Below are positions 1 to 64,000 of a stretch of DNA of 64,000 nucleotides, one piece after another. Source of the stretch: Dastarcus helophoroides (Eukaryota; Arthropoda; Insecta; Coleoptera; Bothrideridae); the NCBI GenBank assembly GCA_028583605.1, contig CM053335.1, positions 15,622,553 to 15,686,552 of the forward strand. The letters are read 5' to 3'. How positions within the stretch are numbered: position 1 is the first letter of the stretch; every line of letters begins with the position of its first letter. Below the pieces are notes generated by a model that did no database searches, had not been told where the DNA came from, and was given only the letters and a program-made list of their open reading frames with translations. Both the position numbers and the translations under genes were made by a program.

Positions 1-1465
1 AAATTGCAAAATTTGGAAAAAAGACGAAATTGAAAAAAAGACGAATTTGGAAAAAGACGAATTTGGAGAAAGACGAATTTGGAAAAGAACTTGAAATTTT
101 CAAAAACTGTCTGAACTTAAAAAATGACGAAATTTCTCAAAAGAAAGATCAATTTTGGGAAAAAAGTAGAATTTTGAGAATAAAATTGTATTTTTCAACA
201 AAAAAGATGAATTTTCGGAAAAAGTTTCATTTTTGATAAAGAGGACGAAATTCGAGAAAAAACTCGAAATTTGCAGAAATACAAAAGCTTCAGTTTGACA
301 TAAACGTCAAAATTTGAGAAAAATCAAATATTCGAAAAATAAATCGAAACTTTCATTTTAAGAACGATGAGTTTTGAGAAAAATTGAAAAATTTGGAAAA
401 AAGACGAATTTGAAAGAAAGACGAATTTGAAAAAAGACGAATTTGGAAAAGAACTCGAAATTCTGAAGTATGAACTTACAAAAAGACGAAGTTTCTTAAA
501 GAAAGACAAAGTTTGGGACATTTGAATTTTGAGACTAAGGTTTTAGAATTTTCAAAAAGGACGAATTTTCGGGAAAGAAGTTTCAATTTTGATAAGAGGA
601 CGAAATTAGAGAAAAAAGTCGAAATTTGACTATAAACGGTTGAAATAAACGTTGACACTTTGAGAAAGACGTTGGGAACCAAATCAAAATGTCCAGATTT
701 TTGTAAAAAGTCGATTTTCAGAAAAAGTCAAGTTTAAATAGAAAAGAAATTTTGAGAAAAAGTCTAAATTTCGAGAAAAAGTTGAAATTTCGAAAAAATT
801 TCAAAATTTAGACAAAATCATAGGCAAGTTAAATTTTGACAAAAAATGACTAAAAAAAGTCGAAGAAATAAAATTTAGAAAAAAATAGACGAATTTTGAA
901 TTCGAAATTTCGAGAAAAGGTCGAAATTTCGAGAAAAAGTCGAAATTTCTAGAAAAAGTTGAAATTTCGAAAAAAATGTCGAAATAAAAAAAAACCCTAG
1001 GCAAGTTCAATTTTGACAAAAAATGACTAAAAAAAGTCGAAGAAATCAAATTTAGAAAAAAAATAGACGAATTTTGAACTCGAAATTTCGAGAAAAGTTC
1101 AAAATTTTGAGAAAAAGTCGAAATTTCTAAAAATAGTTAAAATTTTGAAAAAAAAAGTCAAAATTTAGAAAAAATCCTAGGCAAGTTAAATTTTGACAAA
1201 AAAATGACTAAAAAAAGTCAAAGAAATAAAATTTAGAAAAAAATAGACGAATTTTGAAGTCGAAATCTCCAGAAAAAGTCGAAATTTGAAGAAAAAGTAA
1301 GTACATTAAAAAAATTCCGGGTGAAGTCAAGAGAAAAGAAGAAAAGAAAGAAAACGTCGAAATTTCTAGGAAAAGTAGACATTAAAAAAATGTCTGGGCA
1401 AAGTTAAATTTTGACAAAAAATATCTAAAAAAGTCGAAAAAATAAATACAAAAAATTAAGAGCTA
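1..1465. repeat. A-rich degenerate satellite (AAGTCGAAATT family)
   Basis: The + strand is strongly A-rich and built from variants of 'gaaatttcgagaaaaagtcg'. Within 1-660 longer blocks recur at about 355-380 bp (compare about 10 with 390, and 241 with 596). From 820 on, a block marked by 'taggcaagtt' recurs at about 823, 1000 and 1180, a period of 177-180 bp. The short open frames here (for example 30-236 +) are Lys/Phe-rich products of the base composition, so I call no gene. Related blocks lie at 4.1, 8.2, 13.8, 16.4 and 28.9-35.2 kb. Confidence 0.85.
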
Positions 1466-1583
1466 ATAAATCTTCGGAAACTGAGATGTAGGGACTAGAA
1501 TTCGTTCAATTTTACATACTGCATATTGTTTATTCGCTTTAGTTTGCCATTTTCGCTTTTGAAATGTTTTTGCGAATTGGTGG
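1466..1583. other. Unassigned sequence downstream of tRNA-Glu 1
   Basis: This is unique-looking AT-rich sequence between the A-rich satellite and the first tRNA gene. I see no gene in it. Confidence 0.5.
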
Positions 1584-1588
1584 AAAAA
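1584..1588 (-). terminator. Pol III terminator of tRNA-Glu(UUC)
   Basis: There is a run of five T on the minus strand just 3' of the tRNA discriminator base, as expected for RNA polymerase III termination. Confidence 0.75.
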
Positions 1589-1591
1589 GTT

Positions 1592-1663
1592 TTCCGATAC
1601 CGGGAATCGAACCCGAGCCTCCTGGGTGAAAGCCAGGTATCCTAGCCACTAGACCATATCGGA
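1592..1663 (-). tRNA. tRNA-Glu (anticodon UUC)
   Basis: This is a complete minus-strand tRNA of 72 nt including the discriminator A. The acceptor arms TCCGATA/TATCGGA pair over 7 bp. The D arm reads GTCTAGTGGCTAGGAT, the anticodon arm CCTGG-CTTTCAC-CCAGG gives anticodon TTC, and the T arm contains GGTTCGAATCC. The internal promoter boxes coincide with the D arm and T arm. No intron is present and no CCA is encoded, as in eukaryotic nuclear genes. A T-run follows at once. The overlapping minus-strand open frame across 1539-1754 is a coincidence. Confidence 0.97.
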
Positions 1664-2287
1664 GATATTTGATGGTTTGATGTGATGATGTGATGCAAGA
1701 ATAGGAATCTTTAGGAATGATTCTACAGATGATTGTGCATTTCACCGTCAACATATGTCCACAACGTCAAGTAAACACGACAATATGAAAAAAGAATTAT
1801 TAAAAAAATGTTTAGTTTTCGACATATGGGTTTTCAAGTTTTCAAAAAAAAACTAATTAATATTTCCTTTTTTTAATTGGTGAATTATTCGCTTTATTTT
1901 AATTTAAACTGATTATATCTATTTGCCAAGTGAGTATTAGTTTAACATATTTTTAATTGACCTGACATGCTGCATACTGCGAATACTTTTGGCTTATATT
2001 TTCGACAACTTCTTCCTCAAGTGGAACTGACGGAAGTAATCGCTTGTTAGAGTAATATTTTTTTAAAAGCAACTTGGGAGCCACGATCTCAAATATGCCT
2101 AGCAGTAAAATCAAAAACTTGCAAAATTAATTACGATTACGAGTAAAAATTAAAGCAGCTTAATAATATGCTTTCAATCAGAACAAATGATTATAACATT
2201 AACTCGACGAAAGCGAACAGAGTTTCAACTACGATTAAAGAAACTATCATGTATTAGAATAATAAAAAAGTTAAATATATAATAAAT
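1664..2287. other. Intergenic, no gene seen
   Basis: This is AT-rich spacer between tRNA-Glu 1 and tRNA-Glu 2. I see no repeat unit, no coding signal and no RNA gene. Confidence 0.5.
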
Positions 2288-2295
2288 AAAAAAAA
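2288..2295 (-). terminator. Pol III terminator of tRNA-Glu(CUC) copy 1
   Basis: An eight-T run on the minus strand starts five bases beyond the mature 3' end of the tRNA. Confidence 0.75.
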
Positions 2296-2299
2296 CATG

Positions 2300-2371
2300 T
2301 TCCGATACCGGGAATCGAACCCGAGCCTCCTGGGTGAGAGCCAGGTATCCTAGCCACTAGACCATATCGGA
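2300..2371 (-). tRNA. tRNA-Glu (anticodon CUC), copy 1
   Basis: This is a minus-strand tRNA of 72 nt including the discriminator A. It matches the gene at 1592-1663 except in the anticodon loop, CTCTCAC, which gives anticodon CTC and reads GAG. The 7-bp acceptor stem, D arm, T arm and cloverleaf pairing are intact, and a T8 terminator follows. Its 5' flank (2381-2420 on the + strand) is shared with the next copy, so these two CUC genes look like a tandem duplication. Confidence 0.97.
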
Positions 2372-2380
2372 TATCTTACG

Positions 2381-2420
2381 AAGTTTCAAGCGTACAGAGC
2401 CGGATCGAAAAATATTTTCA
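2381..2420 (-). repeat. Duplicated 5' flank of the tRNA-Glu(CUC) genes, copy 1
   Basis: About 40 bp just upstream (minus-strand sense) of tRNA copy 1 match 2824-2863 upstream of copy 2. Both share 'aagtttcaag' and 'gccggatcgaaaa', with about six differences. This is a relic of the gene duplication and may also hold upstream Pol III promoter elements. Confidence 0.75.
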
Positions 2421-2731
2421 CGTCGAATTGTTTGAAATTTTACTTTTAAACAAGAAGCGACATTCAACCTATGAAAAATTGGCCCAGGTTTCATTATAAA
2501 TTGCAATAAAACCTTTTTACACGTTATTATTTTTACCAAATATTGATAAAAGTTAGGAACTAGTTTCTTACAGATAGCTGAAATTTGGTGTTGGACTGTG
2601 ATCTACGAACTTCAAAATGTAGATTTTGTTGAGATATACGTTGGGAGTAGCAGATCAAAGCAGTATTACAAAGGTAACCGACAATTTATTAACGACAGAT
2701 AAAAAAAAACGAGCGAACATAATTCTCCAAG

Positions 2732-2738
2732 AAAAAAA
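2732..2738 (-). terminator. Pol III terminator of tRNA-Glu(CUC) copy 2
   Basis: A seven-T run on the minus strand begins five bases after the mature tRNA end. Confidence 0.75.
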
Positions 2739-2742
2739 GTTT

Positions 2743-2814
2743 TTCCGATACCGGGAATCGAACCCGAGCCTCCTGGGTGAGAGCCAGGTATCCTAGCCAC
2801 TAGACCATATCGGA
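2743..2814 (-). tRNA. tRNA-Glu (anticodon CUC), copy 2
   Basis: The sequence is identical to the copy at 2300-2371 over the mature tRNA, with anticodon loop CTCTCAC, intact acceptor, D, anticodon and T arms, discriminator A, and a T7 terminator. It lies 371 bp from the other CUC gene and has the related 5' flank at 2824-2863. Confidence 0.97.
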
Positions 2815-2823
2815 TTGCTTATA

Positions 2824-2863
2824 AAGTTTCAAGTGTGCAGGGCCGGATCGAAAACTGTTTTCA
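2824..2863 (-). repeat. Duplicated 5' flank of the tRNA-Glu(CUC) genes, copy 2
   Basis: This is the partner of 2381-2420, in the same position relative to its tRNA gene. Confidence 0.75.
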
Positions 2864-3666
2864 GGTTGATTTCTACAGTTTAAAAATTACTAGACTATCG
2901 AGAATGATTCTTAACCTTCTAATAGAAATTCTCTAATCAATTAAGAGGAAAAATATTAAATTTCTTTTCTCTTCTTTAATTTGAGGATAAAATCAAAAAA
3001 GAATACTAAAATGTTGCTTGAATTGTTTTAAAGACACTAAAAAAAAAGAGAAACAATGGCACTGTGTTCAGAAGCGAAAGTTTTAGCGAAATTTCATTCG
3101 AGTTGTGAATTTTCGCCTCGTCACATATTTAGACTTTTCGTGTGCAAAACAAAACTTGATTTAAGTAGGATTTGTCGTAGTAATCTTCATAATTTACATT
3201 AATACAATGCAATTAATACAACAATTACAATTTTTCGAGTTATTCATAAATTTAGTTACACTTGGGAAACTCAAATGATCATTTTATGAATGAACGAAAT
3301 AAAAGCGAGTTTCTCATGACTACGCATCTACGATTCGCCTAAATTCGGCATAATTTCCAAGAAATAAATTACAATTAACGAAAATACCAAAGACGTAAGT
3401 GATTTCGAATAATTATGTATTTACATTATATTGTAATTTATGCTAAACTGGAGTCAAGAGCGGCCATGTGCTAATAAACCCACAAAAAAATTGTTTACAT
3501 TTTCTTGCGACGTTCAAAAAAAATACGTAACCGAAAAATGTATCAAGCAGATAGAATTTTATGATTGAAGGAAGATACGTTATTAACAATTGAATGTTAG
3601 ATAAAAAAATTATTTATAATTATTCAAAAATAGCAAATGCAAGTGAGTGTTATAAGTATATATTTT
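2864..3666. other. Intergenic, no gene seen
   Basis: This is AT-rich unique sequence. I see no convincing coding exon, RNA gene or tandem repeat. Confidence 0.5.
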
Positions 3667-3862
3667 TTTCCTATAATGTCGTATTTTTGACTTAATGTCG
3701 TATTTTTCCCTAATGTCGTATTTTTCCTTAATGTCCTATTTTTTCCTTAATGTTGTATTTTTTCCTTAATGTCGTATTTTTTCCTTAATGTCGTATTTTT
3801 TCCTTAGTGTTGTATTTTTTTCCTTAATGTCCTATTTTTTCCTTAATGTCGTATTTTTTCTT
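3667..3862. repeat. Minisatellite, ~18-19 bp unit
   Basis: About ten imperfect tandem copies of 'tttccttaatgtcgtattt'. Variation is mainly in the length of the T run and in gtcgta/gtccta/gttgta. Confidence 0.9.
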
Positions 3863-4135
3863 TGTATAATGAAGGAAGAAATTGAGTAATAAGAAAATGA
3901 TATAAACGTGTTGCTGCTTCCTCTACACCCTTGACAGGGTTTTCTATGTTTGTCAAACACTAGAATTGATTATCCTTGATGTAAAAGGTAGTTAGGTTCG
4001 TAAATTATAACTCTATAAGCGGACCACCTTGAGTAAAGCAGCCAATGGCCTTTCAATTTGTACAACCACATCTTTATTTGGCGAGATAAATGACAACAAC
4101 GGACAGAATATGAAAAAAATTGCTCATTTTGGGTT
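3863..4135. other. Spacer, no gene seen
   Basis: Unique AT-rich sequence between the minisatellite and the next A-rich repeat block. Confidence 0.4.
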
Positions 4136-4796
4136 TCTAAAATAGTAAAAAAAAGGTGACTTTTTCAAAGCACCGATTGAAAAATATTTAAATTTAAAAA
4201 AATATAGATTTTAAAAAGTGCAAGCTTCGAAATGTCAAATTTTCAGAAAATTTAAGTTTTCAAAAAATCAAAAATGAAACAAAAATCGAAATTTTGAAAT
4301 CGAAGTTTCATAAAAAGACGAAATTTTGAGAGAACATTTTCAAAAAAGTCGAAATTAAAAAGTTGAATAATTTTCCAGGGTAATTCAAAATGTGCATAAA
4401 GACAAAATTTTGAAAAATAAGTTCAAATTTGGGAGTAAAATTTTAATTATGTACGAATTCGAAATTTTTAGAAATTCAAAATTTTCGAAAGATCGAAATT
4501 TAAATAAAAAAGTCGAATTCTTCAGAATTCGAAAAAAATTCGGTATTTCGAAGAAAATTTGAAATTTCTAGAAATTGAAATTTTGAAATCTGAAAAATAT
4601 TCAAATAAAAAAGTCGGCATTTGGAGAAAATAAAATTTTCAGAATGAACGAAAATTTTAGAAAAATTTCATTTTTCGTGAAAAAGTCGAAATTAAAAAAA
4701 ACCAATTTCTTTAGCGTAAAACTGCTGAATTTTGAAAAAATCAATATTTTGACAGAAAAAGCGGAATCAAAAAAACCCAAATAAAAGTTTATGAAG
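4136..4796. repeat. A-rich AAGTCGAAATT repeat block
   Basis: This belongs to the same family as 1-1465. Its last ~300 bp (from about 4500) are a direct copy of 16431-16675 and an inverted copy of 16036-16325. Shared marks include 'gtcggcatttggagaaaat' and 'gtgaaaaagtcgaaattaa'. It leads straight into a TTAATCGA block. Confidence 0.85.
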
Positions 4797-7700
4797 ATTA
4801 TATCTTCAATTATATCATCTCGATTAATCCATTGGTCGAAAATAAACCAAATAATCCAAACTTAATTAATCCCCTAATCAGTACTGAATCGATTAATCTA
4901 TTTACCACAAATTATTCGATTAATCGATTAATCCATAGTTAAACAATCGTTTAGTTAACAGAAAATGTGTTCGTTAACTGTATCCCGATTAACTCACTAA
5001 TCGTATAATCAACACTTATCTAATCGATTAATCAAAAGTTAACTAATTCAGCGATATATCACAAATTATTTGTTTAATCCACAGTTGGACAATCGTTGAG
5101 TTAATTGAAATTTATTTGATTCATCGAATACTTTTCGATTGACGTTATCTCGATTAATTCATTAAGCGAACAATCGAAACTTAATCGATGAATCAAATTA
5201 TTCGATTAATCACAAGTTAAACAATCGTCAATTTAATCAAAAGCGAATCGATCGTTCAAAAATGAATCTATTAATGAAAAGTATTGATTAATGGAAAGTA
5301 TCGAATAATCGAAAGTATCAATGAATCGAAAATTAATCGATTAATCGAAAATCAATTGATTAATCGAAAATAATCGATTAATCGAAAATAATCGAATAAT
5401 CGAAAATAATCAATTAATCGAAAGTAATCGATTACTCGAAAATTAACGGATTGATCGAAAATTAATCGAGTAATCGAAAATTAATCGAGTAACCGAAAAT
5501 AATCGATTGATGGAACATTAATCGATTATTTTTGATTAATCGATTAATTTTTGATAAACAGATTAATCGATTGATTTTCGATTAATTGATTGATATTTGT
5601 TTAATCGATTAATTTTCGATTTATCAATACTTCGATAGTCGATAATTGCCGATTAATCGAAAATTCATCGATTAATCGATAATTATTTGAAATACTTTAT
5701 TTCGATTAATTCATTAATCGAATAATCGAGACTTATTTGACGAATCAAAAGTTACCCGATTAATTGATTTATCGCAAATTATTTGATTAACCGCCAATGA
5801 AACAATCGTTAAGTTAATCGAAAATTACTCAATCAATCGTAAGTTAATCGATTTATCGAAAAGTTATTGATAAACTTTATTTTGATTACTTAATTAATCG
5901 AATAAGCAACAATTAATCGATGAATCAAAATTTTATCGATTAAAAACTGTTTAGAAAATTGTCAACAAACCATAAAAATTTAAATATTGCCAAACTGGGC
6001 CGAAGAAATGTTCAATAAATTGAAAAAAACCGTAAAGTTCATAAAAAATTATTCGATTTATAACGATTAATTTTCTCTCGATTATTTCATTAATCGAATA
6101 ATCGAAACTTAATCGATGAATCAAAAGTTAACCGATTAATCGATTTCGACTCGCCAAATATTGTTTTTCGTAAATTCGATTCAAAATTTTGATTTTTCGA
6201 GGCTTTGAATTTTTGTAAATTCAACTGTTTGCAAAAAATCGCATTTAACAAAAAATATTTAATTTTTTGAAGTTTGCAAATTATTCGATTAATCGCAAGT
6301 CAATTCGTCAATTTAATCGAAAGCGAATCAATCAGTCGAAAATGAATCGATTAATGGATAGTATTAATTAAAGGGAAGTATCGATTAATCGAAAGTATCG
6401 ATTAATCGAAAGTATCGATGAATCGAAAATTAATCGATTAATTGAAAATCAATTGATTTATCGAAAATAATCAATTAATCGAAAATTAATGAATTGATCG
6501 AAAATTAATCCATTAATCGATTAATCGAAAATAATCGATTAATCGAAAATTAATTGATTATTTTTGATTAATCGAATAATTTTCGACGAACAGATACATC
6601 GATTATTTTCGATTAATCGAAAGTATTGCTTAATCGAAAATTAATCGATTTATCGATAATTATTCGATAGACTTTATCTTGATTAATTCATTAATCGAAT
6701 AATCGAGACATAATTGATGAATCGAATGATCGAGACTTAGGTGATGAATCAAAAGTTACCCAATTAATATATTTATAGCAAATTATTTGATTAATCGCCA
6801 ATGAAATAATCGTTGAGTTAATCGAACATTACTCGATTAATCGAAAGTTAATCGATTCATCGAAAAGTTATCGATGAACTTTATTTTGATTAATTAATCT
6901 ATGAATCAAAAGTTTTAATCGATTTATCGCAAATTATCCAATTAATCACAAGTTAAATAATCGTCAAGTTAATCGAAAGTGAATAGAATAATCGATCGAT
7001 TAATCGAAAATTTATTGATTAACTTTCGCAACTAATTAATCGAATAATCGAGGCTTAATTAATCGATGAAATCGAAAATTACTCGATTAATCGATTTATA
7101 GTACATTATTCGGTTAATCGTCAGTGGAACAATTTGATCGAAAATTAATCGATTTATCAAAAATTTATCGATGAACTTTATTTCGATTAATTCTATTGTC
7201 GATAAATAAAAAGTTTGCCGAATAATCGATTTGCCATAAATTATTTGATTAATCGACAACCGTTTTGAATTCAATTATGAATTGAATGTTATTCTATTGA
7301 AGGCGATTGATTTCATCTCGATTAATTCATTAATCGAATAATCGAAAGTTTAACGATTAATCGATTTATCAAAAAATATTCGATTAATCAACTTATAATA
7401 CTCATAATATCAAAAAGTTATCGATAAACCTTATTTCGATTAATAAATCTATGAATCAAAAGTTTTAATTGATTTATCGCAAATTATTCAATTAACGACA
7501 AGTTAAACAATCGTCAAGTTAATCGATAGTGAATAGAATAATCGATCGATTTATCGAAAATTTATTGATTAACTTTCGAAACCAATTAATCGAATAATCG
7601 AGTCCTAATTAATCGATGAATCGAAAATTACTCGATTAATCGATTTATCGTGTATTATTCGATTAATCGTCAGTGAAACAGGTTGATCGAAAATTAATTA

Positions 7701-8225
7701 ATTCATCGAACAGTTATCGATGAATTTTATTTCAATTAATTAATCTATCAATCAAAAGTTTTAATCGATTTATCGCAAATTATTCAATTAATCACAAGTT
7801 AAACAATCGTCAAGTTAATGGAAAGTGAATAGAACAATCGATCGATTGATCGAAAATTTATTGAGTAACTTTCGCAACTAATTAATCGAATAATCGAGAC
7901 TTAATTAATCGATGAATCGAAAATTACTCGATTAATCGATTTATCGTACATTATTCCATTAATCGTCAGTGGAACAATTTGATCGAAAATTAATCGATTT
8001 ATCGAAAAGTTATCGATGAACTTTATTTCGATTAATTCTATTGTCGATAAATAAAAAGTTTGCCTATTAATCGTTTTGAATTCAATTTTGAATTGAAAGT
8101 TATTTGATTGATGACGATTGATTTCATCTCGATTAATTCATTAATCGAATAATCGAAAGTTAACCGATTATTCGATATATCACAAAATATTCGATTAATC
8201 AACTCTCAATACATTTCAAAAAGTC
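4797..8225. repeat. TTAATCGA satellite block 1
   Basis: About 3.4 kb dominated by the 8-mer TTAATCGA and its complement, often as the palindrome TAATCGATTA. It opens with 'ttcaattatatcatctcg', also found at about 12.12 and 16.69 kb and, inverted, near 15.82 kb. Higher-order duplication is visible inside: the segment around 'tcgaaaattactcgattaat' recurs near 7070, 7620 and 7920, and again at 13450. Near 5946-6045 a fragment of a dispersed element interrupts it. Confidence 0.9.
5946..6045 (+). repeat. Fragment of dispersed repeat X
   Basis: This segment is marked by 'ttgtcaacaaaccataaaa' and 'ccaaactgggccgaagaaat'. It matches parts of 15839-16035, 17594-17811, 18387-18606 (inverted) and, more distantly, about 39975-40090. 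It has no coding capacity. Confidence 0.75.
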
Positions 8226-9960
8226 AACAATTTGAGAAAATTCGAAATTTTTAAAAAATCCATATTAAAAAAAATCGAATTCGAAGTAGAAATTTCGAGA
8301 AAAGGTTGAGGTTTGGAAAAAATTTACGATTGAAATTAAAATTTTCTGGGATAATCGAAATTTTCGAATAGACAGAAATTTTCTAAATAGGTCAAAATTT
8401 TGAAGAAAAGTCGAAATTTCGAAAAAAAAATTAAAAAACCGTGAAAAAGTCCAAATTTTCAAAAATTAAAAGTATTCAAAGGTAAACATTTTTGGTTAAT
8501 TTACAATTTTTAAAAATTCCAAATTTTCAAAAACTAAAAATTTAGAAATTCAAAATTTCCAAAAATTTCAGAATTTTTTAAAAGTCGATTTGTAAAGAAA
8601 ATACTCCAAATGGCTTTTAGAAAATGTCAACAATTCGAGAAAATTCACAATGTTTAAAAATCCAGATTCAGACTTTGAAAAAATTCGAAATTTTTATCAA
8701 AAAATCAAATTCTTCAGAATTTACAGTTTCGAGAAAATATCAAAAATTCAAATTTTTCAAAAAGCTGAAATTTAAATAAAAGGTCGAATTTCTCAGAAAA
8801 ACTTCGACAAAATTCGAAATTTCGAGAAAGTCGACATTTCGAGAGGAAGAAATTCTGAAATCTAAAATATTCGAAAAAAGATCGAAATTAAAAAAAAATC
8901 GAAATTTGGAAAGGACGACATTTTTAGAAAAATTGGAATTTTACGTGAAAAAGTCGAAATAAACCAAATTCTTCATAAACAACTGAAGAATTTTTAGAAA
9001 CATTAACATTTCGACAGAAAAATTGAAATCTTCAACAAACCCACAAAAGAAAATCGCCATTTCCAGCAAAAAATACGATTTTCTAAAGTTTACAAAAGTT
9101 AAAATTTCGATTAAAAGACGAAACTTGGAAAAGATCGAATTTTTCCAAAAGTGTGAGTTTTTAAAATAAGTCGAATCTTAAACACGCTGAATTAAAAAAA
9201 AGAGTGAAATTTTGAAACAGGTAGAGGTATTCAGTCAAAAATTTCAATCAAAATATCGATATTTATAAAAAAAACGTTAAAACATTCAAAAATTGTCGAA
9301 ATTTTCAAATAAAAGTTGTAATATTTAAGAATGGTCGAAATTTTCAAAAAAGAAGGTCCAATTAGCGACGATATTTTATAAACATTTTAACTACGCGCGA
9401 AGTCGAAATATTTAGAAATTCAAAATTTTCGGAAAGATCGAAATTTAAATAAAAAGTCGAATTCTTCAGAATTCCAGAAAAATTAAAAATTTTGAAGAAA
9501 ATTCGAATTTCTAGGAAAAAACTGAAATTTAGAAATCTACAAAAAATTAAAATAAGGTCAAAATTTTCAAAAAAAACATTTCTACTAAGAATGAAATTTA
9601 GAGGAAAATTTGAATTTTACGTAAAGAAGTCGAAATTTAAAAGAAATCAAAGTTTTTAGAAAAACCTTCGTGGAATTACGTATAAAGTCAAAATTTTTAG
9701 AATAAATTTTCGAAAGATCGACACTTAAATGAAAAGTCAAATTCTTCATAACCTTTCGAAAAAAATTCAAAATTTTTAGGAAAATTCGAAAATTCTGAAA
9801 TTTATAAAAAGCCAAAATCTCGAGAAAAACCTTCGAAATTCTCAACAGAAGTCGAAATTGAAAATAGTCGAAATTAAAAATAGTCGAAATTAAAAATAGT
9901 CGAAATTAAAAATAGTCGAAATTAAAAATAGTAATATTTTGAAAAAAGCCCTCGCAGCGT
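8226..9960. repeat. A-rich AAGTCGAAATT repeat block
   Basis: The + strand is A-rich and the repeat is degenerate, containing no TTAATCGA. Its start ('caaaaagtcaacaatttgag') is shared with 13800 and, more loosely, with 14640, so the junction with the TTAATCGA block was itself duplicated. Confidence 0.85.
9851..9930. repeat. 16-bp tandem repeat, 5 copies
   Basis: Five uninterrupted copies of 'gtcgaaattaaaaata' (the first has one change). This shows that the A-rich repeat expands by short-unit slippage. Confidence 0.95.
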
Positions 9961-10315
9961 CAAGTAAAAAACTAGTTTTGGTCTGAAATGTTTTCAAACC
10001 GAAATTTTGTTTTTAAATTAGAAATCTAAAGGGGACGTCAGACGTTAAGAAATAACATCGAATGAATACGTCGTTGTTTGTTAACACATTTATTGTAAGT
10101 TGTTGAGATGTACATTGACAGATTAAAGGACATTGCAGCATTGTCTCGGCATCATTGTTGAATCTAATTGTGCCGATTGAAAAAAAAAGACGTCTTTATA
10201 AAGAAAATAAGATAAAGGAAGTTCAATACTCCGAAACTGACCTTTAGATCCTAGGAGACCTAACTTGGTTCATTCCGATAAAGATAAATATACAGACGAC
10301 AAATAAAGAAATTTC

Positions 10316-10633
10316 ATGAGTAAATACGGAATAATGTCGTCTTTCTATAGCATATTTAAATGTATCTTAAATTTGTTTGCCTCCAGATACAACAGACGGA
10401 AATTTTATTATCATTACAACTACAACTACTGCGGTTGCTATACACAGACAACTTTGAGTGAATTCGGGTTTCTAATGAGTGTTCTAATTTCGATAATATT
10501 GCTATTAAATCCGAATGTTTTGGAAAAAACAGAAGTGTGGAAACTTTTAATTATGCACGATTTGGGGGCTACTGTTTATCGTTGCATCATTTGGTCACTG
10601 ACTTTCTTCTTATCAATAGAATTGATATTTTGA
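10316..10633 (+). CDS. Unrecognised 105-aa open frame, possible small membrane protein
   Basis: I do not recognise this product. The predicted protein has a Tyr/Asn-rich, Cys-containing stretch at about residues 28-43. Two hydrophobic segments follow, at about 51-66 (FGFLMSVLISIILLLNP) and 88-105 (YRCIIWSLTFFLSIELIF), the second ending at the C-terminus. It starts at an ATG in a modest context (tttcATGa). It lies in a non-repetitive island, which is mildly in its favour. It has no neighbouring partner, no visible promoter and no splice evidence, so it may be a chance frame or a fragment of a spliced gene. Confidence 0.2.
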   Translation: MSKYGIMSSFYSIFKCILNLFASRYNRRKFYYHYNYNYCGCYTQTTLSEFGFLMSVLISIILLLNPNVLEKTEVWKLLIMHDLGATVYRCIIWSLTFFLSIELIF

Positions 10634-10660
10634 TTTACCTTCAACCTAATCTCATTTTTC

Positions 10661-10921
10661 TTATCGTCGCCTCTTGTTGCTATAAAACAAACAACCACTA
10701 ATTCTTCGCGTTATCTTAAGTACTCCTGGATACGGTGTTAGTGTGGCACTATCCACTTGTGAAATTGAACCATGTGAATGAAGAACAGGAAATTTTTGGC
10801 CCCCCATTGGTTTACTTTTAGTTCGACACGTAAATTCCTTATTAAATACAACGCAAATAGCTAGCAGTGCATCAGCACATCCAGGAGTCATATTTATAAT
10901 TTTATTATGATAATCGACCAA
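10661..10921 (-). pseudogene. Unassigned 86-aa frame, possible decayed secreted-protein exon
   Basis: The frame includes a hydrophobic stretch ADALLAICVVF that could be a signal peptide core, then 'EFTCRTKS' and 'HGSISQVDSATLTPYPGVLK'. The last pattern loosely recalls ML-domain (NPC2-like) proteins, where a short extension after the signal peptide leads to a 'G.I..V.VTPCP' stretch. Here the expected cysteines are mostly absent. This is a weak resemblance only; it may equally be a chance frame. A protein search would decide. Confidence 0.15.
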
Positions 10922-12105
10922 CTTTCTAACCGGATTCGACCAGATTTTAGAGTTAAAATCACGCCGACTTCAACTGCATTTATGTAAATTTGACGAAATT
11001 AACAAATCACGTCCTAATAAATTTGTGTGCTTGTGCATTATTTGCTCAGACAACTGACACAACTGAGTGAATAAAAATGCAAAACTAGTCAATGTGAATG
11101 TCTAATTGGGACAAATTTTCCATTCCAATCTCATTTTTTCTTCATTCTTCGAATGGACATTCATGTGAAGCTCAATCGTCTGTTTTTTTGTTACTATTCT
11201 TGCGCCTTTAAGGACGTTTCAGCTGTAATGGATTTTCGACATTTTTTTCGAAATTTCATTGGGTTTATGAAATTTTAGAAAAAAGTATGTAACACCAGAA
11301 ACACTATCGTTTTAGTGACGATTTCCTTGGTAAACAAAATCTGGGAGATACGCGGCTGGGCGAAATCCGGTAGGGGCCCTATTAATTCGGACGAAAGAAC
11401 CGTTTAACCGGTTATTATAAAACTTTAATGACTTTTTTGTCAACCGACAGCGTCGTTAATTTTTACTAGGTGATAAAATTTCGAAATACTGCGGATCCAA
11501 CTGATCAAGTTACGAAGATGATACAGGTTCAATTTTAATTAATTCCGCGATTTAGATTGGTTTGTATAAAAAAAAGAACGTACCGGCGGCAAATCTTAAA
11601 TTCATTGACGTCAATAGGCTTGTATATAGTCATAATTAGTTTATAAATATTCAGTACTTTTTAAATGTACCGATGTCCTTGTTTATTGATACAATTTGTA
11701 AACATTGAGGAAAATGTTGATATGCATTGTCCTTTGTCGGTTCTGGGTTAAATTCAACAACAATCAATTTCACTGCAAGTGTTGTTCGCATTACAGGTTT
11801 GTTATCCGATTAAGATGACATTTACGCACTAAAGAGTTGAATTAAGGGGCAAATGACGTTTACTTTTTCCATTATATACATGGCGCACATGTTTTGTTTT
11901 ATGTTTCCATTTTAGTTATCTATAAAAATATTCTTTTATTTGCAGGTTTGTCGCTGTACTGGAATGGAAAAAAAAAGTTATCCAAACTCCTGGTAATGCG
12001 TAGAATAGTTTACCTAGAGACTTTAATTGAATATATTATGTCAGTTCGTGGTCCAATACCACCAAAACCTTGAGGCTTTTAGGTGGTTCTACCATAGTTG
12101 AAAAG

Positions 12106-13805
12106 TTTATGAAGATTATCTCTTCAATTATATCATCTCGATTAATCCATTGGTCGAAAATAAACCAAATAATCCAAACTTAAGTAATCCCAGATTCAAC
12201 ATTGAACCGATTAATTTATTTATCGCAAATTATTCGATTAATCGATTAATCCATAGTTAAACAATCGTTTAGTTAGTGGAAAGTGTTCTCTAACTCTATC
12301 TCGATTTACTCACTAATCGAATAATCAACACTTATCTAATCGATAAATCAAAAGTTCAGATTAATCGATATATCATAAATTATTTGTGTAATCGACAATT
12401 GGACAATCGTTGAGTTAATTGAAAGTTTATTTGATTCATCGAATATTTTTCGATTTACGTTATCTCGATTAATTCATTAAGCGAACAATCGAAACTTAAT
12501 CGATGAATCAAAAGTTGGCAAATTATTCGATTAATCGCCAGTTAAACAATCGTCAATTTAATCGAAAGCGAATCGATCGGTCGAAAATGAATCGATTAAT
12601 GGAGAGTATTGATTAATGGAAAGTATCGATTAATCGAAAGTATCGATGAATCGAAAATTAATCGATAATTAATCAATTGATCGAAAATTAATCGATTAAT
12701 CGAAAATAACCGATTAGTTGAAAATTAATCGATCATTTCTGATTAAACGATTAATATTGATAAACCGATTGATCGAATATTTTCGATTAATCGATTGATT
12801 TTCGATTATTCGATTAATTTTCGATTCATCTATACTTCTATAATCTATTCTCTGTAATTTATTTGCGAAGTATTCATATTTGTATGCAGTTTATTGGCTT
12901 TTTCTTCGCCGGTCACTCCTTTCACAATCCTAAATTTCAGTACCTTCTATTAAGGAGTGGCAATCTGTTTTAGATTGCCGCAAACAGCGATTGCGTTGGA
13001 TCTTGGTTTGTCAATCTATAATCTATAATTTGTAATTATCAATTAATCTAAAATTAATCGATTAATCGATAATTATTTGATAGACTTTATCTCGATTAAT
13101 TCATTAACCGAATAGTCGAGACTTAATTGATGAATCAAAAGTTACCCGATTAATCGATTTATCGCAAATTATTTGATTATTCGTCAATGAAACAATCGTT
13201 AAGATAATGGAAAATTACTTGATTAGTCGAAAGTTAATCGATTTATCGAAAAGTTATCGATGAACTTTATTTCGATTAATTAATCTATGAATCAAAAGTT
13301 TTAGTCGATTTATCGCAAATTATTCAATTAATCACAAGTTAAACAATCGTCAAGTTAATCGAAAGTAAATAGAATTATCGATCGATTAATCGACAATTTA
13401 TTGATTAACTTTCGCAACTAATTAATCGAATAATCGAGGCCTAATTAATCGATGAATCGAAAATTACTCGATTAATCGATTTATCGTATATTATTCAATT
13501 AATCGTCAGTGAAACAAATTGATCGAAAATGAATCGATTTATCGAAAAGTTATCAATGAACTTTATTTCGATTAATTCTATTGTCAATAAATAAAAAGGT
13601 TGTCGATTAATCGATTTGCCATAAATTATTTGATTAATCGACATTGGACAATCGTTTTGAATTCGATTTTGAATTGAAAGGTATTCGATTGATGACGATT
13701 GATTTCATCTCGCTTAATTCATTAATAGAATAATCGAAAGTTAAACGATTAATCGATTTATCACAAAATATTCGATTAATCAACTCTTAATACATTTCAA
13801 AAAGT
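12106..13805. repeat. TTAATCGA satellite block 2
   Basis: This is a diverged direct copy of 4797-8225. It starts with the same 'ttcaattatatcatctcg' lead and ends with the same 'caactcttaatacatttc' tail. It is shorter because internal segments are missing, and it is interrupted by non-satellite DNA at 12840-13035. Confidence 0.9.
12840..13035. other. Non-satellite insert in TTAATCGA block 2
   Basis: About 195 bp of ordinary sequence with higher GC interrupts the satellite. It includes a short inverted motif, 'ggcaatctgttttagattgcc'-like, near 12958-12980. I see no open frame or transposon ends. Confidence 0.5.
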
Positions 13806-14095
13806 CAACAATTTGAGAAAAGTCGAACTCTTTAAAATCTCCAGATTAAAAAAAATCGAAATCTACAATAAGTCGAAATTTCGAGAAAAGGTCGAGGTTT
13901 GGAACAAATTTACAATTGAAATTAAAATTTTCTGGGATAATCGAAATTTTCGAATAAACAGAAATTTTCTAGATAGGTCAAAATTTTGGGAAAAGTCGAA
14001 ATTTCGAGAAAAATAATTAAAAAACCGTGAAAAAGTCAAAATTTAAAAAATTAAAAGTATTCAAAGGTAAACATTTTTGAATAATTTATAATTTT
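13800..14095. repeat. A-rich AAGTCGAAATT repeat block
   Basis: This is a close copy of 8226-8515: the same order of submotifs, including 'tctgggataatcgaaattt' and 'gtattcaaaggtaaacattt'. It shows that the TTAATCGA/A-rich junction was copied as a unit. Confidence 0.85.
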
Positions 14096-14660
14096 GAATC
14101 GATTAATGGAAAGTATTGATTAATGGAAAGGATCGATTAATCGAAAGTAACGATGAATCGAAAATTAATCGATTATTCGAAAATCAATTGATTAATCGAA
14201 AATAATCGATTACTCGAAAATTAATGGATTAATCGAAAATTAATGGATTAATCGAAAATTAATGGATTAATCGAAAATTAATCGATTAATCCAAAATAAT
14301 TACTTTATCGAAAATTAATCGATTTTGATAAACAGATTAATCGATTATTTTTGATTAATCGAAAGTATCGCTTCATCGAAAATTTATCGATTAATTGATA
14401 ATTATTCGATAGACTTTATCTTGATTAATTCATTAATCGAATAATCGAGACTTAATTGATGAATCAAAAGTTACCCGATTAATCTATTTATCGCAAATTA
14501 TTTGATTAATCGCCAATGAAGTTATTCGATTGTTGACGATTGATTTCATCTCGATTAATTCATTAATCAAATAATCTAAAGTTAAACGATTAATCGATTA
14601 ATCACAAAATATTCGATTAATCAACTCTTAATACATTTCAAAAAGTCATCAATTTGAAAA
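14096..14660. repeat. TTAATCGA satellite block 3
   Basis: A short block of the TTAATCGA family. The segment at about 14220-14280 has three near-perfect tandem copies of 'aatggattaatcgaaaatt'. Confidence 0.9.
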
Positions 14661-14945
14661 TATTCGAAATCTTTAAAAAATCCAGATTAAAAAAAATCGA
14701 AATCTTCAAAAAGTCCAAATTTCGAGAAAAGATCGAGGTTTGGAAAAAATGTATAATTTTTCCGAAATTAAAATTTTCTGGGATAATCGAAATTTTCGAA
14801 TAAACAGAAATTTTCTAAATAGGTCAAAATTTTGAGAAAAGTCGAAATTTTGAAAAAAAAATTGAAAAAATCCGTGAAAAAGTCCAAATTTTTTAAAATT
14901 AAAAGTATTCAAAGGTAAACATTTTTGGAAAATTTACAATTTTGG
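14661..14945. repeat. A-rich AAGTCGAAATT repeat block
   Basis: Third copy of the block seen at 8226-8515 and 13800-14095, with the same order of submotifs. Confidence 0.85.
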
Positions 14946-15838
14946 GTCGATTAATGGAAAGTATTGATTAATGGAAAGTATCGATTAATTGAAAGTATCG
15001 ATGAATCGAAAATTAATCGATTAATCAAAAATAATCGATTAATTTTGCAATCGAAAATAATCGATTAATCTAAAATAATCGATTACTTGAAAATTAATGG
15101 GTTGATCGAAAATTAATCGATTAATCGAAAGTAATCGATTAATCGAAAATAAATCGATTATTTTTGAATAATCGATTAATTTTTGGAATAATCGATTATT
15201 TTCGATTAATTGATTAATTTTCGATTAACCCATTAATTTTCAAGTAATCGATTATTTTAGATTAATCGATTATTTTCGATTGGTCAATTGATTTTCGATT
15301 AATCGATTAATTTTTGGTTCATCGATACTTTCGATTAATCGATACTTTCTATTAATCAATACTTTCCATTAATCGATTCATTTCGACGATTCACTTTCAA
15401 TTAAACTGACGATTATTTAACTTGCGATTAATCGAATAATTTGTCAACTTTTGATTCATCGATTAGGTTTCGATTGTTCGGTTAATGAATTAATCGAGAT
15501 AAAGTCAATCGAAAACTATTCGATGAATCAAATAAATTTCAATTAACTCAACGATTGTCTAACTGGGATTAAACAAATAATTTGTGATATATCCATTAAT
15601 CAGTTAACTTTTGATTTATCGATTGGATAAGTGCTGATTATTCGATTAGTGAATTAATCGGGATACAGTTAACGCACATTTTCTGTTAACTAAACGATTG
15701 TTTAACTATGGATTAATCGAATAATTTGTGATAAATAGATTAATCGGTTCAGAACTGATTTGGGAATTAATAAAGTTTGGATTATTTGGTTTATTTTCGA
15801 CCAATGGATTAATCGAGATGATATAATTAAAGATATTT
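14946..15838. repeat. TTAATCGA satellite block 4, switching orientation
   Basis: The block starts in the direct orientation. From about 15170 it reads mainly as the reverse complement of the family. It ends with the inverted form of the lead sequence ('gagatgatataattaaaga'), which is in direct orientation at 4797, 12106 and 16676. It is the left arm of a roughly 1-kb imperfect palindrome whose right arm lies at about 16431-17280. Confidence 0.85.
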
Positions 15839-16035
15839 TTTAATTTTATTTAAAATTTCTTCGACCCAGTTTTAAAATATTTAAATTTTTATTGTTTGTT
15901 GACAATATTGTCAACAAACAATAAAAATTTAAATATTTCCAAACTGGCCCGAAGAAATGTTAAATAAAATTAAAAAACATAATATTTCCGGTCAATAAGA
16001 GTTCACCATGAAGAATAATTAAAAATATAATCGTA
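15839..16035. repeat. Dispersed repeat X, head-to-head pair
   Basis: Two copies of the dispersed element X meet head to head. The palindrome is centred near 15907 on 'tgttgacaatattgtcaaca', with arms of about 60 bp including 'aatttaaatattt' and 'cgaagaaat'. It sits inside the left arm of the larger palindrome. It could form a stable hairpin. Confidence 0.85.
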
Positions 16036-16325
16036 ATAAACTTTTTTTTTTGGTTGTTTCGATTCCGATTTTTCTGTCAAAATATTGATTTTTTTTTTAA
16101 TTCAGTAGTTTTATGCTGAAGAATTTGTTGTTTTTTTAATTTCGACTTTTTCACGAAAAATTGAAAATTTTTCTAAAAATGTCGTTCTTTTTGAAAATTA
16201 TATTTTCTCCAAATGCCGACCTTTTTATTTGAATATTTTTTTTAGATTTCGAAATTTCAATTTTTTCTAGAAATTTCGAATTTTCTTCGAAATATCGAAT
16301 TTTATTCGAATTCTGAAGAATTCGA
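16036..16325. repeat. A-rich repeat, inverted orientation
   Basis: Reverse complement of 16431-16675 and of 4500-4796, containing the complement of 'gtcggcatttggagaaaat'. Part of the large palindrome. Confidence 0.85.
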
Positions 16326-16430
16326 TTCATCAATACTTCGATAATCGATAATTATCGATTAAACGAAAATTAATCGATTAATCGACAATTATTTGATAGA
16401 CTTTATCTCGATTAATTCGATATTTCGAAG
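16326..16430. repeat. TTAATCGA spacer at the palindrome centre
   Basis: About 100 bp of the TTAATCGA family separate the inverted and direct A-rich arms. This is the loop of the large palindrome. Confidence 0.75.
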
Positions 16431-16675
16431 AAAATTCGATATTTCTAGAAAAAATTAAAATTTCGAAATCTAAAAAAATATTCAAATAAAAAGGTCGGCA
16501 TTTGGAGAAAATAAAATTTTCAGAAAGAACGAAATTTTCAGAAAAATTTCAATTTTTCGTGAAAAAGTCGAAATTAAAAAAAAAACCAAATTCTTCAGCA
16601 TAAAACAGCTGAATTTAAAAGAAATCAATATTTTGAGAGAAAAATCGGAATAGAAAAATCCCCCAAAAAAAGTTA
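16431..16675. repeat. A-rich repeat, direct orientation
   Basis: Direct copy of about 4540-4796 and inverted partner of 16036-16325. Confidence 0.85.
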
Positions 16676-17365
16676 ATGAAGATTATATCTTCAATTATAT
16701 CATCTCGATTAATCCATTGGTCGAAAATAAACCAAATAATCCAAACTTAATTAATCCCCGAATCAATACTGAACCGATTAATCTATTTATCACCAATTAT
16801 TCGATTAATCGATTAATCCATAGTTAAACAATCGTTTAGTTAACAGAAAATGTGTTCGTTAACTTCGATTAAATCACTAATCGAGTAATCAACACTTATC
16901 TAATCGATAAATCAAAAGTTAACTGATTAATCGATATATCACAAATTATTTGTTTAATCCACAGTTGGACAATCGTTGAGTTAATTGAACTTTATTGGAT
17001 TCATCGAATACTTTTCGATTGATTTTATCTCGATTAATTCATTAACAACAATCGAAACTTAATCGATGAATCAAAAGTTGGCAAATTATTCGATTAATCG
17101 CAAGTTAAACAATCGTCAATTTCATCGAAAGTGAATCGATCAGTCGAAAATGAATCGATTAATGGAAAGTATTGATTAATAGAAAGTATCGATTGATCGA
17201 AAATATCGATTGATCGAAAGTATCGACAAATCAAAAATTAATCGATTAATCGAAAATCAATTGATTAATCGAAAATAATCGAGACTTAATTCATGAATCA
17301 AAAGTTACCCTATTAATCGATTTATCGCAAATTATTTGATTAATCGTCAATGAAACAATCGTTTT
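16676..17365. repeat. TTAATCGA satellite block 5
   Basis: Direct copy of the start of block 1. It opens with the same lead and keeps the same order of submotifs for about 600 bp. Its first part pairs with 15430-15838 in inverted orientation. Confidence 0.9.
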
Positions 17366-17593
17366 AACCCAGAAAATTGATGATGAAACGTCTATTCATG
17401 TTAAAGTTTCTTTATTTTTCTTTTTTATATTTAAAAAAAAATTTATTATCAAGTATTTCTTCTTCATTGTTCCCTTTCCATGTTATGCACTGCTGACGAG
17501 CTCGAATGAGAACGAAACATCGATGTCCAGTGCTACAACTTTTTATGTATTTTTTTTATATTTTCCTAATTTATCAAAAAACAATTTTATTTC
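17366..17593. other. Unassigned sequence next to dispersed repeat X
   Basis: T-rich non-satellite sequence between TTAATCGA block 5 and the left X arm. No coding signal. Confidence 0.4.
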
Positions 17594-17811
17594 CATATCT
17601 AATTTTTGGTCTCCTATTTTTCATTATTCCTATTCTAAGTAAAATAAACTAACCTCTTAATTTGTGAACTGTCATGAAGCGACGTTTTCAATAAATTTAA
17701 ATATCACGTAGTCGCATTTCAAACACTGTTTAGAAAATTGTCAACAAACTATAAAAATTTAAATATTTCCAAACTGGGCCGAAGAAATGTTAAATAAATT
17801 GAAAAAAACAT
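17594..17811 (+). repeat. Dispersed repeat X, left arm of inverted pair
   Basis: About 218 bp that pair with 18387-18606 in inverted orientation at roughly 90% or better by eye. Marks include 'ctaatttttggtc', 'aataaactaacctcttaat', 'atatcacgtagtc' and 'ccaaactgggccgaagaaat'. No coding capacity. It looks like a short non-autonomous element or the end of a larger one. Confidence 0.85.
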
Positions 17812-17847
17812 AATATTTCCGGTCAATAAGGGGCTACCATGAAGAAT

Positions 17848-18145
17848 AAACAATCGTTAAGTTAATCAAAAAATTACTTCATTAGTCGAAAGTTAATCGA
17901 TTTATCAAAAAGTTATCGATAAACTTTATTTTGATTACTTAATTAATCGAATAAGCAATAATTAATGGATGAATCAAAATTTTACCGATTAACCGATTTA
18001 ACAGGAATTATTCGATTGATAGTTGGACAGTCGTAAAGTAAATAAAAATTATTAGATTAATTTGCTCTCGATTCATTCTTTAATCGAATCATCGAAACTT
18101 AATCGATGAATTAAAAGTTAATCGATTAATCGATTTCGACTCTCA
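17848..18145. repeat. TTAATCGA satellite block 6
   Basis: It matches about 5810-5945 and 6050-6150 of block 1. It is enclosed between the two inverted X arms. Confidence 0.85.
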
Positions 18146-18386
18146 AAATTTAGTTTTTCGTAAATTCGATTCAAAATTTTGATTTTTCGAAGCTTCGAAT
18201 TTTCGTAAATTCGACTGTTTGGAAAAAAGCGCATTTAAGAAAAAGGTATTTTATTTTTTAAAGACTCTTTTTGAACTTTTAAAAATGTTGACTTTCTGAA
18301 AATCTATTTTCCTCGAAATTTGGCTTTTTTTTTCCAAATTTCGGATTTATTGTGAGAATTTGATCTTTTTTGGGATGTAAATAGTC
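18146..18386. repeat. Junction sequence shared with 6.15-6.27 kb
   Basis: It starts as a copy of about 6148-6270 (shared 'cgtaaattcgattcaaaatt' followed by 'ttgatttttcga'), then becomes T-rich. This is part of the same composite duplication. Confidence 0.7.
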
Positions 18387-18606
18387 ATGTTTTTTTCAAT
18401 TTATTTAACATTTCTTCGGCCCAGTTTGGAAATATTTAAATTTTTATGGTTTGTTGACAACTTTTCTAAACAATTTTTGAAATGTGACTACGTGATATTT
18501 AAATTTATTGAAAACGTCACTTCATGACAGTTTCACACATTAAGAGGTTAGTTTATTTTACATAGAACAGGAATAATGAAAAATAGAAGACCAAAAATTA
18601 GATATG
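18387..18606 (-). repeat. Dispersed repeat X, right arm of inverted pair
   Basis: Reverse complement of 17594-17811 with scattered substitutions. Together the two arms enclose about 575 bp. Confidence 0.85.
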
Positions 18607-20624
18607 CCAGTGTTGCTAGATTTCTAAATTTAATCTAAAAATGAATCGCTGTCTCTCAAGTAGTTAATTAGGTATTATTTCGAAATGAAGATGTCTATAA
18701 TTTTTTCATTAACTTCGGTTATGAATACCGTCATAAAAAAGGCAATAAACGACCTATTATCACCATTATTGGAAACCTTGATGTTTATTTACTTTACCAG
18801 CGTTAGGTCAAGGTGTTCATCATTAATTTGCTGAACAAATCCTGATATCCTAATAAAATCATTTGAAGGCTTGATGCGGAAATGTGATCTGCTGAAGTTT
18901 GGAGAATTGCTGAAGTTTGGAAAACTTTAGCAGAGGAGATCGAGGACAAGAAAAAGGAAACATATGTGGTCTATGATAGAAATACAGATAATTTCACCCA
19001 GCTGAGAAAAAGACAAATAATTTCACCAAGCTGTTGCCAGGATCCACCTAGATTGTTGCATTAATATTCATCCTCATTCGAACGTAATAAAAATATTTTT
19101 TTTATCAAGTTGATTTATTGATTATGTTTCATTTTAATTTGTCTGAATAATTTACGTAAGCAACAAAACTGAATGCAGCAGGCGAGCTAGTTATTTATTT
19201 TGTATCTACAGTACTAACAGTTGAACTACTTTCGCGATAATTTGATATTAAAATGATACTCGATATCAATAAAAATTGGACGAGATAATATAGGATGTAT
19301 TAAGCTAATTAAAACACGTTTGGAAGAATTTAAATAAAAATACAAAACATGTTCTTTCCAATATAAGGAAAATACGAAATTGACACGAATCATTCACCTT
19401 GTTCCTTTTTATCAGTAGCAGTCTAAAATGCAGAACTGAGGTATTTACCAAAATATAGTAATAGAGCCAAAATTTAAACAGTAATTAGTTATCGTAATAG
19501 TTTCGTGACTACTCCTAAATGGTAGAATGTTAACGAGGTGGTTTTTGACGTAAAAAAAGTAGTGGCGCTACTGAGTTGTCAAAATTTTCTATGGAGGATT
19601 CAATTGGATGAAAGTAATTTTATTCCATTGTAGCAGTATCGGCTGTTTAAGCGAAATTGTCTGTGAACATTTCTTACGTTTTTAAGGTGTGTCTTGACGG
19701 TTGCAAGATTTTAATATATTTGAACTACTGTCAGAACAAACTACTGTCATAGCAAACTACTGTAATAACAAACTACTGGTGCAAAAACCCAACGATTTAG
19801 TTTATGATCACCCGAGTGACTCATTGTGTAGCTCATCAATTAAAATTGTGTTTCGTCAAAGAAAATAATTTTTTGAAGGATTTCTTTTACCTTAGCAGAT
19901 TCTAACCTCTAAGACGTGAAAGTGACACTTGACAGAGCAACCAAAACACGTTTCTTTCGTCTAACAAAAAATTACGGCACACTTGATGACTTTTTCATTT
20001 GAACCCCCGATATGTTATGATATGTTATAGAGCTTGTGTTGGTCATATCTGAAACAATTCGTTCCTATGGATTTGTTAAGTTTCAGATAATTTTTCTTCT
20101 GATCTGTCAGTTTTCTTCGATGTCTCGAGAGTTTTTCTCGATGTCTCGAGAGTTTTTCTCGACGCCTCGAGAGTTTTTCTCCATGTTTTATCAACCTGGT
20201 GCATCTCTAACTTGAATTCGTAGAAAATTTTAATTGGGATAATCGTTGAAAGTCTGGTAATTACCAACTTGATCAATTACGAAAATATGTTAAAACTCTT
20301 CGGTATTTGGTCGTACCAGAATATTCGACAAATCGTCGTATAATTGCCCCGTGCATTAATTGTTACAAATGCGAGTAATCTCATAAGAGCAGCGAGTTGT
20401 TTTTCCAAACGTAATTAAATGGTGGCTGATTACCGTTGGTTTTTCCTGATTAGAGGTGATTTAGGTACGTCTTAATAGCCCACATTTAAATTGTAATACC
20501 CAAGCTATCTAGGATGTAATAATGCTCGCATTTAGCAGCGCCTGGGGGACAAGTAACATTAAAAACAAAACGAACCAGTGGTCGTATTTGAGGTCACCAG
20601 TGGCGGCCCCCGATTATCAAAATA
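18607..20624. other. Intergenic, no gene recognised
   Basis: This is unique AT-rich sequence apart from a 21-bp tandem repeat at 20119. Near 18,890-19,040 there are short local duplications ('ctgaagtttggagaa' and 'aataatttcacc.agctg'). I find no convincing exon. Confidence 0.45.
20119..20181. repeat. 21-bp tandem repeat, 3 copies
   Basis: Three copies of a 21-bp unit containing the palindrome CTCGAG ('tctcgagagtttttctc'). It produces a repetitive 'RKTLE(A/T)S' peptide in a minus-strand frame that I do not consider a gene. Confidence 0.9.
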
Positions 20625-20626
20625 TA

Positions 20627-21049
20627 CAGGGTGTTACAAAAGTCCGGGCCGCTACTTCAGGAGCATATTCTACACATTAAAATATGAAAAATGTTGAAAT
20701 ACATTTTTTTCTTTAAATTGCCTCCTAACGGAGATATGACCATTTAAAGATGGCGCCCCTAAAGTGGTTTTTTTACTACAAAAAGTTAACGGTTAGTAGC
20801 AAAGTCATGAAATTGGGCAAGCAGTTAAAGAATTGGATTAGGCATATTCTCATGTAACATATTTTTTAAATAAGCAGTAGCGTGGTGTGTAGGGGGTTGC
20901 CCGCGATTATTTTTTGCCGTAACTTTTTTGTATTGCAATATTTCGACACAAAAGTGCCATAATCGTAAAAAGCAACATTTTTTATACAAAAAAGGTACTC
21001 TTTCTCAAAGTCGCTAAAAGTAACCGTTTCCGAGAAAAAAGCGTTTAAA
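20627..21049 (+). repeat. Left terminal inverted repeat of the mariner-type element
   Basis: It pairs over 423 bp with 22438-22860. The only difference I see is near the inner end (gagaaaaaagcg against gagaaaaaggcg). It carries a 65-codon open frame on the minus strand (20866-21063), which I take as chance. Confidence 0.93.
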
Positions 21050-21149
21050 CAAAATTGTTGCATTTATTAGAATTCGTTTTGCAAATTTCTAATTTATCCA
21101 CTACTAACTGCATTGATATAAAAATAGTACAAAATTAAGAAAAAAAAAA

Positions 21150-22220
21150 TCAAAGCAAGTGTTCGAAATTACTGCCCCCTGCAGCAATACATTGCTCGGC
21201 TCGTCTTCTAAGGGAACTCCTTACTCTTTCGCAAATGCCTGGTGTATTGTGAATCTGGTTGAACCCATTTTCAATTCGTTCACGAAGATCATTGATATTG
21301 TCAACTGGTGTGGAGTAGACGATCTGCTTTAGATGTCCCCATAAGTAGAAATCGAGTGGGTTGAGGTCAGGAGACCTAGCTGGCTATGGTATCGGACCTC
21401 CTCGACCTATCCATCGTTGATGATAGTTGTTATTCAAAAATTCCCTAGCAACTGCACTAAAATGGGCAGGTGCCCCATCGTGCATTATCCACATTCGCTG
21501 TCTTGTTATGAGTGGAACATTTTCAAGTAACACGGGTAACTCTGTTTGCAAAAAATGTCTATATGATGCTCCTGTTAACCTATGAGGTAAAAAAAACGGT
21601 CCAATTATAGAGTCCCCTATTATTCCTCCCCAAATGTTAAGTGAAAAATGTTGCTGATGTCTCGACTGAATAACTGCATTGGGATTTTCAACTTGCCACT
21701 GATGCATGTTGTGAAAGTTAAGTATCCCGTTTCTGGTAAAACCCGCTTCGTCCGTAAATAATATGAGCGATGGAAAGTTCTCATTTTCAGCGATCTTATG
21801 CAATAGCCAGTTGCAAAATTCTATTCTTGGAGGATAATCAGCAGCAAGTAACCCTTGCACTCTTTGAAAATGATAGGGGTAAAATTGGTAAAATTTCAAA
21901 ATTCGCCAGATAGTTACGTGATTTACTCCTTCGGCTAAAGCAAGTTGTCTAGTGCTGACACATGGATCTTCTTCAACTCGCTGAAGCACACGCTCCTCTA
22001 AATTAGCAACTTCTGCGTTTGGCCTTCCAACACGTTCGCCTTTGAAAACAAAATTTCCTGTTTCACATAAACGAGCATGAATTTTCTGGAACAATTTTTC
22101 TCCTAGTAGGTGTCTATTAGGAAAACGTTCAGCATAAAGCCGTCTTGCTTCAGCACGATTACAATTTGCAAGCCCGTACATTAAATGCATATCGGCCATT
22201 TCTTGATTTGAATAGTCCAT
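21150..22220 (-). pseudogene. DD41D Tc1/mariner-type transposase with one in-frame stop
   Basis: The reading frame from the ATG at 22220 to the TGA at 21150-21152 is 356 codons, interrupted only at codon 279 by TAG (21384-21386). The usual residue in related proteins is Trp (GPIPWP...), so TGG to TAG is a likely cause. Residues 1-57 form the helix-turn-helix seen in insect elements (QEMADMHLMYG, RRLYAERFPNRHLL). A second helix-turn-helix follows at about 72-110. The catalytic acids are D157 (LFTDEAGF), D248 (WIMHDGAPAH) and, beyond the stop, D290 (RSPDLNPLDF), with 41 residues between the last two. Without read-through the product lacks the third catalytic acid and should be inactive. The enzyme would cut and rejoin its own terminal repeats at TA sites. 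Confidence 0.93.
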
Positions 22221-22437
22221 TTTATCAAAATAATGAAAAGTTAAAAAACTACTACACTTACTATTGACAACAAAAACTGCTAAAGTTTACAGCTTACGAC
22301 CAAATTTTATCAGTGACACAACGTCAATCTCTGGCAGATATTGTCAAGTACAATTGTTTTCTTTACGATCAGTTTGCATGACCAACTTATTTTTTCTTAT
22401 ACAAATTAGTTAGAATTTCGAAGACGGGATAGGATTA

Positions 22438-22860
22438 TTTAAACGCCTTTTTCTCGGAAACGGTTACTTTTAGCGACTTTGAGAAAGAGTACCTTTTTTG
22501 TATAAAAAATGTTGCTTTTTACGATTATGGCACTTTTGTGTCGAAATATTGCAATACAAAAAAGTTACGGCAAAAAATAATCGCGGGCAACCCCCTACAC
22601 ACCACGCTACTGCTTATTTAAAAAATATGTTACATGAGAATATGCCTAATCCAATTCTTTAACTGCTTGCCCAATTTCATGACTTTGCTACTAACCGTTA
22701 ACTTTTTGTAGTAAAAAAACCACTTTAGGGGCGCCATCTTTAAATGGTCATATCTCCGTTAGGAGGCAATTTAAAGAAAAAAATGTATTTCAACATTTTT
22801 CATATTTTAATGTGTAGAATATGCTCCTGAAGTAGCGGCCCGGACTTTTGTAACACCCTG
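22438..22860 (-). repeat. Right terminal inverted repeat of the mariner-type element
   Basis: Inverted partner of 20627-21049. It lies about 220 bp upstream of the transposase start, so it probably holds the promoter and transposase binding sites. Confidence 0.93.
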
Positions 22861-22862
22861 TA

Positions 22863-23605
22863 TAGAGGTCTATGGTAAAAGACGAAAGAATTTGACTGGT
22901 CGGTTACACAACTGAAGTTTTACCAAACGAGTAGGTGATAATTCTCACTTTGTATTACCTACTTTTTAAAATACATTTCCAGGTGATACAAAACCTCGCC
23001 TTATGTAAACAAATAATTAACATAATAGCATTTTTATTCAGAATTTCTAGAAATAATATGCATTGGATAACACTTCAGTGAAACAAAATGTCTTTAACCG
23101 TCATCCTCTAATGGAATTGAATAGCTCGTGCTAGGCACTTATTCAGCCGAGTGTTATCTTAATCAGAAGATATTTTGCTGCATTGTTCACGAAAATATGA
23201 GCAATTCCTTATTCGTTATCCTTTTGCCTAATAGATTATCTCTACGCATGTTCTATTTATAATAAAGCTGTGACTTATCTATAATACTAATTTATTTCTG
23301 GCAAAAGCAAGCGTCTTAGTTAAGGTACCAAATACCCATAGCGAATTGAAGAAGAAAGTTGATCTTAAATTGTGAACAGTGTAGAATATTTTGAAAAGAC
23401 ATTTGTGCAAGCGACGACGAATCATCTATCTTTCTTTGTAGACGCAACAATCCTCAATAAGTTCCGTATTGGTCCTTAGGCCATTTTTTTTCTTTAGAAA
23501 ATAGGTATCTACTTAATAAACTACTTACTATAATAAAACTAAACACTGAATAATAAATCATATACAACCTAAACCGGTGGATCTAGAAACACGAAATTTT
23601 GCATG
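22863..23605. other. Intergenic, no gene recognised
   Basis: Unique AT-rich sequence between the mariner-type element and the 85-bp satellite. No exon or RNA gene seen. Confidence 0.45.
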
Positions 23606-26270
23606 GGAATTTACCAGGTAATGTAGGTGGATACTAAGAAAGGACTTTTCGAAATTCAGCCCCTAAGAAGGTGAAAATGGATATTAAACTTCATAAGAAT
23701 TAGGACGACAGTTTATGGGAGGTGTCCCATTTTTCAAATTCAGCCCCTAAGAGAGTAAAAATGCTTACCAAATTTCATATTAATCAGGATGAAAGTTTAT
23801 GAGTGGTGCGTCAATTTTGAAATTCAGCCCCTAAGAGGGTGAAAATGTGTATCAAATGTCTTATGAATCAGGACGAAAGTTTATAGAAGATGCATCATTT
23901 TTGAAATAACAGCCTCTAAGAGGGTGAAAATGTATATCAAATTTCATATGCATCAATGCATCAGGACGAAAGTTTTTGAGCCGTAAGTCATTTTTGAAAT
24001 TCAGCCCCTAGCAGGGTGAAAATGTGTATCAAATGTCTTATGAATCAGGACGAACGTTTATAGGAGATGCATCATTTTTGAAATAACAGCCTCTAAGAGG
24101 GTGAAAATGTGCATCAAATTTTATATGAATCAGGACAAAAGTTTTTGAGCGGTAAGTCATTTTTGAAATTCAGTCCCTAGCAGGGTGAAAATGTGTATCA
24201 AATTTGATATGAATCAGGACGAAAGTGTATCGGCGGTGCGTAATTTTTGAAATTCAGCCCCTAAGAGGGTAAAAATGTGTATCAAATGTCTTATGAATCA
24301 GGACGAACGTTTATAGGAGATGCATCATTTTTAAAATAACAGCCTCTAAGAGGGTGAAAATGTATATCAAATTTTATATGCATCATGACGAAAGTTTTTG
24401 GGCCGTAAGTCATTTTTGAAATTCAGCCCCTAGCAGGGTGAAAATGTGTATCAAATGTCTTATGAATCAGGACGAACGTTTATAGGAGATGCATCATTTT
24501 TGAAATAACAGCCTCTAAGAGGGTGAAAATGTGCATCAAATTTTATATGAATCAGGACAAAAGTTTTTGAGTGGTAAGTCATTTTTGAAATTCAGCCCCT
24601 AAGAGGGTGAAAATGTGTATCAAATGTCTTATGAATCAGGACGAACGTTTATAGGAGATGCATCATTTTTGAAATAACAGCCTCTAAGAGGGTGAAAATG
24701 TATATCAAATTTTATATGCATCAGGACGAAAGTTTTTGGGCCGTAAGTCATTTTTGAAATTCAGCCCCTAGCAGGGTGAAAATGTGTATCAAATGTCTTA
24801 TGAATGAGGACGAAAGTTTATAGAAGATGCATCATTTTTGAAATAACACCCTCTAAGAGGGTGAAAATGTGTATCAAATTTCATATGAATTAGGACGAAA
24901 GTTTTTGAGCGGTAAGTCATTTTTGAAATTCAGCCCCTAGCAGGGTGAAAATGTGTATCAAATTTGATATGAATCAGGACGAAAGTTTATGAACGGTGCG
25001 TCATTTTTGAAATTCAGCCCCTAAGAGGGTGAAAATGTGTATCAAATGTCTTATGAATCAGGACGAACGTTTATAGGAGATGCATCATTTTTAAAATTCA
25101 GCCTCTAAGAGGGTGAAAATGGATATTAAACTTCATAAGAATTAGGACGATCTTTTATGGGAGGTGTCCTATTTTTCAAATTCAGCCCCTAAGAGAGTAA
25201 ATATGCTTACCAAATTTCATATTAATCAGGATGAAAGTTTGTGGTGCGTTATTTTTGAAATTCAGTCCCTGAGAGGGTGAAAATGTGTATCAAATGTCCT
25301 ATGAATCAGGACGAACGTTTATAGGAGATGCATCATTTTTGAAATAACAGCCTCTAAGAGGGTGAAAATGTATATCAAATTTCATATGCATCAGGACGAA
25401 AGTTTTTGAGCCGTAAGTCATTTTTGAAATTTAGCCCCTAGCAGGGTGAAAATGTGTATCAAATGTCTTATGAATCAGGATGAAAGTTTATAGAAGATGC
25501 ATCATTTTTGAAATAACAGCCTCTAAGAGGGTGAAAATGTGTATTAAATTTCATATGAATTAGGACGAAAGTTTTTGAGCGGTAAGTCATTTTTGAAATT
25601 CAGCCCCTAGCAGGGTGAAAATGTGTATCAAATTTGATATGAATTAGGACGAAAGTGTATCGGCGGTGCGTCTTTTTGAAATTCAGCCCCTAAGAGGGTG
25701 AAAATGTGTATCAAATGTCTTATGAATCAGGATGAAAGTTTATGGGAGATGCATCATTTTTAAAATTCAGCCTCTAAGAGGGTGAAAATGGATATTAAAC
25801 TTCATAAGAATTAGGACGATCTTTTATGGGAGGTGTCCTATTTTTCAAATTCAGCCCCTAAGAGAGTAAAATGCTTACCAAATTTCATATTAATCAGGAT
25901 GAAAGTTTGTGGTGCGTCATTTTTGAAATTCAGCCCCTAAGAGGGTAAAAATGTGTATCAAATGTCTTATGAATCAGGACGAACGTTTATAGGAGATGCA
26001 TCATTTTTAAAATAACAGCCTCTAAGAGGGTGAAAATGTATATCAAATTTTATATGCATCAGGACGAAAGTTTTTGAGTCGTAAGTCATTTTTGAAATTC
26101 AGCCCCTAGCAGGGTGAAAATGTGTATCAAATGTCTTATGAATCAGGACGAAAGTTTATAGAAGATGCATCATTTTTGAAATAACAGCCTCTAAGAGGGT
26201 GAAAATGTGTATCAAATTTCATATGAATCAGGACAAAACTTTTTAAGCGGCAAGTCATTTAGGAAATTCA
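23606..26270 (+). repeat. ~85-bp satellite array (CAGCCCCTAAGAGGGTGAAAA family), left part
   Basis: About 31 tandem monomers of 83-92 bp. Each contains 'agcccctaagagggtgaaaa', then 'tatcaaat.t.atatgaatc', then 'aggacgaaagttt'. The spacing of 'gtgaaaatg' near 23671, 23754, 23840, 23924, 24016 and 24101 sets the period. Monomer types alternate (agcccctagCAGGG, agcctctaaGAGGG), giving a dimeric and longer order. Blocks such as 'gatattaaacttcataagaa' recur at about 23680, 25131 and 25791, which is a higher-order repeat. A Penelope-like element splits the array at 26270. Confidence 0.93.
26258..26270. repeat. Target-site duplication of the PLE, left copy
   Basis: 'tttaggaaattca' is present here and at 28268-28280 on the other side of the PLE. 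It is 13 bp long and derives from the satellite monomer. Confidence 0.8.
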
Positions 26271-26308
26271 TAAGTTTGATGGAACGGACTGGTCCTTGGT
26301 TATCTTCA

Positions 26309-26684
26309 AAAATTGAAACACAGAACTTGTCCCCTGAAACCAAGAAAAATTAAAAAACACAACAAGGTTGCTCTAACGCGTTTCGACAGCCAAGCTGTCA
26401 TCTTCAGAGAGAAACTAACATCTAATCTTAAAATTAACCCTTATATACTAAGAATATTCACTTCGTGCGTGATCGGCCGCACCCGAACGCGCATCCAATC
26501 ATACACGTCGTTGTGTCACAATTTCTTATCTATCAACCTTAACTATTTTTAACAGGGATGAATGGCCTAAAGGTCCAGCGCAACCATAAGGTTGTTTCCA
26601 GCCTTATGGATGGCTAAGCTCTCACATGCATTTAACATATAATTCTTATTAACTACTCTTAACAATTTAATATCATTATCTATC
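26309..26684 (-). repeat. Left inverted arm of the PLE
   Basis: Reverse complement of 27891-28270, 376 bp against 380 bp; the difference is a 4-bp deletion near 26587. Near-identical otherwise. Outside it lie another ~38 bp of PLE end (26271-26308, containing 'ggactggtccttggttatc') that the right side lacks but the dispersed copies share. Confidence 0.9.
26368..26415 (-). ncRNA. Hammerhead-type ribozyme motif, PLE left arm
   Basis: On the minus strand: CTCT (stem I), CTGAAGA (conserved CUGANGA box), an unpaired T, GACAGC-TTG-GCTGTC (6-bp stem II), GAAA, a very short stem III CGCG, then T before the predicted cut, and AGAG closing stem I. Hammerheads with minimal stem III are a known feature of Penelope-like ends. 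The extra T before stem II departs from the standard core, so activity is not assured. Confidence 0.65.
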
Positions 26685-26687
26685 AAA

Positions 26688-27470
26688 ATGGCTAGAAAAA
26701 GAAAAAAAAAAAAAAAAAAAAAAGAATTCAGCAAATTAGAATTCCAGCAACTCAGTTTGTCAGTCAAAAATTCCCAAGAGTTTGTACAGAAAATTCAGAA
26801 TGAAGAGTTGTTGGAAGGTGAAATGCTGGTTTCTTTTGATGTTTCTTCCCTCTTTCCCAGTGTACCCATACCTCAAACTTTATTATACCTTCGAGATCTG
26901 TTGGAATCTAATAACCTTTCAGGCAAAATTATTGACGAATATATTTCATTAACGAAAATATGTATGGATCAAAATTATTTCCAAATTAATAACGAATTTT
27001 ATGAACAACTTGAGAGAGCAGCCATGGGAAATCCTTTGTCACCTTTCATGGCTGAGCTCTTCATGGGTGTTTTTGAAAGTCGTCTTAAAAATGAATGTAG
27101 TTTGTTTCCTAGGGTATGGATTAGATATGTAGATGATATTTTTGCTATTTTCGACACAAAAAATCAAAATTTAGATAATTTCATTGATGTTTTAAATTCA
27201 CGTTTTCCAACAGTTAAATTCACTGTAGAATTAGAGAAAGAAGCCGCTTTACCATTTTTAGACATTTTAGTTATTAGGAATAAAAATAGATTAGAATTTG
27301 ATGTATATAGGAAAGATTCCAGTACCTTCCGCTATATAACTTCCGATTCTAACCATTGCATACAGCACAAAATGGCAAGCTTCAACTTCCTTGCCCATCG
27401 CCTTCTGAGTCTTCCTCTTAGTAGGGAAAGATTCAGAAAGGAGTTAAAAGACAATAAAACATATAGCTGA
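26688..27470 (+). pseudogene. PLE reverse transcriptase, 5'-truncated and frameshifted
   Basis: The first 12 residues (MARKRKKKKKKK) come from the A-rich junction and are not native. From about residue 13 the sequence is a Penelope-type reverse transcriptase. It shows motif A with the metal-binding aspartate D51 (VSFDVSSLFPSVP), then MGNPLSP at 113-119, the catalytic YVDD at 147-150, and LPFLDILV at 188-195. The fingers region that normally precedes motif A is missing. The frame ends at 27470, while the same protein continues in the +1 frame from about 27448 (TIKHIAEVNGF), which places a one-base shift between about 27445 and 27470. The enzyme would copy the element RNA at a nicked target. 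Confidence 0.9.
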
Positions 27471-28053
27471 AGTTAATGGATTCGATCCAAATATTATTTA
27501 TAAAATTATTAATAAGAAAAAATTTAAATGTGAATTGGTGAATACTACAACTTTCCGAGCTGATGAAAACAAAAACTTTAAATTCGTCTCACTTCCATTT
27601 GAACCCTCGCTCACGCAGGGTTTGGGTGGAATTTTACGAAATCAGGGTTTTCGGGTTATTTATACTTCTAATGGAAAATTAAATTCGCTTTTAGGTAGTT
27701 TAAAGGATAAAGTAGAGCAAACAGATAAGTCTGGTATTTACCAAATTTCATGTAAGGATTGTCCTCAAAAGTATGTTGGACAAACTAGACGATCTCTTAA
27801 AATCCGACTCAAAGAACATTTGGCTCATTTGAGGTACGGAAGAACTGAGAAGTCAAGTGTGGCTCGACATGCTTTTGAATTAGATCATAGGATAGATAAT
27901 GATATTAAATTGTTAAGAGTAGTTAATAAGAATTATATGTTAAATGCATGTGAGAGCTTAGCCATCCATAAGGCTGGAAACAACCTTATGAATGGTTGCG
28001 CTGGACCTTTAGGCCATTCATCCCTGTTAAAAATAGTTAAGGTTGATAGATAA
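27448..28053 (+). pseudogene. PLE C-terminal part: linker and GIY-YIG endonuclease
   Basis: This is the continuation of the reverse transcriptase after a one-base frameshift; the first ATG-like entry in this frame is not a real start. Counting from the GTG/ATG region at 27535, the GIY-YIG core is SGIYQISC (67-69 GIY) and KYVGQTRRSLKIRLKEH (80-82 YVG), with the basic/His positions R85-H95. The metal-binding Glu is in CESLAIHK (E140). A CxxC pair (CKDC, 73-76) recalls the zinc-finger-like element of Penelope endonucleases. The last ~55 codons lie inside the inverted arm, so their antisense is duplicated at 26520-26684. The role is target DNA nicking for insertion. Confidence 0.92.
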
Positions 28054-28270
28054 GAAATTGTGACACAACGACGTGTATGATTGGATGCGCGTTCGGGTGC
28101 GGCCGATCACGCACGAAGTGAATATTCTTAGTATATAAGGGTTAATTTTAAGATTAGATGTTAGTTTCTCTCTGAAGATGACAGCTTGGCTGTCGAAACG
28201 CGTTAGAGCAACCTTGTTGTGTTTTTTAATTTTTCTTGGTTTCAGGGGACAAGTTCTGTGTTTCAATTTT
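27891..28270 (+). repeat. Right inverted arm of the PLE
   Basis: Inverted partner of 26309-26684. It holds the end of the endonuclease frame, a non-coding 3' part, a hammerhead-type motif, and 'tttcttggtttcaggggac', which resembles a splice acceptor. Confidence 0.9.
28165..28212 (+). ncRNA. Hammerhead-type ribozyme motif, PLE right arm
   Basis: CTCT at 28168-28171 pairs with AGAG at 28205-28208 (stem I). CTGAAGA lies at 28172-28178, T28179 is unpaired, and GACAGC/GCTGTC at 28180-28185 and 28189-28194 form stem II with loop TTG. GAAA lies at 28195-28198. Stem III is only A28198-T28203 and C28199-G28202. The predicted cut is after T28204. The same core is repeated in every dispersed copy listed below, which argues that it is a real conserved part of the element. 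Confidence 0.65.
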
Positions 28271-28790
28271 AGGAAATTCAGCCCCTAGCAGGGTGAAAAT
28301 GTGTATCAAATTTGATATGAATCAGGACGAAAGTGTATCGGCGGTGCGTCATTATTGAAATTTAGCCCCTAAGAGGGTGAAAATGTCTATCAAATGTCTT
28401 ATGAATCAGGACTAAAGTTTATAGGAGGTGCACCATTTTTTAAGTAACAGCCTCTAAAAGGGTAAAAATGTGTATTAAATTGCGTATGAATCAGGATGAA
28501 AGTTTTTGAGCGGTAAGTCATTTTTGAAATTCAGCCCCTAGCAGGGTGAAATGTGTATCAAATTTGATATGAATCAGGACGAAAGTGTATCGGCTTTTCG
28601 TCATTTTTGAAATTCAGCCCCTAAGAGGGCGAAAAGTGTATCAAATGTCTTATGAATAGAAAGAAAGTTTATCGGAGATGCATCATTTTTGAAATTCAGC
28701 CCCTAAGAGGGTGAAAAAGGGTATCAAATTTCATATAAGTCAGGACTAAAGTTTATGGGAGATGACTCAATTTTTGAGGTTGGAAACGTG
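28268..28790 (+). repeat. ~85-bp satellite array, right part
   Basis: About six more monomers of the array at 23606-26270. They begin with the second copy of the 13-bp PLE target duplication (28268-28280) and fade out near 28790. Confidence 0.92.
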
Positions 28791-29303
28791 ATCTGAGAAC
28801 AGTCGAATGATTCATGACGTATTGCTCCTAAGAATTTTCATCGAGTTCACAGCCTGTACTGTATAAAAATGTTGAAATTTTGAAAGAAAATATAAATTAA
28901 AAAAAACGAAAATTTCAAAAGAGGAAACTTAAAGCAGTGAGAATTAAAAAAAAACGAAAATTTAGGAAAAGTGGAAAATTTAAAAAAAGTTTACATTAAA
29001 AAAACAAAATGTTCAAATTTTGCAAAATAGTTGGAAATTTCTAAAAATTAGTCGAAATTTTAACAAAATATCGAGATTTGAAAAAACCGAAATTTTCGAA
29101 TAGTCGAAATTTTAAAGAAATCTTCAGAAAAATTCGGAAGTCTGTAAAAAAAATCAAAATTTCCAAACAAAAAATCAAAATAATTAACATTTTCAAAAAA
29201 AAGCTGAGGACATTTTGAAGAAAATTGAAACTTCCAGAAAAAAAAGCTGAAATTTGAGAAAGCTGAGAAGTTTTCGAAAAATTTATAATTTTGCAAAATA
29301 GTT

Positions 29304-29445
29304 TGATACAACGGACTGGTCCTTGGTTATCTTCAAAAATTGAAACACAGAACTTGTCCCCTAAAACCAAGAAAAATTAAAAAACACAACAAAGGTTGCT
29401 CTAACGCGTTTCGACAGCCAAGCTGTCATCTTCAGAGAGAAACTA
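29304..29445 (-). mobile_element. Solo PLE end with hammerhead motif
   Basis: About 142 bp match the outer part of the PLE left arm (26281-26415), in the same orientation. It contains 'ggactggtccttggttatc', the splice-acceptor-like stretch and the hammerhead core, and stops exactly at the 5' side of the ribozyme (gagagaaac). A 5-bp 'tagtt' occurs at both borders (29299-29303, 29444-29448). The satellite unit is interrupted and resumes, so this is a real insertion. Confidence 0.88.
29397..29442 (-). ncRNA. Hammerhead-type ribozyme motif, solo PLE end
   Basis: The minus strand has CTCT, CTGAAGA, T, GACAGC-TTG-GCTGTC, GAAA, CGCGTT, AGAG: identical in core and stem II to the motifs of the full element. 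The insertion boundary coincides with the start of the motif. Confidence 0.62.
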
Positions 29446-32400
29446 GTTCGAAATTTCAAAATGTGAGTCGAAATTTTAACAAAATGTCGCAATTTGAAAA
29501 CATCGTCATTTTAGAATGATTTCGAAATATTAGAGAAATCTTCAAAAAAAATTCGAAAGTTTGCAAAAAAATCAAAATTTTTAAAAATCAACCATTTCAA
29601 AAAAGGCTAAAAAAAGTTGATATTTTGAAAAAGATGAAATTTGCAGAAAAACAAGCCAAACTTTGAAAAAGTTGAGAAATTTTTAAAAATTTCAAATTTT
29701 GCAAAATAGTTGGAAATTTCAAAAAATTAGTCGAAATTTTAACAAAATATAGCGATTTGAAAAAATCGAAATTTTCGATAGTCGAAATTTTAAGGAAATC
29801 TTCAATAAAAAATTGGGAAGTTTGTAAATAAATCAAAATTTCCAAACAAAAAATCAAAAAAATCAACATTTTCAAAAAAAGCTGTGAAAAGTCGACATTT
29901 TGAAGAAAGTTGAAACTTCCAGAAAAAAAGCGGAAATCGAGAAAGCTGAGAGGTTTTCGAAAAATTCAAATTTTGCAAAATAGTTCGAAATTTCAAAAAA
30001 TTAGTTGAAATTTTAACAAATGTCGCTATTTGATAACATAGAAATTTTCAAATGAAGTCGAACTTTTAAATCTTCAAAAAAAATTCGAAAGTTTGCAAAA
30101 TCAAATTTTCAAAAAATCAAAATTTTTAAAAATCAACCATTACAAAAAAAAGCTGAAAAAAGTCGATATTTTGAAAAAATTTAAATTTCCAGAAAAAAAG
30201 AGCCTAAATTTGAGAAAGCTTAAGAAGTCTTCGAAAAATTCAAATTTTGCAAAATAGTTCGAAATTTCAAAAAATTCGTCGAAATTTTAACAAAATGTCG
30301 CGATTTGAAAACATCAAAATTTTCGGATGAGGTCGAAATTTTAAAGAAATCTTTAAAAAAATTAGAAAGTTTGCACAATCAAAATTTTTAAAAGTCAACA
30401 ATTTCAAAAAAAAATGCTGAAAGAAGTCGATATTTTGAAAAAGTTGAAATTTCCAGAAAAACGAGCCAAACTTTGAAAAAGTTGAGAAATTTTTGAAATT
30501 TTCAAATTTTGCAAAATAGTTCGAAATTTCAAAAAATTAGTCGAAATTTTGATAAAATGTCGCAATTTGAAAACATCGAAATTTTCGAATGAAGCGAAAT
30601 TTCAAAGAAATCTTTAAAAAAATTCGAAAGTTTGCAAAATCAAATTTTTTAAAATTCAAGTTTCAAAAAAAAGCTGAAAAAACTCGATATTTTGAAAAAG
30701 TAGAATTTGCAGAAAAGCAAGCCAAAATTTGAAAAAGTTGAGACATTTTTGAAAATTTCAAATTTTGCAAAATAGTTCGAAGTTTCAAAAAATTGATCGA
30801 AATTTTAAGAAAATGTCGCGATTTGAAAACATCGAAATTTTCGAATGAAATCGAAATTTTAAAGAAATCTTCAAAAAAAATCGAGTTTGCAAAATCAAAA
30901 TTTAAAAACAAATCAAAATTTTTAAAAATCAACAATTTCAAAACAAAAGTTGAAAAAGTCGATATTTCGAAAAAGATCAAAGTTACAGAAAAAAAATTTG
31001 AAAAAGTTGAAATTTCCAGAAAAAAAGCCAAAATTTGAAAAAGTTGGGAAATTGTTGAAAATTTCATATTTTGCAAAATAGTTCGAAATTTCCAAAAATT
31101 ATTCGAAATTTTAACATGTCTCGATTTGAAAACATCGAAATTTTCGAATGAAGTCGAAATTTTAAAGAAATCTTCAAAAAAATCGAAAATGCAAAATCAA
31201 AATTTTCAAAAAAAAATTTTTAAAAGCAGCAATTTAAAAAAAGGCGGAAAAAACTCGATATTTTGAAAAAGTTGAAATTCCAGAAAAAAAAACCAAAATT
31301 TGAGAAAGTTGAGAACATTTTGAAAATTTCAAATTTTGCAAAATAGTTCGAAATTTCAAAAAATTGGTCGAAATTTTAACAGAATGTCGCGATTTAAAAA
31401 CATCGAAATTTTCGAATGAAGTTGAAATTTTAAATAAAATTTCAACAAAAAAATCGAAAGACTGCAAAAAACTTAAAACTTTCAAAAAAATCAAAATTAA
31501 AAAATCAACATTTTCAAAAAAAAGCTGAGAAAAGTCGACAGTTTAAAAAAAAGTTGAAATTTCCAAAAAATATCGAAAATTTAAAAAAACAGAAATATTC
31601 GAAACTTTCAATTTTGCAAAATAGTTTGAAATTTCAAAAAATTAGTCAAAATTTTAACAAAATGTCGCGATTTGAAAACATCAAAATTTTCGCATGAAGT
31701 CGAAATTTTAAAGAAATCTTCAAAAAAAATTCGAAAGTTTGCAAAATCAAAATTTTCAAAAAAATCAAAACTTAAAAATCAACAATTTCAAAAAAAAGCT
31801 AAAAAAAGTCGATATTTTGAAAAAGTTGAAATTTTCAGAAAAAAAGCCAAAATTTGAAAAAGTTGAAATTTTCAGAAAAAATGCCAAAATTTGAAAAAGT
31901 TGAGAAATTTTTAAAAATTTCAAATTTTGCAAAATAGTTCGAAATTTCAAAAAATTAGTCGAAGTTTTAACAAATTTGATTTGAAAAAAAAAACGAAATT
32001 TTGGAATAAAATCGAAATTTAAATAAAAATCTTCAAAAAAAATTCGAAAGCTTGTAAAATAAATATTAATTTTCAAAAAAATCAATAAAAAAGCTGAGAA
32101 AAGTCGATATTTTAAAAAAAGATGAAATTTGCAGAAAAAATAAAAATTTGAAAAAGCTTAGACGTTTTTGAAAATTCCAAATTTTGCAAAATAGTTCCAA
32201 ATTTCAAAAAATTAGTCGAAGATTTAATAAAATGTCGCGATTTGAAAAAAATCGAAATTTTTGAATTAAGTACAAATTTTAAATAAATTTAAAAAAAATT
32301 GAAAGACTGCAAAAAATCAAAACTTAAAAAAAATCAAAATTGAAAAAATCAACATTTTCAGAAAACGCTGAAAAATGTCGACAGTTTAAAAAAAGTTGGA

Positions 32401-35235
32401 ATTTCCAAAAAAAATCGAAAATTTAAAAAACTGAGAAATTTTCGAAACTTTCAATTTTGCAAAATAGTTCGAAATTTCAGAAAATTAGTTAAAATTTTAA
32501 CAAAACGTCGCGATTTGAAAAGAACGAAATTTTGGAATAAAGTCGAAATTTCAAAGAAATCTTTACAAAAATTCGAAAGTTTGTAAAAAAAATATAAATT
32601 TTCAAAAAAGGTCAAAATTTTCAAAAAAAAATCAACACAAAAAAACAAAATGTTCAAAAAAAATTTGAAGACGCTCAGAAATTTTCGAAAATTTCAAATT
32701 TTGCAAAACGGTTGGAAATTTCTAAAAGGTAGTCGAAATTTTAACAAAATGTCGCAATTTGAAAAAATCGAAATTTTCGAATAGTCTAAATTTTGAAATC
32801 TTAACAAAAATTCGGACGTTTGTAAAAAATCAACATTTTCAAACAAAAAATCAAAAAAATCAACATTTTCAAAAAAAGCTGAGAAAAGTCGACATTTTGA
32901 AGAAAATTGAAACTTCCAGAAAGAAAGCGGAAACTTGAGAAAGCTGAGAAGTTTTCGAAAAATTCAAATTTTGCAAAATAGTTCGCAATTTCAAAAAATT
33001 AGTTAAAATTTTAACAAAACGTCGCGATTTGAAAAGAACGAAATTTTAGAATAAAGTCGAAATTTCAAAGAAATCTTTACAAAAATTCGAAAGTTTGTAA
33101 AAAAAATATAAATTTTCAAAAAAAGTCAAAATTTTCAAAAAAAAATCAACACAAATAAACAAAATGTTCAAAAAAAATTTGAAGACGCTCAGAAATTTTC
33201 GAAAATTTCAAATTTTGCAAAACAGTTGGAAATTTCTAAAAATTAGTCGAAATTTTAACAAAATATCGCGATTTGAAAAAATCGAAATTTCCGAATAGTC
33301 GAAATTTCGAATAGTCGAAATTTTAAAGAAATGTTCAAAAAAAATTCGGAAGTTTGTTAAAAATCAAAATTTCCAAACAATCAAGAAAATCAACATTTTC
33401 AAAAAAAGCTGTGAAAAGTCGACATTTTGAAGAAAGTTGAAACTTCCAGAAAAAAGCGGAAATTTGAGAAAACTGAGAAGTTTTCGAAAAATTCAAATTT
33501 TGCAAAATAGTTGGAAATTCCAAAAAATTAGTCAAAATTTTAACAAAACGTCGCGATTGTGAAAATAACAACAAAATGTTTAAAAACAATTTGGAGAAGC
33601 TCCGAAATTTTGGAAATTTTCAAATTTTGAAAAATAGTTCGAAATTTCTAAAAATTAGTCGAAATTTTAACAAAATATCGCGATTTGAAAAAATCGAAAT
33701 ATTTGAATTTCTGTTCGAAAATAGTCGAAATTTTAAAGAAATCTTCAAAAAAAAATTCGAAAGTTTGTAATAAAAAATCAAAATTTCCAAAAAAAAAATT
33801 AATATTTCCAAAAATAGCTGAGAAAAGTCGATACTTTGAAGAAAGTTGAAACTTCCAGAAAAAAAGCGGAAATTTGAGAAAGCTGAGAAGTTTTCGAAAA
33901 ATTCAAATTTTGCAAAATAGTTCGAAATTTTAGAAAATTGGTCAAAATTTTAACAAAACGTCGCGATTTAAAAAAAACGAAATTTTCGAATAAAGTCCAA
34001 ATTTTAAAGAAATCTTAGAAAAAAATTCGAAAGTTTGTAAAAAAAATATAAATTTTCAAAAGAAGTCAAAATTTTCAAAAAAAAACAACAAAAAAAAGCT
34101 GAGAAAAGTCTACATTTTGAAAAAAGGTGAAATTTCCAAAAAAAATAAAACAGAAGATTTCGAAGTTTTCAAATTTTGCAAAATAGAAATTTCAAAAAAT
34201 TAATTGAAATTTTAACGAAATCTCGCGATTTGATAAAAACCCAAATTTTTGTATAAAGTCGAAATTTTGGAGAAATTAAAAGAAAAAAATTCGTAAGTTT
34301 GCAAAAAGGTCGAAATTTTCCAAAAAGTAGAGATTTTCGGAAAAGTTGAAGCTAAATCTTAAAAAATTAAGAATTTTCGGAGTGGAAATTTTGAAAAAAT
34401 GTTTAAATTTTTAATGTGCCAACATTTTCGAAAATAAAACCTGAATTTGTAAAATGAAACTTGAAAAATCAATTATTTTTAAAGTAAAAACTAGAAAAAA
34501 AATGGAACTTGTGAGATAAAGTCGAAAGTCTTAAAAAAAATTTTGACAAGAAGTCGAAATTTTGTAAAATCTAAATTTGGAAATAAGATCCGGCATTTTG
34601 AATAATATTAACTTTGAAAAAACTACACATTGTCAAAAATGTTCATTGTCAAGCTTCAAAAAAATGAAAACTTTTCGAAAGAGAATTATTTTTTAAAAAA
34701 TCGAAAATTTGGGTAATAGTTGACATTTGTGAAAAAAATTGAAGACGAAGTTTTGAAAAAGGTCAGGATTTCGATAAAAAATTCGAAACCTTGAAATGGG
34801 GTCGGGATTTTGGAAAAAATCATTCAAAAAATTCGAACATTTTCGAAAAACGTCGAGAAAACGTCGAGACAAATTAAAGGCGAAGTTCCTGAAAAAAGTC
34901 GAAATTTTGACAGAAAATTCGAAAACTTGAAATGACGTCGGAGTTTTGAAATGAAGTTGGGGTTTTGAAAAAATTGATTCAAAAAACTCGACATTTTCAA
35001 AAAAACATCGAGAAAATATTGAGACAATTTCAAAAAAGTCGAATTTTTAAAAATTTGTAATTAAAAGAATTGAAACACAGAAGAATTGAAATGTTCAAAG
35101 TAAGATTTTTAAAAAAGCCGAAATTTTCGATAAGTCGAATAAGATTAAAAAAAAACTGAAATTCTCAGTGGAAGTTTTCAAAATAAAAATTTTAATGCTA
35201 TTAATAAAATGCGAGAAGTTCGTAATTGAAAAGTC

Positions 35236-35489
35236 CAAATTCCACAACTAGAATCCACTTGCAACGCCAACTTTTATAACTTCTAACAAAACTGTAGAGG
35301 AGAATCAAATACCTTCCAAGTATCAGTTACTCTCATCAAAAAATCTACTGTTTACACTTCAATTATCCCAAGGTATTAATCAATTCACTTGATTCAACCG
35401 GGTAGGTGTGTTCAAGAAGCCTCACGCATTTCTTCCATTGGTCTTGGCGGCTATCCCACTTGAATCGGCGCAATTAGAACGCCAAAGGC
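35236..35489. other. Transition from satellite to promoter-like region
   Basis: Unique sequence with rising GC content; no gene seen. Confidence 0.4.
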
Positions 35490-35839
35490 ACGCCACTGCA
35501 CCAATTTGGATTCGAAAATCGAAAAGTGGAACCGAAAATTTCGAGCGGTGATAAGTTTGTATTGGAGGGTGGACGGCGCTTGCGTACGCAGCGCAACGCA
35601 TTTCGATGCCGCGTCCTTTCGAAATTCTCAGTTAATCAGAAACTCTCAACTTGATCGCACAATTCGACTCGAGTGTAGCGTCGGCGACGTCTGTGATTAA
35701 GTCGGACGCATCCGGCTCAGTGTTTGTTTACGTTTTTTTTTTTTTTGGTTCCGAGTTGCGCGACCGTTGGATTTGATTAATTTTCGTTTTGGATCAGAAT
35801 ATGTTTGTGGTGCTATAATTTGTAATTTTTTTTAATAAG
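35490..35839 (+). promoter_or_regulatory. Candidate promoter and non-coding first exon
   Basis: This patch is clearly richer in GC and CpG than anything around it. It contains TCAGT at 35717-35721, the arthropod initiator core, and GGTTC at 35747-35751, which fits the downstream promoter consensus RGWYV but sits one base off the ideal spacing. A strong splice donor, AAG|GTAAGT, follows at 35840. An exon from about 35719 to 35839 would be non-coding. The 64-codon frame at 35506-35700 lies upstream of the proposed start site and I do not call it a gene. The likely partner is the coding exon at 54572. Transcript data are needed. Confidence 0.45.
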
Positions 35840-36400
35840 GTAAGTCGTTAGATTGGATTTTCAGCGTGAAAGTTAGAACGCAGAAACCTTAATTGAATTG
35901 ACGTAACACGTTTGAGTTCGCTTAAATAGTTTGGTGTTATTAATAGGACGAGATTTATCTGTTGTTGTTTAGTAACAAACGAGGAGCCAAAATAAATATC
36001 TGGATCAATTTTTTTCGAATTTCTCGATAACAAGGTCTAAATAAGGTGATCAAGTTTCATTTGATATGAAGCTAGTTGCATGTCTAATTCTGTGACTGTG
36101 CGATTTTAAGGTTACTATAGACACACGTGATTTCAATTGAATACTAATTATTTTATTGAATAATTGACATACCACTTGCTTGGTAGTCTCGTATAATGAT
36201 TTCTTGCTGCCACTTGTTGCTTCATCACGCGACGATTAAATACACACAGATTCTCTGAATCGATTTCTCTATTCCTTACTGCACTGGATAAGATTCATCA
36301 TTTTGGTATTAGATATGAGAACTATCCTGTGTACTGTATTTTAAAGAATTTTTTTTCATGTTGTAAGCAAACTAGTACTAGATTAAAACACGATCGTTTA
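35840..36400. other. Putative start of intron 1; no other feature seen
   Basis: Unique sequence after the splice donor and before the 275-bp satellite. No exon recognised. Confidence 0.4.
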
Positions 36401-38755
36401 GACTACGATTAAGTAAACTACGTGGGCTATCAGCAATTAAAATTTGAAAGAAAATTTCTGCCAATGTCCGGCTGCCTTGGACAGATTCGATAACAGGCAT
36501 CCAACCCCACCGAAAGGCTTCTATCACCGTTCAGGATTAGTCCTTGTCAGAGAAACTACTTAGTGACTGATCGGTCCTTTAGATGCACAAATCAATCTAG
36601 AAAGTCAATCATTCAATGGTCAAGCAAATCACGTCGAAGACAAAATTCTGCAAAGCATCTAAAGACAGTAAATAAACACAGAACACGTTAGTTTAGTATG
36701 TCAACCATGCACGAATCAATCCGCAAAGACCCTCATAAGCCACGACATGGCTAAACATCTTCCCAAAATGCTTCCAAAACTAACCAACGAGACTTGAAAC
36801 TAGGCAAGACTGGTTTTCTGTCGATTTACGGGAAGTTATCGCCATGAAAACCTAAGTAGTTGATTCACAAAACCTATCTGCTTCTTTCTGTCAATGTCCG
36901 GCAAGTGCTACACGCTACAAAATTGAGATAATATTGTGGTTTCTTGGGTTAATTAGAGTAAAATTAAAACGACTCCAAGAAGCTGTAAAACTTCCGAAGG
37001 TGCCCCCATATGCTTTGTCGATTTTCACAAAGTTGCCAGGCTTCCAGTAAATGTTTTCTTCAGTATCTAGTCAGCGATACTGCTAATGACAAAATGACTC
37101 TTAGGGTCAACTATTAACTTAAAAATCCAAGTAGCTGGACCATAAAATGTGTGTATGTTTTTCTGTCAACGTCCGGCAAGTGCTATACGCTACAAAATTG
37201 AGATAATATTGTGGTTTCTTGGGTTAATTAGAGTAAAATTAAAACGACTCCAAGAAGCTGCAAAACTTCCGAAGGTGTCCCCATACGCTTTGTCGATTTT
37301 CACAAAGTTGCCAGGCTTCCAGCAAATGTTTTCTTCAGTATCTAGTCAGCGATACTGCTAATGACAAAATGACTCTTAGGGTCAACTATTAACTTAAAAA
37401 TCCAAGTAGCTGGACCATAAAATGTGTGTATGTTTTTCTGTCAATGTCCGGCAAGTGCTATACGCTACAAAATTGAGATAATATTGTGGTTTCTTGGGTT
37501 AATTAGAGTAAAATTAAAACGACTCCAAGAAGCTGTAAAACTTCCGAAGGTGTCCCCATACGCTTTGTCGATTTTCACTAAGTTGGTAGGTTTCTAGCAA
37601 ATGTTTTATTCAGTATCTGGTCAGCGATACTGCTAATCATAAAATGACCTTTAGGGTCAACTATTAACTTAAAAACCTAAGTATTTGGACCATAAAATGT
37701 GTGTATGTTTTTCTGTGAATGTCCGGCAAGTGCTATACGCTACAAAATTGAGATAATGTTGTGATTTCTTGGGTTAATTAGAGTAAAATTAAAACGACTC
37801 CAAGAAGCTGCAAAACTTCCGAAGGTGTCCCCATACGCTTTGTCGATATTCACTAAGTTACTAGGTTTCTAGTAAATGTTTTCTTCAGAATCTAGTCAGT
37901 GATACTGCTAATCATAAAATGACCTTTAGGGTCAACTATTAACTTAAAAACCCAAGTTGTTGGACCATAAAATGTGTGTATGTTATTCTGTCAATGTCCG
38001 GCAAGTGCTATACGCTACAAAATTGAGATAATATTGTGGTATCTCTGGTCAACCAGACTGAATTTGAAACGGTTCGAAGAAGCTGTCCGAAGACTGGTTT
38101 TCTGTCGATTTGCGGGAAGTTATCACCATGAAAACCTAAGTAGTTGATTCACAAAACCTCTCTGCTTCTTTCTGTCAGTGTCCGGCAAGTGCTAGGCGCT
38201 ACAAAATTGAGATAATATCTCTGTTTCTTGGGTTAATTAGAGTAAAATTAAAACGACTCCAAGAAGCTGCAAAACTTCCGAAGGTGTCCCCATACGCTTT
38301 GTCGATTTTCACTAAGTTACTAGGTTTCTAGTAAATGTTTTCTTCAGAATCTAGTCAGCGATACTGCTAATCATAAAATGACCTTTAGGGTCAACTATTA
38401 ACTTAAAAACTCAAGTAGTTGGACCATAAAATGTGTGTATGTTTTTCTGCCAATGTCCGACAAGTGCTACACGCTGCAAAATTGAGATAATATTGTGGTT
38501 TCTTGGGTTAATTAGAGTAAAATTAAAACGACTCCAAGAAGCTGTAAAACTTCCGAAGGTGTCCCCATACGCTTTGTCGCTTTTCACCAAGTTACTAGGT
38601 TTCTAGCAAATGTTTTCTTCAGAATCTAGTCAGCGATACTGCTAATCATAAAACGACCTTTAGGGTCAACTAATAACTTAAAAACCTAAGCTGTTGGACC
38701 ATAAAATGTGTGTATGTTTTTCTGTCAATGTCCGGCAAGCGCTTTAGGCGGCAAA

Positions 38756-39597
38756 ATTGAGAAAAAATTATGGTATCTCTGGTCAACCAGACTGAATTTG
38801 AAACGGTTCGAAGGAGCTGTCCGAAGACTGGTTTTCTGTCGATTTACGGGAAGTTATCACCATGAAAACCTAAGTAGTTGATTCACAAAACCTATCTGCT
38901 TCTTTATGTCAATGTCCGGCAAGTGCTAAACGCTACAAAATTGAGATAATATTGTGGGTTCTTGGGTTAATTAGAGTAAAATTAAAACGACTCCAAGAAG
39001 CGGCAAAACTTCCGAAGGTGTGCCCATACGCTTTGTCGATTTTCACTAAACTACTAGGTTTCTAGCAAATGTTTTCTTCAGTATCGAGTCAGCGATACTG
39101 CTAATCATAAAATGACCTTTAGGGTCAACTATTAACTTAAAAATCCATGTTGTTGGACCATAAAATGTGTGTATGAATTGAGAAAAAATTATGGTATCTC
39201 TGGTCAACCAGACTGAATTTGAAACGGTTCGAAGGAGCTGTCCGAAGACTGGTTTTCTGTCGATTTACGGGAAGTTATCACCATGAAAACCTAAGTAGTT
39301 GATTCACAAAACCTATTCTGCTTCTTTCTGTCAATGTCCGGCAAGTGCTAAACGCTACAAAATTGAGATAATATTGTGGGTTCTTGGGTTAATTAGAGTA
39401 AAATTAAAACGACTCCAAGAAGCGGCAAAACTTCCGAAGGTGTGCCCATACGCTTTGTCGATTTTCACTAAACTACTAGGTTTCTAGCAAATGTTTTCTT
39501 CAGTATCGAGTCAGCGATACTGCTAATCATAAAATGACCTTTAGGGTCAACTATTAACTTAAAAATCCATGTTGTTGGACCATAAAATGTGTGTATG
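38756..39597 (+). repeat. Recent 421-bp tandem duplication in array A
   Basis: 38756-39176 and 39177-39597 are nearly identical (differences such as ctttatgtc against ctttctgtc). The join at 39176/39177 falls inside the unit (gtgtatg|aattgag), unlike the regular unit joins. Confidence 0.88.
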
Positions 39598-39974
39598 TTT
39601 TTCTGTCAATGTCCGGCAAGCGCTTTATGCGGCAAAATTGAGAAAAAATTATGGTATCTCTGATCAACTAGACTGAATTTAAAACGGTTTGAAGGAGCTG
39701 TCCGAAGATATCTCATATGTCCCGTCGATTTTTAATAAGGTACTAGATTAGCAGGAAATGCTACTCTAGAATCTAGTCGGAGATGCTACGCCCCACATTC
39801 TGTCCTTTTATGGCCTCTTGTTAACTGGTAACCTAAATAGTTGAGCCCAAAACCTTTCTGTGTCTTTCTGTCAATGTCCGGTAAGCATCAAGGGCTGCAA
39901 AATTCAAAGGAAAATGTGGTGTAACTGTAAAAGAATACTGCATCTTTATCATTTATCTAAGAATAAATAAATTT

Positions 39975-40090
39975 AGTTATCACATAGTCATATTTCAAAA
40001 ATTGTTTCAGAATATTGTCAACTTTCATTACTAAAAATTTAGTTAACTCCAAACTGGGTCGCAGAAATGTTAAATGAAATTAACCATTAT
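39975..40090 (+). repeat. Diverged copy of dispersed repeat X
   Basis: It shares 'atcacatagtcatatttcaa', 'ttgtcaac' and 'ccaaactgggtcgcagaaat' with the X copies at 15.8-18.6 kb, so this short element is not confined to the TTAATCGA region. Confidence 0.65.
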
Positions 40091-41319
40091 CTAAATTATA
40101 AGGAACAAAGAAACAGCTTTAACTATGAGGGTGCACAAAACACATGCTTCTTGCTGAAAAAAAATTGTAAAACACAAGAACGCGGTTTCTGCGAATGTCC
40201 GGCTTTTTCTGTAGTTACGACAGCCTCCCATTTCTGTTATATCGAATTTATTTAATAAATGGCCGCACATCCTTTTTCCATCCAGAATGACCTAATTCGC
40301 AGATTTTAAATCTTCAACTTTTTAGTAGAGCGTTAAACGATAGAATAAGTAAGATTTCTGTAACGATTCTTAAGAAACTGCAACATGAGTAGAACAAGCT
40401 GTCACTTAACGATAGCTAACGTATTGGGTGAAATCAATTCTTGCGTAGTGATCCTAATCGAAGCTACAGCTTGCCGGAAATTGACAGAATGAATTAAGCA
40501 TTTGTAGACATCTCGTCATTCGATACTGTATCTGCGTTAGTAGCAGTACCCTAATGCTTATGCACCTCCAAGAGAAGAGCATTTCGGACAGAATCGATAT
40601 AAAAAGAAGTTTTCTCTAAAGCACTGAACTAAACACTGTGGCTTGTGATTAAGTCCAAAGAAGGTTTCACCCCTTTACCAAATCGGCAATTAAAGTATCG
40701 ATTCGAATCTCAATGCAGATGACGTCGATGCATCTTTTGCTAATCATTTTAGATTAGTACGCTTGAAAATGCCAGTTCTGCTGGCGAAATACGTATCGCG
40801 TAATTATTTATTTAATTGCCGATGTGGTAAAGGGGTGAAACATTCTTTGGGATAAAAAGAAGTTTTGTTCAACCAAGTCTTTAAACGCTAGCTTGCCGTA
40901 AATCAACAGAAGGTGGTTTCTTCTAACCTCGCTGGGACGTTCTTCAGTTTCTAAATTAAATCGAGTGGCCGAACGAATGACCAAAGACAGCTCAATCAGG
41001 GACCGCAATGGAACCAGAAGAGAAACCTAAAGACCTAATTTTAGACAACCCATCGCAAATCGACAATCCAAAATAAACCTTGTTCAATCAAGATGTCTTA
41101 CCCCTTAAAATTGCCAAAAACTGATGACTGATTTATACAAATTGCTTACGTAAAAAACGATTGAATCAACTCTTCACATTTAGTGATTTTAAGGTGAGTT
41201 GATGTCTTGAAAACGCGGGTGCTTTAGTCTCAAAACGTGTTTTATTTTTTCTGCGAATATCCGGCAAGCGTTATTTGCTGCAAAAATTCAAAACAAACTC
41301 TCAAAACGAAACGACTAGA

Positions 41320-41443
41320 GACAAAATATCGCAGCTTCTGATCAGACCTAAAATGAAACAACTTCCAAGTCGTTTCATTTTGAAATGAAACGACTTAGAA
41401 GTTGTTTCATTTTAGGTCTGATTAGAAGCTGCCATATTTTGTG
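41320..41443. repeat. Long near-perfect palindrome (~60-bp arms, 2-nt spacer)
   Basis: Left arm 41320-41380 pairs with right arm 41383-41443 around 'cgtttcattt TG aaatgaaacg', with few mismatches. It would extrude as a cruciform or, if transcribed, fold into a ~60-bp hairpin. It is made from 275-bp satellite sequence. Confidence 0.9.
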
Positions 41444-41970
41444 TTTTCAGCCACCAAGCTACTAATTTATTGTAAATGATGCCCATTGGTCATAAAACGA
41501 TCCACATTTTGTCCTTTTATGTCACTGTTAGCTTTAAAATGTAAGTAATTGGGCCACAAAGCATGTCGCGTTCTTTCTGTCGATGTCCGGCAAGCGATAC
41601 ACGCTGCAATATCAAGAAAAAGTGCGGTGTTTTGGCTTACTTAGACTAAGGTTAAAACAAATTCGAGAAGGTTTAAAGCTTTCGAAAATATTCCATCCGT
41701 TTTGTCGATTTTCGCTAAATTTTCACGAAGTTACGAGCTTGTTATCAAATTTCTAGTTACTCTAGTATCTAGTCAGTGACATTGTTATAATTAAACGATC
41801 CGAATTTTGTTCTTTCACATCAGCTGTTAATTTAAAACGTAAGCTATTGGGCCAAAAACCGAGTCCGCTTCTTTCTGTCAATGTCCGGCAAGTGATATAC
41901 GTTACAAAATTGGGAAAAAATTTCGGTATTTTGGCTTGACTAGATGGAACTTTAAATAACTCCAAGTAGT

Positions 41971-42198
41971 TGATATACAAATCTTGTTCCCTGAAACCGA
42001 GGAAGATTAAAAAACACAACAGAGGTTGCTCTAATGCGTTTCGATAGCCAAGCTTCAGTATCTCTCTGAAGATGATGGCTTGACTATCAAAACGCGTTAG
42101 AGCTCTGTTGTGTTTTTTAATCTTTCTTGTTTCAGGGGACAATATTTGCATTTCAATTTTTGAAGATAACCAAGGACCAGTCCGTTCGACCAAAATTT
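41971..42198. mobile_element. Foldback of two opposed PLE ends (inverted copy)
   Basis: Two PLE ends meet head to head at about 42060. The outer end reaches 'ccaaggaccagtccgttcg' at 42170-42190. Its flank ('aaaatttaaagtaaaag' then 'catcttcggaagtttt') is the reverse complement of the left flank of the foldbacks at 49.3 and 51.4 kb. It is therefore the same insertion, copied in inverted orientation. Both hammerhead cores are damaged here: the + one has AAAA in place of GAAA, and the - one has lost half of stem II. Confidence 0.85.
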
Positions 42199-42640
42199 AA
42201 AGTAAAAGATTTAAACATCTTCGGAAGTTTTAGGTTCCTTTGAGTTGTTTTAATTTTGGTCTGATTAACCCGAGAAACCTTTTTTTTCCCTAAATTTTGT
42301 AACGTATCGCATCTGCCGGACACCCACAGAAAGAAGCAAATAGTGGATCAACTTCTTGGATTTTCAAATCAACAACCCATCCTAAAAGGAGACAATTTGT
42401 TTTATGATTACCAAATACTAAACATCATATTTGCTAATAACCTAGAAAACTGGGTCAAAATCGATGGAAAGTATGGAGCTTTTTCGAAAGATTAATAGCC
42501 CTTTAGAACGCTTACAATTCAGATTAGTTAAGTCGAAATACTGCAAATTTTTTCTCAAATTTGCAACATATATCGCTTGCCGGACATTGACAGAAAGACG
42601 CCGCCGCAGCTAAAGTAGGACACAATTCATTCTGTGAATA
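42199..42640 (-). repeat. Inverted 275-bp satellite units
   Basis: Reverse complement of the unit type seen at 49130-49330: 'ctgccggacacccacagaaa' here matches 'tttctgtgggtgtccggcag' there. A second inverted box, 'cttgccggacattgacagaa', lies at 42573. Confidence 0.85.
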
Positions 42641-44395
42641 CCGTTGAACCAAAAAAAAAACTCCAAGTAGTTATAAAACCTTTCAAAATGTTCCATACGT
42701 TCTGTTGATTTTCACAAAAATACTAGGTTATTAGCAAATCTTGCCTAGTATCTACGCGGCAACGCCGGTCATCATAAAACGGCTTATATTCTATCCTCTG
42801 AGGCTCAACTGTTACCTTGACAACCTAAGTTAATATAAAAATCGCGTCTTTCTGTCAATATCCGGCAAGCGATATACGTTGCAAATTTGAGAAGAAATTT
42901 GCGGTATTTCGGATTAACTAAACCGAATTTAAAACGACTCTTAGGAGGTATTAATTTTCCGAAAATATTCTATCGCTTTTTACACAATTACTAGGTTATT
43001 AGCAAATGTTGTGTAATGTCTAGTCAACAAATCTGTTCATCATAAAACGACCATATTGTGTCTTTTTAGGGTTGACTGTTAACTTAAAAACCTAAGTAGT
43101 TGAGCCAAAAAACGCATCTGCTTGTTTCTGCCAATGTCCGGCAGGCGATATTCTATACAAAATTCAAAAGAAATTGCGGTATTTCGCTTTAATTACAGTG
43201 GAATTAAAATGGCTTTAAGGAGCTATAAAATGTACGAAGATGTCCCATGCGTTCTGTCGATTTGCTCCAAGTTACTAGTTTATTAACCTATGTCGTCTCT
43301 AGCAGGTGGTTGACGACGCTGGTAATCATAAAGCGAAGTATGTTTAGTCGTTTTAGTTAAGTTAGTTTGGATGTCCCATGCGTTCTGCCGATTTGCTCCA
43401 AGTTACTAGTTTATTAACCTATGTCATCTTTAGCAGGTGGTTGACGACGCTGGTAATCATAAAGCGACCCACCTTTAGTCGTTTTAATTAAGTTAGTTTA
43501 GTCGTTTAGTTGAAGACTTGACTACTTTAGCAAAAAATCGTCTATCAGTGTCCGCTACCGCTGTCAATATACGCTGCAAAGTTAAGAAAAATTGTGATAT
43601 CTCGAATTAACCAGAGCACATGAGCAAATGCTATCTCTAGCATCCAGTCAGTGATGTTGTTAATCATAAAATGACGTATTTTGTCTTTTTAGGGTCGGCT
43701 GATAATTCAAAAACTTGAGTAGATGATGAAGGGTGGTTTTCTGTTGATTTACAGCAAATTGTCACCCTGAAAACCTAAGTAGTTTATTCACAAAACCTGT
43801 CTTATTTTTTCTGTCAATGTCCGGCAAGTGCTATACGGCATAAAATTGAGAAAAAATTGTAGTATCTCGAGTTAATTAGACTGCAATTGAAACGACGTTG
43901 AGGATCTGAAGGTGTCCCATGCTTTGTGGCGATTTTCGTCAAGTTATTAGGTTACTGCTTCCAATATCTAGTCAGCGAAGCTGCTAATCATAAAATGATC
44001 CACAGCATCTCCTTTTAGGGTCAACTATTAACTTGAATACCTAAGTAATTGGGGAATAAAACCTATGTATTTTTTTCTGTCAATGTCCGGCAAGCGCTAT
44101 ATGGGTCAAAATTGAGAAAAATGATGACATCTTTGGTTCGACGGTTCGAAGGAGCTGTCTGAAGATATCTTGTATGTCCTGTCGATTTTCAATAAAGTGC
44201 TAAATTAGCCGGAAATATTGTCTCTGGTGTCTGGTCAAAGATGCCGGTAATCGTAAAACGACCCACATTCTGTCATTTTAGGGTCCGCTGTTACCTAGAA
44301 AACCTAAGTGGTTTCGTCCCAAAGCCTTAATGTGTCTTTCTGTCAATGTCCGGCAAGTACCAAACGATGCAAGATTCAAAGAGAAATATGATATA

Positions 44396-46254
44396 AATGT
44401 ATAATTGAGTCAGATATTTGCTAGAATTCACCTCGGATGTCAATGGAATGCAAAGGAAGAGATAATTATAAAAATTACATCGTGTAATCGATACTTTAGA
44501 ATAACGGTCGTTCTGCTATCTGCAACTTTTGCCTTTCAGTTTGATATCAATGATAAACTTTCTTTGTTTGGCTTCAACACTGATAACTCACTTTCAAGTT
44601 CTGCTTATAGCGAAGCTACAATTGCTGTGGTGTTCTACAAAAATATTATGGACTTCCCCTAGTTATGTTGGGGACATTTTGGATAGCGTATACAATACAA
44701 TATTTTTTATACAGTACGTTGTAATATCACCGCGCCGTTTGGTTCATAATAGTCAGAAAGTAAACAAAGTAATTGATAAATAGTTCATTTTTAAACCTAA
44801 ATATTTTGCTTCCTTGTTGTCATTCGTTCGAACGTACTACCTAGTACTTATCCTTTAACCTTGCAGTGGAAATTTCTATATAATAATTACTAATTACGAA
44901 TAAACCCAAATAACTCAGTATAAACGAAAATGTTTTGATTTTGTCTGTTTACAGTAAAAAAGGACATAAGTATTTAGATCTTACAGTTTGTTTTATCTCG
45001 CCACGTGTAATAAGTTTGTTTTTGTACTTATATAGCCGAGATAAATTTTATAAATATGTCTTTGTACCGAATTAGATACAAAATTATTTTTATTTCATTC
45101 TTAATACTCCTGAATTTTACTAAAACGACAAACAGTTTATCTGGATGTATGTAGTTAAAATTTCATTACTGACGTACGTAAGTTGTGACTAATGATAAAG
45201 AAAAATTGTCGTTATTGGTATCCGATATTATCTATTTAATTAGCTAGTTGTGGAAAACTATAAATTGAAAAGTATTCTTTATAATCACTTCTAGCATTAA
45301 ATCTGTTCATGGTAATAATATTGTCGTCTTGTTTAATGAACCTACTGGACTAGTCTGAATAATTACTTAAGTATCGTCTGCGGTCACTCTACGACTCCGT
45401 GGTTATATCAAATCGTAATTTGGTAAGAAATTTCCAAATTTTAATAAACACAAACAACTTTTGAATCATTAAAAAAAAATGATTCCTCTTGTTCAAGGTG
45501 ATTACTCATAACGCCCAAACTGGTATAATCAGTTGTTTATTCTTACCAAAAAGTGATCATCTTCTTTAGAACTGTTACAAATATCTTTTTTTATCCTATG
45601 TTGGATTTTCTTCCACTGCAAGATGGTATTCTTCTACATTTTTAAGATTTTCGTAGTTGGCTTTTCATAACTTCGTAGCCGACTACGAAAGTCTTACAGA
45701 ATATGGAAGAATGCCATCTCGTGGCAGAATTTTTCGCAGTCGATTACCAAAAATTGGGTTTCCCCAAACAGCGTTTTCCCATTAAATGTTTAAACCTAGT
45801 AAAAATATTGAAGAAGCAAAAGATAATCTAGGGTACATTCAACGGTCGACGTGACTTGACATCGCTTAAATTATAATTCAAGCTCCTTACTATTGTAACG
45901 TAAGCATTGTCTAGCTTCTAAATTTCGAATTAGGCCACTTATTGAACGGATATAATAGAAATAAGAGCCTGCCGGAAGCTCTGCAGAATTAGCCGGACAC
46001 GCGCAGAATCCGTGTTTTTGTGGCTTTTTAAGATCGTAATTGTGTTTTTTTTTTGTACATTTACTCTAAGTAAAATATGGGTATCGTTCTTTGAGATCTA
46101 AACTCTGTTCTAAAGAAATCTGCGCTCAGCATCCCTACTTCTTTAGCAAAAAATGAGGCGGTCAAATTTTAATAGACACACTCGCGGCTTGACATTTAGG
46201 AATTGGCCTTAATGCCACACGCATAATTTCGTGGATAAAATTCTATTATTAAGA
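44396..46254. other. Unique gap between the two satellite arrays
   Basis: About 1.9 kb without satellite units. Open frames at 44405-44662 and 44529-44783 overlap in different frames and resemble nothing I know; I do not call them genes. A foldback hairpin is entered separately. Confidence 0.45.
45612..45727. repeat. Foldback hairpin, ~50-bp arms
   Basis: Arm 45612-45661 pairs with 45678-45727 with about 85% complementarity around a 16-nt loop. The arms contain 'agatggtattcttctac' and 'gaagaatgccatctc'. It could be a small foldback transposon or an expressed hairpin RNA; nothing in the sequence separates the two. Confidence 0.75.
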
Positions 46255-46432
46255 AACATAATCCAGGATTATATGGTGTTTTCAGCGAGCCACATACATT
46301 ATTTGATTGTTATTACTCGTTATTTGTAATTTCACGTTACTTTTATCTTCCCCTTCAGCATTTATTAAATAATTCAAGCCGCCAGTCTGTGTAGACGTAT
46401 TGTAAAATCATCAACCGGCGTTTTGAAAATAT
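46255..46432 (+). repeat. Direct repeat flanking array B, left copy
   Basis: About 180 bp matching 52095-52280 (shared 'ataatccaggattat', 'tatttgattgtt', 'gcatttattaaataatt', 'tcatcaac'), with scattered substitutions. The pair brackets array B. Confidence 0.85.
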
Positions 46433-49331
46433 TGGACCAAAAAAACGCGTTTTTTTTTCTGTCAGTGTCCGGCCAGCGGTATACGCTACAAAGTTGAGAA
46501 GAAATTGTGGTATCTCCTGATTAGCTAAACTGAGATTGAAACGACATTAAGTAGCTGTAAAACTTCCAAAGGTTTTCCACACATTCACTCGATTTGCATC
46601 AAGTTACTAGATTATATAGATATTAGATAGATTGCTAGCAAATACTGCCTGTAGCATCTAGTCAGCTAAGATGCTTATTATAAAATGACTCACATTTTGT
46701 CCTTTTAGGGTTAGTTGTTACCTTAAAAACCTAAATAGTTAATCCAAAAATCCTATCTGCTTCTTTCTGTCAATATCCGGCAGGCAATATAAGTTGCAAA
46801 TTTGAGAAGAAATTTGCGGTACTTCGACTTAACCAATTTGAATTTTAAAAGACTCTCTATTCCAAAAATGTTCCATACTTTCCGTCGATTTTCACATAGT
46901 TTTCTAGGTGATTAGCAAATATGATTTCTAGTATTTGGTAATCATGAGACGACCCACATTACGGCCTCTTAGGAGGGGCTGTTAACTCGAAAACCCAAGT
47001 ACTTGATCCACAAAACCTGCTTCTTTCTGTCGATGTCCGACAAGTGTTATACGTTACAAAATTGAGGAAAGAAGATGGTTTCTTGGGTTAATTACACCAA
47101 AATTAAAACAATTTGAAGCAGCTTTAAACTTCCGAGGATGTTCAGATCAGCCATTACCTTAATAACGTAAGCAGTTGAGCCAAGAATCGATTCCGTTTTT
47201 TTCTGTCAATGTCCGGCAAGCGATATATGCTACAAAATTGAGCAGAAATTGTGATATCTCAGATTAGCTAAACCAGAATTGAAACTACATTAAGCAACTG
47301 TAAACCTTTCGAAGGGGACCCACACATTCACTCGATTTGCGTCAATTTACTAGGTGGCTAGCAAATTTTGTCTCTAGTATTTAGTCAGCTGCGCTAGTCA
47401 TCATAAAACCGCTCACATGTTGTTCTTTTAGGGTCAGTTCTAGCTTAAAAACCTAAGTAGTTAATCCAAAAATGTTATCTGCTTCTTTCTGTCAATATCC
47501 GGCAAGTGATATATGTTGCAAATTTGAGAAGAAGTTTGCGGTACTTCGACTTAACTAATTTGAATTGTAAAAGATTGTCTCTTCCGAAAATGTTCCATAC
47601 TTTCCGTCGATTTTCACACAGTTTTCTAAGTGATTAGCAAATATGATTTCTAGTATCTGGTAATGATAAAAAGACCCACATTACGTCCTTTTACGAGGGG
47701 CTGTTAATTCGAAAACCTAAGTACTTGATCCACAAATCCTGCTTCTTTCTGTCGATGTCCGACAAATGCTATACAAAATTGAGGAAAAAAGATGGTTTCT
47801 CGAGTTAATTATACCAAAATTAAAACAATTTGAAGCAGCTTTAAACTTCCGAGGATGTTCAGATCAGCCATTACCTTAATAACGTAAGCAGTTGAGCCAA
47901 GAATCGATTCCGTGTTTTTCTGTCAATGTCCGGCAAGCGATATATGCTACAAAATTGAGAAGAAATTGTGCTATCTCGGATTAACTAAACTAAAATTGAC
48001 ACGACATTAATTAGCTGTAAAACTTCCGAAGGTATCCTCACACATTCACTCGATTTGCGTGCGTTTACTGGGTGGCTAGCAAATTTCGTCTCTAGTATTT
48101 AGTCAGCTGCGCTAGTCATCATAAAGCGGCTCACATGTTGTTCTTTTAGGTCAGTTCTAGCTTAAAAACCTAAGTAGTTAATCCAAAAATGTTATCTGCT
48201 TCTTTCTGTCAATATCCGGCAAGTGATATACGTTGCAAATTTGAGAAAAAAATTGCAGTTTTTCGACTTAACTAATCTGAATTTTAAACGACTCTAAGGG
48301 ACTATTAATCTTCCGAAAAAGCTCCATCACCTTCCCTCGATTTTGACACAGTTTATTAGGTTATTAGCAAATATGATGTTTAGTATCTGGTATCATAAAA
48401 AGAATTGTGTCCTCTTGGGATGGGTTGTTAATTTGAAAATGCAAGGAGTTGGTTCACTATTTGCTTCTTTCTGTCGGTGTCCGGCAGATGCTATTCGTTA
48501 CAAAATTGAGGAAAAAAGATGGCTTAGGGAACAAATGGTTTCTCGGGTTAATCAGATGAAAATTAAAACAACTCGAAGGAGCTTAAAACTTCCGAAGATA
48601 TTTCGATCAGCTTCTTTAAAAATAAACAGTTGAACCAGAAATCGATTCTGCTTTTAACTGTCAATATCCGGCAAGCGATATTTACTGCAAAATTGAGAAG
48701 AAATTGCTGTATTTTGGCTTAACTAGACTGAAATTACAAAGACTTTAAAGAGCAATATAACGTCCGAAGATGCCTCATGCGTTCTGTCGATTTTCCTTAA
48801 GGTGTTAGGTTAGTAGTAAAGGTTTACCTATAGTGGATAGTTGGCGATGCTAGTAATCCTAAAATGACCCATATTTATTCATTTAGAGTCAACTTAAAAA
48901 CCTACTTTAGCCGCGACGGCGTCTTTCTGTCAATATCCGGCAAGCGATATACGTTGCAAATTTGAGAAAAAATTTGCAGTATTTCGACTTAACTAATCTG
49001 AATTGTAAGCGATTCTAAAGGGCTATTAATCTTCCAAAAAAGCTGCATACCTTCCGTAGATTTTAACACAGTTTACTAGGTTATTAGCAAATATGATTAT
49101 TAGTATCTGGTAATCATAAAACAAATTGTGTATTTTAAGGATGGGTTGCTGATTTGAAAATCCATGGAGTTGATCCACTATTTGCTTCTTTCTGTGGGTG
49201 TCCGGCAGATGCGATACGTTACAAAATTTAGGGAAAAAATGGTTTCTCGGGTTAATCAGACCAAAATTAAAACAACTCGAAGGAGCTTAAAACTTCCGAA
49301 GATGTTTAGGTCTTCCACTTTAAATTTTGGT

Positions 49332-49561
49332 GGAATGGACTGGTCCTTGGTTATGTTCAAAAATTGAAATTCAAATCTTGTCCCCGGGAACCAAGAAAGA
49401 TTAAAAACACAACAGAGGTTGCTCTAACGCGTTTCGATAGCCAAGCTATTATCTTCAGAGAGATACTGAAGATGATAGCTTGGCTATCGAAACACGTTAG
49501 AGCGTTGTGTTGTGTTTTTTAATTTGTCTTGGTTTCAGGGGACAAGATTTGAATTTCAAGC
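49332..49561. mobile_element. PLE-end foldback, copy 1 in array B
   Basis: It runs from 'ggactggtccttggttat' through 'ttgtccccgggaaccaag', the minus-strand hammerhead core (49422-49463), then the opposed + strand copy (49466-49503) and 'tttcaggggacaagatttg'. The two halves pair over roughly 95 bp. Flanks are satellite ('actttaaattttggt' before, 'ctactttaaaaataaac' after). Confidence 0.88.
49420..49466 (-). ncRNA. Hammerhead-type motif, foldback copy 1
   Basis: The minus strand has CTCT, CTGAAGA, TAATAGC-TTG-GCTATC, GAAA, CGCGTT, AGAG. The core boxes are intact; the outermost stem II pair is A with C. The opposed + strand copy keeps CTGAAGA, a perfect stem II and GAAA but lacks a stem I partner. 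Confidence 0.5.
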
Positions 49562-50442
49562 TACTTTAAAAATAAACAGTTGAACCAGAAATCGATTCTG
49601 TTTTTTTCTGTCAATGTCCGGCAAGCGATATATACTACAAAATTAAGAAGAAATTGCTATATTTTGGCTTAACTAGACTGAAATTACAAAGACTTTAAAG
49701 AGCAATATAACGTCCGAAGATGCCTCATGCATTCTGCTGATTTTTTTAAAGGTGTTAGTTTAGTAGTAAAGGTTACCTATAGTGGATAGTTGGCGATGCT
49801 AGTAATCCTAAAATGACCCATATTTATTCATTTTGAGTCAACTTAAAAACCTACTTTAGCCGCGACGGCGTCTTTCTGTCAATATCCGGCAAGCGATATA
49901 CGTTGCAAATTTGAGAAAAAATTTGCAGTATTTCGACTTAACTAATCTGAATTGTAAGCGATTCTAAAGGGCTATTAATCTTCCAAAAAAGCTGCATACC
50001 TTCCGTAGATTTTAACACAGTTTACTAGGTTATTAGCAAATATGATTATTAGTATCTGGTAATCATAAAACAAATTGTGTATTTTAAGGATGGGTTGTTG
50101 ATTTGAAAACCCAAGTAGTTGATCCACTGTTTGCTTCTTTCTGTCGGTGTCCGGCAGATGCTATACGTTACAAAATTTAGGGAAAAAATGGTTTCTCGGG
50201 TTAATCAGACCAAAATTAAAACAACTCGAAGGAGCTTAAAACTTCCGAAGATGAAGATCAGCTACTTTAAAAACAAACAGTTGAACCAGAAATCGATTCT
50301 ATTTTTTTCTGTCAATATCCGGCAAGCGATATATACTGCAAAATTGAGAAGCAATTGCTGCATTCTGGCTTAACTAGGCTGAAATTACAACGACTTTAAA
50401 GGGCAATATAACATCCGAAGATCTTCTATTTTAAATTTTGGT

Positions 50443-50671
50443 GGAATGGGCTGGTCCTTGGTTATCTTCAAAAATTGAAATTCAAATCTTGTCCTCCGGA
50501 ACCAAGAAAGATTAAAAACACAACAGAGGTTGCTCTAACGCGTTTCGATAGCCAAGCTATTATCTTCAGAGAGATACTGAAGATGATAGCTTGGCTATCG
50601 AAACACGTTAGAGCGTTGTGTTGTGTTTTGTAATTTGTCTTGGTTTCAGGGGACAAGATTTGAATTTCAAG
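50443..50671. mobile_element. PLE-end foldback, copy 2 in array B
   Basis: Same structure and nearly the same sequence as 49332-49561, 1,111 bp further on. The same left junction ('ttaaattttggtggaatgg') shows amplification of one insertion and not independent insertion. Confidence 0.88.
50531..50577 (-). ncRNA. Hammerhead-type motif, foldback copy 2
   Basis: Core boxes and stems as in copy 1 (CTGAAGA, stem II with TTG loop, GAAA, CGCGTT, AGAG). Confidence 0.5.
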
Positions 50672-51391
50672 CTTCTTTAAAAACAAACAGTTGAACCAGA
50701 AATCGATTCTGCTTTTTTCTGTCAATGTCCGGCAACCGATATATAATGCAAAATTGAGAAGAAATCGCTGTATTTTGGCTTAACTAGATTGAAATTACAA
50801 CGACTTTAAGGAGCAATATAACGTCCGAAGATGCCTCATGCATTCTGTCGATTTTCCTTAAGGTGTTAGGTTAGTAGTAAAGGTTACCTATAGTGGATAG
50901 TTGGCAATGTTAGTAATCCTAAAATGACCCATACTTATTCATTTAGAGTCAACTGAAATACCTACTTTAGCCGCGACGGCGTCTTTCTGTCAATATCCGA
51001 CAAGCGATATACATGGCAAATTTGAGAAAAAATTTGCAGTATTTCGACTTATTTAATCTGAATTGTAAGCGACTCTAAAGAGTTATTAATTTTCCGAAAA
51101 AGCTCCATACTTTCCGTTGATTTTGACACAGTTTATTAGGTGATTAGTAAATGTGATGTTTAGTATCTGGTAATCATAAAACGAATTGTGTCCTTTTAGG
51201 ATGGGTTGTTAATTTGAAAATCCAAGAAGTTGGTCCACTATTTGCTTCTTTCTGTGGGTGTCCGGCAGATGCAATACGTTACAAAATTTAGGGAAAAAAT
51301 GGTTTCTCGGGTTAATCAGACCAAAATTAAAACAACTCGAAGGAGCTTAAAACTTCCGAAGATGTTTAGGTCTTCCACTTTAAATTTTGGT

Positions 51392-51618
51392 GGAATGGAC
51401 TGGTCCTTGGTTATGTTCAAAAATTGAAATTCAAATCTTGTCCCCGGGAACCAAGAAAGATTAAAAACACAACAGAGGTTGCTCTAACGCGTTTCGATAG
51501 CCAAGTTATTATCTTCAGAGAGATACTGAAGATGATAGCTTGGCTATCGAAACACGTTAGAGCGTTGTGTTGTGTTTTTTAATTTGTCTTGGTTTCAGGG
51601 GACAAGATTTGTATTTAA
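51392..51618. mobile_element. PLE-end foldback, copy 3 in array B
   Basis: Third copy with the same left junction, 949 bp after copy 2. Its minus-strand hammerhead (51482-51523) has a G-to-A change in stem II (AATAAC against GCTATC), which should weaken it. Confidence 0.88.
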
Positions 51619-52094
51619 AGCTACTTTAAAAACAAATAGTTGAACCAGAAATCGATTCTGCTTTTTTCTGTCAATGTCCGGCAAGCGATATATATTGCAA
51701 AATTGAGAAGAAATTGCTGTATTTTGGCCTAATTAAACTGAAATTACAACGACTTTAAGGAGGAATAAAACGTCCGAAAATGCCTCGTACGTTCTATCGA
51801 TTTTCATTAAGGCACTAGATTAGTAATCAATGTTGCCTGTAGTGGATGGTTAGCGATGCTAGTAGTCATAAAATGGCCTCTATTTATTCATTTCAGTCAA
51901 ATATTAACTTAAACACCCACTTTACCCACAACAGCGTTTTTCTGACAATGTCCGGCAAGCGATATATGCTACAAAAATTAAGAATAAATTGTGGTTTTTC
52001 GGTTTAATCAAACTGTAATTGAAACGGCTCTAAGGAGGTGTAAAACTTTTGAAGTTGTCCCATGCGTTTTGTCAATAATTCTAATATTCAGAAA

Positions 52095-52280
52095 AAAAAA
52101 TGTATAATCCAGGATTATGGGCTGTTTTAAGCGAGCCAGATAAATTATTTGATTGTTGTTACTCGTTATTTGTAATTTCACCTTACTTTATCTTCCCCTC
52201 CAGCATTTATTAAATAATTGAAGTCACCAGTTTAAGTGTACGCACGTTAAAAAGGTCATCAACCCGCGTTTTAAAAGTAT
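52095..52280 (+). repeat. Direct repeat flanking array B, right copy
   Basis: Partner of 46255-46432. Confidence 0.85.
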
Positions 52281-53779
52281 TGTGTATTTACATTGTTATT
52301 AACCAATGAATATATTCAGTTCAGGATAAGAAATGACGCTTTAATTGACGAGATGAATCTGGTTAGAGCAATTTTTATGATCATATACATTTTCGCACCA
52401 ATGACGTTTGAGGTTTGCCATTTTTTTTAATTGGACTATCTCAGCGATGTGTTGATTGCTTTTTCGATAATGTGGAACATTTTCACACTTTATTGAACAA
52501 GTTGAAGCAGTTTCTTGACGTGATCTAATTTCCAAAAATGTGGTTAAAAAAAAGGAAACGTAGCTTTGAAGAGTTCGATTGCAGAATGATGTTTTGTTCA
52601 AATTCGTTAATACGAGCATGTAGTTGCCAAACGGTATGTGTTGAGTTGAAAAGTTGCCCCCTATCATATCAGGTGACGTGGCCTGACCATTACATTAAAA
52701 TGATCCTACTCGCAACGTTACGATAAGTGGTTCCCTATTGTTAAATGACGTTGACGTCGCTGGTTATGTACATAGAAGATGGAAAAAGGTTATTTACTCA
52801 TTTTGGATATAATATTAGTTTGGGAATATCTGGGACAGTTTTAAGGGATAACATATGTCCCATTACCTTCTCCAACTTGAGAGGTATTTCTGTTCGAATT
52901 TTCGTCAAAATCGATTTGGTATTTTAGCCGTAAAAAGCGGACAAACAGGCAGACAACACCCTTTCGCAGTTGCATATAATTTAGGATATTGACGGCACGT
53001 TTCAACATTCCCAAGAGTCACGTTCCAACTGTTGATTAAATTTTACTAGATAAGTGGGCTACTGTCATGCTTGTTGGCGGTTTTTAATCCAATATTAACA
53101 TAAACAATAATTTATCGCGCAGTCGACATGAATGAAGTAACTTCCGTGACTCGATTCAGCTTCCTAATTCAGAGTGAAGTATCCCAAAACGTTCAAACTT
53201 CCTGACTTCCCCTACCGTAGTTTAATCGAACTGCGATTTGTTGTCATATGATGCAAGATTGCGATCGCGATTTAATTTTTTTTACGCGGCATTGTCCGAA
53301 TGCTGGGCACCAAATATGCTGTCACTGTTTGTCCGAGCATTTATCGCTTTTAATTAAATTATCACATTTTGTAAAGATCGTCTTTATTCGAGTTATTGAT
53401 AAGATACGCGGCTTAGCCATAAGTATGACCTTATCTGATGCGCGTTGTTTGCTTTGTTGTTACAGATGTAGTGAAGTTACACATAGTTGCGAAAATGTCC
53501 TTATCTTTTTGTGTTTTTTAATTGTCAATTGCCAACGAACGGTATCAGATTTCGGAAAGGTCAGATCGATTTATCTATTCAAGGTAATTACGCCTCAATT
53601 TCGTATTCATTTTTCACAAAATTTGGCTGCAACCTCTAACTGATTCAGATTTATTTGTATTAACTTTTATGGTTTATTTGTTGCTACTGAATCCATACAA
53701 CTGTGCGTATTTTAAGTCGTGGTCTTTTGTGCAAATTGAGAAGATAACCTTACTCGTCATAAATTTAACGACCAATTGA
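52281..53779. other. Unique sequence, no gene recognised
   Basis: Open frames at 52341-52667 (-) and 53248-53643 (+, Cys-rich, 131 codons) resemble no family I know and lack promoter or splice support. A segment at about 52,880-52,960 ('cgtcaaaatcgattt' then 'gcggacaaacaggcagac') resembles the 3' tails of insect non-LTR retroelements and the duplicated motif at 53.85 kb. Confidence 0.4.
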
Positions 53780-54075
53780 TTTTAATGACATTTAACCTTA
53801 AAAAAATTGTTAATATGGCGAAATTCCACCAGAAAATTAGCCTAAAAGTTGCCCAAGATAGAATTCTGTCGTTTAGTGAAAGCTTCGTTAAAATCGATTT
53901 AGTCCTTTGGGAGATTAGTCCGGACAAACAGATGGACAGGCAGGCAAAAATTTGTGGCCTAAAAGCTGCCCAAAGACAAGTTCTATCTTTTAGTGAAAGT
54001 TTCATCGAAATCGATTTAGTCGTTTACGAGATTAGCCTGGACGAAGAGACGGACAGACAGACGAAAATTTTAAAA
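53780..54075 (+). repeat. Tandem pair of retroelement-tail-like motifs (~120 bp each)
   Basis: Two diverged copies (about 53842-53960 and 53961-54075) share 'tagtgaaag.ttc', 'aaatcgatttagtc', 'gagattag' and an end rich in 'gacagacag'. A stretch reading 'TTTCATCRAAATCGATT... GAGATTAG...GACAGACAG' is common in dispersed insect repeats. The 103-codon frame across it is a reading of the repeat. Confidence 0.65.
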
Positions 54076-54289
54076 ACATCTACTTAAGTATTTACAATTA
54101 TGTGGGAAACGATAACCAGGATGTACGATGTAACTAAAGTCACAAAGGTCGCTAGTAGAGGTTAGTTAAGTGTATTATGGGTTGCATAACATCCATTGAA
54201 TACAAAGGCCTTCGATGTGACATTCGTTTAGATTTGTTAAACTCAGCAAATAATATCAATTGAATGTTCCGTAATGAAACACTGGAACG

Positions 54290-54395
54290 CGCTACAAGTT
54301 GAAAATATTTACAACCAACAACCATAGACCGATTTCGGATGAACGTACCTGCTAAAAGTTGAAAATATTTACAATCAACAACCATAGACGATTTC
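54290..54395 (+). repeat. Short direct duplication
   Basis: 'gttgaaaatatttacaa.c', 'aacaaccatagac' and 'gatttcg' occur at about 54299-54338 and again at 54358-54396, about 59 bp apart. Confidence 0.8.
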
Positions 54396-54571
54396 GCGTT
54401 ACTTTGACCAAGAAACGATACGATCTTATAGAAGTATGTTTTGGAACCACATTCACTTCAATATTATTACGAAACATTTCATTTTCATTACGAAGTTATC
54501 CGATTTACAAAACAAAATTTATTTTGTTGATAAAATTAAATAACTAAAAACCTTAACTTTTCTTGTTCCAG

Positions 54572-54761
54572 GTGCTTCGAAAATGACATTAAGCAGTACC
54601 CCCGTGGCTGGCATCCGAGGACAATACAGAGAGAGAAGACCCGGGAGACCCCCAAGCGGTAAACGCTTGGCAGCAACGAAAGAGATGCCCGGTAAAATAA
54701 GAGCCGCCTATAGGCGCAGTTTGGTCGATCCTTGTGATAATTCAAATGACAGCGGCCTTGG
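54572..54761 (+). CDS. First coding exon of an unidentified gene
   Basis: The exon is bounded by a good acceptor (tttcttgttccag, ending 54571) and a strong donor (GG|GTAAGT at 54762). The ATG at 54583 lies 11 bases inside the exon and opens 59 codons plus 2 bases, so the intron is phase 2. The local base composition is far richer in GC than the surroundings. The protein starts MTLSSTPVAGIRGQYRERR, is strongly basic, has an AT-hook-like RRPGRPPSGKR (residues 18-28), and ends with SLVDPCDNSNDSGLG. The acidic DSG resembles a phosphodegron but lacks the full DSGxxS pattern. I do not recognise the family; a nuclear regulatory protein is a guess. The 5' exon may be at 35.7 kb. Confidence 0.65.
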
Positions 54762-55090
54762 GTAAGTAATCAAATGTTGGCTAATTATTGGATAAAACCG
54801 ATAACGAGGTCAAAAGTCAGCGAATTTGGGGTGTGCGATGATTTTTTTATCAAAATACCACTCGAAACTAGCAACAATTAATTGCATCGACGAGTCAGAT
54901 AGCGATTTATTGTTTTTTTAACTGTTTAAGATAATCGGGTCTGAAAAAACAGTTCAATTACATTAAATGGGACAAATTTGATTGCAACAAATAAATTTTT
55001 AGTAGATAAAGTTCAAATGTTTTAGTTTTTCCCGGATTTTTTATTAGATTCCTAACTATATATTAATCTTGATACAATTTTTAATTCTGT
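54762..55090. other. Intron sequence after the coding exon
   Basis: AT-rich; nothing else seen. Confidence 0.4.
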
Positions 55091-55640
55091 AGCATACAGT
55101 TATTAAGTAATTAGTTTCGAAATTTAATATGTTCTCGAAATTTAATATGTTCTCGAAATTTAAAATGGTTTTCAATTTTTTGGAATAGAATTTCGAGGTG
55201 AAATCCAAAATTTCGACAAAATATAATTTAATAAAAAAATCTCAAAGTTTCTAACTAAGATTCGCATTTTTGAGATTTGTTTTCGTTAAAATATATTTTT
55301 TCTTGACGTTTAGACTTGTTTCTGCAACTTTCACTTTTATGAGGAAATGTCCACATTTTTCTCGAATTTTCAAGTTTAAGCTCGTCGTCTTTATATTTTT
55401 TAGATTTATTTTTTCTTCAAGCTTAGACTGTAGTTTGATTTCGAAATTGAATTTTAAATTTTATAATCGAAATTACAAAATTTAAATCGAGGGTTTCACA
55501 GTTTCTGCTTAAAATTCGACGTATTTTAAATTTCGAGTTTAACCTCGAAATGTCCACTTTTAATCTAAATTTTGATTTTTTTTTTAATTTCGATTTAAAA
55601 TTTTTACTAGACTTTTTGACTTTTTTCCAAACTTGGGTAC
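55091..55640. repeat. Degenerate TTTCGAAATTT repeat, mainly T-rich
   Basis: It resembles the A-rich family of 1-1465 and 28.9-35.2 kb but reads mostly in the opposite orientation and is more decayed. A 20-bp stretch ('ctcgaaatttaatatgtt') is repeated at about 55117-55152. Confidence 0.6.
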
Positions 55641-55715
55641 TTCTTGGTTTTTCTTTTTTTGCTTAACTGTCAAATTTGTATGCTTGTAAAAGCACCAAGA
55701 TTTTGGCATCTAATT

Positions 55716-55830
55716 AATTAATTATTTTATTTTTAATTATTTTATTATTAATTAACTTTAATTATTTTATTATTAATTAACTTTAATTATTTTATTATTA
55801 ATTAACTTTATTTAATTTATTATGAATTAG
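55716..55830. repeat. 25-bp tandem repeat
   Basis: Perfect 25-bp copies of 'tttattattaattaacttta' plus 'attat' start at 55741, 55766 and 55791, with degenerate copies on both sides. Confidence 0.92.
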
Positions 55831-55929
55831 TTCATAATAAGCAGGAAATTCCCATAATCCATTTTTTGGTTTTCTAAAAGTTGTCTCTAAAGTGTCATAA
55901 AATCTTCTGCCTACGTCGTAAATTATTCA

Positions 55930-58900
55930 AGGTCAAAGGCCACAAAAATTGTTTTTTGCGATTATCTTGGTTTGTACAGCTCCAATGATGATAACACCTA
56001 TTATGAGAATTGTAGAGCATAAAATTTGCGACAACTTTTGTTGCAAATATTTTTTCATGTGCTCAGCCGTTTTTGAAATAAAGGGCAGGGCTCAGCCATA
56101 TATACTGCAATCTAGGGTTAACCATAATTCTCGGTTAATAATACCTTAATAATACTTTGTATAATGTCACTAAATCATGAACATCATTAATAATGAATAA
56201 TTTGTCTTATTGTCCTTGCATTACAGTACGTATGGCTGAGCCCTGCCCTTTATTTCAGAAACGGTTGAGCGTATGAAAAAATGCTTGGAACAAAAGTTGT
56301 CGCGAATTTTATGCTCTACAATTTTTATAATAGATGTTAACATGATTGGAGCTATAGAAACCGAGATAATAGCAAAAAATAGTGTGTATGGCTGAGCACT
56401 TCCATTAGTTCAAAAACAGTTGAGAGTATAAAAAAATGTTTTAAACAAAGTTGTCGCGAATTTTATGCTCTACAATTTTTATAATAAATGTTAACATCAT
56501 TGGAGCTATAGAAATCGAGATAAGCGCAAAAAACCGATTTCTGTGGGCTTTGACATTGAATAACTTACGTAGCAGAACGACATTTTGTAAGACTTTTGAG
56601 ACAACTTTAGGAACGCCAAAATGAAAGTGTATACGAGTTTATTATCTCGTGACCCCCTTTTTTGGCAAAGTGACTTCTGATCCAGTCATATTAGGCGTTT
56701 CACCTCGGAATGAGAGATAATAAACTGGAAACTTGTATAAAATTTCATTTTGGCTTTCTAAAAGTTTCATAAATTTCTCGTCTACGTCGCAAATTATTCA
56801 AGGTCAAGGATCACAAAATCGGTTTTTTGCGATTATCTCAGTTTCTGTAGCCGCAATGATGTTAACATCTATTATAAAAATTGTAGAGCATAAAATTTGC
56901 GACAACTTTTGTCTTAAACATATTTTGATACGCTCAACCGTTTTTGAAATAAAGGGCACCTCTCAGTCATTCATAGTGTAATGCAAGGTCAACTGTGAAT
57001 CTCGGTGAATAATAGCTTGTATAAAGTGGTTAAATCATTAATATCATTAACAATGACTAATTTGCCTAATTGACCTTGCATTACAGTATGTATGGCTGAG
57101 CCCTGCTCTTTATTTCAAAAACGGTTGAGCGTATGAAAAAATGCTTGGAACAAAAGTTGTCGCGAATTTTATGCTCTACAATTTTTATAATAGATGTTAA
57201 CATAATTGGAGCTATAGAAACCGAGATAATAGCAAAAAATAGTGTGTATGGCTGAGCACTGTCCATTATTTCAAAAACAGTTGAGAGTATAAAAAAATGT
57301 TTCAAACAAAGTTGTCGCGAATTTTATGCTCTACAATTTTTATAATAAATGTTAACATCATTGGAGCTATAGAAATCGAGATAAGCGCAAAAAACCGATT
57401 TTTGTGGGCTTTGACATTGAATAACTTACGTAGCAGACACGACATTTTGTAAAACTTTTGAAACAACTTAAAGAACGTCAAAATGGAGGTGTATACGAGT
57501 TTATTATCTCTTGACCCCCTTTTTTGGCAAAGTGACTTATGATCCATTTCCTGATTGCGATTATAGCGGTTTCTGTAGCTCCAATGATGTTAGCATCTAT
57601 TATAGAAATTGTAGAGCACAACATTTGCTACAAATTTTGTTTCAAACATTTTTACATACGCTCAACCGTTTTTGAAATAAAGGGCAGCGCTCAGCCATGT
57701 ATGACTGAGTCCTGCCGTTTATTTCAAAAACTGTTGAGCGTATGAAAAAACGTTTCAAACAAAAGTTGTCGCAAATTTTATGCTCTACAATTTTTATAAT
57801 AAATGTTAACCTCATTGGAGCTATATAAATCGAGATAATCGCGAAAAACCGATTTTTGTAGCCTTTGACATTGGATAACTGTTATTATTGTTGAATAACA
57901 CAGACACGAGATTTTTTAAGGCATTTAAAACAACTTTTAAAACGCCGAAATGAAGGTGTATACGCCAGCTTATTATCTCTGATCCCGAGGTTGACCCTTT
58001 TTTTGTCCAAGTGACTCTATGGTCCATATTAGGGGTTTCACTTCGGAATGAGAAATAATAAATTGGAAACTCGTATAAAACTTCATTTTGGCTTACTGAA
58101 AGTTGTATCAAAAGTTTCATAAAATTTTGTGTCTGCGTCGTTCAAGGTCAAATATCATAACAATCAATTTTTTGCGATTATAGCTGTTTCTGTAGCTCCA
58201 ATGATGTTAGCATGTATTAGAGAAATTGTAGAGCACAAAATTTGCGACAAATTTTGTTTCAAACATTTTTTCATACGCTCAACCGTTTTTGAAATAAAGG
58301 GCAGCGCTCAGCCATGTATGACTGAGCCCTGCCGTTTATTTAAAAAACGGTTGATCGTATGACAAAACGTTTTAAACAAAAGTTGTTGCAAATTTTATGC
58401 TCTACAATTTTTATAATAAATGTTAACGTCATTGGAGCTACAGAAATCGAGATAATCGCGAAAAACCGATTTTTGTGGCCTTAGACATTGGATAACTGTT
58501 ATTATTGTTGAATAACACAGACACGAGATTTTATAAGGCATTTGAAAGAACTTTTAGAACGCCAAAATGAAGGAATATACGCCAGCTTATTATCTCTGAT
58601 CCCGAGGTTGATCCTTTTTTTGTCCAAGTGACTCTATGGTCCATATTAGGAGTTTCACTTCGGAATGAGAAATAATAAATTGGAAACTCGTATGAAACTT
58701 CATTTTGGCTTACTGAAAGTTGTATCAAAAGTTTCATGAAATTTTGTGTCTGCGTCGTTCAAGGTCAAATATCATAACAATCAATTTTTTGCGATTATAG
58801 CTGTTTCTGTAGCTCCAATGATGTTAGCATCTATTAGAGAAATTGTAGAGCACAAAATTTGCGTCAAATTTTGTTTCAAACATTTTTTCATACGCTCAAC

Positions 58901-59765
58901 CGTTTTTGAAATAAAGGGCAGCGCTCAGCCATGTATGACTGAGCCCTGCCGTTTATTTAAAAAACGGTTGATCGTATGACAAAACGTTTTAAACAAAAGT
59001 TGTTGCAAATTTTATGCTCTACAATTTTTATAATAAATGTTAACGTCATTGGAGCTACAGAAATCGACATAATCACTAAAAACCGATTTTTGTGGCCTTT
59101 GACATTGGATAACTGTTATTATTGTTGAATAACACAGACACGAGATTTTATGAGGCATTTGAAACAACTTTTAGAACGCCAAAATGAAGGAATATACGCC
59201 AGCTTATTATCTCTGATCCCGAGGTTGATCCTTTTTTTGTCCAAGTGACTCTATGGTCCATATTAGGGGTTTCACTTCGGAATGAGAAATCATAAATTGG
59301 AAACTCGTATAAAACTTCATTTTGGCTTACTGAAAGTTGTATCAAAAGTTTCATCAAATTTTGTGTCTGCGTCGTTCAAGGTCAAATATCATAACAATCA
59401 ATTTTTTGCGATTAAAGCGGTTTCTGTAGCTCCAATGATGTTAGCATCTATTATAAAAATTGTAGAGCACAAAATTTGCGACAAATTTTGTTTGAAACAT
59501 TTTTTCATACACTCAACCGTTTTTGAAATAAAGGGTAGTGTTCAGCCACGTATGCCATGTATGACTCAGTACTGCCCTTTATTTCAGAAACGGTTGAGCG
59601 TATGAAAAAATGTTTGGAACGAAATTTGTCGCAAATTTTGTGCTCTACAATTTTCGTAATAGATGTTAACATCATTGGAGCTATAGAAACCGAAATATTC
59701 GCGAAAAACCGATTTTTGTGACCTTTGACCTTGAATAACTTACGACGCAGGCACGAGATTCTACA
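55930..59765. repeat. Palindromic satellite, ~617-bp unit
   Basis: The array alternates forward and reverse versions of one sequence. The forward arm has 'gcgattatagctgtttctgt', 'agctccaatgatgttagca', 'ttgtagagcacaaaatttgc' and 'ccgtttttgaaataaagggc'; the reverse arm carries the complements. Arms of about 150 bp meet around 'gctcagccatgtatgactgagc'. A second inversion point lies in the 'gagaaataataaattggaaac' part. Reverse arms near 57,705, 58,320 and 58,937 are 615-617 bp apart; the first units (from 55.93 and 56.23 kb) are longer or incomplete. The 68-107-codon frames in these units are readings of the repeat. Confidence 0.9.
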
Positions 59766-62100
59766 AGACTTTTAAGACAACTTTTAGAACTCTAGGACTG
59801 TACTAGTACAATAAAAAGCTATTAAAGACAATCGTTGGCAGATTGTAATAACTGCAGGTAGATAGTTCGTGTTTCCAAATGTGTTCTACTCGACGCCTAC
59901 TTGAATCAATTTATCTCTTAATTACATATTGAACCATAAAGGTGTGAAGTGATTAAATTAAAAACGCAATGATATATTATTGCCACAGACGCATGCTTCG
60001 GTTTTTGCATATAAATTGAAGTTTTACAGCTACGTGAGCTCGACTGACTATTACTAAAAAATGTTTAAAAAAAACATATCAAATTGATCATCCGCATATA
60101 TGCATTGCTTGTGCAGCTTTAGAAAGTTGTTTACTTCATAAAATCAGGTTTCTAATTCTATTTGAATTTCAAATATTTCTGCATTATAAACTCTAATTAA
60201 TGTAATTTGAGATTTATATGTTGTTTATTTCGTATAACCGCACTAAAAATTCATAAAACCACGTCTAAAAAGTATAACTACGATAAATTTTACAGTTTCT
60301 CCACTTTATTTCTTAGCTTAGCTAATAGGAACTTAAAGAATTTACAGTTATGCCTATCAAAGATGCTTCGCGTGTTATGACAACTTGGATTCAATCCAAA
60401 GTGTTACTTAATAATAGCTCGATTTAATTATCCGAGTGTTCGCAATGTCTCAGGTTTTGTCTACGTTTTCAATTCAAAACAAAATCGAAGTTGCACTTGT
60501 TTAAAAAAATTGGCGCGTTGACGTGCTGTTTGTGTGTTTTTTGGCTTTAGCAAATACGAAACGTATTATTAAAAACATATTATCTCACATAAATTAAAAC
60601 TCGGTATCTCAAAAAATGATCCACTTCGATGCAAATATTTACGTCATGCACTTGAAAAAGTGTGCACTTTGATCACAAGACGAGACGAATTAAAATCCAA
60701 ATTACATAAAATTATGAATGTGGTAATTTAATGCTATAGTAGGATTAACTCGATGTTGCTCATTTTCTGTTTCATTAAACTCGTCACATGAAAATTATCC
60801 AGTTTTTGTTCTTCGAATTTCCATAAAATTCGAATTTTCGATAAACTGAACAAAAAAATAAAAAAAAGTCGAAGTTTCAGAGTTTTAGGGTTTTTTTTCG
60901 AAATTGCTATTTCAAATTAAAAATATAAAGATAAATGCTGAAAGATTTTTTGTTCGGCTACTTTAAATTGAAAATTTAAAGAAGTTAAAATTGTTACAAT
61001 TACGAGATTTTGATTATAGACTAATACTTTCACAAGAAAATGAGGTAATCTTTGGAGACTGCCGACAGAAGTGAAAACTTAAAACTGGAACATAACTCTG
61101 TCCATGTCGCTTTAATGTCATTTTTGCAGGATACGTTTTAAAAAATTCTCCAATGGTGTCCTTGGAATTAACAGATTCTCGATACGGTTCTGCTGACTAC
61201 TGATGTCGTATCATTGTTGTAGATGTTAAAAAATATTAAAGTCTTTGACTTTTTTGTAATGTTATAACGGTTGTATTTGTTTAAAATGAATTTGGTTAAC
61301 TGTTGGATTCTGAAGCGGAGATGAATGCTGAAAAACAGTTTTATCGTTACAGGTTGGGATGTTTCAGATAAAATACCGTAAAACCAAGCGTTATCAACAC
61401 CAGTACGCTGCAATAATTGTATATTCAAATGTATTCAAATTTATATCACCGGCTACCCTAGACCTGATTACGTTCGATGCATATTAATGCTTTCGTTTAA
61501 AGAACGTCCATAAGTAATGTATAGTCCATTTCAGATAAATCTGCATTAGAGACGTCACTAATTTTATAGTGGCAACAACAGAAACTGGTAATATTTTTTA
61601 GTCATGTGGCAGCGCTGTCACATTTTTTAAGGGTGTTTTGTGTGTCTTAAAATCCTAACCTAAAAATCATTCAATACTTTGATTTGTTGTCGTTTTAAGA
61701 CTGCTACTTTTATATTTAATGTCAATTTCTGCTGAAATTCATTAAATTGTTAATAATTGTAATGAAAATGATAGAGTAAACATTTGGTTATTTCTGTCAA
61801 ACAACCCCTGAAAAATATCATTAATCATCAGAATGTTTACATATGAAGTCAGCTAGTGATTTTTTTAGTAACTTATCCAAAGGTTAATTTAATACCTCTG
61901 ATCTACTCTTCCGCATTTTTATCTGACTGGGCTATACAATCTCTAACAGGCAGCTGATATTTTTTACATTTTCCGACCGTTTTCTCATAATGTTTATCAC
62001 ACCTTATCCTGTTTTCACATTAATGTCATAAATATTGACATCTTCTGTGTTGTTTAGTTTTAAAAAATTAAAACAAAAACAAACTTGTTGATGCCGCAGA
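59766..62100. other. Unique sequence, no gene recognised
   Basis: AT-rich with no clear exon, RNA gene or tandem repeat. The 86-codon minus frame at 61168-61428 shows no known domain. A short stretch near 60,810-60,900 resembles the AAGTCGAAATT family. Confidence 0.4.
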
Positions 62101-64000
62101 TGGCAATCGATCCTAATACGCGCGCTTGTTGCATATTTTTACGGCCACTTTGTGTTAAATCATCGATTTGTGTTAAATTGTTTTATGGCCAATTTACCCC
62201 CAAGTGAGTTTTACGCATTCTGGGACCATTCAGTGTTCTGATGCTATTTTGCATTTTGGGGCCAAGAAGTGTTTTGGGTTAAATTGGGTTCTGGGGCCAT
62301 TTTGTGTCGAGGCCATTTTGTTTCGAGGCCCCTTTGTGTCGAGGCCATTTTGTGTTAATTTGTGATGAGATCATATTGTATTAGCCGCTCATGAGGTCGT
62401 TTTGTGTTAAGTGTTTTAAAGGTAAATTGTCTTGAAGCCAACCTTGTGCGAAATTGTACCGAAGCCACTCGGTATTAGGTTAGTTTGGAGTCGCTGTGTT
62501 AAACTGTTTTTAGGCCACTTAGGTTAGACTGTTTTTAAGCCACGTTGAATTGTGATACGACCGCTCTGCATTGCTATAAATTCACTTGGTTGTTCACGTG
62601 TCTGTATTAAAGATTTTACGAAGCTTTTATGTTAAATCTTGACTAGGAGGGAACTTCTTCGACATCGCTTTTATAAGGCCACTTTCTGTTAAACTGTTGA
62701 GATCATTTTGTATTCACCGCTTATGAGGTCGTTTTGTGTTAAGTGTTTTAAAGGTAAATTGTCTTGAAGCCACTTTGTTCGAAGTTGTACCAAAGCCACT
62801 CGGTATTAGGTTAGTTTGGAGTCGCTGTGTTAAACTGTTTTTAGGCCACTTAGGTTAGACTGTTTTAAAGCCACTTTGAATTGTGATACGACCGCTCTGC
62901 ATTGCTATAATTCACTTGGTTGCTCACGTGTCTGAATTAAAGGTTTTATGTTATGTTAAATCTTGTCTAAAGGGTACTTCTTTCAAATCACTTTTCTAAG
63001 GCCACCTTCTGTTAATTGTCTTGTAGTCAGTATATTGAAGTAATTGTCAGTTATTCACATTGTCATTCAATGTTAAAGATTTTACGGACCTTTTGTGTTA
63101 AATCTTGACTAGAAGGAAGGCACTTTGAGGCCACTTCTTTAAGGCCACTTTCTCTTAAACTCTCTTGTAGTCCCCATGTTAAAATAATAAGTAGTTTACA
63201 TTGTCATTCTGTGCTTAAAATGTTTCTTGTCTTAAATCTTGACTAGGAGCAAACTGCTTGAAGGCCACGTTGCGTTAAGTTTTTTTAAGGCCACTTTTTG
63301 TTATTTGTCTCATAATCGCTATGTTAAAATAATTTTCGCTTGTTCAAATCGTCAACCTGTGCCAAATATTTTATGAACCTCTTATGTCGAATGTTGACTA
63401 GGAGAAAATTATTTTAAGGCCACTTTGTGTTAAATTTTCGGCTTGTGTTAAATTGTTTTATGGCTAATTTCCCCCAAAATGGGTTTATTCTGTTCTGAAA
63501 CTGTTCTGAAACTATTTTGTGTTCTGAGGCTATTTTGTGTTCTGGGGCTATTTGTGATCTAAGGCTATTTTGTGTTCTGAGCCTGTTTGTGTTCTGAGGC
63601 TGTTTGTGTTCTGAGACTGTTTGTGTTCTGAGATTATTTGTGATCTGAGGCCATTTTGTGTTCTGAGGCCTTTTTGTGTTCTACGAATATTTTGTGTTAA
63701 TTTGTGTTTAGGCCATTTTGTATTAACTATTTGTGAGGCCGCTTTGTGTTCAGTGTTTTAAAGCCACTCGGTATTAGGTTAGGTTTAGAGCCATCGTGTT
63801 AAACTGTTTTAGGCCACTTTGGTTGAATTGTTTTAAGACCACGTTGAATTATGTTAGACCAATTTGTGTTGAAATAATGTACGAGATTGTTGACGTGGTC
63901 GTTCTCTGTTAAAAACTTTGCGAACTTCTTATGTTAAATCTTGACTAGGAGGAAGCTACTTTAAGGCTAATTTCAGGTAAACTGTCTTATAGTCAATTAA
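62100..64000 (+). repeat. Degenerate GGCCACTTTGTGTTAAA repeat, runs off the window
   Basis: Short units such as 'ttaaggccactttgtgttaa' are repeated with much variation. A longer block of about 250 bp ('gaggtcgttttgtgttaagt' through 'ttcacttggttg') at 62393 recurs at 62725, 332 bp later. Another phrase, 'aatcttgactaggag', recurs about every 300-600 bp. Between 63,490 and 63,690 the unit shortens to 'tttgtgttctgaggct' (about 18-20 bp). No coding capacity. Confidence 0.88.

What the first reader, a model, noticed from the sequence alone, without database searches (positions are those of the whole stretch)
41971..51618. A hammerhead-bearing PLE foldback became a component of a satellite higher-order repeat
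Foldbacks at 49332, 50443 and 51392 share the same left junction with the 275-bp satellite, and the one at 41971-42198 has the same junction in inverted orientation. One insertion was therefore amplified with the satellite, over at least 9 kb and through an inversion. Ribozyme cores are best kept in copies 1 and 2 (minus strand) and damaged in the inverted copy. Transcripts of such an array could be cut into unit-length RNAs, as in other hammerhead satellites. That last step is inference.
Basis: partly seen in the sequence, partly recalled or inferred. Interest (0 to 1): 0.78.

Follow-up and report, generated by a model that had tools for sequence, protein, structure and literature searches.

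The report
Decayed Penelope foldback copied within repeats
A short hairpin-shaped leftover of a Penelope-like jumping gene landed in a local block of 275-letter tandem repeats, probably in a beetle genome, and was carried along as the block duplicated; its ribozyme-like motif is broken in all four copies, so this looks like ordinary hitch-hiking rather than a working self-cutting satellite.

Summary
The foldbacks are real. Each is two ends of a Penelope-like element (PLE) joined back to back; a relative with RT and GIY-YIG domains lies at 26271-28267. Three lie on + (49325-49558, 50436-50669, 51385-51618), one inverted (41970-42195).

Same junction position, shared derived flank letters and a degenerate ~12-bp target duplication favour one insertion copied locally. 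Copies 1 and 3 match exactly on the left; copy 2 is fused to another monomer type. The inverted copy shares no derived letters inside the foldback with the others, so two insertions are not excluded. A-B-C trimers exist, but 2 of 6 carry the foldback.

Two claims shrink. Scale: in the 539-Mb assembly the monomer and the junction were found only in this window. Ribozyme: a PLE-type hammerhead motif passes my descriptor in 20 of 20 young PLE-end loci and 7 of 25 dispersed foldbacks, but 0 of 4 array copies, and the foldback RNA prefers a long hairpin (-124.8 against -74.8 kcal/mol with the hammerhead forced). Ribozyme-cut unit RNAs are unlikely, though untested.

Another array (442 bp x 3.7) carries a PLE end without the ribozyme, so tandem capture does not need it.

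The parts
36845..52060 (+). Local array of ~275-bp monomers (tag TGTCCGGCAAG), with other DNA interspersed
   Evidence: 41 plus-strand and 5 minus-strand tag matches with up to 2 mismatches; 275-bp period; all 27 genome matches lie in this window; 14 of 14 candidates scored
46466..51948 (+). Higher-order part: six A-B-C monomer trimers (starting 46466, 47210, 47927, 48665, 49615, 50726) plus a lone A monomer at 50316 that carries copy 2
   Evidence: clustering of the first ~140 bp of 39 of 41 plus-strand monomers and 2 of 5 minus-strand ones, threshold 0.22; A falls into two clusters there
49325..49558 (+). Foldback copy 1, in a C-type monomer; minus-strand hammerhead-like motif with C3 at 49458
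49317..49324 (+). Left copy of the target duplication of copy 1 (ACTTTAAA exact; about 12 bp with mismatches)
   Evidence: sequence
49559..49570 (+). Right copy of the target duplication of copy 1 (AGCTACTTTAAA)
   Evidence: sequence
50436..50669 (+). Foldback copy 2, joined on its left to an A-type monomer at 'tccgaagat'; minus-strand motif with C3 at 50569
51385..51618 (+). Foldback copy 3, in a C-type monomer, left junction identical to copy 1; minus-strand motif with C3 at 51518 and further stem II damage
41970..42195 (-). Foldback copy 4, inverted; core broken (AAAA for GAAA in one arm, deletion in the other)
41964..42619 (-). Inverted block (B and C monomers plus foldback), reverse complement of 48901-49566
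   Evidence: 89.3% over 670 columns; monomer types
26271..28267 (+). PLE relative: RT and GIY-YIG fragments in two frames, inverted ends of 380 bp (98.9%), 13-bp target duplication, inserted in an 84-bp satellite
28168..28208 (+). PLE-type hammerhead motif (C3 at 28172), overlapping an ATG at 28178
29302..29444 (-). Solo PLE end with the hammerhead motif (C3 at 29435)

Best explanation
The foldback is a minimal product of a Penelope-like element: two copies of its terminal part (the hammerhead region and the start of the ORF) back to back, one arm with a ~39-bp 'tail', the other without. It belongs to a dispersed family in this genome. One such foldback inserted in a C-type monomer of a local 275-bp array and made a short target duplication. 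Unequal exchange and conversion then copied that unit to three places (one of them recombined onto an A-type monomer), and an inverted block carries a fourth, older copy. The ribozyme plays no part in this; its motif has decayed in the array. Shown: homology, junctions, repeat structure, single locus in the assembly, broken motifs. Inferred: single insertion (about 0.85), exchange/conversion as the copying process, lack of ribozyme activity.
For: Foldback homologous to both ends of the PLE at 26271-28267; PLE has RVT_1 and GIY-YIG. Dispersed family: 37 of 40 scored genome places lie outside this window, of 5263 first-look candidates. 8 of 25 fetched dispersed copies have a target duplication of at least 8 bp at their ends, against a mean of 0.55 and maximum of 5 in 2000 flank swaps. 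Left junction: 4 genome matches run from satellite into foldback, all in this window; right junction: 3, all here. Derived flank letters: GTGGGT in copies 1, 3, 4 and in 0 of 4 empty C monomers; TCTT for TCAG before the junction in 4 of 4 copies and 0 of 4 empty monomers (copy 2 judged by eye). Copies 1 and 3 differ by 3 of 240 in the foldback but 30 of 426 in the flank, and copy 1's flank differs from the empty neighbour by 7 of 404, as expected from exchange or conversion. Copies 1-3 form one clade, support 100/99. Motif: 0 of 4 array copies pass. Tandem capture of a PLE end without the ribozyme also happened on contig C19.
Against: The inverted copy falls outside the clade of copies 1-3 (0% of 200 bootstrap trees join all four) and shares their derived letter in 0 of 17 diagnostic columns; it differs from copy 1 by 13.2% in the foldback but 7.3% in the flank (p 0.017). 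The target duplication is only 8 bp exact. In copy 1 the two hammerhead regions carry fewer changes than the rest (2 of 84 against 13 of 132, p 0.052), a hint of conservation, though dispersed copies show none (left 75 of 1050, right 45 of 1050, rest 173 of 3300). No reads were available to exclude assembly error.
Confidence: 0.83

Rival explanations
1. Hammerhead satellite: array transcripts are cut by the foldback ribozymes into unit-length or circular RNAs, as in pDo500, newt or Schistosoma repeats.
For: Copies 1-3 keep CTGAAGA and GAAA plus four stem I pairs on the minus strand. The motif is intact in young PLE ends (20 of 20 fetched loci).
Against: 0 of 4 array copies pass the descriptor: an A-C mismatch stands where stem II should start in copies 1-3, and copy 4 lacks G12. 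Right arms lack a stem I partner (0 of 25 dispersed). Hairpin -124.8 against -74.8 kcal/mol with the hammerhead forced (copy 1 minus strand). Only three copies in one orientation, in 2 of 6 trimers plus one lone monomer. The PLE hammerhead tested in PMC11167929 needed the PLE protein.
Confidence: 0.03
2. Two insertions at one preferred AT-rich site: copy 4 came from a separate foldback insertion, copies 1-3 from another.
For: No shared derived letters inside the foldback and higher divergence there than in the flank. PLE endonuclease prefers AT-rich sites (PMC11167929, section read).
Against: Same base-pair junction on the left, remains of the same right duplication (CTACTT), and shared derived flank letters. 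One origin is not rejected (p-AU 0.48).
Confidence: 0.13
3. Assembly artefact: copies are misjoined or collapsed.
For: Tandem and inverted repeats are prone to it; no reads available.
Against: Copies differ (1 and 3 by 7.0% in the flank), and copy 4 by more; the contig is 32.7 Mb long in a 50-contig assembly.
Confidence: 0.05

Closest known systems
Endonuclease-bearing Penelope-like elements with inverted pLTRs (Adineta vaga Pen families, PMC3846280; Anolis PAc, PMC11167929)
   Same: RT plus GIY-YIG, inverted ends, optional 30-40 bp tail on one end, short target duplications, hammerhead at the ORF start, palindromic inverted junctions (passages seen)
   Different: Here the internal part is gone, leaving two ends only, as a dispersed short family with a shared centre; in the array the hammerhead is broken
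Hammerhead satellites / metazoan retrozymes (Dolichopoda pDo500, PMC2837043; newt and others, PMC7229834)
   Same: A hammerhead-related motif recurs in tandemly repeated DNA
   Different: There the hammerhead lies in each repeat, is conserved and is active (abstract and passages seen). Here it is a late passenger in 2 of 6 trimers and a lone monomer, broken, inside a long foldback
Transposon insertions amplified inside satellite higher-order repeats (recalled, e.g. centromeric arrays)
   Same: An insertion is multiplied by array turnover
   Different: Small single-locus array; one copy inverted

Membership tests
Penelope-like element (EN+) | RT fused with GIY-YIG endonuclease | tested here: met
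   Window relative: RVT_1 2.1e-12 and GIY-YIG 2.8e-06 in two neighbouring frames; RT relatives in beetles up to 64-65% identity, some with both domains. The foldback itself codes for neither.
Penelope-like element (EN+) | Inverted ends, optional 30-40 bp tail, short target duplication | tested here: met
   Foldback arms 49364-49559 pair at 84% with 39 bp extra on the left; target duplications in 8 of 25 dispersed copies; PLE 13 bp
Hammerhead ribozyme | Core C3 U4 G5 A6 N7 G8 A9, G12 A13 A14, A15.1-U16.1, H17 with paired stems next to the core (criteria in passages of PMC3088659) | tested here: not met
   Array: 0 of 4 copies, even with up to 2 extra nucleotides and 3 stem II pairs. PLE ends fit only with one extra nucleotide before stem II.
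Hammerhead ribozyme | Self-cleavage | not testable with these tools
   No RNA data or assay
Hammerhead satellite | Hammerhead in each repeat and more conserved than the rest | tested here: not met
   2 of 6 trimers plus one lone monomer; no conservation in 25 dispersed foldbacks; copy 1 alone shows a weak hint, p 0.052
Higher-order repeat | Monomer types recur in fixed order | tested here: met
   A-B-C six times at threshold 0.22
Satellite DNA family | Abundant, in many or long arrays | tested here: not met
   27 matches, all in this window; the search skips very common words, and collapsed arrays would be missed

The most novel reading that the evidence does not exclude
The genome holds a self-standing, non-autonomous 'mini-Penelope' family made of two element ends back to back, moved in trans by PLE proteins, and such ends act as seeds that are repeatedly drawn into tandem arrays (this array, and the 442-bp array on C19).
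Probability: 0.3. Interest if true: 0.45.

Novelty: new member of a known kind. Interest (0 to 1): 0.25.

Why it matters
It documents, with junctions, how a PLE end can be carried into a higher-order repeat, one step by which transposons feed tandem DNA, and it warns against reading every hammerhead-like motif in an array as a working ribozyme. The young PLE family with nearly identical copies would be a good subject for testing PLE hammerheads in an insect.

Tried and rejected
Rfam covariance search for hammerheads: no hammerhead family listed in either stretch; the hairpins gave only sub-threshold microRNA-like matches, taken as spurious. Tree of foldbacks to prove single origin: uninformative for the inverted copy. 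Conservation of the hammerhead in dispersed foldbacks: not seen. Whole-genome copy count of the foldback by its centre pattern: not completed (see below), so I give no copy number. Papers with a PLE foldback inside a higher-order repeat: none recognised among the listings; those searches cover open-licence PMC papers only, and the key 2014 paper on PLE hammerheads (PMC4209133) is not held.

Selection effects: the 25 dispersed foldbacks (of 37 outside the window among 40 scored) are the ones most like copy 1, so the shared centre (22 of 25 within 2 edits) is partly a result of the query. The 20 PLE-end loci are the ones most like the window's PLE; some are two ends of one element, and two (L050, L052) are the window's own element. 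In one search two plus-strand and three minus-strand tag matches were left out. Of three clustering thresholds I report 0.22, where the trimer is clearest.

Full report
What is there. The window lies at C11:15622553-15686552 of a 539-Mb, 50-contig assembly; RT relatives point to a beetle (Molorchus, Aromia, Tribolium at 59-65% identity), which is an inference. From about 36.8 to 52.1 kb runs a local array of ~275-bp monomers. In its right part, monomers follow the order A-B-C six times. Foldbacks lie at 49325-49558, 50436-50669 and 51385-51618 on +, and inverted at 41970-42195.

What the foldback is. It matches the ends of a PLE at 26271-28267 (88% over 146 columns). That element carries RVT_1 and GIY-YIG, inverted ends of 380 bp at 98.9% and a 13-bp target duplication, and sits in an 84-bp satellite. 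The foldback is the outermost ~145 bp of one end and ~95 bp of the other, joined; one arm is ~39 bp longer. This fits the optional 30-40 bp tail and inverted pLTRs described for PLEs (PMC11167929, main text read; PMC3846280, passages). It is a dispersed family: 37 of 40 scored places lie outside the window, of 5263 first-look candidates. In 25 of those, fetched, 8 have a target duplication of at least 8 bp at their ends, against a mean of 0.55 in flank swaps.

One insertion or several. Copies 1 and 3 have the same left junction to the base; copy 4, inverted, has it with a few substitutions; copy 2 shares only the last ~15-20 bp and continues into an A-type monomer. After each + copy the satellite restarts at AGCTACTTTAAA (AGCTTCTTTAAA in copy 2), which repeats the satellite letters before the foldback: a degenerate target duplication, 8 bp exact in copy 1. 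GTGGGT marks copies 1, 3 and 4 and 0 of 4 empty C monomers; TCTT for TCAG marks 4 of 4 copies and 0 of 4 empty monomers. Against this, copy 4 shares no derived letter within the foldback with copies 1-3 (0 of 17 diagnostic columns), and differs from copy 1 by 30 of 228 there but 31 of 425 in the flank (p 0.017). The tree does not reject one origin (p-AU 0.48), but neither does it for three random dispersed copies put in place of copy 4 (0.40-0.49). I hold one insertion, with an early split of copy 4, at about 0.85.

How it spread. Copies 1 and 3 differ by 3 of 240 in the foldback but 30 of 426 in the flank; copy 1's flank differs by 7 of 404 from its empty neighbour. This mosaic is what unequal exchange or conversion gives (inference). 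Copy 2's left side looks like an in-register exchange between A and C monomers at 'tccgaagat'. The inverted block 41964-42619 matches 48901-49566 at 89%.

How far it spread. A junction query found four matches running from satellite into foldback, all in the window, among 40 scored of 2347 candidates. A right-junction query found three, all here, among 40 scored of 783. The monomer query gave 27 matches, all here. The tool skips very common words, and collapsed arrays would not show. On contig C19 a 442-bp unit repeated 3.7 times (93%) carries a 76-bp PLE end and no CTGANGA...GAAA match in the 9,901 bp fetched: tandem capture without the ribozyme.

The ribozyme. The PLE ends carry CTCT-CTGAAGA-T-GACAGC-TTG-GCTGTC-GAAACGCGTT-AGAG, a hammerhead-like motif with one extra nucleotide before stem II. 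It overlaps an ATG, as reported for the Anolis PLE, whose ORF starts at stem II. The descriptor finds it three times in the window (0.08 expected) and never without the extra nucleotide. It passes in 20 of 20 fetched young PLE-end loci and 7 of 25 dispersed foldbacks, and in 0 of 4 array copies. In stem II, C-G in the PLE is T-A in most foldbacks, a paired change. In array copies 1-3 the G that opens stem II is A; copy 4 has lost G12. On the other strand the arm lacks the stem I partner. Copy 1 minus-strand RNA folds as a long hairpin at -124.8 kcal/mol, against -74.8 with the hammerhead forced; the eight strands range from -104.3 to -137.6. Dispersed foldbacks show no extra conservation of the motif; copy 1 shows a weak hint (2 of 84 against 13 of 132, p 0.052). 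Cleavage into unit RNAs is therefore unlikely (0.03), but no RNA was examined.

Verdict. A real, tidy case of a PLE remnant carried by array turnover; the hammerhead is a passenger and is decayed here. Known kind, low to moderate interest.

Noticed in passing
L049:3923-5542 (G000:C19:56422-58041): 442-bp tandem unit x3.7 (93%), each with a PLE tail end without the hammerhead part: a second tandem capture of a PLE end.
   Followed up: partly
26271-28267: Young PLE family: 42 of 42 listed genome matches (40 of 2656 candidates scored) to its end are 99-100% identical, suggesting recent activity; this copy sits in an 84-bp satellite with a 13-bp target duplication.
   Followed up: partly
41332-41431: Near-perfect ~95-nt hairpin beside the array; matches unrelated microRNA models below their thresholds, probably a small inverted-repeat element.
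   Followed up: no
46260-46420 and 52100-52260: Similar non-monomer stretches flank the higher-order part on both sides (seen by eye).
   Followed up: no
1592-2814 (-): Three tRNA genes close together.
   Followed up: no
21384-22286 (-): 300-aa ORF with a sub-threshold DUF4817 helix-turn-helix match, possibly a transposase.
   Followed up: no
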